Part shown: in pieces, positions 1 to 36,241 of the stretch
Numbering within the stretch: the stretch's first letter is position 1
How the letters are laid out: each line of letters opens with the position of its first letter
Source of the DNA: Ruminiclostridium sp.
Lineage (GTDB): Bacteria; Bacillota; Clostridia; Oscillospirales; Ruminococcaceae
Reading direction: 5' to 3'
DNA: 36,241 nt
Assembly: GCA_024682455.1 (NCBI GenBank)
Contig: JAIKZF010000052.1
Location: forward strand, 1-36,241
Made by a program: the position numbers and the translations under genes
Notes under the pieces: model-generated
The model's database searches: none
Told to the model about the DNA's origin: nothing
Seen by the model: the letters and a program-made list of their open reading frames with translations, nothing else

Positions 1-1
1 T

Positions 2-172
2 GTCGTCGGCGACAGCCTGTTCGATCTGACCAGCGAGCAGTTCCACGGCGAGGAGCTGTGCTACGAGGGCAATCCCGAGCAGCTGCGGGAGGTACACTTT
101 GCTAAGACCGAAAAGCGCGAACGCTATGAGTATCTGAAAAAAGCGCTTCTGGAATACCTGAAAAAAGCATAA
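2..172 (+). CDS. C-terminal 56 residues of an unidentified protein
   Basis: The open frame enters from the left edge and ends with TAA. It is rich in Glu, Lys and Leu, starts at VVGDSLFDLTSEQF and ends in a basic helix (YLKKALLEYLKKA). The DLTSEQF stretch followed by a charged RYEYLKKAL helix faintly recalls the C-terminal part of YunG-like proteins. That is only an impression, so no function is assigned. A strong inverted repeat follows the stop codon within 2 bases, as expected for the last gene of a transcription unit. It converges with the leftward phosphate transporter gene. Confidence 0.6.
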   Translation, partial: VVGDSLFDLTSEQFHGEELCYEGNPEQLREVHFAKTEKRERYEYLKKALLEYLKKA

Positions 173-173
173 T

Positions 174-199
174 AAAAGGCGGTACGATGTACCGCCTTT
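174..199. terminator. Bidirectional terminator hairpin, left copy
   Basis: An 11-bp perfect stem (175-185 with 189-199) and a 3-base loop carry A-rich sequence on the left and T-rich sequence on the right, so it could act for both convergent genes. A near-identical hairpin recurs at 431-454 on the other side of the repeat element (23 bp, one mismatch in the loop). Confidence 0.75.
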
Positions 200-430
200 C
201 AGTCTGTCAAAAAAAAGTGCAGTTTGTGGTTATTTCTGTTTCTTTTACTCTCAAAAGGAGCACTACCTCCCCCCGCTGCAAGGCGAAGCGGTTTGTTTTA
301 GGGTCCAGCCCTTTTTTCAAAAGGTGGTCTCCCCGTTAGCGGGGAGGTGTCACCGCAGGTGACAGAGGGGCTGACCGACAGACCTGGCCGCCGGAGGCAC
401 TCGAGCGTAAGCGGCTTCTTTGACACTCTC
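200..430 (+). repeat. Interspersed intergenic repeat, copy A (MITE-like)
   Basis: This non-coding stretch is repeated in inverse orientation at 24898-25067. Outside a 62-bp nested insert the two copies are almost identical: 72 bases up to position 323 with one mismatch, then 45 bases at 386-430 with none. The ends are weakly inverted (TGTCAAA near the left end, TTTGACA near the right), as in small non-autonomous transposable elements. It lies between two convergent genes and between two copies of the same terminator hairpin. There is no ribosome binding site or credible gene; short open frames inside it are by-products of the repeat. Confidence 0.8.
324..385 (+). repeat. 62-bp nested repeat inside copy A
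   Basis: Copy B has only 4 bases at this point. The extra segment holds two small hairpins, CTCCCC/GGGGAG (329-346) and GTCACC/GGTGAC (349-363). It looks like a separate REP-type unit inserted into the older element. Similar CTCCCC...GGGGAG...GTCAC motifs are, from memory, common between genes of Ruminococcaceae. Confidence 0.6.
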
Positions 431-454
431 AGGCGGTACGCTGTACCGCCTTTT
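431..454. terminator. Bidirectional terminator hairpin, right copy
   Basis: A 9-bp perfect stem (431-439 with 443-451) and a 3-base loop are followed by TTTT, directly 3' of the leftward phosphate transporter gene. It matches the hairpin at 174-199 except for the loop base. Confidence 0.75.
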
Positions 455-457
455 CTG

Positions 458-2221
458 TTACGCTTCCAGAGCCTCGATTGAGTATTTGCTCTTGTAGAAC
501 TCATAGAGCTTATCGTATTCGAGCGAGCTCTCACGTTTGAGGTGATTGAGATATTCGTGCATATCGAAGCTGTGATGCGAGACCTCGATCATACAGACCG
601 CGATGTTTGAGCAATGATCCGATATACGCTCCAGGTTCGTCAGCATATCGGAGAGCACGAAGCCCATTTCCATAGTACATTCCTGCTTGCGCAGACGTTC
701 TATGTGAGCGGTCTTTATCTGGACTTTCAGGTAATCGACGACAGATTCCAGCGGCTCGACGCTGACTGCCATTTTCAGGTCGTTGGTCTCGAACGCCGTA
801 ACGGACATATCGAGTATCTCGCGAACGGCGTCGACCATGACGCGGATCTCCTTCTGCGCCTTGTCGGAGAAGCGCAGCTCCTTGTCGTTTATCTCCTCCG
901 CGGACTCGACGATGTTGACAGCGTGGTCGGACAGGCGCTCAAAATCCCCGATGGTGTGGAGAAGCTGCGTTACCTCGTGGCTGCCCTGTTCGGTGATATT
1001 CTGGTCGGTTATCTTGACGAGGTAGGTGCCGAGGCTGTCCTCGTACATATCGACGGACTCCTCAAGATCCCGGACCTTCTTTGCCTTCTTCTCGTTATAA
1101 TCGAACAGTATCTCAAATGAGAGCTCCAGTGAGGAAATAGCCTCATGCGCCATTTTTATGGCAACGGAGCGGCTGCGCTCGATCGCGACCGATGGTGTGG
1201 AGAGCAGACGGTCATCGAGCAGCGCGAACTCGCCCTTGTCCGTGCCGTCGCGTATCACCGTGCAGGCAAGCTTTTCCAGCAGCTTGTTGAACGGGGCGAG
1301 AGTAACTATCGTCAGTATATTGAAGGTCGAGTGGCATATCGCTATACCCAGCGGAGTCACAGCCTCGTTGGATATCGCGGGGCTGAGGGCTGCGTTGATT
1401 ATGCAGTAAATAGTCAGCCACACGAGAGTGCCTATGGTATTGAAGCTCAGATGTATGAAAGCTGCGCGCTTCGCGTTCTTGTTCGCGCCGAGGGACGAGA
1501 GCATGGCGGTAACGCAGGTACCGATGTTCTGACCCATGATTATCGGAACGGCGCTCGAATAGGTGAGCTGCCCGTTGAGCGAGACGGCCTGAAGTATGCC
1601 GACGGAAGCCGCGGACGACTGGATTATCGCGGTTATCACGGCGCCGGCGAGAACGCCGAGCAGGGGGTTCGAGAACATACCCATGAGCTCTGTGAATTCG
1701 GGAACGTCCTTAAGTCCCGAAACGGCTGCGGTGATGTTCTGCATACCGTACATCAGGAAGGCGAGTCCGAACAGTATCGACGCGGTATCGGCCTTTTTCG
1801 CGTCCTTCTTGAAGACAAGAAGCAGTATTATCGCGGCGAAGGCGATCAGCGGAGTAAAGCTCTGCGGTTTCAGGAACTGCACCCAGAAGACGTCGCTCTC
1901 CACTCCGATGAGGGACATTATCCACGACGTGACCGATGTACCGAGGTTCGCGCCCATTATTATGCCGATAGCTTGTCCGAGCGTTAAAATTCCGGAATTG
2001 ACAAAGCCGACCACCATGACTGTCGTGGTAGCCGAGGACTGAATGAGCGCGGTGATGCCTACGCCGAGCAGGAAGCCCTTGAATTTTGTCGAGGTGCAGG
2101 CTGCGAGAAGGCTTTTCAGCTTACCGCCCGCCTTTTTTTCAAGACCCTGTCCCAGCAGTTTTACACCGTAAAGCAGCAGCGCTACGCCGCCGAGCAGTGA
2201 GAATGCGTCAAAAATAGTCAT
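458..2221 (-). CDS. Na+/phosphate cotransporter with C-terminal PhoU domain
   Basis: The 587-residue protein belongs to the Na/Pi-cotransporter II family, which moves inorganic phosphate with sodium across the cytoplasmic membrane. Residues ~1-310 are hydrophobic and hold the two family repeats, each with a QSSA motif (ALIQSSATTT near 60 and IIQSSAASV near 200). Residues ~345-560 form a helical, charged PhoU-like domain in the cytoplasm, which in related proteins is thought to tune uptake. Length is normal for the bacterial NptA/YjbB class. The ATG is preceded by a GGAG site 7-8 bases upstream, and a consensus promoter lies just before it. No phosphate-regulon genes are next to it. Confidence 0.93.
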   Translation of the reverse strand: MTIFDAFSLLGGVALLLYGVKLLGQGLEKKAGGKLKSLLAACTSTKFKGFLLGVGITALIQSSATTTVMVVGFVNSGILTLGQAIGIIMGANLGTSVTSWIMSLIGVESDVFWVQFLKPQSFTPLIAFAAIILLLVFKKDAKKADTASILFGLAFLMYGMQNITAAVSGLKDVPEFTELMGMFSNPLLGVLAGAVITAIIQSSAASVGILQAVSLNGQLTYSSAVPIIMGQNIGTCVTAMLSSLGANKNAKRAAFIHLSFNTIGTLVWLTIYCIINAALSPAISNEAVTPLGIAICHSTFNILTIVTLAPFNKLLEKLACTVIRDGTDKGEFALLDDRLLSTPSVAIERSRSVAIKMAHEAISSLELSFEILFDYNEKKAKKVRDLEESVDMYEDSLGTYLVKITDQNITEQGSHEVTQLLHTIGDFERLSDHAVNIVESAEEINDKELRFSDKAQKEIRVMVDAVREILDMSVTAFETNDLKMAVSVEPLESVVDYLKVQIKTAHIERLRKQECTMEMGFVLSDMLTNLERISDHCSNIAVCMIEVSHHSFDMHEYLNHLKRESSLEYDKLYEFYKSKYSIEALEA

Positions 2222-2264
2222 GATTATACTCCGAAATCTCTCTTTTCAACACTATACAATATAT

Positions 2265-2293
2265 ATTATACCTGTTTCCCGGACATTTTTCAA
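2265..2293 (-). promoter_or_regulatory. Sigma-A promoter of the Na/Pi transporter gene
   Basis: On the minus strand TTGAAA (2288-2293) and TATAAT (2265-2270) are 17 bases apart. The predicted start is about 40 bases upstream of the ATG, so the transporter is transcribed separately from the U32/ZapA pair behind it. Confidence 0.8.
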
Positions 2294-2348
2294 GGGTATT
2301 TTCCATTTTCTGCGCTTTTTACAACAGAGTAAGCTCTCGGCGAAAATA

Positions 2349-3581
2349 TTAGTGCAACTTGACAAGACGCGCGGTAAGCTCCTCTATTATGCCGCGCCTT
2401 ACAGCGTTCACGGCTGCCGCGGACAGCATAAGCCCCTCGTCTGTGCTCACGCTGACATTCCGCGCGGTGAACACCGTGCCGCCCGTCTTTCCGAGGCGCC
2501 CGGCTATCTCGTCAGCGGTGACGCTGCGGTTCACAGCGGGCTCCGGAACGATGTCCGACTCATAGACAAAGCTTATATATCCGCAGCTCACCTTGGCGGT
2601 TACGGGACTGCCTGCCCGGACGCTGAGCGAAACGTCGAACTCGCGGCGCTTGTACGGCTTTTCGTAGAGTCCGCGGAGCTTCGCGAGAGCCGCCGGAGCA
2701 GCCTCTACGTCCTCCTTTGTGCGTATGCCTCCCATATCGCGCATGGTGCCGTCGTAATACGCGCGTGTGAAGCCGCTGCGGGAGAATACCGCGCGCAGGG
2801 TATCGAGATCCGGCTCTCTGCCGTCAAGCTTCGCGCGGCACGCCGCCACAGCCGCCGCGATATATTCCGGGCGCTTCATGCGGCCCTCGATCTTCAGCGA
2901 GGCGACTCCGAGCCTTTCGAGCTCCGGAAGCTCGTCCACAAGCGAGAGATCCTTAAGCGACAGCACGTTGTGTCTGTTCCCGCAGGTAAAGTCCAGGCGG
3001 CACGGCTGAGCGCACAGTCCCCTGTTGCCGCTCCTGCCGCCGTAATTCGCGCTCATCAGGCATTGCCCGCTTACGCAGACGCACAGAGCCCCGTGAACGA
3101 AAACTTCGGTCTCGATATCCACCCGTGAGATTATCTCCGCTATCTCGTCCCGGGAGAGCTCGCGGGCAAGGACTACCCGCGAGAAGCCGTGCTTGCGCGC
3201 AAATTCGGCTCCCGCAGGCGAAGTGACGGTCATCTGCGTCGAGGCGTGCAGCCTCAGGGTCGGCGCGGCGGCGTGTATTACGCGCGCTGCTCCGAAGTCC
3301 TGCACTATCACGCCGTCGGCACCCGCCTCGGCTATGCGCTCGGCGGCTCTCGCGAGCTCGTCCAGCTCGTCGTCAAAGACGAGGGTATTCATCGTCACAT
3401 AGACCTTCACGCCGCACAGTCTGCATTCCCGGACAGCGTCGGAAAGCTGCGCGTAGGTGAAGTTTCTGGCGTTTTTGCGCGCAGAAAATGCGGTCACCCC
3501 GAGGTAGACCGCATCAGCGCCGGTATTGAGAGCTGCGGGGAGAGAATCCTCACCTCCGCAGGGTGCGAGTATCTCCGTCAT
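2349..3581 (-). CDS. U32-family peptidase-like protein, short form
   Basis: The 410-residue protein has the N-terminal barrel of the U32 family (opening ILAPCGGEDSLPAALNTGAD, then the Cys cluster LCVCVSGQC...LCAQPC at ~165-195). Family members include the RNA hydroxylation enzymes RlhA and TrhP and collagenase-like proteins, and the conserved cysteines are likely metal or cluster ligands. The last ~100 residues resemble the start of the DUF3656 segment found in the ~650-780-residue RlhA-like members. The chain stops there, and the 127 bases downstream show no remnant of the missing part. Its ATG overlaps the stop codon of the ZapA-like gene by 4 bases (ATGA), so the two are translationally coupled. 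A tRNA/rRNA hydroxylation role is possible but unproven. Confidence 0.85.
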   Translation of the reverse strand: MTEILAPCGGEDSLPAALNTGADAVYLGVTAFSARKNARNFTYAQLSDAVRECRLCGVKVYVTMNTLVFDDELDELARAAERIAEAGADGVIVQDFGAARVIHAAAPTLRLHASTQMTVTSPAGAEFARKHGFSRVVLARELSRDEIAEIISRVDIETEVFVHGALCVCVSGQCLMSANYGGRSGNRGLCAQPCRLDFTCGNRHNVLSLKDLSLVDELPELERLGVASLKIEGRMKRPEYIAAAVAACRAKLDGREPDLDTLRAVFSRSGFTRAYYDGTMRDMGGIRTKEDVEAAPAALAKLRGLYEKPYKRREFDVSLSVRAGSPVTAKVSCGYISFVYESDIVPEPAVNRSVTADEIAGRLGKTGGTVFTARNVSVSTDEGLMLSAAAVNAVRRGIIEELTARLVKLH

Positions 3582-4711
3582 CCTTTTGTCTCCGGTTCGT
3601 CCCCGTCCTCATCGGGAGCCTCGGCAGGCTCCGTTCCGTCGAAGGTCGTCTGTATGTATCTTCCGCCGAGCTTTTCCTCCGAGCGCATATTGAGTATGGT
3701 CTTAAGACGCTCCACGCGCTGCTGGAGCTCAAGTATCTCTTCTTCCTTCTTGGCGATGCTCAGGGCATAGGAGCTCTCGTAGTTCGAGAGGATATTGCGG
3801 AGCTTGTCGCATTCCTCCTCCTTCGCTTCGAGCTTTGCGCGCACCGAAGCCTCGGTCTCCGCCAGCAGGTTGCGGAGCTTGTCGAGCTCTGCGGCGCGGC
3901 TGCGGTACTGCTTTGTCATCTGTTCGTATTCGGCGAGCTTGCGGGCGTTCTCGCTGCCCTCGCCGTTTTTGAGCTTCTGTATCTCCTCGCGGGCGATCTC
4001 CAGGTCGATCTCAAGGTCTTCCTTCTGCGACTTGAGCCGCTTTATCTCCTCGGCGTTAGCCTCAACGCTGCCGTCGGGGTTGACGGATATCGAGTTTATC
4101 TCCATTTTGGTGATCTTACCGTTGAGCTCGGCTATCTGCTTGTTCGAGTTGTCAAGCTTTTCGCGGAGGGTGTCTATCTCGGTGCGCAGAGCCTCGTTTG
4201 CGGCGACCTCGGTGAACTTCTCCGAATTGAGCTGCTCTATGAGCTTTTTCGCCGATTCGAGAGCCTTCTGCGTATCGCCGAGGGAGCTGTTGAGGTCGGT
4301 ATACTTCTCTTCCTCGTCTCTGCTGCGTTCGTTAAGAGCGTTTATCTGTTCGATGAGCTCGTTCTCATGCTCGTGGAGGCGCTGTATCTCGCTCTGCGCC
4401 GCGGCAGCCGCGGCGTTCTGCTCGTTTATCCTTGCGGTGAGAGCGTCTATGCGCTCCTCCAGCGTATTCGTTTTGTCGGTCAGATCGTCTATCAGAGCCT
4501 GGTCGGAGGCGCTGCGTTTTTCTCTGAAAGAATCGCCGAGCAGCAACAGCGCCGACAGTGCCGTAGCCTCAGCCTCGACAGTCACGCCGAGCTTCTTTTC
4601 CACATATTCTATCTGCTCCGTCAGATCCGCCGCGAACTTCTGAAGCTCGTCCGGGTGGTCGGTCTTCAGGAAGTAGCCTCTGCCGTTTACCTTGACTCTG
4701 ATCTTCTCCAT
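3578..4711 (-). CDS. ZapA-like cell division protein with long coiled-coil extension
   Basis: Residues ~1-75 match the ZapA fold (MEKIRVKVNGRGYFLKTD..., then a helix with ALSALLLLGDSFRE). ZapA is a cytoplasmic FtsZ-ring bundling protein usually of 85-140 residues. This one has 377: residues ~70-350 are an almost uninterrupted heptad-rich coiled coil (Glu, Lys, Leu, Ala) and the tail is acidic (EAPDEDGDEPETKG). The downstream neighbour is a U32 peptidase, a pairing I recall from other Firmicutes. The division role is inferred from the N-terminal domain only; the coiled coil could extend or cross-link FtsZ filaments. The start ATG follows AAAGGGA at a slightly long spacing. Confidence 0.8.
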   Translation of the reverse strand: MEKIRVKVNGRGYFLKTDHPDELQKFAADLTEQIEYVEKKLGVTVEAEATALSALLLLGDSFREKRSASDQALIDDLTDKTNTLEERIDALTARINEQNAAAAAAQSEIQRLHEHENELIEQINALNERSRDEEEKYTDLNSSLGDTQKALESAKKLIEQLNSEKFTEVAANEALRTEIDTLREKLDNSNKQIAELNGKITKMEINSISVNPDGSVEANAEEIKRLKSQKEDLEIDLEIAREEIQKLKNGEGSENARKLAEYEQMTKQYRSRAAELDKLRNLLAETEASVRAKLEAKEEECDKLRNILSNYESSYALSIAKKEEEILELQQRVERLKTILNMRSEEKLGGRYIQTTFDGTEPAEAPDEDGDEPETKG

Positions 4712-4771
4712 GAACTGTCAGTCCCTTTCGTAAAGCGCACAAAGCGCATATTTTCTCAATATATACAATAT

Positions 4772-4800
4772 ATTATACAACATATTTCCGAAAAAGAAAA
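4772..4800 (-). promoter_or_regulatory. Possible promoter of the zapA-like/U32 operon
   Basis: A perfect minus-strand TATAAT lies at 4772-4777, 60 bases before the ATG. The -35 position at 17-base spacing (TTTTCT, 4795-4800) is poor. The surroundings are AT-rich and shared with the divergent promoter at 4839-4867. Confidence 0.4.
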
Positions 4801-4838
4801 GGGGTTTTGCAAATTTTTTTCATATTTTTAAAAATTTG

Positions 4839-4867
4839 TTGAAATCCTTGGAAAAATATAGTATAAT
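4839..4867 (+). promoter_or_regulatory. Sigma-A promoter for the thioesterase-esterase pair
   Basis: TTGAAA (4839-4844) and TATAAT (4862-4867) are 17 bases apart. The predicted start near 4874 leaves about 30 bases before the GTG at 4905. It is too close to allow translation from the in-frame ATG at 4878. Confidence 0.85.
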
Positions 4868-4904
4868 AGAAAAGTAAATGTTCAGAAACAAGGGGGAGTT
4901 ATCC

Positions 4905-5297
4905 GTGCTTGAGACCGGTATCAGAGGGAAACTGACCGAGACCGTGACCGAGGAAAAGACCGCCGCTGCTCTCGGAAGCGGGACACTGCGCGTCTACGCC
5001 ACGCCGGCGATGATCGCGCTCATGGAGCGAACGGCTATGCAGTCCGTGGCACCGTATCTTGAGGACGGAATGACCACGGTGGGGACATCGCTCGACATAA
5101 AGCACACGGCGCCCACTCCCACGGGCGGAGAGGTCACCTGCGAGAGCGAGCTCACCGGGATCGACCGCCGCAGACTCGTTTTCCGCGTGACCGCCTATGA
5201 CGCGGCAGGGGAGATAGGCAGCGGCACCCACGAGAGATTCATAGTTGACTGTGATAAATTCATAAATAAAGCTAAGGAAAGGACATCAGCGGAATGA
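4905..5297 (+). CDS. FlK-type hotdog-fold thioesterase
   Basis: The 130-residue protein resembles the fluoroacetyl-CoA thioesterase (FlK) family of hotdog acyl-CoA thioesterases, with TPAMIALMERTAMQSVAPYL, GTSLDIKHTAPTPTGGEVTCES and GEIGSGTHERFIVD in family order. Most members probably hydrolyse ordinary short acyl-CoAs; nothing points to fluoroacetate. I chose the GTG start because AGGGGGAG (4891-4898) lies 6 bases before it. The upstream in-frame ATG (4878) has no such site and would sit almost at the predicted transcript start. Its stop overlaps the next start codon (ATGA), so it is coupled to the esterase. Confidence 0.88.
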   Translation: MLETGIRGKLTETVTEEKTAAALGSGTLRVYATPAMIALMERTAMQSVAPYLEDGMTTVGTSLDIKHTAPTPTGGEVTCESELTGIDRRRLVFRVTAYDAAGEIGSGTHERFIVDCDKFINKAKERTSAE

Positions 5298-6103
5298 ACA
5301 TCAAGAAGTTTTATCTGAATGCCGAAAAAACCGTAATAATGAAAGCCTACCTGCTGGATCAGGTGGAGAGCCTCCAGTGGTGCAGGAAGCGCCCCGCGAT
5401 ACTGATACTGCCCGGCGGCGGTTATGAGTACACCTCCGAGCGTGAGGCGGAGCCGATAGCCATGCGCTACGCCGCCGAGGGATATAACGCGTTCGTGCTC
5501 TACTACACCTGCAACGCGCGGTTCCCCGTGGCTTTCCACAATGCCGCCTACGCTCTCTACAAGATACGCATGAGAGCCGACGAGTTCGGCATAGATCCCG
5601 ATAAGATAGCCGTCTGGGGCGCGAGCTCCGGCGGACACCTCGCGGGCTGCCTTGCCACCATGTGGGGCGACGAGGATATGCTTAAGGCGATCGGAGCAGC
5701 GCCCGAGGAGGTCCGCCCGAACGCCGCCGTGCTGTCATACCCCGTCATAAGCGGTATCACTAACCCTCATAAGGGCTCCTTTGAGGTGCTTCTCGGCAAG
5801 GACGCGCCCCACAGCCAACTCTCCCGCCTCTCGCTGGAGAACCGCGTGACCCCGAAGACCCCTCCCATATTCATCTGGTGCACCGCGAACGACGACTGCG
5901 TTCCCGCGCACAACAGCCTCGTCATGGCGAAGGCGTGCGTTTCCAACAAGGTGCCGGTCGAGCTGCATATGTTCGACGCGGGTCCTCACGGACTCTCGAC
6001 CTGCGACAAGGTCACCGACTGGAACGAGTACTTCTACCTTGACAACGTAAAGGCGTGGATAGACCTGTCCGTGAAATTCCTCGCGAAGTATATGAATGTG
6101 TGA
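5294..6103 (+). CDS. Alpha/beta-hydrolase, acetyl-esterase type
   Basis: The 269-residue protein has the alpha/beta-hydrolase features of xylan/acetyl-esterase-like and BD-FAE-like enzymes: oxyanion region LPGGGYEYTS (~40-48), nucleophile elbow GASSGGH (~110), acidic residue in CTANDDCVP (~200) and histidine in GPHGLS (~235). There is no signal peptide, so it acts in the cytoplasm, probably removing acyl groups from small sugar esters. The link to fibre-derived oligosaccharides is inferred from the likely gut lifestyle. It is coupled by a 4-base overlap to the thioesterase, which suggests joint handling of acyl groups. Confidence 0.88.
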   Translation: MNIKKFYLNAEKTVIMKAYLLDQVESLQWCRKRPAILILPGGGYEYTSEREAEPIAMRYAAEGYNAFVLYYTCNARFPVAFHNAAYALYKIRMRADEFGIDPDKIAVWGASSGGHLAGCLATMWGDEDMLKAIGAAPEEVRPNAAVLSYPVISGITNPHKGSFEVLLGKDAPHSQLSRLSLENRVTPKTPPIFIWCTANDDCVPAHNSLVMAKACVSNKVPVELHMFDAGPHGLSTCDKVTDWNEYFYLDNVKAWIDLSVKFLAKYMNV

Positions 6104-6107
6104 TACC

Positions 6108-6213
6108 CGGCAGGTACGGGTCTGTGTGCTTCCTTCCCGCTGGCGGGGCGCTGTCGGAGCCTGCCGCACCGAAAAAATGGCATTTGAGGAACGCGCCCAG
6201 TTAAACGCGTTCC
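6108..6213 (+). other. Structured intergenic region before lysA
   Basis: The 142-base gap holds a 7-bp helix closing a ~45-base region (CGGCAGG 6108-6114 with CCTGCCG 6160-6166) that contains CCCGC/GCGGG (6136-6147). A separate 8-bp hairpin follows (GGAACGCG 6188-6195 with CGCGTTCC 6206-6213). I cannot match it to the lysine riboswitch or another known class. It could be the 3' end of the esterase transcript or a leader of lysA. No clear promoter is visible. Confidence 0.4.
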
Positions 6214-6245
6214 ACAATATAAAACGATAAAGAAAGGAAACGGCT

Positions 6246-7517
6246 ATGAGCAGAAAGATACCTTTTGTCACAAAGGAAAAGATCGAAGAGATAAAGAAGG
6301 AGATCCCCACACCGTTCCACATCTACGACGAAAAGGGCATAAGAGCCACCGCGAGAGCTCTCAATGATGCGTTCGCGTGGAACAAGGGCTTCAAGGAGTA
6401 CTTCGCCGTCAAGGCTACCCCGAATCCGTTCGTTATGAAGATTCTCATGGAGGAGGGCTGCGGCTTTGACTGTGCATCGTATACCGAGCTGCTTCTGTCC
6501 GATAAGGTGGGAGCGAAGGGACACGACATAATGTTCAGCTCGAACGAAACGCCGGACTGCGACTATGAGCTCGCGTACAAGCTCGGAGCTATCATCAACC
6601 TCGACGACTTCACGCATATCGACATACTCGACAAGCTCACCGGCATACCGGAGACTATATGCTGCCGCTACAACCCCGGCGGGGAGTTCAAGACCAGCGA
6701 AAAGGGCAACGTCATGGACACCCCGCAGGACGCGAAGTACGGCTTCACGCACGATCAGCTGATCGAGGGCTATAAGATCCTGAAGGAAAAGGGCGCGAAG
6801 GAGTTCGGTATGCATTCTTTCCTCGCCAGCAACACGCTTACGAACGATTACTACCCCGTGCTCGCGGGGATACTCTTCCGCACGGCTGTCGAGGTCAAGG
6901 AAAAGACGGGCGTTGAGCTCAGCTTCATCGACCTTTCAGGCGGCGTAGGCATAGCTTACCGTCCCGAGCAGACCGAGAACGACATCAAGGTGATCGGCGA
7001 GGGCGTAAGAAAGGCGTACGAGGAGATACTCGTTCCCGCGGGACTCGGCAATATCAGGCTCTGCACCGAGCTCGGGCGCTTCATGCTCGCTCCGAACGGT
7101 ATGCTGATAACCACGGCTATCCGCGAGAAGCACATTTACAAGGAATACATCGGCGTGGACGCGTGCGCGGCGAACCTTATGAGACCCGCGATCTACGGCG
7201 CTTACCACCACATAACCGTTCTCGGCAAGGAAAACGAGTCCTGCGACCATATCTACGACGTTGTGGGAGGTCTCTGCGAGAACTGCGACAAGTTCGCGAA
7301 GGACAGGGCTCTGCCGAAGATAGAAATGGGCGATATCCTCGCCATACACGACGCGGGAGCTCACGGCTTCTCTATGGGCTACAACTACAACGGCAAGCTC
7401 CGCTCGGCGGAGGTACTGCTGCACGAGGACGGCTCGTGGCAGATGATACGCCGCGCCGAGACCCCGAAGGATTACTTCGCCACCTTTGATTTCAGCGAAT
7501 ACGGTGAAAAGCAGTGA
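6246..7517 (+). CDS. lysA: Diaminopimelate decarboxylase
   Basis: The 423-residue fold-III PLP enzyme converts meso-diaminopimelate to L-lysine, the last step of lysine biosynthesis, in the cytoplasm. The PLP lysine lies in YFAVKATPNP (~57), followed by GFDCASYTELLL, the glycine-rich phosphate site DLSGGVGIAY (~230), ELGRF, DACAANLMRP, and the C-terminal GLCENCDKFA and HDAGAHGFSMGYNYNGKLRS. These give a full-length, intact enzyme of the alanine-racemase-like barrel family. The usual HIGSQ is replaced by MHSFLAS, as in a divergent clostridial subgroup; activity on a related D- or L-amino acid cannot be excluded. An AGAAAGGAA site precedes the ATG. It overlaps the NUDIX gene by GTGA. Confidence 0.9.
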   Translation: MSRKIPFVTKEKIEEIKKEIPTPFHIYDEKGIRATARALNDAFAWNKGFKEYFAVKATPNPFVMKILMEEGCGFDCASYTELLLSDKVGAKGHDIMFSSNETPDCDYELAYKLGAIINLDDFTHIDILDKLTGIPETICCRYNPGGEFKTSEKGNVMDTPQDAKYGFTHDQLIEGYKILKEKGAKEFGMHSFLASNTLTNDYYPVLAGILFRTAVEVKEKTGVELSFIDLSGGVGIAYRPEQTENDIKVIGEGVRKAYEEILVPAGLGNIRLCTELGRFMLAPNGMLITTAIREKHIYKEYIGVDACAANLMRPAIYGAYHHITVLGKENESCDHIYDVVGGLCENCDKFAKDRALPKIEMGDILAIHDAGAHGFSMGYNYNGKLRSAEVLLHEDGSWQMIRRAETPKDYFATFDFSEYGEKQ

Positions 7518-8008
7518 AGTTCGACTACTGCCCGAAATGCGGCGATAAGCTCGTTCCAAAGCTCATAGGCGACGAGGGAGACGTTCCGTTCTGCGAAAAA
7601 TGCGGACGGCCGTTCTTCCCGTTCTCATATCCGTGCGTGATATGCCTGTGCATAGCCGAGGACGGCGAAGTGCTGCTGATAAAGCAGAGCTACGGCATAA
7701 GCCGCTATGTGTGCGTCGCGGGCTACATAAAGGCCGGCGAGAGCGCCGAGGAATGTGCGCGCCGCGAGATCGCGGAGGAGACCGGGCTTGAGATGCTGTC
7801 GGCGGAGTTCCTGTACAGCAGGTACTACGAAAAGCACGACAATCTGATGCTCGCTTTCGCGTGCAGGGTGCGCAGAGCCGGGACTAAGCTCTCCGGTGAG
7901 GTGAGCGAGGCGGCGTGGTTCACGCCCGAGGCCGCCGAAAAGGCGCTGTTCGAGGGCGCTTACGGCATTGATATGCTTCATAAATGGCAGGAGCGGAACG
8001 CACAATGA
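7514..8008 (+). CDS. Zinc-ribbon NUDIX hydrolase, NudC-like
   Basis: This 164-residue protein has an N-terminal zinc ribbon (CPKCG...CEKCGRPFFP, residues 6-34) followed by a NUDIX fold. The NUDIX box fits Gx5Ex7REUxEExGU exactly (GYIKAGES at ~75, REIAEETGL at ~89). Ribbon and order match NudC-type NAD(H)/capped-RNA pyrophosphatases, but the protein is short and lacks the NudC N-terminal domain and SQPWPFP signature. The equivalent place reads SRYYEKHDNLMLAF. Substrate is therefore open: NADH, a capped RNA or another nucleoside diphosphate derivative. It starts with GTG overlapping the lysA stop. Confidence 0.88.
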   Translation: MKFDYCPKCGDKLVPKLIGDEGDVPFCEKCGRPFFPFSYPCVICLCIAEDGEVLLIKQSYGISRYVCVAGYIKAGESAEECARREIAEETGLEMLSAEFLYSRYYEKHDNLMLAFACRVRRAGTKLSGEVSEAAWFTPEAAEKALFEGAYGIDMLHKWQERNAQ

Positions 8009-8667
8009 GAATGAGAAAGAAAAAGCACCTTGACGAGCGGCTCGCGGCGTGTGAGGCGGTATGCCTCGGCTGGCTGCCCGACGGAATACACGAGGGCGGA
8101 GCCGGGAGGCTCGACCCGGCGGAGGTGTTCGGAGTCGGCAGGCCTCTGCGGCTGGAGATAGGCTGCGGCAAGGGAAAATTCGCGAATACGATAGCCGCCC
8201 GCGATACTGACGCGGATTTCATAGCGGTGGAGCAGTCTCCGAACGTCATCGTAATGGCAATGGAGCAGACTGTTGCCGCCGGGCTGACGAATCTGCGCTA
8301 TCTTATGGGGAATGCCGGATATCTCCTCAAGGTCCTGCCGCCCCGCTGCGTCGAACGCATCTATCTGAATTTCAGCTGCCCCTACCCGAAGAGCCGCTAT
8401 GCGAAGCACCGTCTGACAAGTCCGCTGTTTCTGGATATCTACAAAGAGCTCCTGACTGCGGACGGCGTTATTATACAAAAGACCGACAATGAGGGGTTCT
8501 TTGACTACTCGCTGGAGCAGTACGCCGCAAACGGCTTCACGGTTCGTTTCGTTACGCGTGATCTGCATAACAGCGCCGTCACCGGGAATATTATTACCGA
8601 ATACGAGCAGCGCTTTCTCGATCTCGGGCAGCCGATATATTACGCGGAAGCCGTGCGGTCGGAATAA
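8005..8667 (+). CDS. trmB: tRNA (guanine-N7-)-methyltransferase TrmB, with altered catalytic motif
   Basis: The 220-residue SAM-dependent enzyme normally makes m7G46 in the tRNA variable loop. LEIGCGKGKFANTIA is the SAM site (~50-65), VEQSPNVIVMA follows, and IYLNFSCPYPKSRYAKHRLT occupies the catalytic motif, which usually reads NFSDPWPKKRHxKRRLT. The C-terminal TEYEQRF is normal. I start at the ATG that overlaps the NUDIX stop (ATGA), giving the usual MRMRKKK opening; an upstream ATG at 7984 would add 7 residues. Cys125, Tyr132 and His135 stand where Asp, His and Arg are found in studied homologues. Confidence 0.88.
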   Translation: MRMRKKKHLDERLAACEAVCLGWLPDGIHEGGAGRLDPAEVFGVGRPLRLEIGCGKGKFANTIAARDTDADFIAVEQSPNVIVMAMEQTVAAGLTNLRYLMGNAGYLLKVLPPRCVERIYLNFSCPYPKSRYAKHRLTSPLFLDIYKELLTADGVIIQKTDNEGFFDYSLEQYAANGFTVRFVTRDLHNSAVTGNIITEYEQRFLDLGQPIYYAEAVRSE

Positions 8668-8693
8668 AAATTATAAAATGTTAACAAAAAGCC

Positions 8694-8722
8694 TTTACAA
8701 AATGAAAAAAATATTGTATAAT
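8694..8722 (+). promoter_or_regulatory. Sigma-A promoter of the YtxH-like gene
   Basis: TTTACA (8694-8699) and TATAAT (8717-8722) are 17 bases apart. The predicted start near 8729 leaves a 65-base leader. Confidence 0.8.
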
Positions 8723-8793
8723 AAAATATATGGAAATTCAGACGGCAGTTTCGTTTTACTCCGTCAGTCAAAAACCGAAAGGAATGAATAATA

Positions 8794-9495
8794 ATGGGCA
8801 AATTAACAGCACTCATCAGCATCGCGGCACTCGCGGGACTCGGCTACTACATCGGCAAGAGAGTCATCGAGAAGCGCAACGCGGAGGAGGAAGAAAGAGC
8901 GGCACGCGTTTATGAGGACGATTCCGAATTCTACGCGGAGGAGCACCACAGCACGCCGAAGGAAAAGCTCCAGAGAGCTTCGCTGTTCGCTGTCGGCGCT
9001 ATCAAGACCGGCACAGAGAAGTTCAAGGAAGGCATCGACGACATAATCAACAACGATATGATCTCCAAGGGCGAAAAGACGCTTGAGGACACCAAGACCT
9101 TCGCTGCCGAGAAGAAGGAGCAGGCCGTTGAGTTCGCGAAGAATACCGCCGAAAATGTAAAGGGCGGCATCGAGAACATCAAGAACAAGGTCACCGGCAA
9201 GGCGGATGAAGCTGCTGACGGCGTATCGGATCTTGCTGAGGCTATCGAGCAGGACGTCGACGACCTCGTTGACAAGGCTGTTGACGGCACGGATATCGCG
9301 GCGACAGAGCCCGAGCCGATCGTTGAACAGATCAGTGAGGCTGCGGAGAACGCGTCCGACGCGATAGAGGAGGCTGCCGAGGCAGTCAGCGAGAAGGCCG
9401 AAGAGGTCGCTGACGATATAAACGATATCACTTTCGGCTCCGGAGACTCGGATTCCGTTGAGACCTTCGATTTCAGCAATCCCGAGCAGCTCTGA
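8794..9495 (+). CDS. YtxH/LEA-like alanine-glutamate-rich amphipathic protein
   Basis: The 233-residue protein has a short N-terminal hydrophobic segment with a glycine-rich turn (LTALISIAALAGLGYYIGKR, 4-23), as in YtxH-like proteins. A long Ala/Glu/Lys/Asp-rich helical region with 11-residue LEA-like periodicity follows (AAEKKEQAVEFAKNTAENVK and similar), then an acidic tail. It is probably membrane-anchored by its N-terminus with the helical part in the cytoplasm. YtxH-like proteins are linked to general stress in Bacillus, but no molecular role is known here. AAAGGA precedes the ATG by 11 bases. It has its own promoter and terminator, so it is monocistronic. Confidence 0.8.
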   Translation: MGKLTALISIAALAGLGYYIGKRVIEKRNAEEEERAARVYEDDSEFYAEEHHSTPKEKLQRASLFAVGAIKTGTEKFKEGIDDIINNDMISKGEKTLEDTKTFAAEKKEQAVEFAKNTAENVKGGIENIKNKVTGKADEAADGVSDLAEAIEQDVDDLVDKAVDGTDIAATEPEPIVEQISEAAENASDAIEEAAEAVSEKAEEVADDINDITFGSGDSDSVETFDFSNPEQL

Positions 9496-9526
9496 GTTTT
9501 TACGACATGATCAATATGTAAGTATT

Positions 9527-9560
9527 TCTGCTCCTTTTTCACAAAAGGAGCAGATTTAAT
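9527..9560 (+). terminator. Rho-independent terminator after the YtxH-like gene
   Basis: A 12-bp perfect stem (9527-9538 with 9543-9554) and a TCAC loop are followed by TTTAAT. The symmetric A/T arms could stop transcription from either side. Confidence 0.8.
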
Positions 9561-9598
9561 GCTGGAAAAAACAGTATAAGATATAATGCAGGAACGGT

Positions 9599-11950
9599 AT
9601 GGATACTTTGAAGAACGCGGCGGTGGGAACCACCGTCAGGATAGAAAAGATAAATGGCGAGGGCGCGCTCAGGCGGCATTTTCTCGATATGGGGCTTATA
9701 CCCGGGACCGAGGTAACGGTCATAAAGTACGCTCCCATGGGCGACCCGGTCAGCCTGTCGGTGCGCGGGTATGAGCTGACTCTTCGCGTCGACGACGCGG
9801 CGAATATAGACGTGTCCCCCGTTGAGGGACGCCGCGTAAGAGGCAGCGTAAGGGAAGAGAAAAAGAAAAAGACGAGCCACCCCGGCCTCGGCGAGGGCGG
9901 AAAGTTCCACCTGCGCGGGGACGGCGACCCTCTGCCCGCGGGTACGGTAATGAAATTCGCGCTGGTCGGGAACCAGAACAGCGGCAAGACTACGCTGTTC
10001 AACCGGCTTACCGGCTCGAAGCAGCACGTCGGGAACTTCCCCGGCGTCACCGTCGACCGCAAGGACGGTCCTATCAAAGGCAGACCCGATACTGTCGTGA
10101 CCGATCTGCCCGGGATATATTCCATGTCGCCCTATACCAGCGAGGAGATCGTTTCCCGTAGCTTCGTGCTTGAGGAAAAGCCCCACGCCATTATAAACAT
10201 CGTGGACGCGACGAACATCGAGCGAAACCTGTACCTCACAATGCAGCTCTTAGAGCTGGATATCCCCATGGTCATCGCGCTGAATATGATGGACGAACTG
10301 ACTGCGAACGGCGGAAGCGTCGATATCAACGCCATGGAGGAAATGCTCGGAGTCCCCGTCGTACCGATCTCGGCGGCGAAAAACAGCGGCATCGAGGAGC
10401 TGATCGACCACGCGATACATGTCGCGCATTATCAGGAAAAGCCTCTGCCGCGCGATTTCTGCGGCAAGGACGAGAACGGCGGCGCGGTGCACCGCTGTCT
10501 GCACGGCATAAGACATCTTATCGAGGATCACGCGGAGAAGGCGGGGCTTCCGCCGCGCTTTGCCGCCGGAAAGGCAGCCGAGGGCGACGAGCTCATGCTC
10601 GCGCAGCTCTCGCTCGACGGGAATGAGCTGGAAATGCTTAAGCACATCACAGAGCAGACGGAGACCGAGCGCGGTCTGGATATCTGCGCTGCGATAGCCG
10701 ATATGAGGTTCGGCTACATAGAGGAGCTCTGCCGAAAGACCGTCATAAAGCCTACCGAGAGCCGCGAGCATATCCGCAGCAGGCGTATAGACCGCGTACT
10801 TACCGGAAAATGGACGGCGATACCCATGTTCATACTGATTATGGGAGCGGTGTTCTTCCTTACCTTCAATGTGATCGGAGCGTGGCTCCAGGAGCTGCTC
10901 GAAACGGGCATCGACGCGCTTATCGCCGCGGCTGACAGCGCCTTTGAGAGCGCCGAGGTCAACGGCACTATTCGCAGCCTTATCATCGAGGGAATATTCG
11001 GCGGAGTCGGCAGCGTGCTGAGCTTCCTGCCGATAATCGTGACCCTGTTCTTCTTCCTGTCGATGCTGGAGGACAGCGGCTATGTGGCGCGCGTGGCGTT
11101 CTTCATGGATAAGCTTTTGCGCAAGCTCGGGCTTTCCGGGCGCAGCATAGTGCCGCTGCTGATAGGCTTCGGCTGCACCGTGCCTGCGGTCATGGCGACG
11201 CGTACTCTGCCGAGTGACCGCGACCGCAAGATGACCGTGCTGCTGACGCCTTTCATGAGCTGCACCGCGAAGGTGCCGATCTACGCGTTCTTCACGGCGG
11301 CGTTCTTCCCGGAGTACGGCTGGCTCGTTATGACGGGGCTTTATATGCTGGGCATACTGTTCGGCATTCTCGGAGCACTGCTCTACAAGAGCACACTTTT
11401 CCGCGGCGAACCTGTCCCGTTCGTTATGGAGCTGCCCAATTACCGTCTGCCGGGAGTGCGCAACGTTGCGCAGCTCCTGTGGGAGAAAGCGAAGGACTTC
11501 CTCCAGCGCGCGTTCTCGGTGATACTGGTAGCGTCGGTGCTGGTATGGCTCCTGAAAAATTTCAGCCTGCGTATGGATCCCGTGACGGATCCCGCAGACA
11601 GCATACTGGCTCTGGCTGCGGGACTCGCGGTGCCGCTGCTGACGCCTGTGGGACTGGGCGACTGGCGCATAGGAGTAGCTCTGCTGAGCGGCTTCATGGC
11701 GAAGGAGAGCGTGGTCTCCGTTCTGGAGATGCTTTACGGCAGCGACATCGCGTCGGCTATGACGCCTCTGACGGCGGGCTGTTTGCTGGTATTCTCGCTG
11801 CTGTACACGCCCTGCGTGGCGGCGATAGCCTCTGTGCGCCGCGAGCTCGGCGTGAAGTGGGCTGCCGCGCTTGTGGTATGGCAGTGCGCGGTCGCGTGGT
11901 GCGCGACTCTGCTGATGCGCGGAGTGTTTATTCTGCTGGGGGTGGGATAA
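9599..11950 (+). CDS. feoB: Fused FeoA-FeoB ferrous iron transporter
   Basis: The 783-residue protein carries iron(II) across the cytoplasmic membrane. Residues ~1-75 are an FeoA SH3-like domain (VGTTVRIEKINGEGALRRHF...GLIPGTEVTVIKYAPMGDP). A Lys-rich linker (~83-95) leads to the FeoB G domain with GNQNSGKTT (~124, G1), DLPGIYS (G3) and NMMD (G4), then a helical GDI-type spacer. Residues ~400-783 are polytopic with the two Gate repeats (GSVLSFLPIIVTLFFFLSML...LIGFGCTVPAVMATRTL). FeoA and FeoB are usually separate; here the fusion fixes them 1:1. The ATG has a modest AGGA site. The Cys-rich partner gene overlaps its stop by one base. Confidence 0.94.
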   Translation: MDTLKNAAVGTTVRIEKINGEGALRRHFLDMGLIPGTEVTVIKYAPMGDPVSLSVRGYELTLRVDDAANIDVSPVEGRRVRGSVREEKKKKTSHPGLGEGGKFHLRGDGDPLPAGTVMKFALVGNQNSGKTTLFNRLTGSKQHVGNFPGVTVDRKDGPIKGRPDTVVTDLPGIYSMSPYTSEEIVSRSFVLEEKPHAIINIVDATNIERNLYLTMQLLELDIPMVIALNMMDELTANGGSVDINAMEEMLGVPVVPISAAKNSGIEELIDHAIHVAHYQEKPLPRDFCGKDENGGAVHRCLHGIRHLIEDHAEKAGLPPRFAAGKAAEGDELMLAQLSLDGNELEMLKHITEQTETERGLDICAAIADMRFGYIEELCRKTVIKPTESREHIRSRRIDRVLTGKWTAIPMFILIMGAVFFLTFNVIGAWLQELLETGIDALIAAADSAFESAEVNGTIRSLIIEGIFGGVGSVLSFLPIIVTLFFFLSMLEDSGYVARVAFFMDKLLRKLGLSGRSIVPLLIGFGCTVPAVMATRTLPSDRDRKMTVLLTPFMSCTAKVPIYAFFTAAFFPEYGWLVMTGLYMLGILFGILGALLYKSTLFRGEPVPFVMELPNYRLPGVRNVAQLLWEKAKDFLQRAFSVILVASVLVWLLKNFSLRMDPVTDPADSILALAAGLAVPLLTPVGLGDWRIGVALLSGFMAKESVVSVLEMLYGSDIASAMTPLTAGCLLVFSLLYTPCVAAIASVRRELGVKWAAALVVWQCAVAWCATLLMRGVFILLGVG

Positions 11951-12084
11951 TGAATATCGTAGATATCATACTTGTCATATCTGTCGCCGCGGCTGTGACC
12001 GGAGCGGTCATTGCCGCGGTTCGCTGGAGAAAGAAAGGTTCCTGCTGCGGTGACTGCTCGGAGTGCCGCCGCAGGTGCCGCTGA
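11950..12084 (+). CDS. FeoB-associated Cys-rich membrane protein
   Basis: A 44-residue peptide with one N-terminal TM helix (IVDIILVISVAAAVTGAVIA), a basic stop-transfer (VRWRKK) and a Cys-rich tail (SCCGDCSECRRRCR, five Cys). This is the layout of the small FeoB-associated family found after feoB in Firmicutes. The tail probably faces the cytoplasm and may bind iron on its way from the channel, which is inference. Its ATG overlaps the feoAB stop (TAATG), so it is translationally coupled. The following terminator closes the operon. Confidence 0.85.
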   Translation: MNIVDIILVISVAAAVTGAVIAAVRWRKKGSCCGDCSECRRRCR

Positions 12085-12093
12085 TACACCGAT

Positions 12094-12120
12094 GACTGCT
12101 CGTGACGGGCAGTCTTTTTT
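12094..12120 (+). terminator. Rho-independent terminator of the feoAB operon
   Basis: An 8-bp stem with one G-U pair (12094-12101 with 12107-12114) and a 5-base loop are followed by TTTTTT. Confidence 0.85.
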
Positions 12121-12187
12121 ATTATAGGTTTTCTACACATATTCGCCGGAAATTTTATATAAATTATCAAATATGCCTATAATTCTA

Positions 12188-12216
12188 TTGACAAAACGGT
12201 CGTAAAATGCTATTAT
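12188..12216 (+). promoter_or_regulatory. Strong sigma-A promoter of the FHA/PP2C/kinase cluster
   Basis: TTGACA (12188-12193) and TATTAT (12211-12216) are 17 bases apart, in an AT-rich stretch just past the feoAB terminator. The predicted start near 12223 leaves a ~150-base leader before the first FHA gene. It is the only clear promoter seen before the nine-gene run, whose internal gaps are short. Confidence 0.82.
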
Positions 12217-12226
12217 AAGGTATAAC

Positions 12227-12245
12227 AATTGTGACGGAATTGTGA
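12227..12245 (+). promoter_or_regulatory. Direct repeats AATTGTGA, possible operator
   Basis: AATTGTGA occurs at 12227-12234 and 12238-12245, one helical turn apart (11 bases), just downstream of the predicted transcript start. Regulators often bind same-face repeats in this position. The rest of the leader (12246-12373) shows no recognised riboswitch. Confidence 0.4.
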
Positions 12246-12373
12246 AAACTCTGCTTTGCACGGAAAGCTTTATCGGGGGCTGAATTGCCTGCCTCTTTAA
12301 CGCTTTATTGCGGCAGAAATGTTTCGCCCGGCCGGCACTTTGAATAGAAACAGGAGCTCAGGAGGTTATTATT

Positions 12374-13072
12374 ATGGGCTATACGACTTGTCCCAACGGT
12401 CATCTTTACGATCCGGAACAGTATGCGAGCTGTCCGCATTGCAACGGGGGAAGCAATATGATCGACTTTACGGGAGGCGGCTATCCGCAGGGTACTATCG
12501 CTCCCGGAAGCTTTGGCGGTGACTATCCGCAGGGTACCGTAGCGCCGAACGGCTTCGGCGGAGGCGGTGTTCAGAACGAAAAGATAATGGGCACGCATGC
12601 CGACCCGTCCGCGGGCTTCAATCCCGACGAGGTCAACAAGACCGTTGCTCCGAGTGATTACAGCGGCGGTCCCTCAAAGACGATAGCCGTGTTCGAGGCC
12701 GAGCAGGGCTTCGTCCCCGTAGTCGGCTGGCTCGTCTGCACCGAGGGAAACAAGGAGGAGAAGGGCAAAAGCTTCAACCTCCTGTCCAAGAGAAACAAGA
12801 TAGGCAGAGACAGAGAGTCCGATGTCCGCATTACCGGCGACAACGCTATCTCGGGCTATAACGCGAGCATTGCCTTCGACGAGGAGGAGTGCTCCTTCAC
12901 GCTGATCCCCAGCGATACCGCGAACAACGTCCGCATCAACGGCAAGGCCGTATATGTCCCGACGACTATCGTGGCTTACGACGAGATACGCCTCGGAGTT
13001 ACCCACCTTGTCTTCGTTCCGTTCTGCAGCGAGCGTTTCTCGTGGGGCAAAAAGGCGGAGGATAAGGTATGA
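12374..13072 (+). CDS. Zinc-ribbon FHA-domain protein (possible GarA-like kinase substrate)
   Basis: The 232-residue cytoplasmic protein begins with a zinc-ribbon-like CPNGHLYDPEQYASCPHC (6-23), followed by two copies of a YPQGT(I/V)AP Gly-rich motif. Residues ~115-225 form an FHA domain (NKIGRDRESDVRI...NVRINGKAVYV), which reads phosphothreonine in partner proteins. GR is present, but the usual SxxH reads SGYN, so phosphopeptide binding may be altered. Threonines in KTVAP (T90) and KTIAVFE (T103) just before the domain are placed like the phospho-acceptors of GarA/OdhI-type proteins, by inference. An AGGAGG site precedes the ATG. It overlaps the PP2C gene by ATGA. Confidence 0.88.
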   Translation: MGYTTCPNGHLYDPEQYASCPHCNGGSNMIDFTGGGYPQGTIAPGSFGGDYPQGTVAPNGFGGGGVQNEKIMGTHADPSAGFNPDEVNKTVAPSDYSGGPSKTIAVFEAEQGFVPVVGWLVCTEGNKEEKGKSFNLLSKRNKIGRDRESDVRITGDNAISGYNASIAFDEEECSFTLIPSDTANNVRINGKAVYVPTTIVAYDEIRLGVTHLVFVPFCSERFSWGKKAEDKV

Positions 13073-13902
13073 ACCCTTATCCGAACAGCGGTACATACCC
13101 CGTTCCCGGAGAACAGGACATGATGCCGACGGTGGAGATCAGACCGTTCACCTACCAGATATCGAACCTGCAGGGTATCGGTACCTGTGAGAGGCAGGAG
13201 GATTCCTTCGGCTTCGTGAATGCGCTCGACGACGAGAAGATAAGCCGCCGGGGACTTCTCGCGGTGCTTGCCGACGGAATGGGAGGCATGAGCGGAGGTA
13301 AGCTTGCCAGCGAGACCACCGTTGCCACCATGCGCGGGGACTTCGAGGAATTCGATATGTCCGGGGATATACCCCGTCAGCTCTGCTCCGCCGCCGCAAA
13401 GGCGGACGACATCGTTTTCGGGCAGCTCGCGGGGAAGGGCGGAAGCACGCTCATTGCCTGCCTGTTCTATCGTGAAAAGCTTTATTTCGTCAGCGCGGGC
13501 GACAGCTTCCTCTACCTGATGAGAAACGGCAGCCTGTACCGTATCAACGCCGAGCATAACGTGCTCCACCGCAAGTTTGAGGACAGGATAGCCGACAAGG
13601 ATATATCCCTTCGCAGCATAACGAACGAGCGCGAGAACCGTGCCGTGACCAGGTACATAGGCTGCGGCAAGCTGCGGGATCCCGACAGGTTCGTGAGACC
13701 GCTCCCGCTGTATGTCGGCGATATAGTAATGCTGTGCTCCGACGGTGTGGCGAATGTCCTGCCGCCCGAGCGCATAGTCGAGGCTCTGGAGAGCCCGTCG
13801 GTCGATGAGATGTGCCGAATGATGAACGCGGAGATCTCCGACAATCCCACAGGTCAATACCGCGACAACTACACAGCTCTGCTAATCAGATGCGCGTACT
13901 GA
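13069..13902 (+). CDS. PP2C-family Ser/Thr protein phosphatase (first)
   Basis: The 277-residue cytoplasmic phosphatase of the PPM/PP2C class removes phosphate from Ser/Thr residues using bound Mn/Mg. Metal-site motifs are CERQEDSFG (~44-51), LADGMGGMSGG (~70-80), SAGDSFLYL, MLCSDGVANVL and RDNYTALL near the end. GDSR is altered to GDSF, a small departure. The start overlaps the FHA gene, so the two proteins are probably made in fixed proportion. It is the likely antagonist of the three kinases encoded downstream. No membrane segment is seen, so it acts from the cytoplasm. A second, diverged PP2C lies at 15637-16362. Confidence 0.92.
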   Translation: MNPYPNSGTYPVPGEQDMMPTVEIRPFTYQISNLQGIGTCERQEDSFGFVNALDDEKISRRGLLAVLADGMGGMSGGKLASETTVATMRGDFEEFDMSGDIPRQLCSAAAKADDIVFGQLAGKGGSTLIACLFYREKLYFVSAGDSFLYLMRNGSLYRINAEHNVLHRKFEDRIADKDISLRSITNERENRAVTRYIGCGKLRDPDRFVRPLPLYVGDIVMLCSDGVANVLPPERIVEALESPSVDEMCRMMNAEISDNPTGQYRDNYTALLIRCAY

Positions 13903-13983
13903 GCGCGGTCCGATAACCGGCTGCGGAACGTATGGACCGCACAGCCGGCGGAACGAATCAATTTGAAAGGAGTTGCACCCCGT

Positions 13984-14001
13984 ATGAGGGTGCGGATCTG
14001 A
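13984..14001 (+). other. Possible five-codon leader peptide before the protease gene
   Basis: The reading frame MRVRI-stop has its ATG 11 bases after an AAAGGAG site (13966-13972) and its TGA ends 2 bases before the ATG of the protease gene, which lacks a good site of its own. This arrangement would let ribosomes finishing the leader restart at 14004. Confidence 0.35.
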
Positions 14002-14003
14002 TT

Positions 14004-15629
14004 ATGAAAAAGAAAATTCTGGGCTTATTGCTCGCGCTTTCCATGGTCTTTTCGATAGCCGTGCTCACTCCCGCTGTTTCTGCGGCTGACGGAGGAATAA
14101 GCATCAACGACGTCCGTCACGGCGTTGCGGTCATAGAGTGCGGTCCCGCCAATGCGAGCACCGGCAGCTATGACCTCGCGGACCAGGTATTCCGCGGCTC
14201 CTGCTTCTTTGTTGGAGTACACGGCACAGACCCGCAGTATCTTGTAACCAACTATCACGTTATACAGTCCTTTGTCGAGAACGGCAGCGGCGAGCTTATG
14301 ACCGAGACTTTCATGGTGGACGGCACTGCTTATAAGTATGACTACCGCATGAAGATAAGGGTTTACTACTCGGCGAACGATTTTGAGGAGGCTTATCTTG
14401 TTGACAGCGATTCCGTAAAGGATATCGCCCTGCTCAAGATCGCCAATCCTACCAACAAGAGGGCTGCGCTGCACCTTGAGCCGCCCGTTGATTCGATGTC
14501 CTTCTCGGACGTATGGGTCGTTGGCTTCCCCGGGAATGCCGAGAACGTCATAGCAGGCTCGGTATCCTCTTACGGTGAGACTGACGCTGTCGGCAAGAAG
14601 GGCGTCATCAGCAAGATCTTCATCCAGCAGAGCACCGGTACGACCGAGATACAGACGGACTGCGAGATAAACGGCGGCAACTCCGGCGGCCCGATGGTAA
14701 ACGAAAAGGGCAAGGTAGTCGGCGTTGCTACATACACCGTATACACAGCCGAGGCGATCACGAATGAGCTCGGAGTTATCAAGGAGCAGAAGTACGCTAT
14801 CGGCTCCGATATGGTTGCGACTATTCTCACAAGAAACAACGTTAAGTATTCGACGGACGACTATTCCGGCGGTACCGGCTCCTTATCCGAGGGCGACGGC
14901 TCCGCGCCCGCTTCCGTTTCGGTAAACTTTGACGGCAACGGCGGCGTTCCCGCTCAGGCGAGCGCTCAGGTAGCGGCAGGCGGCTCCTACGGAAGCCTTC
15001 CTACCGCGACAAACGGCATTATGGAATTTGACGGCTGGTATACCGACCCCGCTGCGGGCGACCGTATCACAGCAAATTCCAACGCTCCGGGAAGCGGCTC
15101 CGTGACGCTCTACGCGCACTGGAAGATACCCGTATGGATATGGATAGTTGCCGTAGCTTTGGTGCTTATCATCGTAGCTGTGGTCATCATAGCGGTAGCC
15201 GGCTCGAAGAAGGGCAAGGGCGCAGCCGCTCAGACTCCCGCTCCGGCACCCGCACCCGCTCCGGCTCCCGTACAGCCCGTTTCTCCCACGATGCCCGCAC
15301 GTCCTCAGAGACGCGCTGTGATCAGATCCATGGCGGCTCAGCACAAGGGACAGAGCATTACCGTGACCGAACGTCCCGTTTCCCTCGGCAGAAGCGCCAA
15401 GGACTGCGCGATAGTTTATAACGGCGATACGGCGGGCGTAAGCTCGGTACACTGCTCGATATCCTATGACGGCGGCAGAAACGAGTTTATGGTGACCGAC
15501 GTATCCACCTACGGTACATTCATGCTTAACGGTCAGAAGCTCCCGAAGGGCGTTCCCACGAACGTAAAGCCCGGAACGAGCCTCTACCTCGGCGATAAGG
15601 GCAATGTGATAACTCTTTCTGTGGAGTAA
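14004..15629 (+). CDS. Secreted trypsin-like serine protease with TM segment and cytoplasmic FHA domain
   Basis: The 541-residue single-pass receptor-like protein opens with a signal peptide (MKKKILGLLLALSMVFSIAV, cleavage near VSAADG). An HtrA/trypsin-like protease domain (~35-275) has an intact triad: TNYHVI, DIALLKI and NGGNSGGPM. Next come a Listeria-Bacteroides (InlB B-type) repeat (VNFDGNGGVPAQ...FDGWYTDPAAG...VTLYAHW, ~306-372), a TM helix (WIWIVAVALVLIIVAVVIIA, ~378-400), a Pro-Ala linker and a C-terminal FHA domain (VSLGRSAKDCAI...SSVHCSI...STYGTF) in the cytoplasm. I start at 14004 because the signal peptide begins there; upstream in-frame codons have no ribosome site. Outside proteolysis joined to an inside phospho-reader suggests signal transfer across the membrane. 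Confidence 0.9.
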   Translation: MKKKILGLLLALSMVFSIAVLTPAVSAADGGISINDVRHGVAVIECGPANASTGSYDLADQVFRGSCFFVGVHGTDPQYLVTNYHVIQSFVENGSGELMTETFMVDGTAYKYDYRMKIRVYYSANDFEEAYLVDSDSVKDIALLKIANPTNKRAALHLEPPVDSMSFSDVWVVGFPGNAENVIAGSVSSYGETDAVGKKGVISKIFIQQSTGTTEIQTDCEINGGNSGGPMVNEKGKVVGVATYTVYTAEAITNELGVIKEQKYAIGSDMVATILTRNNVKYSTDDYSGGTGSLSEGDGSAPASVSVNFDGNGGVPAQASAQVAAGGSYGSLPTATNGIMEFDGWYTDPAAGDRITANSNAPGSGSVTLYAHWKIPVWIWIVAVALVLIIVAVVIIAVAGSKKGKGAAAQTPAPAPAPAPAPVQPVSPTMPARPQRRAVIRSMAAQHKGQSITVTERPVSLGRSAKDCAIVYNGDTAGVSSVHCSISYDGGRNEFMVTDVSTYGTFMLNGQKLPKGVPTNVKPGTSLYLGDKGNVITLSVE

Positions 15630-15636
15630 TAATTGA

Positions 15637-16362
15637 ATGAATATTGACTGCTATTCCTACACAAGCGCAGGCGGCAGAGAGGTCAATGAGGATAACGTCC
15701 GCATGGGAGAATTCCCGGGCGGGCGTATCCTTGCTCTTGCCGACGGGCTTGGAGGTCACGCCGACGGCGATATGGCGTCGCGCTGCGTGACGGAGACCAT
15801 AATGTCGGCGTCCGTGCCGGACAACGACGTAGAGATACCCTCCTGGCTGGTGGGTCGTGTGAACGCCGCGAACTCCGCGCTCATTGCGAGCTGCGAGAGA
15901 AGCGGCCGCAGTATGAGAAGCACCGCCGTGGTACTTGTGATATCCGGGAGGAACGCTTACTGGGTGCATACCGGCGATTCGCGGCTGTATTTCATACACC
16001 GCGGCGAGCTCGACTTCATAACGGAGGATCATTCGGTAGCGTTCAGGAAGTTCAAATCCGGCGAGATCTCAAGAGAAATGATAGGTATGGACCCCGATCA
16101 GCCCTGCCTTCTGCGCTCTCTCGGCAGCCCCGAGCGCTTCGAGCCCGAGGTGGGCTCGGCGTATGAGCCGCTGGAGCCTGGCGACGCGTTCCTGCTGTGC
16201 TCGGACGGTCTGTGGGAGTATGTCCTCGACGAGGAGATACTCTTAGACCTTTACAAGTCCTACAACGCGCGCGAATGGGCGAATTACCTGCTCCTGCGCG
16301 CAATGGAGCGCATCGGCGGGGATAACGATAATATATCGCTCATAACAGTAATGGTAAGTTAG
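15637..16362 (+). CDS. PP2C-family Ser/Thr protein phosphatase (second)
   Basis: The 241-residue cytoplasmic PP2C has the full metal-site set: REVNEDNVRM (~16), LADGLGGHADGD (~34), TGDSRLYFI (~110), LLCSDGLWEYV (~187) and GGDNDNISL near the end. Unlike the first PP2C it keeps GDSR. It lies 7 bases after the protease-FHA gene, with a GGAG site inside the end of that gene, so the two are cotranscribed and probably cotranslated. Two different phosphatases in one operon suggest separate targets, such as kinases versus FHA proteins. That is inference. Confidence 0.93.
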   Translation: MNIDCYSYTSAGGREVNEDNVRMGEFPGGRILALADGLGGHADGDMASRCVTETIMSASVPDNDVEIPSWLVGRVNAANSALIASCERSGRSMRSTAVVLVISGRNAYWVHTGDSRLYFIHRGELDFITEDHSVAFRKFKSGEISREMIGMDPDQPCLLRSLGSPERFEPEVGSAYEPLEPGDAFLLCSDGLWEYVLDEEILLDLYKSYNAREWANYLLLRAMERIGGDNDNISLITVMVS

Positions 16363-16386
16363 TACCTGAAGGAGAAGTTTCCGTTT

Positions 16387-18213
16387 ATGTTGAAGAAACT
16401 CTTGTTGTTCCTGACAGCCGCGGCGATCATGCTGCCGTTTGCGCACGCCTCCGCCGAGGATAAGAAGTATATGGAGACCGAGACGTATTACTGCAGCGGC
16501 AATAATGTGAACGTTATCGCGAAGCTGCCCGACGGCGCGGAATACGGCAGCAGCAACATCACCGCGTATCTTACGGCTCCCGGCAGCAACCAGATCTTCG
16601 AGGGGGAAAAGGCCGAACCTTTAAAGGTGTCTGCGAATGAGACTGTGGATTATATCCTGCTCGTGGAGTGCTCGGAAAAAATGGCGAAGTACAGGGAAGA
16701 TGTCGCCGATTTTGCCCGCAAGCTCATCAAGAACAGCGAGAACGCCGAGCTGACGCTTATGTGCTTCGGCGAGGATTTCAGCGTCGCGGCTTCCGGTCTT
16801 AAGAACGCCGACGATGCCGAGACGGCAGCTTCGGAACTCGTATATGACGACAAGTATTCCGATATATGCGGCGGCGTGACGTACGCTTTGAAGGAGGCGG
16901 CGAAAAACGCGTCCTCCGAACGTATGACGCAGCTCATAGTGCTGACCGCGGGAGTTGCGCGCGTCAGAGCCGGCAGCGACACGGAAGCGGTAAAGATCAA
17001 GACGGAAAGGGCTGATGAAGCGAAGAAAGCCATTGCAGCCTCGCCCGATGTTATCGTGCATACCGTAGGCGGCTTCGGCGGGGACTGGGGTTTAAACCCT
17101 ACGACCTACAAAAGCGTGAGCAGCGGCAGCGGTCTTGATATCGTGATCAATCAGAATGTCAACGTTAATTCCGCGGCGGCGAAAATCTGCGCGTACACGG
17201 ATTCGCTGTACAGATTTTCGTTTGCGTTCAACGAGCTGGCAGTCGGCGACGATGAAAGCTTCAATATGCGCATATATTACTGCCTGAACGGAGTAGGTCA
17301 GGCATCGGGGAATAATAATATCATCTGCAGCAATGATGAGCTGGAAAATATAAAGAACATCGACCTGCCCAGGTTCGATGACGGTTCCGATGAAACCGGC
17401 GTTGCTCTTGTTGATAACGGCGATCCGACGGACGCAGACGTTCCCGGCGGCAATCCCGATGACGGGGAAAATCCCGGCGATAATCCCGATGACGGGGAAA
17501 AGCCTGGAGACAATCCCGATGACGGCGAAAAGCCCGGAGACAATCCCGATGACGGCGAAAACCCCGGCGATGATCCCGGTGACGGTGAAAATCCCGGAGA
17601 AAACGCCGACGGCAGCGAAAACCCCGGTGACGGCGACAACCCCGACACCGACGATCCCAACGGCGGCGAGGACGGCAAGCCCTCCGAGGGCAGCGCGGCT
17701 TCCGGCAATGAGGGCGCCGGAAGCGAGACAACGACTGCACCCGCCGAGCCTCCGTTACTCAATATTATAATTATTACCGCGGCGATAGGCGGCGGAGTGA
17801 TAGTTCTGGCGATCATTATCGCGGTCATTATCGGAGCGGCAAGGAAAAAGAAACAAAGAAGCTTTCAGCCCACCGCGAACGGCTATCCGGCGGGAGCCGC
17901 GGCTCCGGTATATAACAGCGCTCCGAGGCCTGTGCGTATACAGTTCATGTCAGGGAGACTGCCGGACGCGTCCGTAATGCTCGGTGAGCAGATAATCATA
18001 GGCAGCGGCAGGAACTGCGACGTCATCTGCCGGGACGCTACCGTGACCTCACACAATGTGCGGCTGTCAATGGTACAGGGTGAGATATACATAGAGGATT
18101 TGAACGCCCAGCCGAACACCATGCTCGGAGGCGTGAGACTGTCTCAGCCGGCGGCTCTCAGGAGCGGCGACGAGATAACAATGGGACGTGTAAGGTTCCG
18201 TATTTATTTCTGA
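16387..18213 (+). CDS. Secreted VWA-like protein with TM segment and cytoplasmic FHA domain
   Basis: The 608-residue protein starts with a signal peptide (MLKKLLLFLTAAAIMLPFAHASA). Residues ~85-290 look like a von Willebrand A fold, but the metal motif DxSxS reads ECSEK (~98), so metal-dependent binding may be lost. An acidic linker of ten-residue repeats (~356-425) precedes a TM helix (IIIITAAIGGGVIVLAIIIAV, ~459-482) with a basic stop (ARKKKQR). The C-terminal FHA-like domain (~518-608; IIIGSGRNCDVICRD...SHNVRLSM) has SHNV where SRxH is usual. The layout parallels the protease-FHA protein: an outside binding module and an inside reader. GAAGGAG precedes the ATG by 11 bases. Confidence 0.85.
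   Translation: MLKKLLLFLTAAAIMLPFAHASAEDKKYMETETYYCSGNNVNVIAKLPDGAEYGSSNITAYLTAPGSNQIFEGEKAEPLKVSANETVDYILLVECSEKMAKYREDVADFARKLIKNSENAELTLMCFGEDFSVAASGLKNADDAETAASELVYDDKYSDICGGVTYALKEAAKNASSERMTQLIVLTAGVARVRAGSDTEAVKIKTERADEAKKAIAASPDVIVHTVGGFGGDWGLNPTTYKSVSSGSGLDIVINQNVNVNSAAAKICAYTDSLYRFSFAFNELAVGDDESFNMRIYYCLNGVGQASGNNNIICSNDELENIKNIDLPRFDDGSDETGVALVDNGDPTDADVPGGNPDDGENPGDNPDDGEKPGDNPDDGEKPGDNPDDGENPGDDPGDGENPGENADGSENPGDGDNPDTDDPNGGEDGKPSEGSAASGNEGAGSETTTAPAEPPLLNIIIITAAIGGGVIVLAIIIAVIIGAARKKKQRSFQPTANGYPAGAAAPVYNSAPRPVRIQFMSGRLPDASVMLGEQIIIGSGRNCDVICRDATVTSHNVRLSMVQGEIYIEDLNAQPNTMLGGVRLSQPAALRSGDEITMGRVRFRIYF
17452..17661 (+). repeat. In-frame 30-bp tandem repeats (acidic stalk)
   Basis: About seven units of 30 bases encode NPDDGE(N/K)PGD-type decapeptides, degenerating toward the 3' end. 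They form a flexible acidic stalk between the VWA-like region and the TM helix and could vary in number by slippage. Confidence 0.85.
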
Positions 18214-18274
18214 CCGGAACGCTGCCGCCGTTCGTAGTGAATGAGCGGCGCGCCCGTAAAAGGAGCGAGACCCA

Positions 18275-18676
18275 ATGCAATGCGTAAAATGCGGCAGTCC
18301 GCTGAGACCGGGGGCTATGTTCTGCGGTATGTGCGGAGCGCCGTGTCAGCAGGGCGCAGCCCGGATGCCGGGTCATGCGCTGACGGCGGACGGGGGAATG
18401 TACGCCGGAGCACGGATACCTCTCGATAAGCCCGTGGTCATGGGCTGTGACCCTTCGAGATGCACTCTGGTGCTGCCGCCGAACACTCCGGGCGTAAGCC
18501 GGCTGCACTGTACCGTAAAATGTCAGGACGGCGTTGTGTACATCATGGACCACAATTCCACCTACGGTACATACTGGAGCAGCGGTACAAGGCTGCCCGC
18601 GAATACCTGGGTAAGAGTTTCGGACTCTTTCTGGCTCGGCGATCCGGGTATCAGATATACGGTGATAACTGTGTGA
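18275..18676 (+). CDS. Small zinc-ribbon FHA-domain protein
   Basis: The 133-residue cytoplasmic protein has an N-terminal four-Cys zinc ribbon (CVKCG...CGMCG, 3-22) and a C-terminal FHA domain (~45-133). The phospho-binding SRLH and the STYGTY loop are kept, but the first-loop GR reads GC (VVMGCDPSRCTLVLP). It has no TM segment. The same ribbon type heads the three kinases downstream, so it may share a docking partner with them. AAAGGAGCGAG lies just before the ATG. The 61-base gap behind the VWA gene shows no promoter or terminator. Confidence 0.88.
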   Translation: MQCVKCGSPLRPGAMFCGMCGAPCQQGAARMPGHALTADGGMYAGARIPLDKPVVMGCDPSRCTLVLPPNTPGVSRLHCTVKCQDGVVYIMDHNSTYGTYWSSGTRLPANTWVRVSDSFWLGDPGIRYTVITV

Positions 18677-18695
18677 ATAAAAAGGAGATCATTCT

Positions 18696-21278
18696 ATGAA
18701 AACCTGCTTTAACTGTTTTCTTGAATACGAGGACAATTATTCCATGTGCCCGTACTGCGGCTATGATCCCGCAGCGGATACCACAAAATTCCATAACGCT
18801 CTGCCGCACGGCACTCCTCTCGGCGGAAAATACATAATCGGGCGCGTGCTCGGACAGGGCGGCTTCGGCATAACCTATCTCGCGAAGGACTTCAATTCCG
18901 GCGAGCTGGTCGCGATCAAGGAGTATTTCCCCGATTCAATGGCGACCCGCGGCGAGAAGAACCGCATAATACCGTTCACGGGCACGAAGGGCGAGAACTT
19001 TGAGTACGGCAAGGCTTCCTTTATGGAGGAGGCAAAGACACTTGCGCGTTTCAACTCGATACCCAACATCGTGAGCGTTTATTCGTATTTTGAGGAAAAC
19101 TCCACCGCCTATTTCGCAATGGAATATCTGAGGGGCAGGAACCTGAAGGAATATATTTCCGAGAACGGCGGCAGACTGTCGTGGCAGCAGGCGGAGAGGG
19201 TACTGCTTCCCATACTCGACGCGCTGGAGGCTGTACATTCTCAGGGCATGGTGCACCGTGACATCAAGCCGGACAATATCCTCATAACCGCGGACGGAAC
19301 TCCGAAGCTGCTCGATTTCGGCTCGGCGAGATTCAGCCTCGGCGAGAAGAGCAGCAACCTCAGCGTAGTCATAACCCAGGGCTTTGCGCCGTATGAGCAG
19401 TATAAGCGCCACGGCAAGCAGGGACCCTACACCGATATTTACGCTATCGCGGCGACGATGTACTATTCGGTGACCGGAAAGGTTCCGCCCGAGTCCATAG
19501 ACCGCAGAGACGATGACAGCATACTGATGCCCAATGCTCTCGGAGTCGCTGTGACTCCCGAAAAGGAGAACGCGCTGATGAAGGCGCTTGAGGTCAATCC
19601 CGACGACAGATACCGCACAGTAGCGGCTTTCCGCGCCGACCTTATGGGCGGGCAGGCCGGAGGCTCGCAGCAGGCGAACTTTGTTGTTCCGGGAGTCGTT
19701 CCCAATGTTCAGCCTGTGAACCCGTCGGGATACGTTCAGCCCGTGCAGCCGTCGGGATACGTTCAGCCCGTGCAGCCGTCGAGGTACGTTCAGCCTGTAC
19801 AGCCGTCGGGATATGTTCAGCCCGTACAGCCGTCGGTGTACGTTCAGCCCGTACAGCCGTCGGGATATGCTCAGCCCGTGCAGCCGTCGGGATATGCTCA
19901 GCCTGTACAGCCGTCGGGATACGTTCAGCCTGTGCCCCCGTCGGGGTACGTTCAGCCTCACGGACAGCAGCAGGTGCCTCCGTCGGGATATTATCCTCAG
20001 CCGGGACAGCAGCCGCCCGTACAGCCGTCCGTTCCCGTGCAGCCGTCCGTTCCCGTACAACCGTCCGTTCCTGTGCAGCCGGTGCCTCCCGTGCAGTCCG
20101 AGAAACCTGCCGGGGAGAAGAAAAAAAGCCCCGCGAAGATCATCGTGCCTATACTGCTTTCCGCTGCCGTTGTCGGTATAGTGGTGGCTGTGATATTTAT
20201 GATGAACGGCGGCGGCAGCGATATACAGACCCACGACGGCGCAGGTACTACTACGACGACCGCGGCGGCAGCGGATACCGCAGCCGCGCAGACCACGAGC
20301 GGCGGGCTTATGACCGAGGACAACAATACCGTGCCTGTTCTCGTTACGGAGACCCAGCCCGTGACCGAGCCTCCGGCGAAGGAGACCGATCCCAAGGAGA
20401 GCACCTCCAAGTCGCGCCGCTCTACAACCATAAAAACGAGACCTCCGGAGAGCGATCCCTCAGAGGACGAAACCACCACTACTACAACTACTACCACGCC
20501 GAAGGCGGAGACTCCCGCGCCTGTCGTTGTTGTGACGACAACAACTACCACTACGACTACAACGACTACCGCGAAGCCGAAGCCTGTGGTAACGCCCGAG
20601 TCTACTACGACTGCGAAGCCCAAGCCCGAACCCGAGACCAAGGTCGAGTTCGAGTATGAAAAGAGCACGAGCGGCGTTACGCTTACCAAGTATACCGGCT
20701 CAGGCGGGAAGGTCGAGATACCCGATAAGATAAACGGTAAGACTGTCGTGGCATTAGGCAAGAATCTCTTCTTCCGCAATGAAAAGATCACATCGGTCAC
20801 GATACCCACGGGTGTCAAGACTATCGGTGAAGAGGCTTTCTCAAGCTGCACAAATCTGAAGACCGTTAAAATGGGCAACAATGTCACTACGCTCGGAAAC
20901 GGCTGCTTCCGCAGCTGCCGGTCGCTTTCGTCGATCAATCTTTCGACCTCGCTGACCGAGCTGCCGATGAACTGTTTCAGAGACTGCCACAGTCTCACAA
21001 GTATCACGCTCCCGAACAGGATCACCTTGCTGGGCGGATATGCTTTTGGCTCATGCAGAGCGCTCGAAAGCATTGTGATACCCGCCGCGGTGAAAAAGAT
21101 CGAGGGCTGGTGCTTCGATGCCTGCTCCGGTCTGACGACCGTGACGATAAAGGGCAGGGACACCGAACTGATCTACGGCTGCTTCAACGGCTGCGGCTAC
21201 GCTACATTCTATGTGCCGAAAAATTCCAAGCCGGCCAGTCATTTGAATGAATACGGCTACCGGTGCGTTGAGAGCTGA
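18696..21278 (+). CDS. Hanks-type Ser/Thr kinase with zinc ribbon, TM and extracellular BspA-type LRR domain
   Basis: The 860-residue kinase has a zinc ribbon (CFNCF...CPYCG, 4-22) and a kinase domain (~38-315) with GQGGFG (55), VAIKEYF, HRDIKPDN (~188), DFGSA and FAPYEQY, all needed for activity. Next come nine PSGYVQPVQ repeats, VQPSVP repeats, a TM helix (IIVPILLSAAVVGIVVAVIF, ~482-502), a Thr/Pro-rich stalk (~517-648) likely outside, and a Cys-containing LRR_5 domain (~650-860; ITSVTIPTGVKTIGEEAFSS-type repeats). Ser/Thr kinases with outside sensor domains such as PknB/PrkC respond to wall fragments. This LRR could bind a surface or host protein, but the ligand is unknown. AAAGGAG precedes the ATG. 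Confidence 0.93.
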   Translation: MKTCFNCFLEYEDNYSMCPYCGYDPAADTTKFHNALPHGTPLGGKYIIGRVLGQGGFGITYLAKDFNSGELVAIKEYFPDSMATRGEKNRIIPFTGTKGENFEYGKASFMEEAKTLARFNSIPNIVSVYSYFEENSTAYFAMEYLRGRNLKEYISENGGRLSWQQAERVLLPILDALEAVHSQGMVHRDIKPDNILITADGTPKLLDFGSARFSLGEKSSNLSVVITQGFAPYEQYKRHGKQGPYTDIYAIAATMYYSVTGKVPPESIDRRDDDSILMPNALGVAVTPEKENALMKALEVNPDDRYRTVAAFRADLMGGQAGGSQQANFVVPGVVPNVQPVNPSGYVQPVQPSGYVQPVQPSRYVQPVQPSGYVQPVQPSVYVQPVQPSGYAQPVQPSGYAQPVQPSGYVQPVPPSGYVQPHGQQQVPPSGYYPQPGQQPPVQPSVPVQPSVPVQPSVPVQPVPPVQSEKPAGEKKKSPAKIIVPILLSAAVVGIVVAVIFMMNGGGSDIQTHDGAGTTTTTAAAADTAAAQTTSGGLMTEDNNTVPVLVTETQPVTEPPAKETDPKESTSKSRRSTTIKTRPPESDPSEDETTTTTTTTTPKAETPAPVVVVTTTTTTTTTTTTAKPKPVVTPESTTTAKPKPEPETKVEFEYEKSTSGVTLTKYTGSGGKVEIPDKINGKTVVALGKNLFFRNEKITSVTIPTGVKTIGEEAFSSCTNLKTVKMGNNVTTLGNGCFRSCRSLSSINLSTSLTELPMNCFRDCHSLTSITLPNRITLLGGYAFGSCRALESIVIPAAVKKIEGWCFDACSGLTTVTIKGRDTELIYGCFNGCGYATFYVPKNSKPASHLNEYGYRCVES
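19722..19964 (+). repeat. 27-bp in-frame tandem repeats in the first kinase
   Basis: Nine contiguous 27-base units encode PSGYVQPVQ with small changes (PSR, PSV, YAQ, QPVP). They form a Pro/Gln/Tyr linker between the kinase domain and the TM helix. There are no spacers, so this is not CRISPR. Confidence 0.9.
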
Positions 21279-21316
21279 CAGGACAACGTGAAATAAACTC
21301 CCAAGGAGGGCTGCCG

Positions 21317-22453
21317 ATGGCACTATGCTATAACTGCTTCAGCGAGTATGCCGATAACGTTCCGGTATGCCCGTACTGCGGCTATTCGGCAGCTTCCGAC
21401 GCTAACCGTTACCGCGGAGTCCTGCCGTGCGGCTCCGTCCTCGGCGGGAGATACATTGTCGGACGTGTGCTGGGAAAGGGCGGCTTCGGAGTGACCTATA
21501 TCGCTCTCGATCACAGCACGAAAAAGCTTGTCGCGATCAAGGAATACTTTCCCGAGGCTTTCGCCGGGCGAGGCGAGCACGGCACCGTGCAGCCCTGCCC
21601 GGGCGAAGAGGGCTCGTACTTTGAATACGGCAAGAACAAGTTCATGGACGAGGCAAAGGCTCTGGGGCGCTTCATCAACAATCCGAACATTGTCAGCGTC
21701 TACACCTACTTCGAGGAAAACAATACCGCCTACTATGCCATGGAATACCTGACCGGCTGCACTCTGAAAGAGTATATCTCCACCCACAGCGGAAGGCTCT
21801 TATGGAACGAGGCGGAACGGATACTTCTTCCCGTGATGAACGCGCTCTATGATATGCATTCCGTGGGAATGATACACCGCGATATAAAGCCCGACAACAT
21901 AATGATGACTGTGAGCGGAGTCCCGAAGCTGCTCGATTTCGGCTCCGCGAGATACAGCCTCGGTCAGAAGAGCAGGAACCTCAGTATTCTGGTGACCCGG
22001 GGCTTTGCTCCCTATGAGCAGTATTCGAGCCACAGTAAGCAGGGTCCTTTCACCGATGTCTACGGAGTGGCGGCGACATTCTACTATACCGTTACCGGCA
22101 AGGTCCCTCCCGACGCTCTCGAACGCAAGGACCATGATACTCTTGTCATGCCGAGCGTGTACGGAGTCGCTGTTTCGATCGAGAAGGAGAACGCGCTGTG
22201 TCATGCCCTGGCGATAAACGCCGCCGACAGGTATCAGACGCTCTCCGAATTCTGGAGCGACCTGTTCCTCGGGCAGCCCCAGAATATCGTCGTGCCGCCC
22301 GTTGTCATACCGGTCGATCCGCCTGTGCAGCCGCCTGTTCCGGCTCCTGCTCCCAGGAAAGAAAGAAATACATTACTGCTGACTGTCGGCGTTCTGAGCG
22401 CGGTAGCCCTTGCTTTTCTCATTTTCGTTATCATACTGCTGTGCCTCAGATAA
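21317..22453 (+). CDS. Tail-anchored Hanks-type Ser/Thr kinase with zinc ribbon
   Basis: The 378-residue paralogue of the preceding kinase has a zinc ribbon (CYNCF...CPYCG, 4-22) and kinase domain (~38-312) with GKGGFG, VAIKEYF, HRDIKPDN (~190), DFGSA and FAPYEQY intact. A short Pro-rich linker (PPVQPPVPAPAP) and a C-terminal TM helix (TLLLTVGVLSAVALAFLIFVI) end the chain, leaving no outside domain. It could act as a relay or partner for the two longer kinases rather than as a sensor. AAGGAGG precedes the ATG. It lies 38 bases after the LRR kinase gene and is followed by a terminator-like hairpin. Confidence 0.93.
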   Translation: MALCYNCFSEYADNVPVCPYCGYSAASDANRYRGVLPCGSVLGGRYIVGRVLGKGGFGVTYIALDHSTKKLVAIKEYFPEAFAGRGEHGTVQPCPGEEGSYFEYGKNKFMDEAKALGRFINNPNIVSVYTYFEENNTAYYAMEYLTGCTLKEYISTHSGRLLWNEAERILLPVMNALYDMHSVGMIHRDIKPDNIMMTVSGVPKLLDFGSARYSLGQKSRNLSILVTRGFAPYEQYSSHSKQGPFTDVYGVAATFYYTVTGKVPPDALERKDHDTLVMPSVYGVAVSIEKENALCHALAINAADRYQTLSEFWSDLFLGQPQNIVVPPVVIPVDPPVQPPVPAPAPRKERNTLLLTVGVLSAVALAFLIFVIILLCLR

Positions 22454-22496
22454 CGTTATGACGATGCGAAGAAAACCTCGTGAAGCGCACATAAAG

Positions 22497-22530
22497 GAAG
22501 CCTCCATACGGCAAAGGCTTCTGTTTTTTT
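22497..22530 (+). terminator. Rho-independent terminator between the second and third kinase genes
   Basis: A 7-bp stem (GAAGCCT 22497-22503 with AGGCTTC 22515-22521) and an 11-base loop are followed by TGTTTTTTT. It lies inside the 108-base gap. No clear promoter follows before the third kinase gene, so it may only reduce read-through. Confidence 0.7.
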
Positions 22531-22561
22531 ATATTTGCAGTAAACCTGTCGGAGGTCCCGA

Positions 22562-24844
22562 ATGTTCTGCTATAACTGCTTCAATACGGTACAAATGACC
22601 GGTATCTGCCCGTGCTGCGGCTTTGATCCTTCCCACGCGGAGGAAATGTATCCGAATGCTCTCCCTTACGGCACGCCCGTCGGAGGAAGATATATCACGG
22701 GGCGCGTGCTTGGCAAGGGCGGCTTCGGCATGACCTATAAGGCCTATGAACCCGGGCGCGGCAGATTGGTGACGATAAAGGAATACTATCCCGAGGGGAT
22801 AGCCTATCGTGCCGACAAAATACATATCCTGCCATATCCCGGCGCAAAGACCGAGCATTTCAAGTACGGAATAAGAGCCTTTCTTGACGAGGCAAGAGCT
22901 TTGGCAAGCTTCAACAGCTATTCAAATATAGTAAGCGTTCATGCCTACTGCGAGGAAAACGGCACCGCGTATTTCGCCATGGAATACCTGAACGGCGTCA
23001 ATCTGAAGGAGCTTATCGAGAGGATAGGCAGACCGCTCAGCTGGAGTGAGGCCATGTTTTTCCTCATTCCGGTCATTAACGTGCTTTCCGCCGTTCATGC
23101 CGCGGGTATGATACACCGCGATATAAAGCCGGACAACATCATGGTGACCGCTGACAGCGGCGCGAAGCTGATCGACTTCGGTTCCGCGAAGATGAGCTTC
23201 GGCGAGATGAGCCACAGCCTCAAGATAGTACTGACTCCGGGCTTCGCGCCGAAGGAACAGTATTCCAGCACAGAGCCGCAGGGCGCGTTCACCGATGTCT
23301 ACTCTATGGCTGCTACCATATACTATGCGGTAACGGGAAAAGTGCCGCAGGACTCGGTCGACCGCAGAGAGAATGATGAGCTCATACCGCCGCGCGCGTT
23401 TGTCACGGATATGCCTCCGGCGGCTCAGGATGTGCTGCTGAAAGCATTGGCGGTCTCTGCCGGAATGAGATATCAGAGTATGGAGGAATTCGGCACAGCG
23501 CTCCGCGAGACCGCGGGAATGCCGTACGGACACAGCGGCGACTATATCGTTTCATGGCTGCGTTCTGTGACTGAAAACAATAAGGAGCCTCTCGTTCCTG
23601 CGGAAGAAAAGCCTCCCGTTGACGAGGATAACGAGCCCGGCGAAAAAGAAGATGAAGGATCGGAAAAGCCTGACGAAAAACAGACAGACAAGCAGGAGCT
23701 CAGGCAGCCGGAGCGCGAAAGAGTTTCGTGGGTCGTTCCGACGGTAATAGTACTGTGCTCGGCAGCGGCTGTTTTCTTGATAATAAGTATCATTATGATG
23801 ACGAACAAGTCCTCCGTCTCGTTTGTTGAGAAAGATCCTCGAATGACGGAAGAGGCTATGACCGTTAATGCCTCCGTAACCGAAGCGGAAGCGGGTATCT
23901 TCGCTTTTTCGGCTGAGCCGGCGACGAGCACGCTCGTGACCGGTATGGACGAGTACACGGACGACGATCCCCGGGAGAGCGGACTCGGCACTGTCAGCAT
24001 CGTGACCGGGAATGAGACTCCGGAACAGGTCAACGATATGAGCTATACGGATACCCATGGCGCAAGGGGTAAATATACCGGCGAGCTTATGGGTGGCAGA
24101 CCGCACGGAAAGGGAGTGTTTGTTTACAGCGAGGACGGCGGTACCGCGGTATATGAGGGCGACTGGGTGAACGGTATAAGGAGCGGCACGGGAGAAAAGA
24201 CCTGGACTTCCGACGAGGGCAGCACGGGAAGCATAGAGTTTTATTTATACAGGGGCGAATTTGCCAACGACGCTGAAAACGGCAAGGGAAAATATACCTG
24301 GAAACGCAAAAGCGGAAATACCGAGGTCTATGAGGGCGAGGTCAGTGACGGCAGGATAGACGGCAGCGGTACATATACATGGGATATCGCGCTCGGGAAT
24401 TTTTATTTCGCACAGTATGTCGGTGAGTTTACCGACGGTCATATTACCGGCAGAGCGGTAAAGAACTGGAAGGGAAGAGACGGCCTTGAGGTCGTGGAGG
24501 ACGGCGTTTTCACCGACAATATCCTCTCCGGCATAGGAAAAAAGACCTGGAGATATCCCGACGGAGAAGAGGACGTATACGAGGGAGATTTCGTCAAGGG
24601 CACCCGTACAGGCAGCGGAAAACTGACAAAAAACGGACCCGACGGAAAGAAAGAGGTCTACGAGGGCGGCTTCAAGGATAATAAAAAGCATGGCAAGGGT
24701 ACGGAGACCATATATAATACCGACGGCGTCATAGAGGAGTATTCCGGCAAATACAACAGCGACGAACGCAGCGGGATCTTTACCGTGACCATAACAATGG
24801 CGGACGGTACAAAGGAGGTCTCGGAGATAAATTACGAGATATGA
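22562..24844 (+). CDS. Hanks-type Ser/Thr kinase with zinc ribbon, TM and C-terminal MORN repeats
   Basis: The 760-residue third kinase paralogue has a zinc ribbon (CYNCF...CPCCG, 3-20) and kinase domain (~38-310) with GKGGFG, VTIKEYY, HRDIKPDN (~188), DFGSAK and FAPKEQY; the catalytic residues are kept. An acidic linker and a TM helix (VVPTVIVLCSAAAVFLIISI, ~390-412) lead to ~750 bases coding MORN repeats (residues ~500-746; GKGVFVYSEDGG...YEGDWVNG-type units, with GKYTGELMGGRPHGKG first). MORN repeats usually lie inside cells and bind lipid or protein, so their predicted outside position is unusual. CGGAGG precedes the ATG. It is the last gene of the cluster. Confidence 0.92.
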   Translation: MFCYNCFNTVQMTGICPCCGFDPSHAEEMYPNALPYGTPVGGRYITGRVLGKGGFGMTYKAYEPGRGRLVTIKEYYPEGIAYRADKIHILPYPGAKTEHFKYGIRAFLDEARALASFNSYSNIVSVHAYCEENGTAYFAMEYLNGVNLKELIERIGRPLSWSEAMFFLIPVINVLSAVHAAGMIHRDIKPDNIMVTADSGAKLIDFGSAKMSFGEMSHSLKIVLTPGFAPKEQYSSTEPQGAFTDVYSMAATIYYAVTGKVPQDSVDRRENDELIPPRAFVTDMPPAAQDVLLKALAVSAGMRYQSMEEFGTALRETAGMPYGHSGDYIVSWLRSVTENNKEPLVPAEEKPPVDEDNEPGEKEDEGSEKPDEKQTDKQELRQPERERVSWVVPTVIVLCSAAAVFLIISIIMMTNKSSVSFVEKDPRMTEEAMTVNASVTEAEAGIFAFSAEPATSTLVTGMDEYTDDDPRESGLGTVSIVTGNETPEQVNDMSYTDTHGARGKYTGELMGGRPHGKGVFVYSEDGGTAVYEGDWVNGIRSGTGEKTWTSDEGSTGSIEFYLYRGEFANDAENGKGKYTWKRKSGNTEVYEGEVSDGRIDGSGTYTWDIALGNFYFAQYVGEFTDGHITGRAVKNWKGRDGLEVVEDGVFTDNILSGIGKKTWRYPDGEEDVYEGDFVKGTRTGSGKLTKNGPDGKKEVYEGGFKDNKKHGKGTETIYNTDGVIEEYSGKYNSDERSGIFTVTITMADGTKEVSEINYEI

Positions 24845-24866
24845 ACCTCGGAAAACAGAATAAAGA

Positions 24867-24897
24867 ACTGCCCCTTTCGGATAGTGAAAGGGGCAGT
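24867..24897. terminator. Bidirectional terminator hairpin, left copy at repeat copy B
   Basis: A 12-bp perfect stem (24867-24878 with 24886-24897) and a 7-base loop. The same 31-base sequence with one mismatch recurs at 25069-25099, across the repeat element. Confidence 0.75.
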
Positions 24898-25067
24898 GAG
24901 AGTGTCAAAGAAGCCGCTTACGCTCGAGTGCCTCCGGCGGCCATCCCTTTTGAAAAAAGGGCTGGACCCTAAAACAAACCGCTTCGCCTTGCAGCGGGGG
25001 GAGGTAGTGCGCCTTTTGATATTAAAAGAAACAGAAATAACCAAAAACTGGACTTTTTTGACAAACT
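24898..25067 (-). repeat. Interspersed intergenic repeat, copy B (MITE-like)
   Basis: This is the inverse copy of the repeat at 200-430, ~170 bases, without the nested 62-base insert. It lies between the third kinase gene and the convergent AlkD-like gene, flanked on both sides by the same terminator hairpin. Its ends read GAGAGTGTCAAAGAA and, on the other strand, AGTTTGTCAAAAAA, an imperfect inverted repeat. A 61-codon open frame inside it has no ribosome site and is not called. Confidence 0.8.
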
Positions 25068-25100
25068 AACTGCCCCTTTAGGATAGTGAAAGGGGCAGTT
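25068..25100. terminator. Bidirectional terminator hairpin, right copy at repeat copy B
   Basis: A 12-bp stem (25068-25079 with 25089-25100) is followed by ATTTCTT, 10 bases from the stop codon of the leftward AlkD-like gene. It matches 24867-24897 except for one base. Confidence 0.75.
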
Positions 25101-25110
25101 ATTTCTTATA

Positions 25111-25800
25111 TCAGTATTTCAGCGCTCTGAGCTCCGACTTGTGATCATCCGGGACGCGGTAGCTTTCGAGCGCTTTCTGTATCGCTTTGTTATGCGTCCA
25201 TTTATCCAACCTGTGCTCAGAGATGTACGGCAGGGAGCTTTCATACTGCTTGGCAAGTGCCGTCGCGAAGAACCACGCCGTCATCATATTGACGTAATAC
25301 TCGTCCGAACGCACGGAAGCCGCCATATCGAGAAAGCGCGGCTCGAACCCCTCGTCGAGGAACCACCTCATAAGGCAGCCCGTCCCGAAACGTATCATGT
25401 ATGTATGCCCGCTATTATGCCATTCGGGTATCTTCGCGAGGAGCTCCTGTCTGTGCTTTCCGAACACTTTCGGCGCGAAGCTGTCGCACACCGCCCAGTT
25501 GTCGATGTAAGGCAGAAATTCCTCCGTCCTGCTCATGCACTCGTCAAAGTCTCGTATCGCTGCGACAAAGAACGCGTGCAGGTAGTTCTCCTCCATATAC
25601 TTATGCGGCAGCTCGCCGAGAAAGCCGGTCACGTCCTCGCCCCTGTGGGCTGCGGCGAGCTGACGGATATCGGGGACGCGCACGCCTATGATGCTGTCGG
25701 CGGGTACTGTGGGGATTATGCGCGTCTGCATCTCGCGGTATTTCTCGTCGGAGGCAGCGGCTTTCAGCTCCGCGCGGAGCTGCTTTGTCAGTGCGTTCAT
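25111..25800 (-). CDS. AlkD-like DNA alkylation repair protein
   Basis: The 229-residue all-helical HEAT-like repeat protein belongs to the AlkC/AlkD family, which excises N3- and N7-alkylated purines without base flipping. Family landmarks are GVRVPDIRQLAA (~38-49), the aromatic-acidic stretch YIDNWAVCDSFAPK (~97-110, whose Asp corresponds to the catalytic one), ISEHRLDKWTHNKAIQKALES near the C-terminus, and normal length. It is cytoplasmic and the last gene of a leftward unit with ygiQ, whose stop its ATG overlaps by 4 bases. Glycosylase activity is likely but has not been shown for most clostridial members. Confidence 0.88.
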   Translation of the reverse strand: MNALTKQLRAELKAAASDEKYREMQTRIIPTVPADSIIGVRVPDIRQLAAAHRGEDVTGFLGELPHKYMEENYLHAFFVAAIRDFDECMSRTEEFLPYIDNWAVCDSFAPKVFGKHRQELLAKIPEWHNSGHTYMIRFGTGCLMRWFLDEGFEPRFLDMAASVRSDEYYVNMMTAWFFATALAKQYESSLPYISEHRLDKWTHNKAIQKALESYRVPDDHKSELRALKY

Positions 25801-27653
25801 CTGTGTTTCTTTCCCTTTTTGTTATTCTGCCGTCCTGCGGGAGCGCTGTGAGGCGGCTTGCGGTGGTGCTGCTGCGGAGCCGCGGGGATAAGGCAGTCGG
25901 GTGAGCTGCCGATGAGGTCCTTTCGGTTCGTCATTATCAGCGCTTTCTCGACAAGCTCGCGGTTCTCCTTCTTATAGTACTGCAACAAAGCGCGCTGGAG
26001 CTTCTTTTCCTCGGGCTTTCGCGGTACGTAGACCGGTTCGAGCGTATATGGGTCGAGCCCTGTATAGAACATCGCGGTCGATATCGTGCCCGGGGTAGGG
26101 TAGAAGTCCTGCACCTGCTCGGGACGGATATTGTGCTTTTTCAGGAACACCGCGAGGTCAACTGCGTCGGACAGCGTACAGCCCGGGTGCGAGGACATAA
26201 GGTACGGCACAAGATACTGCTCCTTGCCCATGCCCTTGGTTATGTCGTAGAATTTCTTCTCGAAGCGCTCATACAGCTCGATGTGCGGCTTTCCCATATA
26301 GTCGAGCACCTTGTTCGAGGCGTGCTCGGGTGCGACCTTGAGCTGCCCGCTGACGTGGTTGGCTATCAGCTCCCGCATGAACGTGTCGTCGGGGTCGTTT
26401 ATCAGATAATCGTATCGTATGCCGGAGCGCACGAACACGCGCTTCACGCCCTTTATCTCCCGCATTTTCCGGAGTATGCCGAGGTATTCGGTATGGTCGG
26501 TCTTTAAATTGGGGCAGGGCTTCGGAGCAAGGCATTTTCTGCCCTTGCAGAGCCCGTGCTCTATCTGCTTGTCGCAGGACGGGTGACGGAAATCTGCGGT
26601 GGGGCCTCCGACGTCGTGGATATAGCCCTTAAAATTCGGCGAAGCCGCGAGCTCCCGCGCCTCGTTCAGCACGGACTCAACGCTTCTTGTCTGTACGCGC
26701 CTCCCCTGATGCAGCGCTATGGAGCAGAAGTTGCAGAAGCCGAAGCAGCCGCGGTTGTGCGTGATCGAGAATTCGACCTCCTTTATCGCGGGCACGCCTC
26801 CCTCCTTTTCGTAGCAGGGGTGGTAGGTCCTCATATACGGCAGCTCGTAGGCGCGGTCGAACTCCGACTGCGTGAGACTGCGCTGAGGAGGGTTCTGCAC
26901 GAGCATGGTGTCGCCGTGGCGCTGGACTATCGTGCGCCCGTAGACCTCGTCCTGCTCGTCGTACTGCTTGCGGCACGCCTTTGCGTAGGCTTTCCTGTTG
27001 TCGCGGACTATCTCGAACGAGTCGCACTGCACGGCACCGATAGGGGTATCCTTCGGGTCGCAGAGGTAACACGTTCCGCGTATATCGCGCATATCGCGCA
27101 GACTGTCTCCCGACTTGAAGCGGTTATGTATCTCGGTGACTGTGAGCTCGCCCATTCCGTACATGAGCAGGTCGGCTCCGCTGTCCACAAGTATCGACTG
27201 CATCACGCAGTCGTCCCAGTAGTCGTAGTGCGCGAACCTGCGCAGCGAGGCTTCGAGCCCTCCTATCGCGATCTGCGCGTCGGGGAACAGCCGTTTCAGG
27301 GCGCGGCAGTACGTGATGACGGCTCTGTCGGGGCGCTTTCCGCCTCTGCCGCCCGCGCTGTACGCGTCGTCGTTGCGCTTTTTCAGAGCTACCGTATAAT
27401 TCGAGACCATCGAGTCGATGTTGCCGCCGGTCACCATAAAGGCATAGCGGGGCTTTCCGAGCCGCATGAAGTCCTTATCGCTCACGGGCTGTGCTATCAT
27501 TCCGACTCTGCACCCGAAGCTTTCCAGCAGCCGCGAGATTATCGCTATCCCGAAGCTCGGGTGATCGACGTAAGCGTCGCCGGTCACGCAGATGTAGTCG
27601 AAGGTCTCGCCTTCCTCTCTTGTGATAGGCAAAAACGGCATAGTACCGTTCAC
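25797..27653 (-). CDS. YgiQ-family radical SAM protein
   Basis: The 618-residue protein has the YgiQ layout: a distinctive N-terminal domain (FLPITREE...VTGDAYVDHPSFG), a large central part, the radical-SAM cluster motif CFGFCNFC (CxxxCxxC, ~310), the LKVAPEHAS segment (~440) and the C-terminal FYPTPGTISTAMFYTGLDP typical of the family. It should bind a 4Fe-4S cluster and cleave SAM. The reaction is unknown; the family is widespread and conserved. The basic tail is low-complexity. It starts 8 bases after the deoB stop and overlaps the AlkD-like gene, so the three form one unit. Confidence 0.94.
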   Translation of the reverse strand: MNGTMPFLPITREEGETFDYICVTGDAYVDHPSFGIAIISRLLESFGCRVGMIAQPVSDKDFMRLGKPRYAFMVTGGNIDSMVSNYTVALKKRNDDAYSAGGRGGKRPDRAVITYCRALKRLFPDAQIAIGGLEASLRRFAHYDYWDDCVMQSILVDSGADLLMYGMGELTVTEIHNRFKSGDSLRDMRDIRGTCYLCDPKDTPIGAVQCDSFEIVRDNRKAYAKACRKQYDEQDEVYGRTIVQRHGDTMLVQNPPQRSLTQSEFDRAYELPYMRTYHPCYEKEGGVPAIKEVEFSITHNRGCFGFCNFCSIALHQGRRVQTRSVESVLNEARELAASPNFKGYIHDVGGPTADFRHPSCDKQIEHGLCKGRKCLAPKPCPNLKTDHTEYLGILRKMREIKGVKRVFVRSGIRYDYLINDPDDTFMRELIANHVSGQLKVAPEHASNKVLDYMGKPHIELYERFEKKFYDITKGMGKEQYLVPYLMSSHPGCTLSDAVDLAVFLKKHNIRPEQVQDFYPTPGTISTAMFYTGLDPYTLEPVYVPRKPEEKKLQRALLQYYKKENRELVEKALIMTNRKDLIGSSPDCLIPAAPQQHHRKPPHSAPAGRQNNKKGKKHR

Positions 27654-27661
27654 CCCCTTTT

Positions 27662-28789
27662 TCAGTTACGGATCAGGTATTCTTTTATCATCTTCCCGAT
27701 ATTGTCGAAGCCGGCGAGAGTGCCGGAGAACTGCGGGAATATCTGCTGACCGTATTTCAGGAGCGGCACATACTCGCGGGAATGGTCGGTCGAGGGCGTA
27801 GAGGGGTCACAGCCGTGGTCGCCCGTGATGAGCACGACATCGCCGCGCCAGCGTGTGTCCAGGAAGTCCCCGAGCCACGCGTCGAACTCGTTGAGCGCGT
27901 TGGTGTAGCCCATTACGTCGTTGCGGTGACCGTAGAGCATATCGAAGTCCACGAGGTTGACGAAGCAGAGACCCTCCCAGTCCTGCTCCGCGAACTCGGC
28001 GGTCTTTTTCATGCCGTCGGCGTTGTTCTCGGTGCGCACAAAGCCGTTCAGCCCCGCGCCCGCGAAGATGTCGTTTATCTTGCCTACGCCGTAGCAGGTG
28101 AGACCAGCCTCGCTTATCTCGTCGAGCACCGTCCTGCGCGGAGGCTTGAGCGTGAAGTCGTGCCTGCGGGAAGTGCGCGTGAACGGATGCTCGCCTGTGA
28201 ACGGGCGGGCTATCACGCGTCCCACAGCGTGCTCGCCGGTGAGCAGTCCGCGCGCGATCTCGCAGTAACGGTAAAGCTCTTCCACCGGAACTATGTCCTC
28301 ATGCGCCGCTATCTGGAACACGCTGTCCGCCGAGGTATAGACGATCAGAGCTCCCGATCTCATGTGCTCCGTGCCGTAGTCGGCTATCACCTTTGTGCCG
28401 GAGTAGGGCTTGTTGCAGATAACGGTGCGTCCGGTCCTGCGCTCAAATTCGCTTATTATCTCCGGCGGGAAGCCGTCGGGGTAGGTAGGGAAGGGCTTCT
28501 CCGAAACTATCCCCATCATCTCCCAGTGACCGGTAGTGGTGTCCTTGCCCTTCGAGAGCTCGGACAGCCGCGCGTATGTCTTGTGCTCGCCGAAAAACTC
28601 ATACGGCTCGCCGTAATCCACGCCGTCAAGGTTGAAAAGCCCCAGCCTGCGCATATTGGGGACATTCAGCTTCCCGGTGTCGAAGCAGGCTTTGAGAGTG
28701 TTGCTGCCCTCGTCGCCGAACTCCGCCGCGTCGGGCATCTCTCCGATGCCGAAGCTGTCGAGAACTATCAGAAAAACCCGTTTGGTCAT
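27662..28789 (-). CDS. deoB: Phosphopentomutase
   Basis: The 375-residue alkaline-phosphatase-superfamily enzyme interconverts ribose/deoxyribose 1- and 5-phosphates in nucleoside breakdown and salvage in the cytoplasm. Metal and catalytic motifs are intact: VLDSFGIGEMPDA (~9), KGKDTTTGHWEMMG (~84-97, with the phosphorylated Thr), VDFDMLYGHRND (~272) and GDHGCDPST...TDHSREYVPLL near the C-terminus. Length is usual for the family. AAAGGA precedes the ATG. It heads the leftward ygiQ-alkD unit. The 141 bases upstream (28790-28930) show no gene and no convincing promoter. A nucleoside-binding BMP protein gene lies directly upstream, fitting a nucleoside-use neighbourhood. Confidence 0.94.
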   Translation of the reverse strand: MTKRVFLIVLDSFGIGEMPDAAEFGDEGSNTLKACFDTGKLNVPNMRRLGLFNLDGVDYGEPYEFFGEHKTYARLSELSKGKDTTTGHWEMMGIVSEKPFPTYPDGFPPEIISEFERRTGRTVICNKPYSGTKVIADYGTEHMRSGALIVYTSADSVFQIAAHEDIVPVEELYRYCEIARGLLTGEHAVGRVIARPFTGEHPFTRTSRRHDFTLKPPRRTVLDEISEAGLTCYGVGKINDIFAGAGLNGFVRTENNADGMKKTAEFAEQDWEGLCFVNLVDFDMLYGHRNDVMGYTNALNEFDAWLGDFLDTRWRGDVVLITGDHGCDPSTPSTDHSREYVPLLKYGQQIFPQFSGTLAGFDNIGKMIKEYLIRN

Positions 28790-28930
28790 ATCGTTTCAAT
28801 CCTTTCTTTTTTACGGTCCTGCTGTTATCTGCTGTTTATGGGTATTTCGGAGGTGTGCGCGTCTGCCTGCGGTTCGCTGTTCCCCGCGTGCCGCCGGAGC
28901 GGAATGACCGGTGATCCAGGCGCAAAGCCG

Positions 28931-30139
28931 TCACACTACGGTGATGACATCTTTCAGCACATAGCCGAACATCGGAGCCGAGGTCTTTTCGTTCTCAATG
29001 TAGCCGTTCCTCAGATCGTAGGTGTTGTTCGGGTCGAACGGGTCGACGCCGATGTAATCGCCTCTGAACACATCGTTCTTTCCCGCCTTGAACTCGTCTA
29101 TGAGCCGCTGTACGGCGTCCTCGCTGCCCTCGGCGGCGATGATCGAGTTGAGTTCGAGCATTTCTACCCAGCCCTTGTCAAAGCCCGCGCCTATGTCATT
29201 GCCGTGGACATTTCCGCTGATGCGGTCTTCGATGCGCTCATTCGCGAGCACAGCCTCGCAGGCGCCGAGAATGTACGGCTCCCAGTTGATGCGCGAGCTT
29301 ATCAGCGAGGTCGTCGGCGCGACATCTATCATGCTCTGGTTGTAGCCTATGTGGTATACGTTCTTTTTCCCGTAAACATCCTCACACGCGACCGCGGGGC
29401 CGGTGGTGTCGGAATGCTGCGAGATTATTACGCAGCCGCGCTCTATCAGCTCGTCGGCGCATTTCTTTTCGATCGTGTAGTTTGACCATGTGTTTGTATA
29501 TTTGACTTCCATCGTCGCCTCGGGCACCTCCGACCGCACACCGAGGAAGAAAGCCGTATAACCGGAGATCACCTCGGAGTAGGGGTAAGCCGCGACATAG
29601 CCTATGACCGCCTGCTTCGGGGTTATGATGCCGTTGGTTATCATTTCCTTAAGCTTCATTCCCGCGATCACTCCGGCGATGTATCTGCCCTGATAGATCT
29701 CCCCCATGAAGGTGTGGTAGTTGCTGTATACGGGGTCGTCGTTAGCGTCGTAGCAGGTCGCCTGGCAGAACTGTATCTCCGGGTGCTCGGCCGCCGCCTT
29801 CTTCGCGGCGTCGCCGTAGCCGAAGCTGGTGGTGAAGATGAGGTCGCAGCCCTTGTCTATCAGCGAGGCGACCGCGTTCTTTCCGCCCGTGGAGTCAGGG
29901 GTATTGCTCATAACGACCGTGGTGACCTTGTCGCCGAGCTTTTTCTCGACAGCCTTCTGCGCCTTTATGAAGTTCGCGGTATACGGGGTGCTCTCGTCGC
30001 CGTCATAAACAAAGCCTACGGTTATGGACTCGCGCGAGCTTTCCATATTCAGCTTTACAAAGTGGATTATCACGAAAAGCGATATCATCAGCAGCGATGT
30101 GACTGCGGCGGTAAGGTACATCTTTTTCATATCGTTCAT
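28931..30139 (-). CDS. Membrane-anchored BMP/PnrA-type substrate-binding protein
   Basis: The 402-residue protein matches the basic membrane protein (PnrA/Med) family of nucleoside-binding proteins: VGFVYDGDESTPYTANFIKA, CDLIFTTSFGYGDAA, GRYIAGVIAG, VIGYVAAYPYSEVISGYTAFFLG and ISQHSDTTGPA. Instead of a lipobox cysteine it has an N-terminal TM anchor (MYLTAAVTSLLMISLFVIIHFV, ~7-28), so it is tethered outside the cell as a bitopic protein. No nucleoside ABC permease or ATPase gene is adjacent. Instead its ATG overlaps the stop of the HD-GYP receptor gene (ATGA), which suggests it presents ligand to that receptor rather than to a transporter. Ligand specificity is inferred only. Confidence 0.88.
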   Translation of the reverse strand: MNDMKKMYLTAAVTSLLMISLFVIIHFVKLNMESSRESITVGFVYDGDESTPYTANFIKAQKAVEKKLGDKVTTVVMSNTPDSTGGKNAVASLIDKGCDLIFTTSFGYGDAAKKAAAEHPEIQFCQATCYDANDDPVYSNYHTFMGEIYQGRYIAGVIAGMKLKEMITNGIITPKQAVIGYVAAYPYSEVISGYTAFFLGVRSEVPEATMEVKYTNTWSNYTIEKKCADELIERGCVIISQHSDTTGPAVACEDVYGKKNVYHIGYNQSMIDVAPTTSLISSRINWEPYILGACEAVLANERIEDRISGNVHGNDIGAGFDKGWVEMLELNSIIAAEGSEDAVQRLIDEFKAGKNDVFRGDYIGVDPFDPNNTYDLRNGYIENEKTSAPMFGYVLKDVITVV

Positions 30140-33100
30140 TTCTTTTCCGCCTTCTTCCCGTAAATACTCTCAATATCGACCTTTCCGCTCTTTACGAGCT
30201 CTATCATGATATCCGCTATTTTCGGGTCGAACTGCGTTCCCCTGCACCGTTCAAGCTCGCCGAGCACGAAATCGAGATCGAGCTTTTTTCTGTAAACACG
30301 GTTCGCGGTCATAGCGTCGAAAGCGTCCGCTACGCCGATTATGCGTCCGTATATCGGGATCTCCTCGCCTTTGAGCCCGTTTACGTAGCCGCTGCCGTCG
30401 TAACGCTCATGGTGATAGAGCGCTCCGTCTATCACGTTCTCGACCAGCGTGAAATCCTTCAGTATCTCGGCGCCGCGGATAACGTGAGTCTTCATTATCG
30501 CGTATTCCTCGTCGTCGAGACGGGCGGGCTTGTTGAGTATGCGGTCGGGGATACCGATCTTTCCGATATCATGGAGCAGCGCAGCCTTGCGCAGATTTTC
30601 ACGCTCCTTTTCGTCAAAACCGAGCTTTTCGGCTATCATCACCGAGTATTCGGAGACACGCTGAGAATGCTGGCTTGTGTTCTCGTCCTTGGCGTCCACG
30701 GTCTTCGCGATCGCGAGGATCGTTTCGTTGCCCATCTGCACCTGCTTTTCCGCAAGCTCAAGCTGGTGGCGCTGTATCGTGAGGGTGCGCTGTATTTGGG
30801 TCTTCGCGATGAACCATGTGAACCACGCGACTGCTATCATAGCCACCGTAAGCATATACACGATGAACCATGCGTTGTCATATATCTCCTTGTCCTTTGT
30901 GAAGATATACGTGCTCTCCTCAAGCGTGCGGGACATACTGCTGTCGAGCACGGAGATGTGAAATTTGTAATTCCCGGAGGGAAGATTCGTATATGTTACG
31001 GACGAGAGCTCGCTTTGCAGCACGACATCGGGCTCCGTGTCGAAGCCTTCGAGATAGTATCTTACATAAGGATCCTCGATAGTGTAGTTTATGACCTCGG
31101 GGAAGATCTCTATCCTGCCGACGTTTCTCGCGATCTCGAACGGCTCGCCGCGCTCAACGTGATACGCTGTGCCGTCGAGCTTCACGGACGACACGAGCAT
31201 ACGGTACGAGCGCTTCTGCGTCGAATATGAGATAGTGTTGAGCATATAAACTCCGGTATCCGTCGAGATATAGAGGTTTTCCTCGCTGTCGCGGTAGTTC
31301 CACGAATTTGCCGTGAGGGAGGCGCTCAGTCCGCTCTTCGAGTCGAGCAGATCATAGCGCATATCCTCGGTGTCCTCTATGACATCGGTCTCGTCCGCGA
31401 CGTAAATGCCCGCGCTGCTGAGCACGAACAGCTTTCCGCTGGCGCTCGTCCATATATCGTAGTTGTTGAAATACGGGAAGTTCTCAAGAGCCTTTATGTT
31501 GTAGCTCTTGTCCATAATACAAAGTCCGTTGCTTGTAACGATAAGGATATGCTTGCCGTCGCCCGATCTTGTCATACGCAGGATAACGCCCGACGACAGA
31601 CCATCGTAGCGGGTAAGGGTACGCACGACCTCGCCGTTCCTGATGACCGCGATACCGTCGCCGTCCGTCCCCGCGAGCAGGGCGCCGTCGTTCGTTTCGA
31701 GCAGACTAAGTATCACGGCGTTCGTCAGCTTGTCGCCATAGCTTATGGTCTTTTTTATTCCGTATGAGCTGATGAACGAGATACCTGTATCTCCGGCGGC
31801 GGCCATGATACCGTCGCTCATTTCCAGAATGGTCCTCGCGCGGTTGCCGAAGGAGCCGTCCGAGCTGTCATATACCGTGATGCCGCCCGCGGAGGTGACC
31901 TTTACGAGCCCCTTGCCGTAGGTGCATACCCACAGGTCGTTCCTCGAATCCTTCCGCACGCATCTGATGCGCACACCGTCGAGCATCTCGGTAAGCTCGT
32001 TCGTGACCTGATTCACATTCTTCATATCTGCGATATCAAGTCCCTTGTCGGTGCCGAAATACAGGCAGCCGTTCCATTCCTCGACGGAGTTTACGACCTT
32101 GCCCGCAATGTCATAGGTGCGGTAAATGTCCTTGAACATCGACTGCGAAAGGCGCATAAGTCCGAGCCGGGAGGAGGTGAACCAGAGGTTGCCCTGATAA
32201 TCTATGGTCATGTTGTCAATGGAATTGCTGAACTCGCCGGTATTGATGACGGTGAATATCCCGTTCGCGTCAAAGGAGCCCACTCCGTTGTCGGAGCAGA
32301 CGAAGCAGACGTTATCCGCCGAGAATACAAGTGACTGTATGCTGCTCAGCTTGTCGGTGCTTATCGTCCTGCGTCTGTTGAGCATAGAGCCGTTCAGCTC
32401 GAACGCGACGATGCGGTTTCCGGAGGTGCCGACGTAGAGTGTGCCGTCATCTGCGAACGTGCAGCAGGTATAAATGTCGTCGCCGTTGTTGATCTTATCG
32501 GTCGTAAGTATCTCGCCGTTCCCGATGATGAACAGCTCTCCCTCGGCGTTTACCGCGGCGGCGTGACCCGCATCGTCCGCCGAGAGGGTAACGGCGTAAT
32601 GCACCTGAGGAATGACATTGAGCAGCTCAAGGCCGTTGTTGAGAGCCGCCACAGCCAGACTCTCGGTAGTTCCGATATAGTAATTGCCGTCGGAGGTCTG
32701 CGCTATGCAGCGCACCGAATCCGAGGGCAGTCCGTTGTCCTTGTCGATAACATTCGCGATATTCTCGTTGATGCTGATAGATACGCCGTTGTCGTTCGTA
32801 CCGATCCACAGTCTGCCTTCCTCGTCGGTAAACAGGCAGTTCACGTTTCTTACGGAATCAAAGTCCATCCACCTGAACTCGCTTCCGTTATAGCGGTAGA
32901 GTCCGGCGTATGTACCTACCCACAGAATACCGTCCTTTGTCTGCACTATGTCGTTCGCTTCGCCGCAGGGCAGCCCGTTGTCGCTGCTGTATACGGTATG
33001 CACATAGCCGTTGTAATCGGTCTCGGGGCTCTGCGCGCTTACGCGGATACCGAGAGCCGACGCCGCCAGAGACGCACAGATCAGGAGAGCCGTCAGCTTT

Positions 33101-33678
33101 GCGGCGGTATCGGAGGCATGGTGACGTTCGGTTATGCTGCGGCGCAGCTTGTAAAGCTTTATCACCGCGTACAGAGTGAACAGCGTTATCAGCTTGTCAA
33201 GAAAATCAACATAGAACTCTCCGACAATGCAGCACAGCCAGTAGGGTATGCCTTGCTCGCTCAGGAAGCCGATAACTCCGTCTCCCCAGATGTTTCCGGT
33301 CGTTCCGCTGTGGAAGATGATATTCAGCGGCACCGACACGGTAACGGCTGAAAGAGTAACGAGCACGCTCGCGGTCATAGTTCCGAAGACAGTATCGAAA
33401 CGGGTCCTCTTCGCGGTAAGACCTATGACGATACCGATAACGGCGTTGGTGATGCTGAATACGAAGGATACCCCGTCGCTGAGGCCGTCGATGATGTTTC
33501 CCGCGATACCGACTATCGCGCCGCACACAGGTCCGCAGCCGAAGGCTGTGAGCGCCGTTCCGAACGAATCGAGCCATATCGGCAGCTGAAGCATATCCGA
33601 TATGCCTTTCCCGAAAATATTAAGCAATATGCACATCGCGAAGAAAATGGATACTTTTAGATAGTTTGTTTTTTTCAT
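30136..33678 (-). CDS. Receptor with ECF-S-like membrane domain, beta-propeller, Y_Y_Y domain and HD-GYP phosphodiesterase
   Basis: The 1180-residue protein starts with a ~175-residue polytopic domain resembling ECF riboflavin-type S components (LQLPIWLDSFGTALTAFGCG, GPVCGAIVGIAGN). A TM helix (~190-212), two-component-regulator propeller repeats (~225-800; SSDNGLPCGEANDIVQTKDG, LWVGTYAGLYRY) and a Y_Y_Y domain (~860-920; VRYYLEGFDTEPD) follow. After another TM helix (~933-956) comes a cytoplasmic HD-GYP domain (~980-1165; HDIGKIGIPD, HHERYDGSGYVNGLKGEEIP). HD-GYP enzymes degrade c-di-GMP; the GYP proline is Val here. Propeller and Y_Y_Y parts are usually found outside the membrane in hybrid sugar sensors. 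It is coupled by a 4-base overlap to the BMP-like gene. Confidence 0.9.
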   Translation of the reverse strand: MKKTNYLKVSIFFAMCILLNIFGKGISDMLQLPIWLDSFGTALTAFGCGPVCGAIVGIAGNIIDGLSDGVSFVFSITNAVIGIVIGLTAKRTRFDTVFGTMTASVLVTLSAVTVSVPLNIIFHSGTTGNIWGDGVIGFLSEQGIPYWLCCIVGEFYVDFLDKLITLFTLYAVIKLYKLRRSITERHHASDTAAKLTALLICASLAASALGIRVSAQSPETDYNGYVHTVYSSDNGLPCGEANDIVQTKDGILWVGTYAGLYRYNGSEFRWMDFDSVRNVNCLFTDEEGRLWIGTNDNGVSISINENIANVIDKDNGLPSDSVRCIAQTSDGNYYIGTTESLAVAALNNGLELLNVIPQVHYAVTLSADDAGHAAAVNAEGELFIIGNGEILTTDKINNGDDIYTCCTFADDGTLYVGTSGNRIVAFELNGSMLNRRRTISTDKLSSIQSLVFSADNVCFVCSDNGVGSFDANGIFTVINTGEFSNSIDNMTIDYQGNLWFTSSRLGLMRLSQSMFKDIYRTYDIAGKVVNSVEEWNGCLYFGTDKGLDIADMKNVNQVTNELTEMLDGVRIRCVRKDSRNDLWVCTYGKGLVKVTSAGGITVYDSSDGSFGNRARTILEMSDGIMAAAGDTGISFISSYGIKKTISYGDKLTNAVILSLLETNDGALLAGTDGDGIAVIRNGEVVRTLTRYDGLSSGVILRMTRSGDGKHILIVTSNGLCIMDKSYNIKALENFPYFNNYDIWTSASGKLFVLSSAGIYVADETDVIEDTEDMRYDLLDSKSGLSASLTANSWNYRDSEENLYISTDTGVYMLNTISYSTQKRSYRMLVSSVKLDGTAYHVERGEPFEIARNVGRIEIFPEVINYTIEDPYVRYYLEGFDTEPDVVLQSELSSVTYTNLPSGNYKFHISVLDSSMSRTLEESTYIFTKDKEIYDNAWFIVYMLTVAMIAVAWFTWFIAKTQIQRTLTIQRHQLELAEKQVQMGNETILAIAKTVDAKDENTSQHSQRVSEYSVMIAEKLGFDEKERENLRKAALLHDIGKIGIPDRILNKPARLDDEEYAIMKTHVIRGAEILKDFTLVENVIDGALYHHERYDGSGYVNGLKGEEIPIYGRIIGVADAFDAMTANRVYRKKLDLDFVLGELERCRGTQFDPKIADIMIELVKSGKVDIESIYGKKAEKK

Positions 33679-33722
33679 TTATACCACCGTTACTTAATAC
33701 TAAAAGGGTCTCGGAAAATGTT

Positions 33723-33734
33723 GTTATATATAAC
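33723..33734. promoter_or_regulatory. Perfect 12-base palindrome at the receptor promoter
   Basis: GTTATATATAAC lies just downstream of the predicted start of the receptor transcript, and a similar GTTATATAAT overlaps the -10 box on the minus strand. It is a possible operator, though AT-rich chance palindromes are common. Confidence 0.35.
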
Positions 33735-33742
33735 CATTTTAT

Positions 33743-33771
33743 ATTATATAACATTTACAGCCCGCTGTCAA
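33743..33771 (-). promoter_or_regulatory. Sigma-A promoter of the HD-GYP receptor/BMP operon
   Basis: On the minus strand TTGACA (33766-33771) and TATAAT (33743-33748), both perfect, are 17 bases apart. The leader is about 58 bases, with GGTGG before the ATG. Confidence 0.88.
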
Positions 33772-33823
33772 GAAAAGCAGAGCGATCGGTACAAAAGTAT
33801 GGTGTTCTGAAAGGCATCGGGGG

Positions 33824-33852
33824 TTGATTTTCGGAAATTTCTATGTTATAAT
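33824..33852 (+). promoter_or_regulatory. Sigma-A promoter of the carboxylesterase gene
   Basis: TTGATT (33824-33829) and TATAAT (33847-33852) are 17 bases apart. The predicted leader from about 33859 to 34000 is ~140 bases. It includes the palindrome CCTGCCGGCAGG (near 33920-33932) but matches no riboswitch I know. Confidence 0.78.
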
Positions 33853-34000
33853 AAAAAGCAGCCGCTTATGAGAGGCGATTTTTGTGAATATTGCCGGGCT
33901 CGATGATATACGGAAAGCAGCCTGCCGGCAGGGAGGACTGCTCCGTGCTGACAAGCCGCATCGGCATCAGATATTTTATATTATAACAACGAGGTGCGAA

Positions 34001-35764
34001 ATGGTACGAAGAATACTTAACGCGGTACTGTTACTGCTTATGCTGGCGGTACTTGAGCTCAATAAAAACACGATAGTCGGCTGGGCAGTCTTTATCCTGC
34101 TGACGGCGGGGTATGTCTATCTGCGTGAAAAGCCGCTGAAAGAAGCGAAATTCCTGCCGCGCGCAGGAGCGTGGCTCGGGTGGATCGTATCCTTCCCGGC
34201 TGTGCTGATACTGTCATATCCGCCTGTGCGGAGCGTTCCCGCCGTGAATGTCGGCGACCCGCAGAAAACCGGCGTTGTCACCGTCGCGCAGGGGCAGCTC
34301 ACGGGAGTGTTCAACGCCGACAAGTCCGTTGAGGTCTACGCAGGAATACCCTACGCTCAGCCGCCTGTCGGCGGGCTTCGCTGGAGGGAGCCGCAGGACG
34401 CGCTGCCGTGGGAGGGCGTGCGCGAAGCTGACACGTTCGCTCCGATGAGTATGCAGCCTACGAACCTGCCGATATATAACTCGCTGTCGCAGATCGTCGC
34501 TTATCACGACTACGAAATATCGCTCACGGACAACTATGTGCCGCCCGTGAGCGAGGATTCTCTGTATCTGAATATATGGAAGCCCGCCGGTGATGTCAGC
34601 GGGCTGCCTGTGCTCGTGTACATCCACGGTGGCTCGCTCCAGACCGGTCAGCCGTGGTACGCCGATTACAGCGGCGAGGGGCTCGCGAAGCAGGGAGCCG
34701 TCGTTGTGAACATGGGCTATCGGCTCGGGGTGTTCGGGTTCTTCGCGGACGAGGAATTGCAGTCCGAGTCACCCGACGGCACAACGGGAAACTACGGGCT
34801 GCTCGACCAGATAAAGGCGCTCGAATGGGTGCGCGACAACATTGCGGCGTTCGGAGGCGATCCCGGGAACGTGACGCTTTCGGGAGAGTCGGCGGGCTCC
34901 GCGTGCGTGAGCGCGTTATGTACCTCTCCGCTCGCGTCGGGGCTGTTCAGACGCGTGATAATGGAGAGCTCAACGGTGGTCTCCGTAAACCCGCCGCACT
35001 CGTTCAGACTGCTTGAACAGGCTTTTAACAGCGGCGCGGAGCTGAAAGCACGGCATAACTGCGCGAATATCGCGGAGCTGCGGGCTCTCCCCGCGGAGGA
35101 GCTTGTGCGGGAAGCCTACACGCAGCACCATATCACCGTTGACGGCTATGTCCTCACGGAAACGCCGTATGAGTCATACCGGAAGGGCATACACAACGAG
35201 GAAGCGATACTGCACGGTGCGAACGCCGAGGAGAGCGGACCGTTCATCATCTTCGACCACGCAAATATGAGCAGCTACGAGACAAAAATACGCGATTATT
35301 TTGGAGAACACACAGATGATATCCTCGCGATATATCCCGCGGCGACCGATGAGGAAGCCGATAAATACTGGGCGGAGATATACGGCTCGGTGTTCTTCAA
35401 CTACCCGCATTACTGCCTTGACAGGCTCGCTGTGCGGAACGGTATACCTGCATACGAATACCTGTTCACGAAGCATAACGGACGGCTCGGCTGCTGGCAT
35501 AGCGGCGAGATGATATACTGCTTCGGTAACATTACCGACGGCTCGCCGCTGTTTGACGCGAACGACTGCGAGCTGAGCAAAACTATGACCGCGTACTGGC
35601 TGAACTTTATGAAAACCGGCGACCCGAACGGCGCGGGACTGCCTGTATGGGAACAGAGCACGACCTCGGAAAGGCTGCTCGAATTCGGTGATAACGTCGG
35701 TATCATCGACGAGAAGCGGCTCGCGCTGTACGAGGTCCTTGACAGTATAGAGAGATTTGAATAA
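34001..35764 (+). CDS. Membrane-anchored type-B carboxylesterase
   Basis: The 587-residue protein has about three N-terminal TM helices (residues ~4-75; AVLLLLMLAVLELNKN, IVGWAVFILLTAGYVYL, AGAWLGWIVSFPAVLIL), then a carboxylesterase type-B domain (~90-580) hydrolysing carboxylic esters. Signatures are YAGIPYAQPPVGGLRWREP, EDSLYLNIWKP, VYIHGGSLQTG and the nucleophile elbow LSGESAGSA. The likely Glu lies in NAEESGPF and the His in CWHSGEMIY. The odd number of helices suggests an outside enzyme. The ATG at 34001 has GAGGTG 4 bases before it. A GTG at 33884 is in frame and would add 39 residues; it is less likely because it gives a charged extension before the first helix. Confidence 0.88.
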   Translation: MVRRILNAVLLLLMLAVLELNKNTIVGWAVFILLTAGYVYLREKPLKEAKFLPRAGAWLGWIVSFPAVLILSYPPVRSVPAVNVGDPQKTGVVTVAQGQLTGVFNADKSVEVYAGIPYAQPPVGGLRWREPQDALPWEGVREADTFAPMSMQPTNLPIYNSLSQIVAYHDYEISLTDNYVPPVSEDSLYLNIWKPAGDVSGLPVLVYIHGGSLQTGQPWYADYSGEGLAKQGAVVVNMGYRLGVFGFFADEELQSESPDGTTGNYGLLDQIKALEWVRDNIAAFGGDPGNVTLSGESAGSACVSALCTSPLASGLFRRVIMESSTVVSVNPPHSFRLLEQAFNSGAELKARHNCANIAELRALPAEELVREAYTQHHITVDGYVLTETPYESYRKGIHNEEAILHGANAEESGPFIIFDHANMSSYETKIRDYFGEHTDDILAIYPAATDEEADKYWAEIYGSVFFNYPHYCLDRLAVRNGIPAYEYLFTKHNGRLGCWHSGEMIYCFGNITDGSPLFDANDCELSKTMTAYWLNFMKTGDPNGAGLPVWEQSTTSERLLEFGDNVGIIDEKRLALYEVLDSIERFE

Positions 35765-35779
35765 GCGCGGAGTTTTTCG

Positions 35780-36241
35780 TTACATTTTCCAGTTTGCCGA
35801 AACAAGCTGCTGCTCGGTCATGCGGCGGTAAATGCCGTTCTTTTCGTACAGCCCGGCGGGCGTTCCGTCCTCCGCGACAACTCCGTCGCCCAGCACGACG
35901 ATGTGGTCTGCGTTCGCGATCGTGCGCATACGGTGCGCGATTATCAGCACAGTCTTGTTTTTTATCAGAGCCGACAATGCTTGCTGTATCGCGGTCTCGT
36001 TCTCAACATCGAGCGATGCCGTAGCCTCGTCGAGCAGTATCACGGGCGCGTCTTTGAGAAACGCACGCGCGATCGAGATACGCTGACGTTCGCCGCCGGA
36101 AAGCTCGCTTCCGTTCTCACCGATCATCGTGTTGTAACCGTCGGGCAGGCGCGAAACAAACTCGTCGCAGTTTGCGAGCTTCGCGGCCTGCATAACTTCT
36201 TCGTCGGTAGCGTTTTTCCTGCCGATACGGATATTTTCCAT
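35780..36241 (-). CDS. C-terminal part of an ABC exporter (ATP-binding domain)
   Basis: The last ~153 residues of a nucleotide-binding domain have the signature LSGGERQRISIARAFL, Walker B VILLDEATASLD, H-loop VLIIAHRM and D-loop. The family is the multidrug/peptide exporter class (MsbA/BmrA-like). The N-terminal TM domain and Walker A lie beyond the right edge. The Met at the edge is internal (the conserved MENIRIG segment after the Q-loop) and not a start. It converges with the carboxylesterase gene, with 15 bases between stops. Substrate cannot be told. Confidence 0.92.
   Translation of the reverse strand: MENIRIGRKNATDEEVMQAAKLANCDEFVSRLPDGYNTMIGENGSELSGGERQRISIARAFLKDAPVILLDEATASLDVENETAIQQALSALIKNKTVLIIAHRMRTIANADHIVVLGDGVVAEDGTPAGLYEKNGIYRRMTEQQLVSANWKM

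Follow-up and report, generated by a model that had tools for sequence, protein, structure and literature searches.

A codirectional FHA-PP2C-protease-VWA-kinase gene cluster in Ruminiclostridium sp. as a candidate transmembrane Ser/Thr phosphorylation system

Introduction

Ser/Thr kinases are common in bacteria, and for most of them we know of no established input, substrate, or output. A window of 36,241 nucleotides (contig JAIKZF010000052.1 of Ruminiclostridium sp., positions 1 to 36,241) contains nine adjacent genes for kinases, phosphatases, and forkhead-associated (FHA) proteins, which raises the question of whether they work as one system and what that system would control. We give a probability of about 60% to the reading that the nine genes (g1 to g9) are one horizontally mobile transmembrane Ser/Thr phosphorylation system, with an FHA protein, FHA1, as its hub and a protease and a von Willebrand factor A (VWA) protein as outputs. 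Here, the proteins that would write, read, and erase the phosphorylation are encoded as one traveling set along with candidate membrane outputs, and the hub has one conserved candidate phosphosite, which opens the whole path to test. No description of this gene set was found in the literature searched. New here are a conserved threonine in the FHA1 linker, exchangeable kinase ectodomains, and, in relatives, a core that adjoins a type VII secretion locus.

Results and Discussion

Gene content and layout of the cluster

An earlier note, made from the sequence alone, had counted four FHA proteins, two PP2C phosphatases, and three zinc-ribbon Ser/Thr kinases in nine ORFs; a Pfam scan, together with the position and strand of each ORF, confirmed this content for a codirectional cluster at 12374-24844 on the forward strand. 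The matches were FHA (g1), PP2C (g2), Trypsin_2, Flg_new, and FHA (g3), PP2C (g4), VWA_2 and FHA (g5), zinc ribbon and FHA (g6), kinase and LRR_5 (g7), kinase (g8), and kinase and MORN (g9). Intergenic gaps range from -4 to 108 bases, with 61 before g6 and 108 before g9, the two intervals that might accommodate a second promoter. The best promoter-like site, at 12188-12216 on the forward strand 5′ of the cluster, is a TG-extended TTGACA-17-TATTAT matching 11 of 12 consensus positions; the region holds 18 such sites against 8.2 ± 3.2 in shuffled sequence, so the single strong promoter claimed in the note is supported at the level of consensus, which is not evidence of function. A hairpin scan placed a terminator-like hairpin in the interval between feoB and the cluster (12094-12114, forward strand). 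A perfect 12-bp inverted repeat, terminator-like on the minus strand, lies 3′ of g9 (24867-24897), and another hairpin, similar in its stem, follows at 25064-25104. No RNA element was detected in Rfam at gathering scores. The flanks are housekeeping genes, with FeoAB upstream and, on the opposite strand downstream, a DNA-alkylation-repair enzyme and a radical-SAM protein. A foreign base composition was rejected on G+C content (0.561 versus 0.565/0.560); GC3 is slightly lower (0.682 versus 0.748).

A near-invariant linker threonine in FHA1

The family marker and proposed phospho-switch hub, g1 (FHA1; 12374-13072, forward strand), consists of a zinc ribbon, a Thr-rich linker, and an FHA domain. 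FHA1 orthologs share low identity with g1 (30-37%), and GarA/OdhI is the closest solved FHA to g1 in both sequence and fold. Among 97 distinct FHA1 proteins pooled from all locus types, a set that excludes the Azospirillum FHA1, one linker column N-terminal to the FHA domain is Thr in 92 and Glu or Asp in three others, and the residue at +3 is V, L, I, or Y in 74. The residues of the FHA domain for phosphothreonine binding are retained (Arg in 97/97, Ser in 96/97). The corresponding residue of g1 is Thr103 (codon 12680-12682, forward strand), the proposed phosphorylation site, with V at +3. Because this threonine before the FHA domain is near-invariant, it suggests a GarA/OdhI-like switch.

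GarA/OdhI of Actinobacteria is described as an FHA phospho-switch whose N-terminal threonine is phosphorylated by Ser/Thr kinases (PMC8546545). The g1 protein resembles it in its FHA fold and in the conserved threonine N-terminal to the FHA domain. It differs in having an extra zinc ribbon and in its genomic setting, among genes for two PP2Cs, for membrane kinases, and for a protease, and no gene for 2-oxoglutarate dehydrogenase turned up among the window genes scanned. The T103 linker is disordered in the AlphaFold model of g1 (pLDDT below 50 at residues 100-106), so that docking of the linker onto its own FHA domain is not seen in that model.

Membrane kinases with exchangeable ectodomains and two PP2C phosphatases

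All three kinases, encoded on the forward strand, begin with a zinc ribbon and a Ser/Thr kinase domain. These are followed in g7 (18696-21278) by a transmembrane segment (TM) and a BspA-type LRR ectodomain, in g8 (21317-22453) by a C-terminal TM with no ectodomain, and in g9 (22562-24844) by a TM and a MORN-repeat ectodomain. Across window-type loci the catalytic residues are kept (VAIK Lys in 105/110, HRD Asp in 107/110, and DFG Asp in 108/110); a TM follows the kinase domain in 91 of 109 kinases, and 80 of the 109 have an outside part of at least 60 residues. The ectodomains are exchangeable: 62 Pfam families were matched across 77 of 80 ectodomains (the two from the window and one duplicate were left out), including LRR_5 in 12, PASTA in 6, DUF5050 in 6, MORN in 5, and solute-binding domains in 4, which amounts to a library of natural kinase inputs. 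An N-terminal zinc ribbon had been proposed as common to the kinases and two FHA proteins; g6 does carry the CxxC...CxxC type of the kinases, but the ribbon of g1 is of another type (C6/H10/C20/C23). The pattern is itself missing from 15 of 108 kinases and also from the Azospirillum kinases.

The phosphatases g2 (PP2C2; 13069-13902, forward strand) and g4 (PP2C4; 15637-16362, forward strand) have intact metal-site residues, which in window-type loci are conserved in 68/68 PP2C2 proteins at all seven positions checked and in 54-56 of 56 PP2C4 proteins at the checked positions. Neither enzyme class reached the NCBIfam equivalog cut-offs for the PASTA kinase PrkC/Stk1 (164.5 versus 450 bits for the best kinase) or for PrpC/Stp1 (151.1 versus 230 bits for the best PP2C).

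FHA proteins with domains outside the membrane

That two of the FHA proteins bear outside modules was borne out for g3 and g5. The g3 ORF (13932-15629, forward strand) encodes a signal peptide, a trypsin/HtrA-like protease with His, Asp, and Ser present, a Flg_new repeat, a TM, and a cytoplasmic FHA domain; its called start probably lies some 25 codons upstream of the true one, since the signal peptide starts at a later Met. The protease residues are retained in window-type loci (His in 55/57, Asp in 54/57, and Ser in 55/57), with His and Ser both lost from the homolog in locus L028. An N-terminal hydrophobic stretch is present in 47 of 55 protease-FHA proteins, and in 53 a TM separates the protease from the FHA domain; Lys/Arg residues are more numerous on the FHA side of that TM in 52, and the FHA Arg is retained in 50. 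No conserved Thr was visible in the protease-FHA linker in a 10-row alignment.

In g5 (16387-18213, forward strand), a signal peptide, a VWA fold, and a TM precede an FHA domain that lacks the canonical Arg. The VWA_2 match scored 22.6 bits, under the 27-bit cut-off, and the structure model gives the ectodomain a VWA fold. Its MIDAS motif is degenerate (ExSxK), the window VWA being alone among 20 in this; 13 of 19 VWA-FHA proteins keep the FHA Arg, and 18 of 19, the window's included, have the TM. The VWA protein is accessory, present in 6 of 25 complete window-type loci. The g6 protein (18275-18676, forward strand) is a zinc ribbon joined to an FHA domain that, as read from the sequence, also lacks the canonical Arg, and this architecture is in no other row of our table of gene orders. 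With the phosphate-binding Arg missing from g5 and g6, half of the four FHA domains in the cluster, and the MIDAS degenerate, not every reader or sensor is canonical here.

A proposed circuit

From this anatomy, we infer the kinase substrate, the FHA binding, the direction of the signal, and the output as follows. The membrane kinases would sense the outside through their exchangeable ectodomains (g7 and g9; g8 has none) and phosphorylate cytoplasmic threonines, chiefly T103 in the linker before the FHA domain of the g1 hub (T-x-x-V/L/I). Phosphorylation may toggle FHA1 between binding itself and binding partners, as in GarA/OdhI, and may generate sites at which membrane proteins dock through their cytoplasmic FHA tails. 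The candidate outputs are two such membrane proteins, g3 (protease-TM-FHA) and, in its intact forms, g5 (VWA-TM-FHA), so that phosphorylation in the cytoplasm would cluster or gate a protease and an adhesion-type domain outside; g2 and g4 would reset the system. We thus read the cluster as a write-read-erase module, spread by horizontal transfer, that would in this case control a surface protease. If correct, a surface protease gated from inside would be an unusual mode of control of bacterial surface proteolysis.

Conservation and spread of the gene set

With FHA1 alone as the query, the family was found in 14/71 same-genus, 28/295 same-order, and 17/398 same-phylum genomes. The same-phylum search gave 34 genomes with a match at 1e-8; half of them, 17 with matches of 8e-12 or weaker, were judged to show ordinary FHA domains and removed. 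Locus L083, from the 17 genomes that remained, was then dropped because FHA1 was not called there at 1e-20, and the order search lost a second, weak hit (G715:C95, 2e-17). ORFs matched by profiles were given priority over longer antisense ORFs. Counts for window-type loci omit eleven loci of a second type (type B) and still include four loci of type VII secretion or pilus type (L077, L170, L190, and L191).

Co-conservation in related genomes had been named in the note as a point on which its single-system reading could fail. In the 25 complete window-type loci, anchored on FHA1 alone and flanked on both sides by 5 kb or more, PP2C2 and a kinase are each present in 25, PP2C4 in 21, a membrane protease-FHA protein in 20 (18 trypsin-type, 2 only PrsW-like), a further FHA protein in 23, and the VWA protein in 6. 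Phosphatases, kinases, and protease-FHA genes in FHA1-anchored loci lie on the same strand within 10 kb. The protease-FHA gene is missing from the four type VII secretion- or pilus-type loci and from L071; once those four are set aside, it is found in 20/21. This co-conservation and the intact catalytic residues support the single system proposed in the note, whereas its closed write-erase-read circuit, a matter of inference, is weakened by the missing Arg in g5 and g6 and the accessory VWA.

Variable gene order and kinase number, and the inconstancy of g6, the VWA protein, and the MORN and LRR parts, might instead reflect a loose regulatory neighborhood in which paralogous signaling genes accumulate without forming one circuit. 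We consider this improbable: FHA1 predicts PP2C2 and a kinase in all 25 complete loci despite its strong divergence, and similar codirectional sets occur in named examples from several phyla (drawn partly from the best 80 of a larger match list). A plasmid of Azospirillum lipoferum 4B carries the whole set, with an integrase and transposases as neighbors; its FHA1 was read in a frame that opens before the annotated start. Fredinandcohnia quinoae and Desulfosporosinus acididurans are further named carriers. Of 72,556 plasmid records, 19, all from four alphaproteobacterial genera, matched one FHA1 protein. The cluster was not found in four close relatives of the window genome.

Comparison with known kinase-phosphatase systems

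The PpkA-PppA-Fha pathway of type VI secretion has a membrane kinase with an outside sensor, a PP2C, and an FHA protein, all of which have counterparts here; the present cluster differs in having no type VI genes (no Pfam match to type VI structural genes in the cluster or scanned flanks), and to our knowledge a protease-FHA protein and an FHA1 linker switch are not part of that pathway. TerY-type VWA proteins are soluble, whereas the VWA of this cluster is secreted and joined through a TM to an FHA domain (TM in 18/19).

The TerY-P triad comprises VWA, kinase, and PP2C, in some examples with WxG and FtsK genes (PMC4978471); VWA (g5), kinases (g7 to g9), and PP2C (g2 and g4) are encoded together here too, but without helicase, nuclease, or McrB/McrC-type genes and with an FHA hub and protease added. 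The archaellum network pairs FHA protein ArnA and VWA protein ArnB with the kinases ArnC and ArnD and the phosphatase PP2A (PMC6509490). It shares with this cluster the combination of FHA and VWA proteins with Ser/Thr kinases and a phosphatase; the present cluster is bacterial, uses PP2C, includes a membrane protease, and has its VWA outside, joined by a TM to its own FHA. The g5 model matched an ArnB paralog and the ArnAB complex weakly (TM-score of 0.34-0.36 on target), and the g1 model matched ArnA at rank 50. MoxR, GAP1-N2, and effector genes of the MoxR-vWA ternary conflict systems (PMC7159879) were not seen in the cluster by Pfam. KKP, a three-gene prophage set of two kinases, some of which carry FHA, and a PP2C (PMC11341870), likewise combines at least two kinases with PP2C; the kinases here are membrane-bound with zinc ribbons, and a separate FHA hub and a protease are present. 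KKP was searched for as a PP2C gene followed by two kinase genes of 900-1300 bp (PMC11341870), whereas this cluster has three kinase genes of 1.1-2.6 kb, FHA genes between them and the PP2Cs, and housekeeping flanks.

Resemblance to KKP and the TerY-P defense clusters invites a reading as an antiphage or toxin-antitoxin-like island, in which triggered kinases would poison the cell and the PP2Cs restrain them. Kinase-kinase-phosphatase modules are capable of such defense (PMC11341870), and the patchy, horizontally spread distribution, with the cluster not found in the four close relatives, would suit it. PADLOC matched the kinases to mad6, PD-T4-6, and others, PP2C4 to PDC-M21C (6e-11), and the protease part of g3 to RT-Protease_XI (6.5e-14) and LmuA (3e-7). 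The kinase and protease matches, however, look like general fold matches, each kinase matching about 34 PADLOC families. No nuclease, helicase, restriction, or McrB/C gene was detected by Pfam among the nine genes, and the only DNA-related flanking gene seen, the AlkD-type repair enzyme on the opposite strand, is kept by relatives that lack the cluster. One FHA1 protein had no match in 50,697 phage records, and none was confirmed in viral contigs. The large exchangeable ectodomains and the secreted protease and VWA parts also point outward rather than to intracellular poisoning, and we regard a defense role as unlikely.

Sister loci beside surface machines

The note had found no secretion-machine genes; this holds within the nine-gene cluster, but the same-genus genome G014 has a sister core joined to its type VII secretion locus, in the order PP2C4, PP2C2, FHA1, kinase, kinase, adjoining WXG100 and FtsK/SpoIIIE genes. 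The core order is identical in genome G680, with WXG100 genes alongside. WXG100 genes are linked together with FtsK/EssC genes in sister locus L170 and by themselves in L190, and in L077 the core lies beside a DUF6382-FHA gene and a gene read from its sequence as pseudopilin-like.

The cores in G014, G680, and L077, which may serve the machines beside them, lend weight to a reading in which the module regulates a machine encoded elsewhere (type VII secretion, a pilus, or another surface complex), the protease and VWA proteins being mere accessories. No WXG100, FtsK, or EssC gene was found in the window, and WXG100 had no match in the window's own genome, which is 86% complete; the type VII link was accordingly rejected for that genome and found for the sister group. 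At E 0.001, 17 of 21 FHA1-bearing genomes had no WXG100 match; the others were G014, G050, G403, and G734 (G734 below the cut-off), with WXG100 beside the FHA1 locus in G014 only, and 1 of 11 genomes without FHA1 had a match. In the PP2C2 tree, the four type VII secretion- or pilus-type loci group together, and L185 lies beside them. On this evidence regulation of a machine encoded elsewhere seems rather unlikely for the window, and we prefer the self-standing transmembrane system.

A broader proposal, which we offer tentatively and at a little short of even odds, is that FHA1, PP2C2, PP2C4, and a zinc-ribbon kinase make up a portable phospho-control cassette that is plugged into varied surface machines (type VII secretion, a pilus-like locus, an Hsp70/DnaJ-type complex) across several phyla. 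Its self-standing form would exert inside-out control of a surface protease: cytoplasmic Thr phosphorylation, read by the protease's FHA tail, would set cutting outside, and swaps of kinase ectodomains would change the input.

For type B loci, profile searches of three protein families against solved structures returned nothing useful. A link to contractile injection was examined: type B locus L074 contains a Phage_GPD-type gene, and a sheath-family match occurs somewhere in the genome in 5 of 11 type B genomes and in none of the other 6. The window's own genome has one phage-sheath-family match elsewhere (C96).

Co-conserved genes around FHA1

The nine codirectional ORFs (g1 to g9; 12374-24844, + strand) are bounded by a terminator-like hairpin 3′ of feoB and a minus-strand AlkD-type gene, and they encode the domains described in an earlier note. 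Zinc ribbon-FHA proteins are encoded by g1 and g6 and PP2C phosphatases by g2 and g4. The g3 product consists of a signal peptide, a trypsin-like protease, Flg_new, a TM segment, and FHA, and that of g5 of a signal peptide, VWA, a TM segment, and FHA; the VWA assignment comes from a Pfam match under the cut-off and a predicted ectodomain structure matching VWA domains of solved structures. The last three genes encode zinc ribbon-kinase-TM proteins with an LRR ectodomain (g7), no ectodomain (g8), or a MORN ectodomain (g9). Two hairpins with similar stems (ACTGCCCCTTT...), at 24867-24897 and 25064-25104, separate g9 from the alkD-type gene that converges on it, and transcription from one side could end at either.

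The earlier note took the nine genes to be a single system. A profile built for the family of g1 (FHA1) was the sole query used to pick loci, and their neighborhoods were then fetched and annotated. FHA1 was detected in 14 of the 71 genomes from the same genus and in 28 of the 295 from the same order, four of which belong to both sets. Within the same phylum, 17 of 398 genomes matched at E 1.3e-40 or better; background FHA domains follow after a gap, starting at 8e-12, and before this cut the count at 1e-8 was 34 of 398. The 53 loci counted comprise 42 resembling the window cluster (window-type) and 11 of a separate type B. On the same strand and within 10 kb, the 42 window-type loci contain the g2-family phosphatase PP2C2 (40), a kinase (37), the g4-family phosphatase PP2C4 (32), protease-FHA (32), and VWA (7); for the 25 loci with 5 kb or more on each side, the counts are 25, 25, 21, 20, and 6, respectively. 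Four of the five two-sided loci missing the protease-FHA gene have a T7SS- or pilus-type order, and the fifth is L071. As rough controls, three loci included only through an FHA-less protease match (L032-L034) and six loci at flanking genes in close relatives gave no kinase, PP2C, or FHA match. The single-system reading is well supported by comparative evidence, FHA1-anchored loci keeping PP2C2, kinase, PP2C4, and protease-FHA.

The cluster would work like other FHA-kinase-PP2C systems, but it fits the full definition of none of the known systems tested. We did not find the gene set described in the open-access literature searched; subscription papers lay outside the search, so this is no proof of absence.

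Sister versions of the core

Two genomes, G014 (same genus) and G680, have the genes PP2C4, PP2C2, FHA1, kinase, and kinase in this order, without the protease and downstream of WXG100 genes; FtsK/SpoIIIE is additionally present at the G014 locus (L170). L170 and the G680 locus L190 are apparently type VII secretion loci with their own kinases, phosphatases, and FHA hub. The same gene order is found in L191, and in G432 a DUF6382-FHA gene is followed by the phospho-core. Type B (L072-L075, L078-L082, L187, and L189) contains FHA1, PP2C2, and a second PP2C, extended by a long C-terminal region (with TPR in both extensions scanned), a DnaJ gene in both loci scanned, an ~880-residue protein with Hsp70/actin-like motifs (consensus of eight loci, read by eye), and, in one locus, a baseplate-hub-like gene. 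In a PP2C2 tree, type B, the T7SS-/pilus-type, and an alphaproteobacterial type form one group each. The occurrence of the core beside other machinery in the T7SS-/pilus-type and type B loci is the basis for reading it as a portable cassette.

A protein of 722 residues is also encoded in five type B loci, with 71-97% identity to the first of them; the one scanned had no Pfam match, and no convincing relative was detected among solved structures. On a Leisingera caerulea plasmid (L217, 12638-20607), the genes for a kinase, FHA1, and PP2C2 precede a hypothetical gene and two dynamin-family genes, which are possibly another output for the core.

Kinase ectodomains and catalytic lysine

A TM segment follows the kinase domain in 91 of 109 window-type kinases, and the outside part is at least 60 residues in 80 of them (length 74-1162, median 381). 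A Pfam scan of 77 ectodomains matched 62 families in all; among the 25 listed, matches were to LRR_5 (12), PASTA (6), DUF5050 (6), MORN (5), solute-binding proteins (4), and pectate-lyase-like adhesins (3). The ectodomains, as candidate kinase inputs, are exchangeable.

Canonical kinases carry Lys at the second position after the HRD Asp and a Thr in the P+1 loop. This Lys is replaced by S, A, T, C, or N in 100 of 108 window-type kinases, all 100 of which have K or R at the P+1-loop Thr position; the eight retaining the Lys, including g7, g8, and g9, have T or S there. The pattern looks like a relocated catalytic lysine.

Likely FHA readers and a candidate threonine switch

The catalytic residues of kinases, PP2Cs, and proteases are almost always intact in window-type loci. 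Two losses in the window speak against the closed write-erase-read circuit proposed earlier: the FHA Arg is missing from g5 and from g6 (the latter read from its sequence), and g5 alone among 20 VWA proteins has a broken MIDAS. With these two Arg residues lost, g1 and g3 are the likely phospho-readers in this genome. Charge agrees with a topology placing the protease outside and FHA inside in 52 of 55 protease-FHA proteins, and 50 of the 55 keep the FHA Arg. A PrsW-like protein, which has several TM segments and an EEPAK motif and is fused to FHA, stands instead of, or alongside, the trypsin-FHA protein in L028 (9393-10685) and, with a profile made from that one sequence, in L101, L109, L115, L168, and L176; another protease fold may therefore occupy this slot.

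Of 97 distinct FHA1 sequences (type B and alphaproteobacterial members included), 92 have a Thr on the N-terminal side of the FHA domain, within an otherwise variable linker; V, L, I, or Y is at +3 in 74 of the 97, and E or D occupies the Thr column in three type B members. In g1 this residue is T103, 42 residues N-terminal to the FHA Arg and in the last of four T-[IV]-A-[PV] repeats (T41, T55, T90, and T103) read from the sequence. Among solved structures, GarA/OdhI come closest to g1 in both sequence and fold; binding in them is intramolecular. Kinases phosphorylate an N-terminal Thr of these regulators (PMC8546545). We infer that T103 is the residue phosphorylated by the kinases and is read by the FHA domain.

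Spread and probable horizontal transfer

Among the best 80 of a longer list of PP2C2 profile matches in named genomes, related gene sets, some incomplete, were detected in Ruminococcus, Lachnospiraceae, Butyrivibrio sp. MB2005, Oscillibacter valericigenes, Fredinandcohnia quinoae, Desulfosporosinus acididurans, and Synergistota, Nitrospirae, and Acidobacteria records. In Azospirillum lipoferum 4B, plasmid AZO_p4 encodes, in a row, VWA-TM-FHA, FHA1, PP2C2, PP2C4, protease-TM-FHA, FHA-kinase, and kinase. This row is flanked by a site-specific integrase on its upstream side and by transposases on its downstream side; its kinases are without the zinc ribbon, and the record names the parts one by one, with no system name. 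Same-genus members lie on several separate, in many cases well-supported, branches of the PP2C2 tree (92 proteins), as expected for horizontal transfer.

No FHA1 match was detected in the same-genus genomes G007, G039, G048, and G502 (80-95% complete), which share the flanking genes with the window (AlkD, 73-88% identity; FeoB, 77-91%), and the cluster is thus accessory. In G502, feoB and alkD are ~7 kb apart on a single contig; none of the genes between them matched the cluster, and several look like upstream housekeeping genes of the window. The G+C of the nine-gene cluster equals that of its flanks.

Elsewhere in the window, a 1180-residue protein (30136-33678, - strand), with membrane-like stretches in its N-terminal part, a two-component-regulator propeller, Y_Y_Y, and HD_5, adjoins a PnrA-like binding protein. 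The window's own genome (G000; 1.94 Mb, 109 contigs, 86% complete) also encodes, at G000:C5 5350-7542 and C39 34787-37069, a zinc-ribbon kinase with an LRR ectodomain away from the cluster, plus a separate kinase-PP2C pair.
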